Shown here one piece after another: positions 1 to 20,099 of a DNA stretch of 20,099 nt. The notes under the pieces were generated by a model. That model ran no database searches, was not told where the DNA came from, and saw only the letters and a program-made list of their open reading frames with translations. A program made the position numbers and the translations under genes. The stretch's first letter is position 1. Each line of letters begins with the position of its first letter. Source of the stretch: a virus; IMG/VR virus record IMGVR_UViG_3300020169_000153, positions 1-20,099 of that record; one strand, 5' to 3'.

Positions 1-159
1 GCTGTATTTGCTCCTTACATTCCGTTAATCATGACTCCACTTGTATACGATCCAGATACGTTCGTACCAAGAAAAGGTCTATTAACTAGATATGCTAAGA
101 AAATGGTTCGTCCAGAATTTTATGGAACAATCAACGTAGCTGGTTTAGATACTTTATAG
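1..159 (+). CDS. Major capsid protein, C-terminal end (gp23-like), partial
   Basis: Only the last 52 codons and the TAG stop are in the window; the gene starts upstream. The peptide runs from AVFAPYIPLIMTPL to INVAGLDTL and contains the segment PRKGLLTRYAKKM followed by RPEFYG. This closely resembles the C-terminal end of the T4-type major capsid protein gp23, which forms the hexamers of the head shell. A strong intrinsic terminator follows 30 bases after the stop, as expected at the end of a highly expressed capsid unit. The family call is from recognition of the motif; the rest of the protein cannot be examined here. Confidence 0.88.
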   Translation, partial: AVFAPYIPLIMTPLVYDPDTFVPRKGLLTRYAKKMVRPEFYGTINVAGLDTL

Positions 160-188
160 TATTTAGATTAATATACTTTAATAAAATC

Positions 189-216
189 AACCCGGTCTTT
201 GACCGGGTTTTTTTTT
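189..216 (+). terminator. Intrinsic terminator after the capsid gene
   Basis: A perfect 9-bp stem (AACCCGGTC, loop TTT, GACCGGGTT) continues into an unbroken T run. It is GC-rich in an AT-rich setting and lies between the capsid stop and the next promoter box. Confidence 0.93.
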
Positions 217-222
217 ACTTTT

Positions 223-238
223 CATATGTATAATAAAA
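223..238 (+). promoter_or_regulatory. Putative late promoter upstream of phoH
   Basis: The box CATATGTATAATAAAA belongs to a set of ten similar boxes in this window that precede late genes. It resembles the T4 late promoter TATAAATA. It lies just after the capsid terminator and about 120 bases before the phoH start, the longest leader of the set. Confidence 0.6.
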
Positions 239-356
239 TGCGTTATACCCAAACTATATTTATCTCATTATATAGCTATATCAATACTTTACTGTTTTTT
301 AACGTATTTACTACGGTTGCATTAACCCATAACCTAACCCCTAATTTCAAGAATTT

Positions 357-1094
357 ATGGCAAGTAAACACCATACGGACGATGTATATCGACCTAAGAG
401 AATTCCTAAAAACCCAATTAAGTTCAAACTCCAACTTAATGAAGAACAAAAAGAAGCAAAAGCAACTATACTTGAAAACACAGTCACTCTTTTAGGTGGT
501 AGTGCAGGTAGTGGAAAAACATTATTAGCATGTAATGTTGCTTTAGATGGATTGTTACGAAGACAATACGATAAAATAATAATAACCAGACCTACGGTAT
601 CAAAAGAAGAAATAGGTTTTTTACCTGGTGATTTAAGAGAAAAAATGGATCCTTGGGTTCAACCTATTTACCAAAACTTTTTCCAATTGTATGATAAAGT
701 TAAAGTTGAAAAACTTATTGAAGATGGTAAAATAGAAATAGTACCCGTATCATTTATGAGAGGTAGAACATTTTTAGATTCAATGATAATAGTAGATGAA
801 GCACAAAATGTTACTCACCAACAAATGGAAATGATCACTTCACGTTTAGGTTTAAGAAGTAAAATGATGGTGTGTGGTGATGCACAACAAACAGATTTAA
901 AGAAAAAATCAGATTCAGGTTTTAAATTTTTATATTCTGCCGCTAGAAAGATTAAAAATTTAGAAGCAATTACTTTAATTACTAATCATAGAAACGAAAT
1001 TGTTGAAGATTTATTAGAATATTATCAAGAAGCAATTGATAATGGAATATCTATTATAACTTCTGGTTCTAACACTTATAATAATAGAAATTAG
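357..1094 (+). CDS. phoH: PhoH-like P-loop ATPase
   Basis: The 245-residue product has the PhoH-type ATPase core: Walker A GGSAGSGKT at residues 47-55, Walker B MIIVDEAQN at about 143-151 and the downstream GDAQQTD segment at 174-180, followed by a TNHRNEIV segment near 209-216. PhoH proteins are cytoplasmic ATPases related to helicase and NYN-PIN-associated ATPases. phoH is common in marine T4-like phages but its phage role is unsettled, so the Pho-regulon link should not be assumed. The ATG at 357 is the only reasonable start, because an in-frame TAA lies at 342-344. The gene sits alone between the capsid terminator and a new late promoter, so it may be expressed with virion genes. Confidence 0.93.
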   Translation: MASKHHTDDVYRPKRIPKNPIKFKLQLNEEQKEAKATILENTVTLLGGSAGSGKTLLACNVALDGLLRRQYDKIIITRPTVSKEEIGFLPGDLREKMDPWVQPIYQNFFQLYDKVKVEKLIEDGKIEIVPVSFMRGRTFLDSMIIVDEAQNVTHQQMEMITSRLGLRSKMMVCGDAQQTDLKKKSDSGFKFLYSAARKIKNLEAITLITNHRNEIVEDLLEYYQEAIDNGISIITSGSNTYNNRN

Positions 1095-1097
1095 TAC

Positions 1098-1113
1098 CAT
1101 ATTTATAATAAAA
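1098..1113 (+). promoter_or_regulatory. Putative late promoter, near-leaderless
   Basis: The box CATATTTATAATAAAA begins 3 bases after the phoH stop. If transcription starts about 6 bases past TATAATA, as at T4 late promoters, the mRNA would begin only a few bases before the ATG at 1121. Confidence 0.65.
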
Positions 1114-1120
1114 TAAAACA

Positions 1121-1663
1121 ATGGCAATATGTAACCCAACAGGATCCTTATCTGTAACTATTAGAGAAGAAATAAGATTACCTAATGGTAATATGGAGCA
1201 ATCCATTAATACTGAGGTTATTACTGATGTTAATCAGATAATGAAAAGAACTGATACTATAGCTCCTACATTTAGTGGAAGCGGAATTGAAATACTAAAA
1301 TTTGTAGATTCTGAAGAACAGCAAACTGCTGGTTCTTTTGTTAGGGATACAGTTAAATATATGAGGTTTACAAATTTATGTAAAACAAATTTTGTATCTT
1401 TATATTTAATCCAAGATAGCCCAGAAGCACAAAACCCTAATGTTGGCAATGTAGGTTCAGGAGATGAATCCTTATTTAAATTAGATGCAGGAAAATCTAT
1501 GGTATTTTCAAACGCACAATTTCAAGGAACTGACTATTATGATTATGTAGTAGAAGGATATGTTGATATTCAATATTTTTCTTCATTTTCTTCTTTATCT
1601 TCAATTAAGGCAAAAGCAGATACAGCAAATGTACAAATAGAGTATTTTGTAGCATCTTCATAA
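1121..1663 (+). CDS. Hypothetical probable virion protein
   Basis: I do not recognise a family for this 180-residue protein. It has no signal peptide or membrane segment. The composition is mixed alpha/beta with many Ser, Thr, Asn and aromatic residues, and an FSSFSSLSSIKAKA stretch near residue 155. It has its own late promoter box and sits among virion genes, which argues for a structural or assembly role. The start ATGGCAATA is preceded only by A-rich sequence with no Shine-Dalgarno, like its neighbours. Its stop overlaps the next promoter box. A head-decoration or head-completion protein is possible, but nothing in the sequence shows it. Confidence 0.72.
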   Translation: MAICNPTGSLSVTIREEIRLPNGNMEQSINTEVITDVNQIMKRTDTIAPTFSGSGIEILKFVDSEEQQTAGSFVRDTVKYMRFTNLCKTNFVSLYLIQDSPEAQNPNVGNVGSGDESLFKLDAGKSMVFSNAQFQGTDYYDYVVEGYVDIQYFSSFSSLSSIKAKADTANVQIEYFVASS

Positions 1664-1677
1664 TATTTATAACAAAA
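1662..1677 (+). promoter_or_regulatory. Putative late promoter overlapping the upstream stop codon
   Basis: The box AATATTTATAACAAAA overlaps the TAA of the preceding gene and lies 15 bases before the ATG at 1693. It departs from the others by AACA in place of AATA. Confidence 0.55.
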
Positions 1678-1692
1678 TTAAATTAATAAAAA

Positions 1693-2166
1693 ATGGCATT
1701 AACATTCAGAACAGGCTCAGATGGTAAAGGATCAGCTTTAACAATTAACGAGTTAGATAATAATTTTAGACACTTTACAGGATCTCACCCTATAACAGGA
1801 GATCTTACAATAAATGGTAATATATTAATAACAGGGAGTATAATACCTAAAGCTGGTGGAAATTACAATCTAGGATCAGCTACAAATGCATTTAAAGAAA
1901 TATTTGTATCAAGTGATTCACTTATATTTGTAAGTGGCTCAACAACTAGTTCATTTGGTGTAGATTCATCAGGTTCATTGTCAGGTTCATTTACTGGTTC
2001 TATTAATTCACAATTTAACTCTGGTTCATGTTTAATAGGCTGTACTGGCTCAGTAGCTCCATCAGGTGCCAGACCAGAAGGAACTTTTGAATTTGTGGCA
2101 AGTGGTAGTGTTCACACAATGTATGTTTATTTAGGTGGTGCTTGGAGATCAGGTTCTTTATCCTAA
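1693..2166 (+). CDS. Small fibre-like virion protein
   Basis: The 157-residue product has features common in phage fibre and head-fibre proteins. An N-terminal segment contains INELDNNF (about residues 19-26), followed by GDLTINGNILITGSI (about 36-50) and NYNLGSATNAFKEIFV (about 58-73). That last motif is a recurrent beta-rich element in trimeric tail fibres and often precedes a peptidase or capping domain elsewhere. The rest is Gly/Ser-rich and beta-prone, ending in a compact domain around FEFVASGSVHTMYVYLGGAWR. No enzymatic motif is visible. A terminator follows within 30 bases, so this gene ends its transcription unit. The exact location on the virion cannot be told from the sequence. Confidence 0.72.
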   Translation: MALTFRTGSDGKGSALTINELDNNFRHFTGSHPITGDLTINGNILITGSIIPKAGGNYNLGSATNAFKEIFVSSDSLIFVSGSTTSSFGVDSSGSLSGSFTGSINSQFNSGSCLIGCTGSVAPSGARPEGTFEFVASGSVHTMYVYLGGAWRSGSLS

Positions 2167-2191
2167 ATTTAAACCTATAAATAAAATTACG

Positions 2192-2218
2192 GAGGACTCA
2201 ATTTGAGTCCTCTTTTTT
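2192..2218 (+). terminator. Intrinsic terminator
   Basis: A perfect 9-bp stem (GAGGACTCA, loop ATT, TGAGTCCTC) is followed by six T residues. It separates the phoH/fibre-like unit from the neck-gene operon; the next promoter box begins immediately after it. Confidence 0.92.
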
Positions 2219-2234
2219 CATATTTATAATAAAA
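2219..2234 (+). promoter_or_regulatory. Putative late promoter of the neck/tail-completion operon
   Basis: The box CATATTTATAATAAAA is identical to the one at 1098. It lies directly after a terminator and 11 bases before the ATG at 2246, and appears to drive the four contiguous genes through 5331. Confidence 0.68.
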
Positions 2235-2245
2235 CTAATTATATT

Positions 2246-3430
2246 ATGAATGTACCTATATATGATGGTAACCCTCTATGGAACCCAGATGCAGTACCCT
2301 TTGGGTTTTACAATAATAGTATTGAGTTTCAAGTTGACTGTGTAAAAGTTGCTGAATTTTGTGCTATTAGATTAGGTTATCCCTTAGTTGATATTGAATT
2401 ACAATCAAGTTCATTTTTTACTGCCTTCGAAGAAGCAATTACAGTATATGGGAATGAATTATATGCTTATCTTGTTAGAGATAATATGCTAACCTTAGAA
2501 GGATTTGAAATCGAAGATTTTAGTTTTTTAAATAATAGTATAATTACCCCTAATTTAGGAGCAATAATAAGAATGTCAGAACAATATGGGGCAGAAGCAG
2601 GCACTGGTGGTAATGTACCTTGGTATAAAGGAAGTATCCCCTTAACCTCTAGTGTTCAGGACTATGATTTAAAGGCATGGGCCAAAAAAGAAAATATAAC
2701 AGGTAGCATAGAAATTAAACGAGTATTTTATCAAGAACCTGTCCCAGCTTCAGCAAGATATTTAGACCCATTTGATGGTTTTGGATTTGGAGGAGTAGCT
2801 GCCGCAGGACTAATGGAAGTAGGAGGTTTTGGTGGTGGAATGGGTTATTTAATGATGCCACTTAGTTATGATATGCAAGTAATCCAAGCCATTGAAATGA
2901 ATACTCAGGTTAGATTATCTAACTATAGTTTTGAAATGCATGATAATGTATTAAGAGTATTTCCAATCCCATCAAGCAACAACCATCTTGAAGTAGAAGG
3001 TTCTAGTTCTTGTGCAGGGAATATGTGGTTTGAATATATTAAAGTAAATGATAGAACAAGTGGAAGTGTAGATCCCTCATGTGGACAAGTAACAAATGCC
3101 TCTAATATGCCTTATACTAATCCTAATTATGATTTAATCAATTCAATTGGTAGACAATGGATTTTTGAGTATACATTAGCATTAGTAAAAGAAATTTTAG
3201 GATATGTAAGAGGAAAATATGGTACTATTCCTATACCTAATGCTGACTTAACCTTAAATCAAGCTGATTTATTAGCAGCGGCAACAGCAGAAAAAACGGC
3301 ACTATTAGAAAGATTAAGAGCATATTTTGATGAAATGTCTCGTGCTTCTTTATTAGAAAGAAGAGCAAATGAGAAAGAAAGTAGAGATAGAGAATTAGAA
3401 GGTGTCCCAACCTTTATTTATATAGGATAA
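2246..3430 (+). CDS. Putative neck/structural protein in the gp13 position
   Basis: This 394-residue protein resembles a structural-protein family seen in marine T4-like phages. An N-terminal alpha/beta part (about 28-110) is followed by a Gly-rich loop (GFGFGG to GGFGGGMG, about 178-200). A conserved-looking C-terminal helical part starts near WIFEYTLALVKEILGYVRGKYG (split here as residues about 308-318 and 319-329), and ends in charged helices (about 345-385). It lies directly before gp14-like and gp15-like genes, the place T4 gives to neck protein gp13. The gp13 role therefore rests mainly on synteny. T4 gp13 is about 309 residues, so this version is longer. The stop is separated from the next ATG by one base. 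Confidence 0.6.
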   Translation: MNVPIYDGNPLWNPDAVPFGFYNNSIEFQVDCVKVAEFCAIRLGYPLVDIELQSSSFFTAFEEAITVYGNELYAYLVRDNMLTLEGFEIEDFSFLNNSIITPNLGAIIRMSEQYGAEAGTGGNVPWYKGSIPLTSSVQDYDLKAWAKKENITGSIEIKRVFYQEPVPASARYLDPFDGFGFGGVAAAGLMEVGGFGGGMGYLMMPLSYDMQVIQAIEMNTQVRLSNYSFEMHDNVLRVFPIPSSNNHLEVEGSSSCAGNMWFEYIKVNDRTSGSVDPSCGQVTNASNMPYTNPNYDLINSIGRQWIFEYTLALVKEILGYVRGKYGTIPIPNADLTLNQADLLAAATAEKTALLERLRAYFDEMSRASLLERRANEKESRDRELEGVPTFIYIG

Positions 3431-3431
3431 T

Positions 3432-3962
3432 ATGGCAATGTATACAGGACTCAGGGATGTTTCACTCCTGAGAAAATTAAATAGAGAATTAATGGGTAAT
3501 ATTATTACCCAACAATGTGCTATATATCAATTTAAACTAGAAGAAACTAAAGTTAATATTTATGGTGAAGCAGCTGGTGAAAAGTTTTATAATGGTCCAT
3601 TTTTATTTAATGTCTTAATAAATAGATCAGATCAGCAATATGGTGAAGATGAAGAAGGAATACAGTTTAATCAAGCTATTGACTTTTATTTTTTAAGAGA
3701 TGATTTAAAAGTAGCCAATGTTGTACCTGAAGTAGGTGATATTATCTTATATCAAGAAGGATATTATGGTGTACAAAGTACAGTAGGTAACCAATATTGG
3801 GGAGGAAAAAACCCATCATATCCTAATAATAATTCTAATGGAACACCAAACCCATTAAATCCTGGTTTAGATAAATTTGGAGAAAATGTATCTATATTAG
3901 TATCAACATATTATATACCAGCAGATAAAGTTGCTATTTCACCTTATAAAGAAAGATTTTAA
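3432..3962 (+). CDS. Neck protein, gp14-like (head-tail joining)
   Basis: The 176-residue product shows the pattern I associate with gp14-type neck proteins of T4-like phages. It has an INRSDQQYGEDEEGI segment (about 64-78), FYFLRDDLK (about 86-94), the VVPEVGDIILYQEGYYGV stretch (about 97-114), a KNPSYP element, and a C-terminal FGENVSILVSTYYIPADK strand region. Neck proteins cap the filled head and connect it to the tail. Synteny supports the call: it sits between the gp13-position gene (1-base gap) and the gp15-like gene (TAATG overlap), suggesting translational coupling. T4 gp14 is about 256 residues, so this is a short version. The similarity is from memory of the family. Confidence 0.68.
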   Translation: MAMYTGLRDVSLLRKLNRELMGNIITQQCAIYQFKLEETKVNIYGEAAGEKFYNGPFLFNVLINRSDQQYGEDEEGIQFNQAIDFYFLRDDLKVANVVPEVGDIILYQEGYYGVQSTVGNQYWGGKNPSYPNNNSNGTPNPLNPGLDKFGENVSILVSTYYIPADKVAISPYKERF

Positions 3963-4945
3963 TGGCTATAAGAAAACCCATACCTAAAACCCAAAAAGAA
4001 CTAAATATAGCTCAACAAACACCATCTAGTGAAAGATATGGAAATCCTAATATATCTGCACCTTCTAACTTAAGTGAAACAGGTATAGATTTTAATAGGT
4101 CTGAAAAATTATCATGGACAGGTGATACTACAAAACCCTTTTCTATTGGGTTAAAAGATTTAGATGAAGCAGTATTTTATTATTTTCAAAATGTAATAAA
4201 ACCTTTTGTTTATCAAAATGGGGAAAGAAGAGAAGTACCCGTAATATATGGTTCCCCTGAAAGATGGAAATCATTTCAAAAAGATAATTACTATAGAGAT
4301 AAAAATGGTGCTATTATGTTACCTATTATAGTACTTAAAAGAAATTCTATAACTAAAGACAGAACCGTATATAATAAATTAGATGCTAATAGTCCTAATT
4401 TGTATGGAAGTTTTCAACGTTCATATAATCCAAAAAATTTTTATAGCAACTTTGCAGCAATAAATAATAAAGTTCCTTCACAACAATTTTACGCAGTAGC
4501 TGTTCCAGATTTTGTTAATTTAGAATATAGTTGTTTAATTCAAACATATTACATGGAACAATTAAATAAAATAATTGAATCATGTGAATATGCCTCTGAT
4601 GCTTATTGGGGTAACCCAGAACGATTTAAATTTAGAGCCTTTATAGATAGTTTTTCTACTGAAACTTCTTTAACAAATGGAAAAGATAGATTAGTAAAAG
4701 GAACATTTAATATTAGATTAAGAGGATACATTATACCAGATACTATCCAAAAAGACTTAAATTCTATATCAAAATACAATACTAAATCTAAATTTATTAT
4801 TTCAATGGAAACAACATCTAATCCTGAAATATTTAAAGAAGGAGTTACTAAAACAAAAGATGGTAGAACAAGAAGACAAAGAGAAGATCAAGGAGAAATA
4901 TCAAACATATCTGATATAACCCCAGGAACAGAATTAAAAAATTAA
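3962..4945 (+). CDS. Tail sheath stabiliser/completion protein, gp15-like
   Basis: The 327-residue protein matches the layout of T4 gp15, the ring that terminates the tail tube and sheath and joins it to the neck. Key segments are REVPVIYGSPERWKS (about 90-104; T4 gp15 has RVPITYASKE), PIIVLKRNSI (about 120-129), the aligned block around QTYYMEQLNKIIESC, and FRAFIDSFSTETS followed by a beta strand ending in LRGYIIP (T4 gp15 has VNGWMYPP). The N-terminal 45 residues and the charged C-terminal tail (about 280-327) look disordered. The ATG overlaps the upstream stop as TAATG, and the next gene follows after 5 bases. Confidence 0.82.
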   Translation: MAIRKPIPKTQKELNIAQQTPSSERYGNPNISAPSNLSETGIDFNRSEKLSWTGDTTKPFSIGLKDLDEAVFYYFQNVIKPFVYQNGERREVPVIYGSPERWKSFQKDNYYRDKNGAIMLPIIVLKRNSITKDRTVYNKLDANSPNLYGSFQRSYNPKNFYSNFAAINNKVPSQQFYAVAVPDFVNLEYSCLIQTYYMEQLNKIIESCEYASDAYWGNPERFKFRAFIDSFSTETSLTNGKDRLVKGTFNIRLRGYIIPDTIQKDLNSISKYNTKSKFIISMETTSNPEIFKEGVTKTKDGRTRRQREDQGEISNISDITPGTELKN

Positions 4946-4950
4946 AATAT

Positions 4951-5331
4951 ATGGCTAGTAATATTAGATTTGTAGATGACTTAAAAGTAGGAGCATACAC
5001 AGTTTCTGGTGGTGCTGGTGGTGGTACTGTAATAGATAATAACTTTAATAATTATGTATTAACTGCAACTGGTAATGATAATATTAAAGGTAACACTTTA
5101 TTACAATTTGATGGTGTAAATTTAGGAATAGGAGGCCCATCAGCAGGTGCTAGATTTGAAATTAATGATAACACAGGCCGTGATTTATTATTAATAAAAA
5201 ATGCAAGTAACCAAGGTATAAAAGTAGATAGTGATGGTGTATTCCAATTAATTAAATTTAATACCCTCCCAGGAACAGCACCAGAAGGAGGATTAGCTAT
5301 ATCTTCTAATAATTTTTATGTAGGTTTATAA
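4951..5331 (+). CDS. Small fibre-like structural protein
   Basis: This 126-residue protein is beta-prone and Gly/Asn-rich. It contains VLTATGNDNIKGNTLLQFDG (about 35-54), then LGIGG and a segment of the type RFEINDNTGRDLLLIKNASN. Such segments occur in trimeric phage fibre proteins, where NLGIGT-like motifs repeat along the shaft. The block NYVLTATG is echoed by NRVITATG in the C-terminal domain of the giant fibre at 7113, suggesting a shared module. It is the last gene of the neck operon, 5 bases after the gp15-like gene and with no terminator before the next promoter box. A minor fibre or whisker-like component is plausible but unproven. Confidence 0.65.
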   Translation: MASNIRFVDDLKVGAYTVSGGAGGGTVIDNNFNNYVLTATGNDNIKGNTLLQFDGVNLGIGGPSAGARFEINDNTGRDLLLIKNASNQGIKVDSDGVFQLIKFNTLPGTAPEGGLAISSNNFYVGL

Positions 5332-5348
5332 TTAATAAACTTATTTTT

Positions 5349-5364
5349 AATATGTATAATAAAT
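5349..5364 (+). promoter_or_regulatory. Putative late promoter of the first collagen-like fibre
   Basis: The box AATATGTATAATAAAT lies 29 bases before the ATG at 5394. It shares the ATGTATAATAAA core with the box at 223. Confidence 0.6.
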
Positions 5365-5393
5365 TGAATACCACAAAATTAAAATAATATATA

Positions 5394-6581
5394 ATGGCAA
5401 ATTGGAAAAAGGTAATAGTTAGTGGGTCTAATGCAGAATTAGCACAACTAACTTTAACGGATTTATCAACACAAGCATCAGAAGACACAGTATTAACTAT
5501 TAACACATCAGGTGTTATTGGTACAAGAGAAAATGCTGCTAGTTCAGGTAGTTCAGGTTCTTCAGGTAGTTCAGGTTCATCAGGTTCAAGTGGTTCATCT
5601 GGTACCTCAGGAGCAGATGGAACAAGTGGTACTTCAGGAACTTCAGGTTCAAGCGGTAGCTCAGGTTCAAGCGGTAGTTCAGGTTCTTCAGGTTCTTCAG
5701 GAACATCAGGAGCAGATGGTACTTCTGGTTCAAGTGGCTCATCTGGAACTTCGGGAGCAGATGGAACTTCAGGTTCAAGTGGTTCATCTGGTACATCAGG
5801 AGAAGATGGAACAAGTGGTTCTTCAGGTTCTTCAGGAACTTCAGGAGCAGATGGTACTTCAGGATCTTCAGGTTCTTCAGGTACTTCAGGAGCAGATGGA
5901 ACAAGTGGTACTTCAGGAACTTCAGGTTCAAGCGGTAGTTCAGGTTCTTCAGGTTCTTCAGGTTCTTCAGGGACATCAGGAGCAGATGGTACTTCTGGTT
6001 CAAGTGGATCCTCAGGATCAAGTGGTACTTCAGGTTCAAGTGGTTCATCAGGTTCATCAGGATCAAGTGGAACAAGTGGTGTAATTAATATTACTAATTC
6101 AGGAGTTAGAAGAGTAATGACTGATATTGATGGTGATAGTGCTAGAGCTAATACAAATCTTACATTTAATGATGTTGGAAGCCCAGAGGGTGATGGATTA
6201 TTAAATGTTGTTGGTGATGTAATTATCACACGTGATTTAACAGTACAAGGTACAGCATCTTTCCAAAATTCAGAAAATTTATTAATAAAAGATAGATTTA
6301 TATTATTAGCTTCAGGTTCAAATTCAGCCGGAGATGGTGGTATTGTAATTCAACAAGTAGATCAAGACTATGGTGATGCCTTTGCTTATGATGGATTATC
6401 ATCATTAAGATGGGGTGTAACAAGTTCATTCCATGCAAGTGGTTCATCATTTACCCCTGATGCCTTTATGGCAACAGTAGTTGTTGGGACAACCAATGAC
6501 CCAGATGATGCACCAACAAGATATGATGCAAAAGGAAATATATTTGTCGCTAATAATCAAGATATTTATATTTACTCTTAA
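5394..6581 (+). CDS. Collagen-like tail fibre protein (shorter paralogue)
   Basis: The 395-residue protein has three parts. Residues 1-49 are an N-terminal module (NWKKVIVSGSNAEL and later GTRENAAS) almost shared with the giant fibre at 7113. Residues about 50-229 are uninterrupted Gly-X-Y triplets, nearly all GSS, GTS and GAD, with no proline. Residues 230-395 are a beta-rich C-terminal domain with GDVIITRDLTVQGTASFQN, LIKDRFILLASGSNS and GDAFAYDGLSSLRWG, elements frequent in phage fibre tips. The glycine at every third residue implies a collagen-type triple helix, so a homotrimeric fibre is likely. The shared N-terminal module probably anchors both fibres to the same virion site. Ser and Thr density makes the shaft a natural O-glycosylation acceptor. 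Confidence 0.85.
   Translation: MANWKKVIVSGSNAELAQLTLTDLSTQASEDTVLTINTSGVIGTRENAASSGSSGSSGSSGSSGSSGSSGTSGADGTSGTSGTSGSSGSSGSSGSSGSSGSSGTSGADGTSGSSGSSGTSGADGTSGSSGSSGTSGEDGTSGSSGSSGTSGADGTSGSSGSSGTSGADGTSGTSGTSGSSGSSGSSGSSGSSGTSGADGTSGSSGSSGSSGTSGSSGSSGSSGSSGTSGVINITNSGVRRVMTDIDGDSARANTNLTFNDVGSPEGDGLLNVVGDVIITRDLTVQGTASFQNSENLLIKDRFILLASGSNSAGDGGIVIQQVDQDYGDAFAYDGLSSLRWGVTSSFHASGSSFTPDAFMATVVVGTTNDPDDAPTRYDAKGNIFVANNQDIYIYS
5541..6080 (+). repeat. Gly-X-Y coding repeat tract (9-bp type units)
   Basis: This 540-bp imperfect tandem tract encodes about 60 Gly-X-Y triplets. Units such as GGTTCAAGT, GGTTCATCA and GGAACTTCA alternate. Serine is spelled with both TCN and AGT codons, so exact DNA repeats stay short. 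Confidence 0.92.
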
Positions 6582-6592
6582 AAAGTAAAAAA

Positions 6593-6832
6593 TTGTTATT
6601 AAAAAAATTAAAAAGTTTTATGGGGTTTAAATCTAACAAAGTTGAAATAAAAGGAGTACCTACTGATAAAGTGGGTACTTCTTTAACTCATAATGTTGAG
6701 TTAACAGAAAATGAAATTGAATTAATTTTACTTACTATTAAAAATAGTTTATTTAAAGGAGAATATGTAGAAACACTTTACAATCTAACTTTAAAGATGC
6801 AAGAAAAATATAAAAAAATTAAAAAAATATAG
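6593..6832 (+). CDS. Small hypothetical protein (79 aa)
   Basis: No family is recognised. The protein is basic at both ends (LLKKLKSFMGFK at the start, KKIKKI at the end) with an acidic helical middle, ELTENEIELILLTIKN (about 36-51), followed by a second helix with YNLTLKMQEKYK. It looks like a small soluble helical-hairpin protein. The start is uncertain: TTG at 6593 includes the amphipathic LLKKLKSF segment, while ATG at 6620 would give a 70-residue product. I prefer 6593 because the extra segment looks protein-like and begins soon after the fibre stop. It lies between two fibre genes with no visible promoter, so it probably shares the fibre transcript. Confidence 0.58.
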   Translation: MLLKKLKSFMGFKSNKVEIKGVPTDKVGTSLTHNVELTENEIELILLTIKNSLFKGEYVETLYNLTLKMQEKYKKIKKI

Positions 6833-6834
6833 TT

Positions 6835-7023
6835 ATGTCTTATAATTTAACAAATTTATCTTTAAGAGAATTACGTGCTCTTAGGAAATCTACTGATTTT
6901 ATTCCTATTACAGGTATTGATGCTATTTTTATAGGTACTATACAAGTAAAGCTAAATCAAAAAATTGAAACTATTGAGCAACAATTAGAGGATAAAGAAA
7001 TTATCCCTTCATCTCCTAGTTAA
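6835..7023 (+). CDS. Small hypothetical protein (62 aa)
   Basis: No family is recognised. The 62-residue product has an N-terminal LSLRELRALRKST helix, a short hydrophobic strand region (PITGIDAIFIGTIQV, about 24-38) and a C-terminal coiled-coil-like helix with KIETIEQQLEDKE. The hydrophobic stretch is too short and broken to be a secure membrane segment. The ATG is 2 bases past the preceding stop, so the two small genes are likely translated from one message. A coupled pair of small helical proteins between fibre genes could be assembly chaperones, by analogy with fibre-assembly chaperones of T4, but no sequence motif supports that directly. Confidence 0.6.
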   Translation: MSYNLTNLSLRELRALRKSTDFIPITGIDAIFIGTIQVKLNQKIETIEQQLEDKEIIPSSPS

Positions 7024-7039
7024 TAGGGAAAATTTAAAA

Positions 7040-7055
7040 CATATTTATAATGGAT
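7040..7055 (+). promoter_or_regulatory. Putative late promoter of the giant fibre/glycosylation operon
   Basis: The box CATATTTATAATGGAT lies 57 bases before the ATG at 7113. I find no equally good box or terminator until 16691, so it may drive all six genes through 16681. Confidence 0.6.
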
Positions 7056-7059
7056 ATTA

Positions 7060-7084
7060 CGGCCCTTCGGGGAAGTGGGCACTT
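7060..7084 (+). other. GC-rich leader with a UUCG tetraloop
   Basis: A conspicuously GC-rich patch in the 5' leader of the giant fibre gene contains CCC-TTCG-GGG at 7063-7072. An alternative pairing joins GCCC at 7062-7065 to GGGC at 7077-7080. It could be an mRNA 5' stabiliser or a translation-timing structure. There is no T run, so it is not a terminator. Confidence 0.45.
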
Positions 7085-7112
7085 TGTGTAACCAACCTAA
7101 TAATAAATTGAT

Positions 7113-10100
7113 ATGCCAAATTGGAAAAAAGTAATTACCAGTGGTAGTAACGCTGAGCTGAATGAAATAAAATTAACAGGTCTTTCAACCCAAGGATCTG
7201 AAGAAACAACCCTAGTAATAAATAGTGATGGTACAGTAGGTACCAGAGAAAATGCTGCATCTAGTGGTACATCAGGTTCTTCTGGGAGTTCAGGTACTTC
7301 TGGATCAAGTGGTTCATCAGGTACTAGTGGTTCATCTGGATCTTCAGGAACTTCAGGTTCTTCAGGTTCTTCAGGTTCTTCAGGAACTTCAGGAGTAGAT
7401 GGTACTTCAGGTACTTCGGGGGCAGATGGTTCTTCTGGAACATCAGGAACTTCAGGTTCAAGTGGATCAAGTGGTACTTCAGGTACTTCAGGAGCAGATG
7501 GTACTTCAGGGACATCCGGTACATCTGGTAATTCAGGTAGTTCAGGATCTTCAGGAACTTCAGGAGCAGACGGTTCATCAGGTACATCAGGAACTTCAGG
7601 TTCATCTGGATCAAGTGGTACTTCAGGTTCAAGTGGTTCATCTGGTACATCGGGTAATTCAGGCTCATCAGGGTCTTCAGGAACATCTGGAACTTCAGGA
7701 GCAGATGGTTCATCGGGTACATCAGGAACTTCGGGTTCAAGTGGTTCATCAGGTACATCAGGTAATTCAGGTTCTTCAGGTTCATCAGGAACATCTGGGA
7801 CTTCTGGAGCAGATGGCTCTTCAGGTTCTTCAGGGACATCAGGAGCAGATGGTTCATCAGGAACATCTGGAACTTCGGGTTCAAGTGGTTCATCAGGTAC
7901 ATCTGGAAATTCAGGAACATCAGGAACATCAGGAACATCAGGTACATCAGGATCCAGTGGATCAAGTGGTGTATCAGGTTCAAGTGGTTCATCTGGTTCT
8001 TCAGGTTCATCTGGTTCATCAGGTACATCTGGAGATTCAGGAACAAGTGGAACTTCAGGTTCTTCAGGAACTTCAGGTTCAAGTGGTTCATCAGGAACTT
8101 CGGGAGCAGATGGTTCATCAGGAACATCTGGAACTTCGGGTTCATCAGGCTCATCAGGAAATTCAGGAAGTTCAGGCTCAAGTGGTACATCTGGTACTTC
8201 AGGTTCAAGTGGTTCATCAGGTACATCAGGTAATTCAGGTTCAAGTGGATCCTCAGGAACAAGTGGTACTTCAGGTTCAAGTGGTTCATCAGGTACATCT
8301 GGTAACTCAGGAACAAGTGGAACTTCAGGTTCTTCAGGTACAAGTGGTTCATCTGGTACAAGCGGCTCTTCAGGTTCATCGGGTACATCAGGACAAGATG
8401 GTAACTTTGGTGGTGCTACATTTGACTATACTTTTAATGTTTCTACTACAATATCAAACCCAGGTTCGGGTAAAGTAAGATTAAATAATGCAACACAAAC
8501 TTCTGCAACTATATCGGCGATTAGTGAAACTGATGATGATGGAAATTCTGTTCAATCATTTTTTGAAACAATAGATTCTTCAACCTCAGCTATAAAAGGT
8601 CATATGAGATTATCAGATAAAGATGATCCCTCTGATTTTATATTATTTGCTATTGATGAATTAGTTGATCAAGGATCTTGGTGGCAATTTACAATAATAT
8701 TTGAAGCACAAGGGGGTAATGCTTTAACAAATAATGAAGATATTATAGCATCATTTGTAACAACAGGTGATAGAGGTGACGATGGTACTTCAGGTTCAAG
8801 TGGTTCATCTGGTACTAGTGGTTCATCTGGTACTAGTGGTTCATCAGGAACTTCAGGTTCAAGTGGTTCATCAGGAACAAGTGGTAATTCAGGAACAAGT
8901 GGAACTTCAGGGACTTCAGGAACTTCAGGTTCATCAGGTTCTTCTGGAACTAGTGGTTCATCTGGTTCTTCAGGAACATCTGGAAATTCAGGTACATCCG
9001 GAACTTCAGGAAATTCAGGCTCAAGTGGTTCTTCTGGAGTGTCAGGCTCAAGTGGATCTTCTGGAACAAGTGGTACATCAGGAACTTCAGGCTCAAGTGG
9101 ATCAAGTGGTGTATCAGGTTCATCAGGTTCTTCAGGAACAAGTGGTAACTCAGGAACAAGTGGTACCTCAGGATCTTCAGGAACAAGTGGTTCATCTGGT
9201 TCTTCAGGAACATCTGGTAATTCAGGTTCAAGTGGTTCTTCGGGAACATCAGGAGCAGATGGAACAAGTGGTACTTCAGGTTCATCAGGCTCATCAGGAA
9301 CTTCAGGAAGTTCAGGCTCAAGTGGTACATCCGGTAATTCAGGTACATCGGGTTCTTCTGGATCTTCAGGAACATCTGGTAATTCAGGTACTTCAGGAAC
9401 AAGTGGTAATTCAGGTTCTAGTGGTTCTTCCGGAGTATCAGGCTCAAGTGGTTCTTCAGGGACATCAGGTAATTCGGGTTCAAGTGGTTCTTCGGGAACA
9501 TCAGGAGCAGATGGAACAAGTGGTACTTCTGGAACAAGTGGTAATTCAGGCTCAAGTGGTTCTTCCGGAGTATCCGGCTCAAGTGGTTCTTCAGGGACAT
9601 CAGGTACATCTGGTAACTCAGGTAGTTCAGGTTCATCAGGTATTAGTGGTTCTTCAGGTTCTTCAGGGACATCAGGTACATCTGGTAACTCAGGTAGTTC
9701 AGGATCTTCAGGAACTTCAGGTTCAAGTGGTTCATCAGGTACATCAGGTTCTTCTGGATCCTCAGGAACATCTGGTAATTCAGGTTCATCAGGTTCAAGT
9801 GGAACAAGTGGTGCTGCTACTATTGGAAATAATGGTGATAATAGAGTAATAACAGCTACTGGTATTGCTGGATCAGTAAATGCTGAAGCAAATTTATTAT
9901 TTGATGGTAGTATATTAAATATTGATGGTTATATTGAGTACGAAGAACCAGCAAGTGCTAATGAAACTGTTGGAGAAATAGTAACCTTTGGTACCTTTAG
10001 TACTATTAATGGTAGTATTGCAGCAGGAGATCTTGTTGTTAGTTTTAGTGCATTATCTGCTCTTAATTGGAAATTAGCAGAAAGCGATACTGAAGATAAT

Positions 10101-10346
10101 GCTAAAGGAATGTTAGGAATAGCTTTAGGTACTAGTGCTGGTAGTGGAGTTCTAATTAGAGGATTTGCTAAATTTTCTGCTTTTCCAAATTCATATGGTG
10201 TTCCTTTATATATTGGATCTACTGCTGGAGAGGTATCTACCTCTGCACCTACAGGTAATGGGGATATAGCTAGGGTAATAGGTTATAGTATTGAAAATGG
10301 AAAGATTTATTTACACCCAGATAACACTTGGGTTAAAAGAGCTTAA
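7113..10346 (+). CDS. Giant collagen-like tail fibre protein
   Basis: The 1077-residue protein has an N-terminal module (1-49; NWKKVITSGSNAEL, GTRENAAS) shared with the fibre at 5394. Gly-X-Y shaft 1 spans about 50-430, a globular insert about 431-557, Gly-X-Y shaft 2 about 558-900, and a C-terminal domain 901-1077. The insert begins FGGATFDYTFNVSTTISNP and ends with ASFVTTGDRGDDG; this domain recurs inside collagen-like phage proteins. The C-terminal domain ends with ARVIGYSIENGKIYLHPDNTWV, split here as residues about 1049-1060 and 1061-1070, typical of fibre-tip or capping domains. X is mainly Ser, Thr, Asn or Ala and Y is Ser or Asp; proline is absent from both shafts. It is likely a trimeric, long adhesion fibre. 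It is followed without a terminator by another fibre-like gene and four sugar-modifying genes. Confidence 0.87.
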   Translation: MPNWKKVITSGSNAELNEIKLTGLSTQGSEETTLVINSDGTVGTRENAASSGTSGSSGSSGTSGSSGSSGTSGSSGSSGTSGSSGSSGSSGTSGVDGTSGTSGADGSSGTSGTSGSSGSSGTSGTSGADGTSGTSGTSGNSGSSGSSGTSGADGSSGTSGTSGSSGSSGTSGSSGSSGTSGNSGSSGSSGTSGTSGADGSSGTSGTSGSSGSSGTSGNSGSSGSSGTSGTSGADGSSGSSGTSGADGSSGTSGTSGSSGSSGTSGNSGTSGTSGTSGTSGSSGSSGVSGSSGSSGSSGSSGSSGTSGDSGTSGTSGSSGTSGSSGSSGTSGADGSSGTSGTSGSSGSSGNSGSSGSSGTSGTSGSSGSSGTSGNSGSSGSSGTSGTSGSSGSSGTSGNSGTSGTSGSSGTSGSSGTSGSSGSSGTSGQDGNFGGATFDYTFNVSTTISNPGSGKVRLNNATQTSATISAISETDDDGNSVQSFFETIDSSTSAIKGHMRLSDKDDPSDFILFAIDELVDQGSWWQFTIIFEAQGGNALTNNEDIIASFVTTGDRGDDGTSGSSGSSGTSGSSGTSGSSGTSGSSGSSGTSGNSGTSGTSGTSGTSGSSGSSGTSGSSGSSGTSGNSGTSGTSGNSGSSGSSGVSGSSGSSGTSGTSGTSGSSGSSGVSGSSGSSGTSGNSGTSGTSGSSGTSGSSGSSGTSGNSGSSGSSGTSGADGTSGTSGSSGSSGTSGSSGSSGTSGNSGTSGSSGSSGTSGNSGTSGTSGNSGSSGSSGVSGSSGSSGTSGNSGSSGSSGTSGADGTSGTSGTSGNSGSSGSSGVSGSSGSSGTSGTSGNSGSSGSSGISGSSGSSGTSGTSGNSGSSGSSGTSGSSGSSGTSGSSGSSGTSGNSGSSGSSGTSGAATIGNNGDNRVITATGIAGSVNAEANLLFDGSILNIDGYIEYEEPASANETVGEIVTFGTFSTINGSIAAGDLVVSFSALSALNWKLAESDTEDNAKGMLGIALGTSAGSGVLIRGFAKFSAFPNSYGVPLYIGSTAGEVSTSAPTGNGDIARVIGYSIENGKIYLHPDNTWVKRA
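7260..8402 (+). repeat. Gly-X-Y coding repeat tract 1 of the giant fibre
   Basis: About 1.1 kb of imperfect 9-bp-type units encodes roughly 127 Gly-X-Y triplets. Larger blocks recur, for example GAGCAGATGGTTCATC followed by GTACATCAGGAACTTCGG near 7700 and similarly near 7850, suggesting growth by unequal recombination. Confidence 0.92.
8784..9812 (+). repeat. Gly-X-Y coding repeat tract 2 of the giant fibre
   Basis: About 1 kb of the same repeat type encodes about 114 triplets. It has more GNS and GVS triplets than the tract in the shorter fibre. It contains an exact 47-bp duplication, listed separately. Confidence 0.92.
9585..9703 (+). repeat. Exact 47-bp direct duplication offset by 72 bp
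   Basis: Bases 9585-9631 and 9657-9703 are identical over 47 positions. The offset of 72 bp is eight 9-bp units and keeps the frame. This indicates recent in-frame duplication within the shaft. Confidence 0.88.
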
Positions 10347-10361
10347 AAATCATTTTAAAAT

Positions 10362-11072
10362 ATGTCTACAACAACTATAAATGCAGGTAAACAAACAGCA
10401 GCTCAATCTGGTACTAAATCTAGTTGGTCGGCAGCTAGAGATGCTACTTCTTCTGCTATACATGTTAATTATACTACATTTCAATCAAATAATACTTCAG
10501 CTATTAGAGAATTATATAGTTCAGGTCCAAAAGGAGGTGCTTATCGATTAAATAGAGCATTTTTCTTTTTCGATACTTCAACCATAACTGATACTATTAC
10601 TGCTATAGATTTAAAAATACAAGGAGCTACAAATGGAGGTTATAATACTAGAGTTGCAAAAAGTACAGCTTTTGGTACTAGTGGTGGAAGTGCATATGTT
10701 AATACAGACTTTAATAATTGGACTACCACAAATGGTCTTCTTCCTACTCCTTATAATGCTTCAAACCACGTTTGGTCCACATCAACAAATACTATCACGT
10801 TGAATGCAACAGCAATTTCTGATGCTAATAGTAATAACTATCTTAATTTAGTAGTTGTAGGTGGTAGTTTTGATTATACTAATACAGAAATGCTTTTACC
10901 CCAAGATTTACTAGGAGGTATTCAATTTGCTAGTACAACAGTATTCCCACAATTATTTATAACACACTCTGCTCCTTCATATGGCAATGACATAATTGGG
11001 ATACCTAATAGTAAATATACAAAAGTAATTGATATATCTAAATCTGATATATCTGAAATAATAGGAGTGTAA
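10362..11072 (+). CDS. Fibre-like structural protein, possible carbohydrate-binding fold
   Basis: The 236-residue product starts 15 bases after the giant fibre stop. It is Ser/Thr/Asn-rich and beta-prone. The segment YRLNRAFFFFDTSTITDTIT (about 61-80) followed by AIDLKIQG resembles the jelly-roll type domains (DNRLRE/CBM96-like) found at ends of secreted and phage adhesins. The last 28 residues, with KYTKVIDISKSDISEIIGV, form a short tail of a kind seen at the ends of marine phage fibre proteins. No catalytic motif is visible. Its place between the giant fibre and the sugar genes suggests a fibre tip or accessory adhesin. The jelly-roll assignment is tentative. Confidence 0.65.
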   Translation: MSTTTINAGKQTAAQSGTKSSWSAARDATSSAIHVNYTTFQSNNTSAIRELYSSGPKGGAYRLNRAFFFFDTSTITDTITAIDLKIQGATNGGYNTRVAKSTAFGTSGGSAYVNTDFNNWTTTNGLLPTPYNASNHVWSTSTNTITLNATAISDANSNNYLNLVVVGGSFDYTNTEMLLPQDLLGGIQFASTTVFPQLFITHSAPSYGNDIIGIPNSKYTKVIDISKSDISEIIGV

Positions 11073-11130
11073 TATAATGTGGAGTAGATAAATAGTTTAC
11101 GTATATTGGTTTTAAATAAAAAAGTTATAA

Positions 11131-12006
11131 ATGAATATTATTTTCCAAATAGATGGTGGTCTAGGTAAAAGCATTATGGCAACTGCCATGATAAAAGTAA
11201 TAAAAAAACAATATAAAAATTCTAATTTAATAGTAGTAACATCTTATACAGATGTATTTTTAAACAACCCCTATGTATTTGCGGTACATCAAATTGGCCA
11301 ACTAAATGGTTTATATCTTAAATATATTAAAGATAAAGATTGTAAAGTTTTTGCTACTGAACCTTATAAAGATACAGACTTTATAACAGAGAAACCTATA
11401 AATTTACTTAAAACTTGGTGTAAAATTTTAGGGTTAAATTATAATAATGAACAACCTCAAATATATTTAACTCAACCTGAGATAGATTATTTTTCTCCTT
11501 ATTATCTTAAAGATAAACCTATTTTAACAATCCACCCCCATGGTGGTCCAGAAGGACTTGGGTATCAATATACTTGGACAAGAGATATCCCAACACCCAT
11601 TATAAAACAAATAATAGAATATTATAAAGAATCTCATTTAATAATTCACATTAAGAGGAAGGACCAAATAGTATATGAGAATACTCTTCAAGCTTTAGAT
11701 GGGTATAGAAGCATAGCAATATTATTACAAATGTCTGATAAAAGATTACTTATAGATTCTTTTACACAACATATGGCTGCTGCTTTAAATTTAAAATCAA
11801 CAGTATGTTGGGTTACAACTAAACCGGAAATATTTGGTTATAAAATACATAATAACATAATAGCTGAACCCTTTACTAAAGAACCAGATTATACTTCTAA
11901 AATTTATAATCCAACTTTTTTATCTGAAAATATACACTCAATTCCTTATAATGATTTGAATGAAGTATTTGATATAGATAAAATAACCTCCTCCTTAAAT
12001 CAATAA
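11131..12006 (+). CDS. GT9-like (GT-B) glycosyltransferase
   Basis: The 291-residue protein has the two-lobed pattern of heptosyltransferase-like GT9 enzymes. The N-terminal part FQIDGGLGKSIMATAMIKVI (about 5-24) is followed by LIVVTSYTDVFLNNPYV, a nucleotide-sugar-transferase-like Rossmann start. The second lobe has ILTIHPHGGPEGLGYQYTW (about 131-149), HLIIHIKRK, and DSFTQHMAAALN beginning near D209, which corresponds to the DTGPMHLAAALG loop of GT9. It has no signal peptide and should act in the infected cell cytoplasm. It is short for GT9, lacks the cysteine finger present in the next protein, and lies 2 bases upstream of it. Substrate is unknown; an ADP-heptose or related donor is only a family-based guess. 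Confidence 0.75.
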   Translation: MNIIFQIDGGLGKSIMATAMIKVIKKQYKNSNLIVVTSYTDVFLNNPYVFAVHQIGQLNGLYLKYIKDKDCKVFATEPYKDTDFITEKPINLLKTWCKILGLNYNNEQPQIYLTQPEIDYFSPYYLKDKPILTIHPHGGPEGLGYQYTWTRDIPTPIIKQIIEYYKESHLIIHIKRKDQIVYENTLQALDGYRSIAILLQMSDKRLLIDSFTQHMAAALNLKSTVCWVTTKPEIFGYKIHNNIIAEPFTKEPDYTSKIYNPTFLSENIHSIPYNDLNEVFDIDKITSSLNQ

Positions 12007-12008
12007 AA

Positions 12009-14297
12009 ATGTTAGATAAAAAACCAAAATTACATCTCCATAGTTGTTATATAGGAACAACAGGATTTAATAACCATACTAGAGATTTTTTTAGAGAAAT
12101 ATCTAAAACATATAAAATAAAAGTTAGAAATTTTACTGTTGGTAAACATTGGAAAGGTTTAGAAGACGAACCCTTTAATAAAGAAGAATATTTAACAACT
12201 TCTGATAAAATTTTTCTAGATCAACAAACATATTTTAATAATGAACATCAATTAAATGATTTTCCAATTTATCAAAATTACCCAAATGTTTTTACCCCTG
12301 ATCTTAATATAATTTTAGCTGAAGTAAATCACCATTATTTTTACCAAGACTATAAAGGTCCAAAGATAGGATACACAGTATGGGAAACAACTCGATACCC
12401 TGATTATTTCTTTGATAAATTAAAAGAATATGAACAATTATGGGTACCTTCAGAATGGCAAAAACAATGCAATATAGAGCAAGGAATGCCTGAGGATAAA
12501 ATAAAAGTAATACCAGAGGCTGTTGATTCCAACATCTTCCACCCAAACCCAGATGTAACTTTACCTGAATATGATGATGGTAGGTTTAAATTTGTCCATT
12601 TTGGTAGATGGGATTATAGAAAATCTACTAAAGAAATAATAGAAGCGTTTTTAGAAGAATTTGGAGAAGATGAACCTATAGATTTAGTTTTATCTATAGA
12701 CAATAGATTTGCAAAGGATAAATTAGAGACTACTGAAAATAGATTAAAACATTATAAACTTTTAGATCCTAGATTAAAAATTAAACATTTTCCTTCTAGA
12801 GAAGACTATGTAAAATATTTACAAAAGGGTCATGTATTTCTATCCTGTGCTCGTGCTGAAGGGTGGAATTTACCTTTAATAGAAGCAATGGCATGTGGTA
12901 CACCTTCTATTTATTCTAACTGTAGTGCCCAATTACAATTTGCAGAAGGTAAAGGATTACCTGTTAAAATAACAGGTAAAAAACCCGCTATAATGGGTGA
13001 ATATAGTACATTCTCTCAATCTGATATGACAGGTGAATTTTATACTCCTGATTATGAAGACTTAAAAAAAGTAATGAGGGATGCTTATAAAAATTATGAT
13101 AGACATAAAAAACAAGCATTAAAAGAATCTAAAGAAATAAGAGATAAATTTACTTGGGAAAGAGCTGCAAAACTAGCAAGTATAGAAATTGATAGATTAT
13201 ATAATAATCTTCCTGAAAATAAAGTAGAAATAAGTTTTGGTGAAGGACCTAAAGTTCAAACTTATGGTACTAAAAATAAAAAATATTTTGTAGAGTTTAT
13301 TGATTCACGAAATGATAAAGTTATCCATTCTTCTACTATTACAAATAATATGTGGACTACGTGTAGTAAACAATATTATATTCCCTGGATTATTAAAATT
13401 AATGGAGAAATAGTACATAAATTAAATTTAAAAAATAAAGTTGTTAAAATATCATTAGATTCAAAATCAGTAGGTGATACTTTAGCATGGGTACCCCAAA
13501 TTTTAGAATTTCAAAATAAACATAAATGTGAAATAATAGCTTCAACTTTTCACAATGAGTGGTTTGAAAACTTGGAAGCATATAAAAATATTAAGTTTGT
13601 ACAACCCAATTCCAATGTTGAGGCTTATGCTCATTATACAATAGGATGGTTTAAAAATAATAAAAAATGGGATGAAGGTTTTAAAAACCCAAATTCCCCT
13701 AATACTATCCCTTTAATTCAGACTATTACAGATATATTAGGTTTACCATATAAAGAAATTAATAAAGGTGTCAATTTCACCCCAGGTAAAAGACCTATAA
13801 AAGGAAAATATATTTGTATAGGACCTAAATCAACAGCAGGTTTAAAAGAATGGCCTTATCAAAATTGGAGAGAACTAGCAAAAAAATTGCATAAAAAAGG
13901 ATATAAAATAGTTAATTTATCTTATGAAGGATTTAAAGGAACTAATATAATTAATAAACAAAAATTAAATTGGGATAAAACATTTAATTACCTCCATCAC
14001 GCAGATTTATTTATAGGATTAGGATCAGGTTTATCTTGGGTTAATTGGGCTTTAAATAAAGAAACAGTAATGATTAATAATTTTATCCCCTATGGTTATG
14101 AATTTACTAGTTACTTAACTAAAATCGAAAATAATTCTGTATGTAATAATTGTTGGGTAAGTAAAGATTATACTTTTGATGCTGGTGATTGGGATTGGTG
14201 CCCTAAAAATAAAGGAACTAAAGACCAACATATTTGTCAGAAATCAATAACAGTAGACCAAGTATATAATAAAGTTATAAATATTTTAAATGGTTAA
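12009..14297 (+). CDS. GT4 glycosyltransferase fused to a BAHT (Aah/TibC-like) protein heptosyltransferase domain
   Basis: The 762-residue protein is bipartite. Residues 1 to about 400 are a GT-B GT4-type transferase: FKFVHFGRWDYRKSTKEIIE (194-213) and CARAEGWNLPLIEAMACGTP (280-299) with the E-X7-E pair E284/E292. Residues about 426-762 match the bacterial autotransporter heptosyltransferase family: VKISLDSKSVGDTLAWVPQI (479-498), CEIIASTFHNEWF, KSTAGLKEWPYQNWREL, HADLFIGLGSGLSWVNWALN (664-683), and a four-cysteine set C712, C715, C731 and C743 in CNNCW and WCP contexts, corresponding to the metal (iron) finger described for TibC. BAHT enzymes transfer heptose to serines of surface adhesins. 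The next gene overlaps by 8 bases. The likely acceptor is the Ser-rich fibre, by inference. Confidence 0.86.
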   Translation: MLDKKPKLHLHSCYIGTTGFNNHTRDFFREISKTYKIKVRNFTVGKHWKGLEDEPFNKEEYLTTSDKIFLDQQTYFNNEHQLNDFPIYQNYPNVFTPDLNIILAEVNHHYFYQDYKGPKIGYTVWETTRYPDYFFDKLKEYEQLWVPSEWQKQCNIEQGMPEDKIKVIPEAVDSNIFHPNPDVTLPEYDDGRFKFVHFGRWDYRKSTKEIIEAFLEEFGEDEPIDLVLSIDNRFAKDKLETTENRLKHYKLLDPRLKIKHFPSREDYVKYLQKGHVFLSCARAEGWNLPLIEAMACGTPSIYSNCSAQLQFAEGKGLPVKITGKKPAIMGEYSTFSQSDMTGEFYTPDYEDLKKVMRDAYKNYDRHKKQALKESKEIRDKFTWERAAKLASIEIDRLYNNLPENKVEISFGEGPKVQTYGTKNKKYFVEFIDSRNDKVIHSSTITNNMWTTCSKQYYIPWIIKINGEIVHKLNLKNKVVKISLDSKSVGDTLAWVPQILEFQNKHKCEIIASTFHNEWFENLEAYKNIKFVQPNSNVEAYAHYTIGWFKNNKKWDEGFKNPNSPNTIPLIQTITDILGLPYKEINKGVNFTPGKRPIKGKYICIGPKSTAGLKEWPYQNWRELAKKLHKKGYKIVNLSYEGFKGTNIINKQKLNWDKTFNYLHHADLFIGLGSGLSWVNWALNKETVMINNFIPYGYEFTSYLTKIENNSVCNNCWVSKDYTFDAGDWDWCPKNKGTKDQHICQKSITVDQVYNKVINILNG

Positions 14298-15732
14298 AAA
14301 AAATAAATTTACATGGATAACTGGAGGGGATAAAAGTTATTTATTAATGATAGAAATATTAGCTAAAAGTTTGTTAAAATATTCTAAATACAATCTTATA
14401 GTGTATAGTTTTAATTGTGATTCTACAATCGATTTACCTAATGTAACTAATAAAAGAATTGATTATATACCTAAACCTACGTCAAATTTTACACATGAAC
14501 CCGATTTATTTAATAAAGATTATTCTATTTACTTTGCTAAATATTTAGCAAGTTTAGATTCACTAAATGAAAATTTTAATAGTTTTGCTTGGATAGATGG
14601 TGATGCCTTTGCAACTAAAAATATAGATTCTTCATTACAGTATTTACCATCTTTAAAAGATTATCCATTATTTATGAAATATTTTAACCCTGATATATAC
14701 CAATGGAGACAACATGGAGGTATAAAATTAGATGGTAGATATGGTAATGAATTAGCTTCTATAAAAAATATAAAAAGAAATCCTAACAACAAATTAATAG
14801 CAACTGGGTTTTATTTTTACGATAAAAAAAGTAAACCCTTTTTTGAAAAATGTCTAGAATGGAATAAAGAATTAAATCAATATTCAATTAAAATCTATAT
14901 TGATGATAATGCCTTTTCAGAAGAAAGAGTAGCTAATAATATATTATGGGAAGAAGATAAAAAAGAAAATTTACCTATTACCTGGAATAATTATTACAGT
15001 TCAAAAGAAGAAACAATAGTAAATCCTTATTATTTAAAACAAGGATTTGATGTAATGTATGATACATTAACCCTTCAACCTTACTTTATTCATGGTCCCG
15101 ATCCTTCAGTAAAGCCTAAAAATGCTGAAACTTTAAAATTAGCCTTTAATGATTACCAAACTACTAAATTAATGGTTGTTGCTCACCCTGATGATGAATT
15201 AATATTTGGAGGAGCAGAATTAATAAAATATGGCCCAGAATATAAAGTTGTTTGTCTTACTAATAAATTAAATAAAATACGAAGTAAAGAATTTGAAACA
15301 GTAATGAAAAAATTAAATGTAGGTTCTTGGGAAATGTTTGATTATGAAGATACACTATACCCTACCCAACAATTTAATTTAAAAGATATTTTAAAAAGTA
15401 GAGAATGGGAAAAAATAGTTACTCATAATCCTATAGGTGAATATGGTCACCCACAACATAAACTAGTATTTGATATTATACTTAATATTACTAATGATTT
15501 TTACGTATTTGGTAAATCCCAACAAAAACTAGACCAAAATACTTTGGATACCAAAAATAATTTACTTACATTATATACGTCGGAAACACCTATTATAAAT
15601 CAATTATTAAATAATAATGGGGATTGGTTTAAAAGCAATGATCCTTTTACTAACTATATAGAATATGAGTGTATCGAAAAATACGATGTTAGTAAAAATA
15701 AAGATAACTATATAAAATGTTATGAAAAATAA
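14290..15732 (+). CDS. Probable GT-A glycosyltransferase fused to a PIG-L/LmbE-type N-deacetylase
   Basis: The 480-residue protein has two domains. Residues 1 to about 285 look like a GT-A nucleotide-sugar transferase with the metal-binding D-X-D in FAWIDGDAF (D103, D105) and an IATGFYFYDKKSKPFFEKCL segment (170-189). Residues about 293-410 match PIG-L/LmbE deacetylases: MVVAHPDDE (H299, D301, D302) and HNPIGEYGHPQHKLVF with H387 and H390 as the second zinc-binding pair. PIG-L enzymes remove the acetyl group from GlcNAc-type sugars. The fusion suggests addition of an N-acetylhexosamine and its deacetylation to an amino sugar. No membrane segment is present. The gene overlaps both neighbours, 8 and 11 bases, so the three are translationally linked. 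Confidence 0.83.
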   Translation: MVKKNKFTWITGGDKSYLLMIEILAKSLLKYSKYNLIVYSFNCDSTIDLPNVTNKRIDYIPKPTSNFTHEPDLFNKDYSIYFAKYLASLDSLNENFNSFAWIDGDAFATKNIDSSLQYLPSLKDYPLFMKYFNPDIYQWRQHGGIKLDGRYGNELASIKNIKRNPNNKLIATGFYFYDKKSKPFFEKCLEWNKELNQYSIKIYIDDNAFSEERVANNILWEEDKKENLPITWNNYYSSKEETIVNPYYLKQGFDVMYDTLTLQPYFIHGPDPSVKPKNAETLKLAFNDYQTTKLMVVAHPDDELIFGGAELIKYGPEYKVVCLTNKLNKIRSKEFETVMKKLNVGSWEMFDYEDTLYPTQQFNLKDILKSREWEKIVTHNPIGEYGHPQHKLVFDIILNITNDFYVFGKSQQKLDQNTLDTKNNLLTLYTSETPIINQLLNNNGDWFKSNDPFTNYIEYECIEKYDVSKNKDNYIKCYEK

Positions 15733-16681
15733 TTTAATAATAATTCTTTCCCATTGTGATTCAAAGGAAAAAATAGAAATATTAACAGATAATATTAAAA
15801 AATTAAAGACTCAAAATTTTGATATTTTATTATTATCACACACACCTATACCTTCTCATATTCAACAAATGATAGAGTATTTTATTTATGATAAAAGTAA
15901 CCCTATAATTAATTGGCCATATAGGGGGATGGTTTTTTGGAAAAAAATATTAGATGATACTAACTATCGCTTACAAACTATATACCCAGATTATGGTTGG
16001 ACTGCTTTTAATCAAATTTTATTAGGTGGTAATTTAGGTTTATCTTTAGACTATAGTCATTTTAGTTTTATAAATTATGATATCCAAATTACAGATTTAA
16101 TAATTACTGCTTTAAATAATCCTACTTCTTTTTTAACATCTAAGGTACAGCCTTGTAGTGAATCAAACCCTAGATACCCAAGCTTTATGCTTAATATTTT
16201 AAATAGGAAAAATTTAAAAGCTTTATTACCTCTAATTAATAAAGAACATTATATGTGTGACACCCTCCCATGGAAAGAACCTAGCAGGTTTAAATCAGCT
16301 GAAGATTACTGGGGCCATTTAATAACTAATTTTTTATACACTATCCATCCAGAACCTATAGTTGATTTAATTGTATTTGATAACCCTGAATCTATGTTTA
16401 ATTATAGTGGCACAAATAAATTTAAGCTTTTTTTCCAAAACAATCATACTCATAATACTATTCAAAATGATGGGGTATCTAAAATTTTACTTTTTGATAT
16501 TCAAATTTCTAATTTAAAATTAATAGTTAATAATGAATATACAGATATAATAAAAGGTAAAAATGAATTAATAACTTTACCTAAAATTAAAACTATAGGT
16601 TTTATATTAGATGGTGAGTATACTGACTTAACAAATAAATATAAAGAATCAATTTACCAAACAATAGAATACACTGAATAA
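15722..16681 (+). CDS. Probable glycosyltransferase (GT-A-like)
   Basis: The 319-residue protein begins with an N-terminal region NLIIILSHCDSKEKIEILTD (4-23), then FDILLLSHTPIP (33-44) and YFIYDKSNPIINW (53-65). This pattern I associate with GT-A-like transferases of marine phages and bacteria. The motif INYDIQITDL (117-126) sits where a metal-binding acidic motif would be expected, but a clean D-X-D is absent. The C-terminal third (about 215-319) is beta-rich and may be a separate accessory domain. The gene overlaps the upstream deacetylase fusion by 11 bases and ends the sugar block, 9 bases before the next promoter box. Family membership is moderate confidence; donor and acceptor are unknown. 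Confidence 0.62.
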   Translation: MKNNLIIILSHCDSKEKIEILTDNIKKLKTQNFDILLLSHTPIPSHIQQMIEYFIYDKSNPIINWPYRGMVFWKKILDDTNYRLQTIYPDYGWTAFNQILLGGNLGLSLDYSHFSFINYDIQITDLIITALNNPTSFLTSKVQPCSESNPRYPSFMLNILNRKNLKALLPLINKEHYMCDTLPWKEPSRFKSAEDYWGHLITNFLYTIHPEPIVDLIVFDNPESMFNYSGTNKFKLFFQNNHTHNTIQNDGVSKILLFDIQISNLKLIVNNEYTDIIKGKNELITLPKIKTIGFILDGEYTDLTNKYKESIYQTIEYTE

Positions 16682-16690
16682 AAATTAATT

Positions 16691-16706
16691 AATATTTATA
16701 AATAAC
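16691..16706 (+). promoter_or_regulatory. Putative late promoter with exact TATAAATA
   Basis: The box AATATTTATAAATAAC contains TATAAATA at 16697-16704, the exact T4 late consensus. The ATG follows at 16711, so a start about 6 bases past the box would give a leaderless or nearly leaderless mRNA. Confidence 0.68.
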
Positions 16707-16710
16707 AATA

Positions 16711-16965
16711 ATGAGTAAAAAAATCAAACTATCAGAAGAAGAATTAACAATTCTTAGAGAATACCAAAAAAACCAAAATGCAATTACTTTTGACTTAGGA
16801 CAAGTTGATATCCAAAAAGCATTTTTAGAAGGTCAAAGAGCTTCAATTTTGGATGGTTTAGCAGATTTACAAGAAAAATCAAATAAAACAGCTAAAGAAC
16901 TCCAAAAAAAGTATGGAGAAGGAAATATAGATTTAGAAACAGGGGAATTTATTACCCCAGAATAG
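16711..16965 (+). CDS. Small hypothetical phage protein upstream of the sheath gene
   Basis: The 84-residue protein is largely helical. It has KLSEEELTILREYQKNQNAI (6-25), a short strand-like TFDLGQVDIQKAFLEG, then a long charged helix (about 40-67) and a C-terminal YGEGNIDLETGEFITPE tail. I recall small proteins of this layout with the GNIDLETGEF ending in marine T4-like phages, but know no function. It has its own near-leaderless promoter box directly after the sugar genes and lies 59 bases before the tail sheath gene, which has a separate box. A tail-assembly or coiled-coil scaffold role is possible from context only. Confidence 0.7.
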   Translation: MSKKIKLSEEELTILREYQKNQNAITFDLGQVDIQKAFLEGQRASILDGLADLQEKSNKTAKELQKKYGEGNIDLETGEFITPE

Positions 16966-16983
16966 GTTTTTGAGTCCTTCTTT

Positions 16984-16999
16984 AATATTTATAATAAAA
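16984..16999 (+). promoter_or_regulatory. Putative late promoter of the tail sheath gene
   Basis: The box AATATTTATAATAAAA matches the core of the set and lies 25 bases before the ATG at 17025. Confidence 0.68.
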
Positions 17000-17024
17000 C
17001 AATTATTAAAATAATAAAAATAAG

Positions 17025-19376
17025 ATGGCAGAAACATTAATATCTCCAGGAGTATTAGCAAGAGAAAACGATCAATCACTTGTTACGGCTCAACCATTAG
17101 TAAGAGGTGCGGCTATAATAGGCCCAACCGTAAAGGGTCCAGTTGAAAAACCAACCTATGTTAGTTCATTTAGTTCATTTAATGCTCTTTTTGGAGGAGC
17201 ATTAGAAAGTGGATCTACAGATTATACTTATTTAACTTCAATAGCAGCAGATAACTATTTTTCAAGTGGAGGTAGTTCTTTATTAGTAACAAGAGTAACA
17301 AGCGGTTCTTTTTCACCTGCTCTATCAACCAATATTGAAAACAATGTTGAAACAGGAGATGGTGGGTTAGTAGGAGGTTTAACTCCTTGGACTGGTGGTA
17401 CAAATACTGGTGATACAGCAGCTACATTCTCTAACGTTGCTTTAACTAGTACACCTGGTTCAGGTGCAAAAGCAACAGTAACAACAGTAGTAAGTGGATT
17501 ATTAGTAGTTTCAACAACAGCAGTACCAACAGGTACTGGAGTTGCAGCTGGTGCATATGCAGCTAGTGTATCTTCAGATCCTATTACAATAACTGCAGGT
17601 ATGGTTGATACAGCTGGTGCTTCAGGTGGTACCGCTGTAATTACTACAGATGCAGCAGGTGGAGTAGTAGTAGGTGTTACTTTAGCAGTAGCTTCAAGTA
17701 CAGGATATGCTGCTGATTCAATCATTACAATACCAGAAGCAACATTACAAGCAGATGCACAATTAGGTTCTGGAGGAACAGGTGGAGATATAGTTATCCA
17801 ATTAGCAGGAACTAATGTAGGTTCAGCAATTTCAACAGTTTCAGTTACAACAGAAGGATCAGGATATGTAGCAGGTAATGCAGTTACAATAGCTGCGGGA
17901 TTATTAGGTGCGGGATCTACAGAAGCTTCTCACACATTATTAGCCTCAGAAATAGAAAATGCAAATACTTTTATATTAGAAACACTTTCTGAAGGAATAA
18001 TTATGAATAACACAACTCCAGTAGGAGCAGATTCAGCAGGAACAGAATTATCAGGTGGTGCATTATCAAGTGGATCAGCAGATAATATTAGATGGGAAAT
18101 TGCAAGTGTAAATACTGCTTCAGGTGTGTTTTCACTACTTATTAGACGTGGTAATGATAATAATAATTCAAAAGTAATATTAGAATCATTTAATAACATT
18201 TCATTAGATCCATTTTCTCCAAATTATATTTCAAGAGCAATTGGTGATATTACTTCTAATGTAGTAGTAGCAGCAGATGGTTCTGGAACATATTTACAAG
18301 AATCAGGTTCTTATCCAAATGTTTCTAATTACGTAAGAGTAAAAGAAGTAAAATTTAATACTCCTAAATATTTCCAAAATAATGGAATAGCAAAAAATGA
18401 ATTTACATCATCTTTACCACAAATAGGTTCAGGTTCTTTTGATCAAGCAGTAGGTTCAAATCTTAATTCCATATCATTTAATCGTTTCTACGATAAAATT
18501 GATGGAACAAATACACAAGGTTTAATTGGAACAGATTATACAAATGCTATTAATTTATTAGCTAATCAAGATGATTATCAATATAATGTAATCTCGGCAC
18601 CAGGTTTATATTTTTCAAATTATGCTACTCAGTGTAATTTGATTAAAAACAATACTATTGCAAGAGGTGATGCTATTTATATAATGGATTTAGTTCCTTA
18701 TAATACAGCAATTAACACTGTATTACAAAATGCATCATCACTAGATTCTAGTTATGCAGCGGCATATTGGCCTTGGTTACAAACTGTTGATCCAAGTACT
18801 GGATTATTAGTTTATGTTCCAGCTTCAACAATGATTCCAGGAGTATATGCCTTTACAGATGCTTCAAGTGATCCATGGTTTGCACCAGCAGGTATTACAA
18901 GAGGTGGAATGGGTTCAGTAGTAAGAGCTGAAAGAAAATTAACATCAGCAAACAGAGATACTTTATATGAAGGTAATGTTAACCCAATTGCTACATTCCC
19001 ACAACAAGGAGTTGTAGTATTCGGACAGAAAACATTACAAAAAGCAGCAACTGCTTTAGATAGAGTAAATGTACGTAGATTGTTAATAACACTTAAAGAT
19101 TATATTTCTCAAATTGCTGATAACTTAGTATTTGAAGCAAATACAATTGCTACAAGAAATAACTTCTTAACACAAGTAAATCCATATTTAGAAAGTGTTC
19201 AACAAAGACAAGGTTTGTATGCATTTAAAGTAGTAATGGATGAAACAAATAATACACCGGATGTAATAGATAGAAATGAGTTAATCGGTCAGATTTTCTT
19301 ACAACCAACTAAAACAGCTGAATTTATTATACTTGATTTCAATGTATTACCAACTGGAGCAACATTCCCAGCATAA
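17025..19376 (+). CDS. Tail sheath protein, gp18-like, with beta-rich insertion
   Basis: The 783-residue product is a contractile tail sheath subunit. The N-terminal part has MAETLISPGVLARENDQS (1-18), GAAIIGPTVKGPVEKP (28-43), the ALFGG element (54-58) and SGGSSLLVTRV (81-91), all typical of sheath proteins. The C-terminal handshake domain includes VNVRRLLITLKDYISQIADN (about 680-699), RNNFLTQVNPYLESVQQRQG and TAEFIILDFNVLPTGATF. T4 gp18 is about 659 residues; the excess lies at about 105-310, an Ala/Gly/Thr/Val-rich insertion with at least two related beta units (ending in STGYAADSIITI and GSGYVAGNAVTI). The insertion probably forms an outward-facing domain. It has its own promoter box and is followed by the tube gene, as in T4. 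Confidence 0.92.
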   Translation: MAETLISPGVLARENDQSLVTAQPLVRGAAIIGPTVKGPVEKPTYVSSFSSFNALFGGALESGSTDYTYLTSIAADNYFSSGGSSLLVTRVTSGSFSPALSTNIENNVETGDGGLVGGLTPWTGGTNTGDTAATFSNVALTSTPGSGAKATVTTVVSGLLVVSTTAVPTGTGVAAGAYAASVSSDPITITAGMVDTAGASGGTAVITTDAAGGVVVGVTLAVASSTGYAADSIITIPEATLQADAQLGSGGTGGDIVIQLAGTNVGSAISTVSVTTEGSGYVAGNAVTIAAGLLGAGSTEASHTLLASEIENANTFILETLSEGIIMNNTTPVGADSAGTELSGGALSSGSADNIRWEIASVNTASGVFSLLIRRGNDNNNSKVILESFNNISLDPFSPNYISRAIGDITSNVVVAADGSGTYLQESGSYPNVSNYVRVKEVKFNTPKYFQNNGIAKNEFTSSLPQIGSGSFDQAVGSNLNSISFNRFYDKIDGTNTQGLIGTDYTNAINLLANQDDYQYNVISAPGLYFSNYATQCNLIKNNTIARGDAIYIMDLVPYNTAINTVLQNASSLDSSYAAAYWPWLQTVDPSTGLLVYVPASTMIPGVYAFTDASSDPWFAPAGITRGGMGSVVRAERKLTSANRDTLYEGNVNPIATFPQQGVVVFGQKTLQKAATALDRVNVRRLLITLKDYISQIADNLVFEANTIATRNNFLTQVNPYLESVQQRQGLYAFKVVMDETNNTPDVIDRNELIGQIFLQPTKTAEFIILDFNVLPTGATFPA

Positions 19377-19390
19377 AAAAAAGAAAACCG

Positions 19391-19406
19391 AATATTTATA
19401 ATAAAA
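19391..19406 (+). promoter_or_regulatory. Putative late promoter of the tail tube gene
   Basis: The box AATATTTATAATAAAA is identical to the one at 16984 and lies 12 bases before the ATG at 19419. A separate box for the tube fits the high copy number needed. Confidence 0.68.
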
Positions 19407-19418
19407 TAAACATATAAA

Positions 19419-19907
19419 ATGGCAGTATTAAACCCAAACGAAATATTTTTCACAGCTTTCGAGCCAAAACAAAAGAACAGATTTATAGCTTTTGTAGATG
19501 GATTCCCAGCATACATCATGAAAGGTGTAGGAGCCGTAACTGTATCTCAAGGAACAGTACCTTTAAATCATATTAACGTTCAACGTTTTGTAAAAGGTAA
19601 AACAACTTGGGGGACAATTCAATTTACATTATTTGACCCAATTACTCCATCTGGTGCACAATCAGTAATGGAATGGGTTAGATTACATCATGAATCAGTA
19701 ACTGGTAGAGATGGTTATAGTGATTTTTATAAGAAAGATCTTACAATCAATGTACTAGGACCTGTAGGTGATATCGTTTCAGAATGGATTATCAAAGGAG
19801 CAATGATTACAGAAGCTTCATTTGGAGATTATAACTGGGATACTGAAAATGCTGCTCAAGAAATTACAATGACAGTTCAACCAGATTACTGTGTATTAAA
19901 TTTCTAA
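19419..19907 (+). CDS. Tail tube protein, gp19-like
   Basis: The 162-residue protein matches the T4 tail tube protein gp19 in length (about 163) and layout. Key segments are MAVLNPNEIFFTAFEPKQKN (1-20), RFIAFVDGFPAYIMKG (21-36), the WGTIQFTLFDPITPSGAQSV stretch (64-83), MEWVRLHHESVTGRDGYSDF (84-103), and KGAMITEASFGDYNWDTENA (125-144) ending in an ITMTVQPDYCVLNF strand. Tube hexamers stack into the rigid channel through which DNA passes after sheath contraction. It follows the sheath gene directly, the T4 gene 18-19 order, and is closed by an intrinsic terminator. Nothing odd is seen. Confidence 0.93.
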   Translation: MAVLNPNEIFFTAFEPKQKNRFIAFVDGFPAYIMKGVGAVTVSQGTVPLNHINVQRFVKGKTTWGTIQFTLFDPITPSGAQSVMEWVRLHHESVTGRDGYSDFYKKDLTINVLGPVGDIVSEWIIKGAMITEASFGDYNWDTENAAQEITMTVQPDYCVLNF

Positions 19908-19939
19908 AAATTTTACTCACCCCTAATTTTTCAAAAAAC

Positions 19940-19963
19940 GCTTGGCTTCGGTCAAGCTTTTTT
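19940..19963 (+). terminator. Intrinsic terminator after the tail tube gene
   Basis: A 7-bp stem (GCTTGGC, UUCG loop, GTCAAGC, one G-U pair) is followed by six T residues. Six A residues at 19933-19938 precede the stem, so it may also work in reverse. Confidence 0.9.
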
Positions 19964-19971
19964 GTATATTA

Positions 19972-19987
19972 CATATGTATAACTGAT
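19972..19987 (+). promoter_or_regulatory. Putative late promoter of the last gene
   Basis: The weaker box CATATGTATAACTGAT lies just after the terminator and 26 bases before the ATG at 20014. It shares CATATGTATAA with the box at 223. Confidence 0.5.
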
Positions 19988-20013
19988 AAAAACGTTTTAA
20001 CCAAATAAAGATT

Positions 20014-20099
20014 ATGGCTGAATTTAAATTCCCAACAGAAGAAATAGAACTACCCTCAAAAGGATTATTATATCCTAAAGATAATCCCTTATCTAGTGG
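20014..20099 (+). CDS. Probable baseplate-associated structural protein, N-terminal part only
   Basis: Only the first 28 codons are present; the gene runs off the window. The peptide begins MAEFKFPTEEIELPSKGLLY followed by PKDNPLSS. The phrase LPSKGLLYPKDNPLSSG resembles the N-terminal end of a T4-type baseplate/hub-associated protein family in marine T4-like phages, where it follows tail tube genes. Which T4 protein it corresponds to (gp26-like is one option) cannot be fixed from this fragment. The ATG is supported by the promoter box and the A-rich leader. Confidence 0.6.
   Translation, partial: MAEFKFPTEEIELPSKGLLYPKDNPLSS

Follow-up and report, generated by a model that had tools for sequence, protein, structure and literature searches.

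The window, by which is meant the whole 20,099-nucleotide stretch of viral DNA analysed here, contains a gene for a large Ser/Thr-rich Gly-X-Y fibre and four sugar-modifying genes. Together they probably constitute a phage-encoded protein O-glycosylation cassette, the main acceptor of which would be the phage's own fibre. The key enzyme recurs beside Ser/Thr repeat proteins in phages and in some bacteria, which suggests that it probably adds sugar to the fibre of its own phage. Glycosylation of the virion fibres, put forward in the earlier note, is the reading that the sequence comparisons appear to support best, through association, proximity and bacterial gene pairs, but the classical BAHT identity, strict linkage and general operon are not supported.

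The plus strand of this contractile-tailed phage carries neck-like genes, then the fibre and the four sugar genes, and then the genes for sheath and tube. A first Ser/Thr-rich Gly-X-Y fibre (5394..6581; 395 aa, 60 triplets) precedes the large fibre that is the proposed acceptor (7113..10346; 1077 aa). The latter is followed by a 236-aa protein without a family match (10362..11072), a GT9-fold (GT-B) glycosyltransferase-like protein (11131..12006), a two-domain glycosyltransferase with GT4 and TibC/BAHT-like parts (12009..14297), a protein with a GT-A-like N-terminal part and a C-terminal PIG-L deacetylase-like domain (14290..15732), and a GT-A-fold-like protein without a sequence family (15722..16681). 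The variable slot is bounded downstream by a small protein (16711..16965), which in relatives usually adjoins the sheath gene. The tail sheath (17025..19376) and tail tube (19419..19907) complete the order, and the terminator scan places a terminator-like hairpin 3' of the tube gene (19940..19957). The reading frames lie where they had been placed before, all on the plus strand, and the gaps from the fibre onward are indeed short or negative (15, 58, 2, -8, -11 and 29 nt).

The promoter-like motif TATTTATA occurs at 12 sites on the plus strand, nine of them upstream of a start by 100 nt or less, in zones that make up 9.5% of the window; structural genes are among those preceded by it. Sites at 7042..7049, 71 nt upstream of the large fibre's start, and at 16693..16700, 18 nt before the gene at 16711, bracket the block and the second closes it. 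The scan of the plus strand found no such motif upstream of the reading frames from 10362 to 15722, and thus of any sugar gene; the sites at 10954 and 14008 are inside reading frames, away from any start. In the loci L002, L003, L004, L009, L110 and L124 the motif lies at -71 or -74 of the fibre, and it is absent before the fibre gene of L014. The T4 late motif is TATAAATA, and TATTTATA is its reverse complement; the identification of TATTTATA with the T4 late motif was dropped. Strong terminator-like sites on the plus strand were found at 189, 2191 and 19940, and within the block the scan yielded none, only a single weak one, which falls in the fibre gene at 10020. The block is thus free of strong terminator-like sites and of promoter-like motifs before its sugar genes, and it is co-directional, much as claimed earlier. 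By its terminators, however, the co-directional unit may reach from 2191 to 19940, so that it includes the neck-like, sheath and tube genes as well.

The composition of the large fibre (34.8% Ser, 12.0% Thr and 0.7% Pro), its 245 Gly-X-Y triplets in two runs (GSS 107, GTS 95, GNS 20) and its match to the Collagen family PF01391 (334 bits, cut-off 27.2) confirm the previous description of a 1077-residue Ser/Thr-rich Gly-X-Y fibre. The fibre at 5394-6581 has to be added to that inventory. The two fibres have a common N-terminal anchor (36 of 51 residues). In the 15 Ser/Thr fibres from outside the window whose triplets were counted, 59-99% of the triplets have Ser at the Y position. The scarcity of Pro is no peculiarity of Ser/Thr tracts, because tracts of the GC-matched control are also Pro-poor (0.012). 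A profile search of the large fibre gave no match to TIGR04415. The 236-aa protein, which has homologues in L003, L009, L012, L013, L014 and L036 and no credible PDB match in the sequence-profile search, is possibly the fibre tip.

The central enzyme of the block is encoded at 12009. Its GT4 domain spans residues 1 to about 390 and its TibC/BAHT-like domain residues 406-757, assignments given by family profiles and a PDB match (4rap, TibC; E 4.5e-34). The score against TIGR04414, 203.2 bits, narrowly exceeds the curated cut-off of 200, whereas the classical bacterial class scores 654-663. Residues Asp-110, Thr-226, Lys-230 and Trp-305 of TibC are all kept, as D490, T609, K613 and W677, and so are the four iron-finger cysteines (C712, C715, C731 and C743). 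The Asp-110 equivalent is conserved in 53 of 53 phage-side alignment rows and each of the four cysteines in 52. Characterised enzymes with a BAHT domain transfer the sugar to a protein serine, and the TibC target was found to be Ser, not Thr (PMC4358343), on an autotransporter adhesin, an acceptor of another kind than the fibre. Arg-286 of TibC, which contacts the adenine of ADP-heptose (PMC4358343), is replaced by Thr in the window. Arg is found at this position in 7/7 classical enzymes, 1/11 of the GTSG class (one genome being counted twice) and 10/53 phage-side rows. Furthermore, a segment near the β-hairpin thumb (Phe-265, Val-266; dodecamer) is ten residues shorter, although its placement varies with the alignment. 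Because of these two differences and the lack of a TIGR04415 match in the fibre, the candidate acceptor, an assignment of the enzyme as a classical adhesin heptosyltransferase is not supported. RfaE domain II (HldE) is above the cut-off in none of 32 records and weak in eight, and it was rejected as backing for an ADP-heptose donor.

Profiles, predicted folds and motifs bear out the proposal of four sugar-modifying genes. The 11131 protein has no family match above the cut-off in the profile search, and its predicted fold is GT9 (model pLDDT 76.9), with 3tov as the best PDB match (E 5.1e-10), followed by WaaF and WaaC. PDB sequence-profile searches gave nothing credible for this protein or for the 15722 protein, which has no family match in profile searches either. 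The predicted fold of the latter is GT-A-like; when Foldseek's list was re-examined with VIA-align, residues 1-221 alone matched folds of the GT-A and nucleotidyltransferase types. The 14290 protein, without a useful PDB match, scores 46.4 bits against PIG-L (PF02585; cut-off 28.2). It contains AHPDDE at residue 298 and HPQH at 387; AHPDDE and HPxH are, we presume, the motifs of the PIG-L deacetylase family. Its N-terminal part is called GT-A-like solely on account of a DGD motif. A cytidylyltransferase-like gene in Microcystis phage Mel-JY01 was not counted, its score being merely at the Pfam cut-off.

Recurrence of the association was examined in three samples of viral records chosen blind to the enzyme, each drawn from at least 120 matching stretches, about 80 of which were listed. 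The Ser/Thr sample comprises all 50 listed records that reach 20 kb and contain, in the stretch examined, a Gly-X-Y reading frame of at least 20 triplets and a Ser/Thr content of at least 0.5. Fourteen rows of at least 20 kb in which these criteria were unmet were dropped before the enzyme search (L195, L199, L204, L208, L209, L213, L214, L219, L230, L233, which is the same record as L194, L245, L249, L258 and L272). In the sample of 50 with other Gly-X-Y tracts, 32 records were listed ones, all 20 kb or longer and with 10 or more triplets, and the other 18 are unlisted loci chosen without regard to length; not included are L361, L367 and L389 (no reading frame), L378 (the same record as L373) and L316, which was passed over. 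The GC-matched sample takes in every listed record that reaches 20 kb, 35 in number, 24 of which contain 10 or more Gly-X-Y triplets in the stretch examined. INPHARED holds four records with a BAHT-like domain, too few for a survey; in a broader set of 133 records the match is mostly to the GT4 domain.

Among the matches listed, TIGR04414 is above the cut-off in 22 of the 50 Ser/Thr records and in none of the 35 GC-matched ones. The other Gly-X-Y sample gave 0/50, with one weak match of 11.7 bits, and 0/40 without its ten records shorter than 20 kb. When records of at least 60 kb are compared, the enzyme is found in 14/19 Ser/Thr records versus 0/13 and 0/15 controls. The tract gene is near the enzyme gene in 15 of the 22 records, always within 4.3 kb. 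Uniform placement would give 3.8 records at up to 5 kb and 6.9 at up to 10 kb, expectations that assume one fibre per record and are too low where there are several. Close pairs in different phages include L552 and L555, with both genes on one strand (overlapping by 8 nt and 32 nt apart, respectively), and L560 (18 nt, opposite strands), and in L141-L143 the tract-enzyme distance is 67. Microcystis phage Mel-JY01 (PP395634), a named isolate, has a Ser/Thr Gly-X-Y reading frame some 1.7 kb from its GT4-BAHT-like gene. Thus the proposed linkage of sugar genes with repeat fibres does recur in other phages. The common direction of fibre and sugar genes, however, is true of the window and not of 6 of the 15 close pairs, where the two are on opposite strands; a shared operon is therefore not general.

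The same pairing is found in bacteria. BAHT-like genes of a 298-327-bit class have a GTSG-tract protein within 13-154 bp in 9 of 10 cases, on the opposite strand in two of the nine pairs; Methylobacter luteus is one bacterium with both a BAHT-like gene and a GTSG-tract protein. No such protein adjoins the seven genes of the 654-663-bit classical class in loci spanning about 1.5 kb on each side, and TIGR04415 repeats occur in three of four classical-class neighbours tested. These counts are not independent, as a single clade holds nine of the ten loci of the GTSG class and the classical loci likewise cluster. The tract of L593, which contains His, was recognised by eye, and proteins were labelled secreted from their N-termini as read, without a predictor. 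In a tree rooted with a classical enzyme, the bacterial GTSG clade sits among the phage enzymes. The window resembles the GTSG-tract class: its fibre ends 1.66 kb upstream of 12009, on the same strand and in the same block.

The sugar genes might instead remodel the host surface polysaccharide during infection and so exclude other phages, with the fibre adjoining them through a shared hypervariable island. This is the published reading of the glycosyltransferases in the pelagimyophage tail-fibre island (PMC7029224). It also agrees with the opposite strands of some close pairs, with the relatives that have the enzyme but no Ser/Thr fibre in the stretch examined, and with the slot of L011, which holds C-methyltransferase and Polysacc_synt_2 genes (L013 and L014 have reading frames of similar size). 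Nevertheless, the action of characterised BAHT-domain enzymes on protein serine (PMC4358343), the empty controls among the matches listed and the lack of a promoter-like motif of the sugar genes' own in the window make host remodelling unlikely.

It is rather more doubtful that the cassette serves chiefly another virion protein, such as the sheath, the tube, the neck or a fibre encoded elsewhere. Mycobacteriophage enzymes glycosylate their own capsid and tail tube (Freeman 2023, cited in PMC12363180). Furthermore, the enzyme is flanked by a 3962-like gene and the 16711 or sheath gene in L038, L045, L108, L128, L132-L135 and L149, and the stretches examined contain no Gly-X-Y fibre. The fibre of such fragmentary records may be elsewhere, however; a collagen match is absent in 5 of 32 long records, all five linear and often fragments. 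Among 42 BAHT-anchored loci, each taken with 6 kb of flank to either side, a Ser/Thr Gly-X-Y reading frame is present in 20, only a Ser/Thr-poorer one in 9 and none in 13, in a count that includes near-duplicates and bacterial contigs and whose rule overlooks the short tract in L116. The specificity of the enrichment for Ser/Thr tracts among the matches listed and the bacterial pairs with GTSG-tract proteins both speak against another main acceptor. Linkage is thus recurrent but not strict, and within the window's own tail-tube lineage it is a trend: of 22 records, 4 have both tract and enzyme, 1 the tract only, 5 the enzyme only and 12 neither (Fisher p 0.12, a value that, like the others, ignores relatedness among viral contigs). 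A merely ecological association, in which some phages possess both Ser/Thr tracts and many glycosyltransferases with no functional link, would fit that trend and the kinship of the contigs, but it is very improbable given the empty GC-matched control among the matches listed, the closeness of tract and gene, and the same pair in bacteria.

If the cassette does glycosylate the fibre, it would act during late expression. The TibC-like domain would add the first sugar within the tract, most likely at the Ser prevailing in the Y position, and the fused GT4 domain, along with the GT9-fold and GT-A-like enzymes, would lengthen the glycan, while PIG-L might deacetylate an N-acetyl sugar. Because the tract is almost Pro-free, the glycans may stiffen or protect the long shaft, and they could alter its recognition. 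The earlier scheme of a BAHT step first and extension by the others is not supported as written; the order given here is one that we infer.

Several known systems resemble parts of this arrangement. AAH/TibC (TIGR04414; PDB 4rap/4rb4) share the domain at nearly full length, with the catalytic Asp, Thr-226, Lys-230, Trp-305 and the iron-finger cysteines, and have a repeat-protein gene nearby. Unlike them, the 12009 protein is phage-borne, fused to GT4, altered at Arg-286 and near the thumb, and its candidate acceptor is a Gly-X-Y tract without TIGR04415. Chlorovirus PBCV-1, an algal virus, encodes a GT-A enzyme that, by the entry titles of 2p6w/2p73, takes part in glycosylating the major capsid protein; we take this enzyme to be A064R. 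The 15722 protein matches that fold just weakly. Mycobacteriophages Che8 (gp110) and Corndog (gp38) have glycosyltransferases reported to act on their own virion proteins, whereas here such action is proposed from the genes; in those phages it is the capsid and the tail tube that are modified, and the likeness is one of description rather than of enzyme comparison (PMC12363180). The pelagimyophage island, or host recognition cluster, likewise brings several glycosyltransferases together with fibre genes within a single variable slot among the structural genes, but was read as modifying the host O-chain, and BAHT-like domains go unmentioned in the sections of that source on the island (PMC7029224). 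The prophage collagen-like protein EPclA has a Gly-X-Y shaft in a likely phage fibre, but it is Pro-rich and, in the passages of PMC3368898 that describe it, its recombinant form is not glycosylated.

The chances appear even that TibC-like enzymes as a whole comprise two acceptor classes, one acting on strand-loop-strand adhesins and the other on G-[ST]-S tracts in phages and some bacteria, and that phage Gly-X-Y shafts, almost Pro-free and up to almost 1000 triplets long, are densely glycosylated with a sugar that is probably not ADP-heptose, the outer glycan being varied by exchangeable accessory genes. Glycosyltransferases of marine phage fibre islands have so far been read, as in the account of PMC7029224, as acting on the host surface. 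If fibre glycosylation is correct, many phages with Ser/Thr Gly-X-Y fibres would coat their own fibres with sugar, which would bear on shaft stability, host recognition and evasion. The enzyme and its acceptor would form a pair amenable to co-expression, and more cases, bacteria included, could be located by the easy sequence criterion of a TibC-like gene with a G-[ST]-S tract next to it.

The 20,099-base viral record comes from a contractile-tailed phage, in which PhoH, a neck-like head-tail adaptor, the sheath and the tube are recognized, and all assigned genes run on the + strand. A variable slot, bounded by gene 3962 and the small gene 16711 (genes are named by their starts), contains two Ser/Thr-rich Gly-X-Y fibres (5394 and 7113), a 236-residue protein (10362), four sugar genes and three small ORFs. 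An ORF check of the window bore out the coordinates and gene order of the earlier note, which had proposed that the phage glycosylates its own fibres. At the N-terminus, both fibres have a common anchor (36/51 residues). Fibre length differs between near-identical contigs: 7113-10346 encodes 1077 residues with 245 triplets and L002:4961-8338 encodes 1125 residues with 261 triplets, so that either the repeat number shifts fast or the assemblies collapse repeats.

The gene at 12009-14297 (+ strand) combines a GT4 and a TibC-like domain; it matches TIGR04414, the bacterial autotransporter heptosyltransferase (BAHT) family, with 203.2 bits (cut-off 200) and the TibC structure 4rap with E 4.5e-34. 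An alignment of 82 TibC-like domains, of which 53 are phage-side and 29 come from contigs of bacteria, retains the catalytic Asp throughout, and each Cys of the four is present in 52 of the 53 phage-side rows. Arg-286 is found in only 10 of these 53, and the window has Thr there. The roles of these residues are those given in excerpts of PMC4358343. Gene 11131 has a predicted GT9-like fold, and gene 14290 has a C-terminal PIG-L domain with the family motifs. The predicted fold of 15722 resembles GT-A enzymes, with a Foldseek E of 2e-5 at modest TM-scores and a VIA-align Z that reaches 14.3 across 169 residues. Nucleotidyltransferases score about equally, so 15722 is a putative GT-A-like enzyme.

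The window contains 12 sites of TATTTATA on the + strand, a sequence that on the opposite strand reads as the late motif of T4 type. Nine are found at most 100 nt ahead of a start (1121, 1693, 2246, 3432, 6593, 7113, 16711, 17025 and 19419, all +), a zone that makes up 9.5% of the window (binomial 1e-7), and none precedes the + strand starts from 10362 to 15722. Strong terminator-like hairpins were found on the + strand at 189, 2191 and 19940. L002, L003, L004, L009, L110 and L124 have sites at the corresponding positions ahead of the fibre, sheath and tube; the L014 fibre ORF has no upstream site, and L004 and L110 have an extra one ahead of a small gene that precedes the GT9-like gene. TATTTATA is a promoter-like motif with conserved spacing to structural genes. 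Judged from sequence, its pattern would be compatible with a single late expression unit.

A close GT4-BAHT or BAHT-like gene is present in 28 viral loci. A profile search for relatives gave matches in at least 567 of 600 stretches, of which the best 80 were kept. The bacterial collection yielded 14 loci, at least one of which, L110, is a binned phage contig that carries sheath and tube genes. In loci chosen for the BAHT-like gene, the PIG-L, GT-A-like, C-methyltransferase, Polysacc_synt_2 and FkbM parts are variably present. The slot has neither fibre nor sugar genes in some loci chosen by the tube gene (e.g. L040, L049, L065, L084 and L093-L095). In L011 (8021-10146) the slot before the 16711 counterpart encodes a sugar C-methyltransferase and a Polysacc_synt_2 enzyme, a pair that suggests an unusual branched sugar; L013 and L014 have ORFs of similar size. 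A sulfotransferase gene (L029:9984-10805) is flanked by BAHT-like and GT9-like genes. One 1454-residue phage chain (L561:6011-10375) joins an FkbM methyltransferase, a DXD glycosyltransferase, GT4 and a BAHT-like domain. Tandem BAHT-like copies occur in L036 (3762-6916), L180, L188 and L166, with a second copy that is missing the segment of the model for the N-terminal barrel. In Microcystis phage Mel-JY01 (L030:2-3052) a long + strand Gly-X-Y ORF is annotated partly as opposite-strand hypothetical genes.

The association between enzyme and tract was surveyed in viral records chosen, among the matches listed, by a DNA pattern of ten codon triplets resembling G-[S/T]-[S/T], blind to the enzyme, and in two control sets with other kinds of Gly-X-Y, the first made up of 32 listed records and 18 unlisted loci and the second of listed records. 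TIGR04414 scored above cut-off in 22 of 50 Ser/Thr-tract records, in 0/50 of the first control (one weak match) and in 0/35 of the second, GC-matched control; median GC of the stretches was 0.39, 0.48 and 0.38, respectively. For records of at least 60 kb the counts were 14/19 versus 0/13 and 0/15. The association p-values (1e-6 and lower) overstate the case because the contigs are related. A Ser/Thr tract ORF lies within 4.3 kb of the enzyme gene in 15 of the 22 positives (9 same strand, 6 opposite), where uniform placement would predict 3.8 at up to 5 kb and 6.9 at up to 10 kb. None was found near the enzyme in the fetched stretch of the other seven (L553, L554, L557, L565, L566, L572 and L573).

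Enzyme and tract are not strictly coupled. The tail-tube lineage, taken as all 22 records from the tube-gene search that reach 20 kb, comprises 4 with both tract and enzyme, 1 with the tract only, 5 with the enzyme only and 12 with neither (p 0.12). Of 42 BAHT-anchored loci (6 kb on each side), a Ser/Thr Gly-X-Y ORF occurs at up to 6 kb in 20, while 9 have just a Gly-X-Y ORF poorer in Ser/Thr and 13 have neither; PF01391 was not found in 5 of 32 long records. Absence of a tract is weak evidence, because these loci and records are mostly fragments.

A BAHT-like gene was found in 2 of 369 Gammaproteobacteria and 15 of 301 Methylococcales drawn, and all 17 distinct loci were examined. Their TIGR04414 scores form two classes, 298-327 bits (n=10) and 654-663 bits (n=7). 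In the lower class a GTSG-tract ORF lies 13-154 bp away in 9 of 10 loci, L591 being the exception; seven pairs are on the same strand and two are convergent (L588 and L594). Visual inspection suggests that these nine ORFs start like a signal peptide or a lipoprotein. The enzyme partner is a single-domain gene (L580, L581, L588, L589, L590 and L592-L595). In the higher class no GTSG tract occurs within roughly 1.5 kb on each side (0/7), and three of four tested neighbours contain TIGR04415 strand-loop-strand repeats. When the tree is rooted on a classical enzyme, all GTSG-class genes but one group in a single clade of nine among the phage enzymes; L581 stands apart. Among the open-licence papers listed for phage BAHT or heptosyltransferase enzymes and for glycosylated collagen-like fibres of phages, none reported the pairing of such an enzyme with a Gly-X-Y fibre, nor this bacterial pair.

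The count covered 15 Ser/Thr fibres from beyond the window, in which Ser occupies the Y position of 59-99% of triplets; the L155 and L161 fibres, also counted, are of a Pro/Ile type. Median Pro at the X/Y positions is 0.0 in Ser/Thr tracts, 0.188 in the first control and 0.012 in the GC-matched control. That a sugar replaces Pro as a shaft stabilizer, an idea prompted by the EPclA discussion in an excerpt of PMC3368898, is only a guess, because the GC-matched tracts are also low in Pro. Virion glycosylation by a phage's own enzymes has been reported for mycobacteriophages (cited in a passage of PMC12363180), and an excerpt of PMC12619734 names it as a possibility for aquatic jumbo phage glycosyltransferases. 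The simplest account of the present data is O-glycosylation of the G-[ST]-S tracts, which the TibC-like domain would start and the remaining sugar enzymes would continue by extending the glycan.
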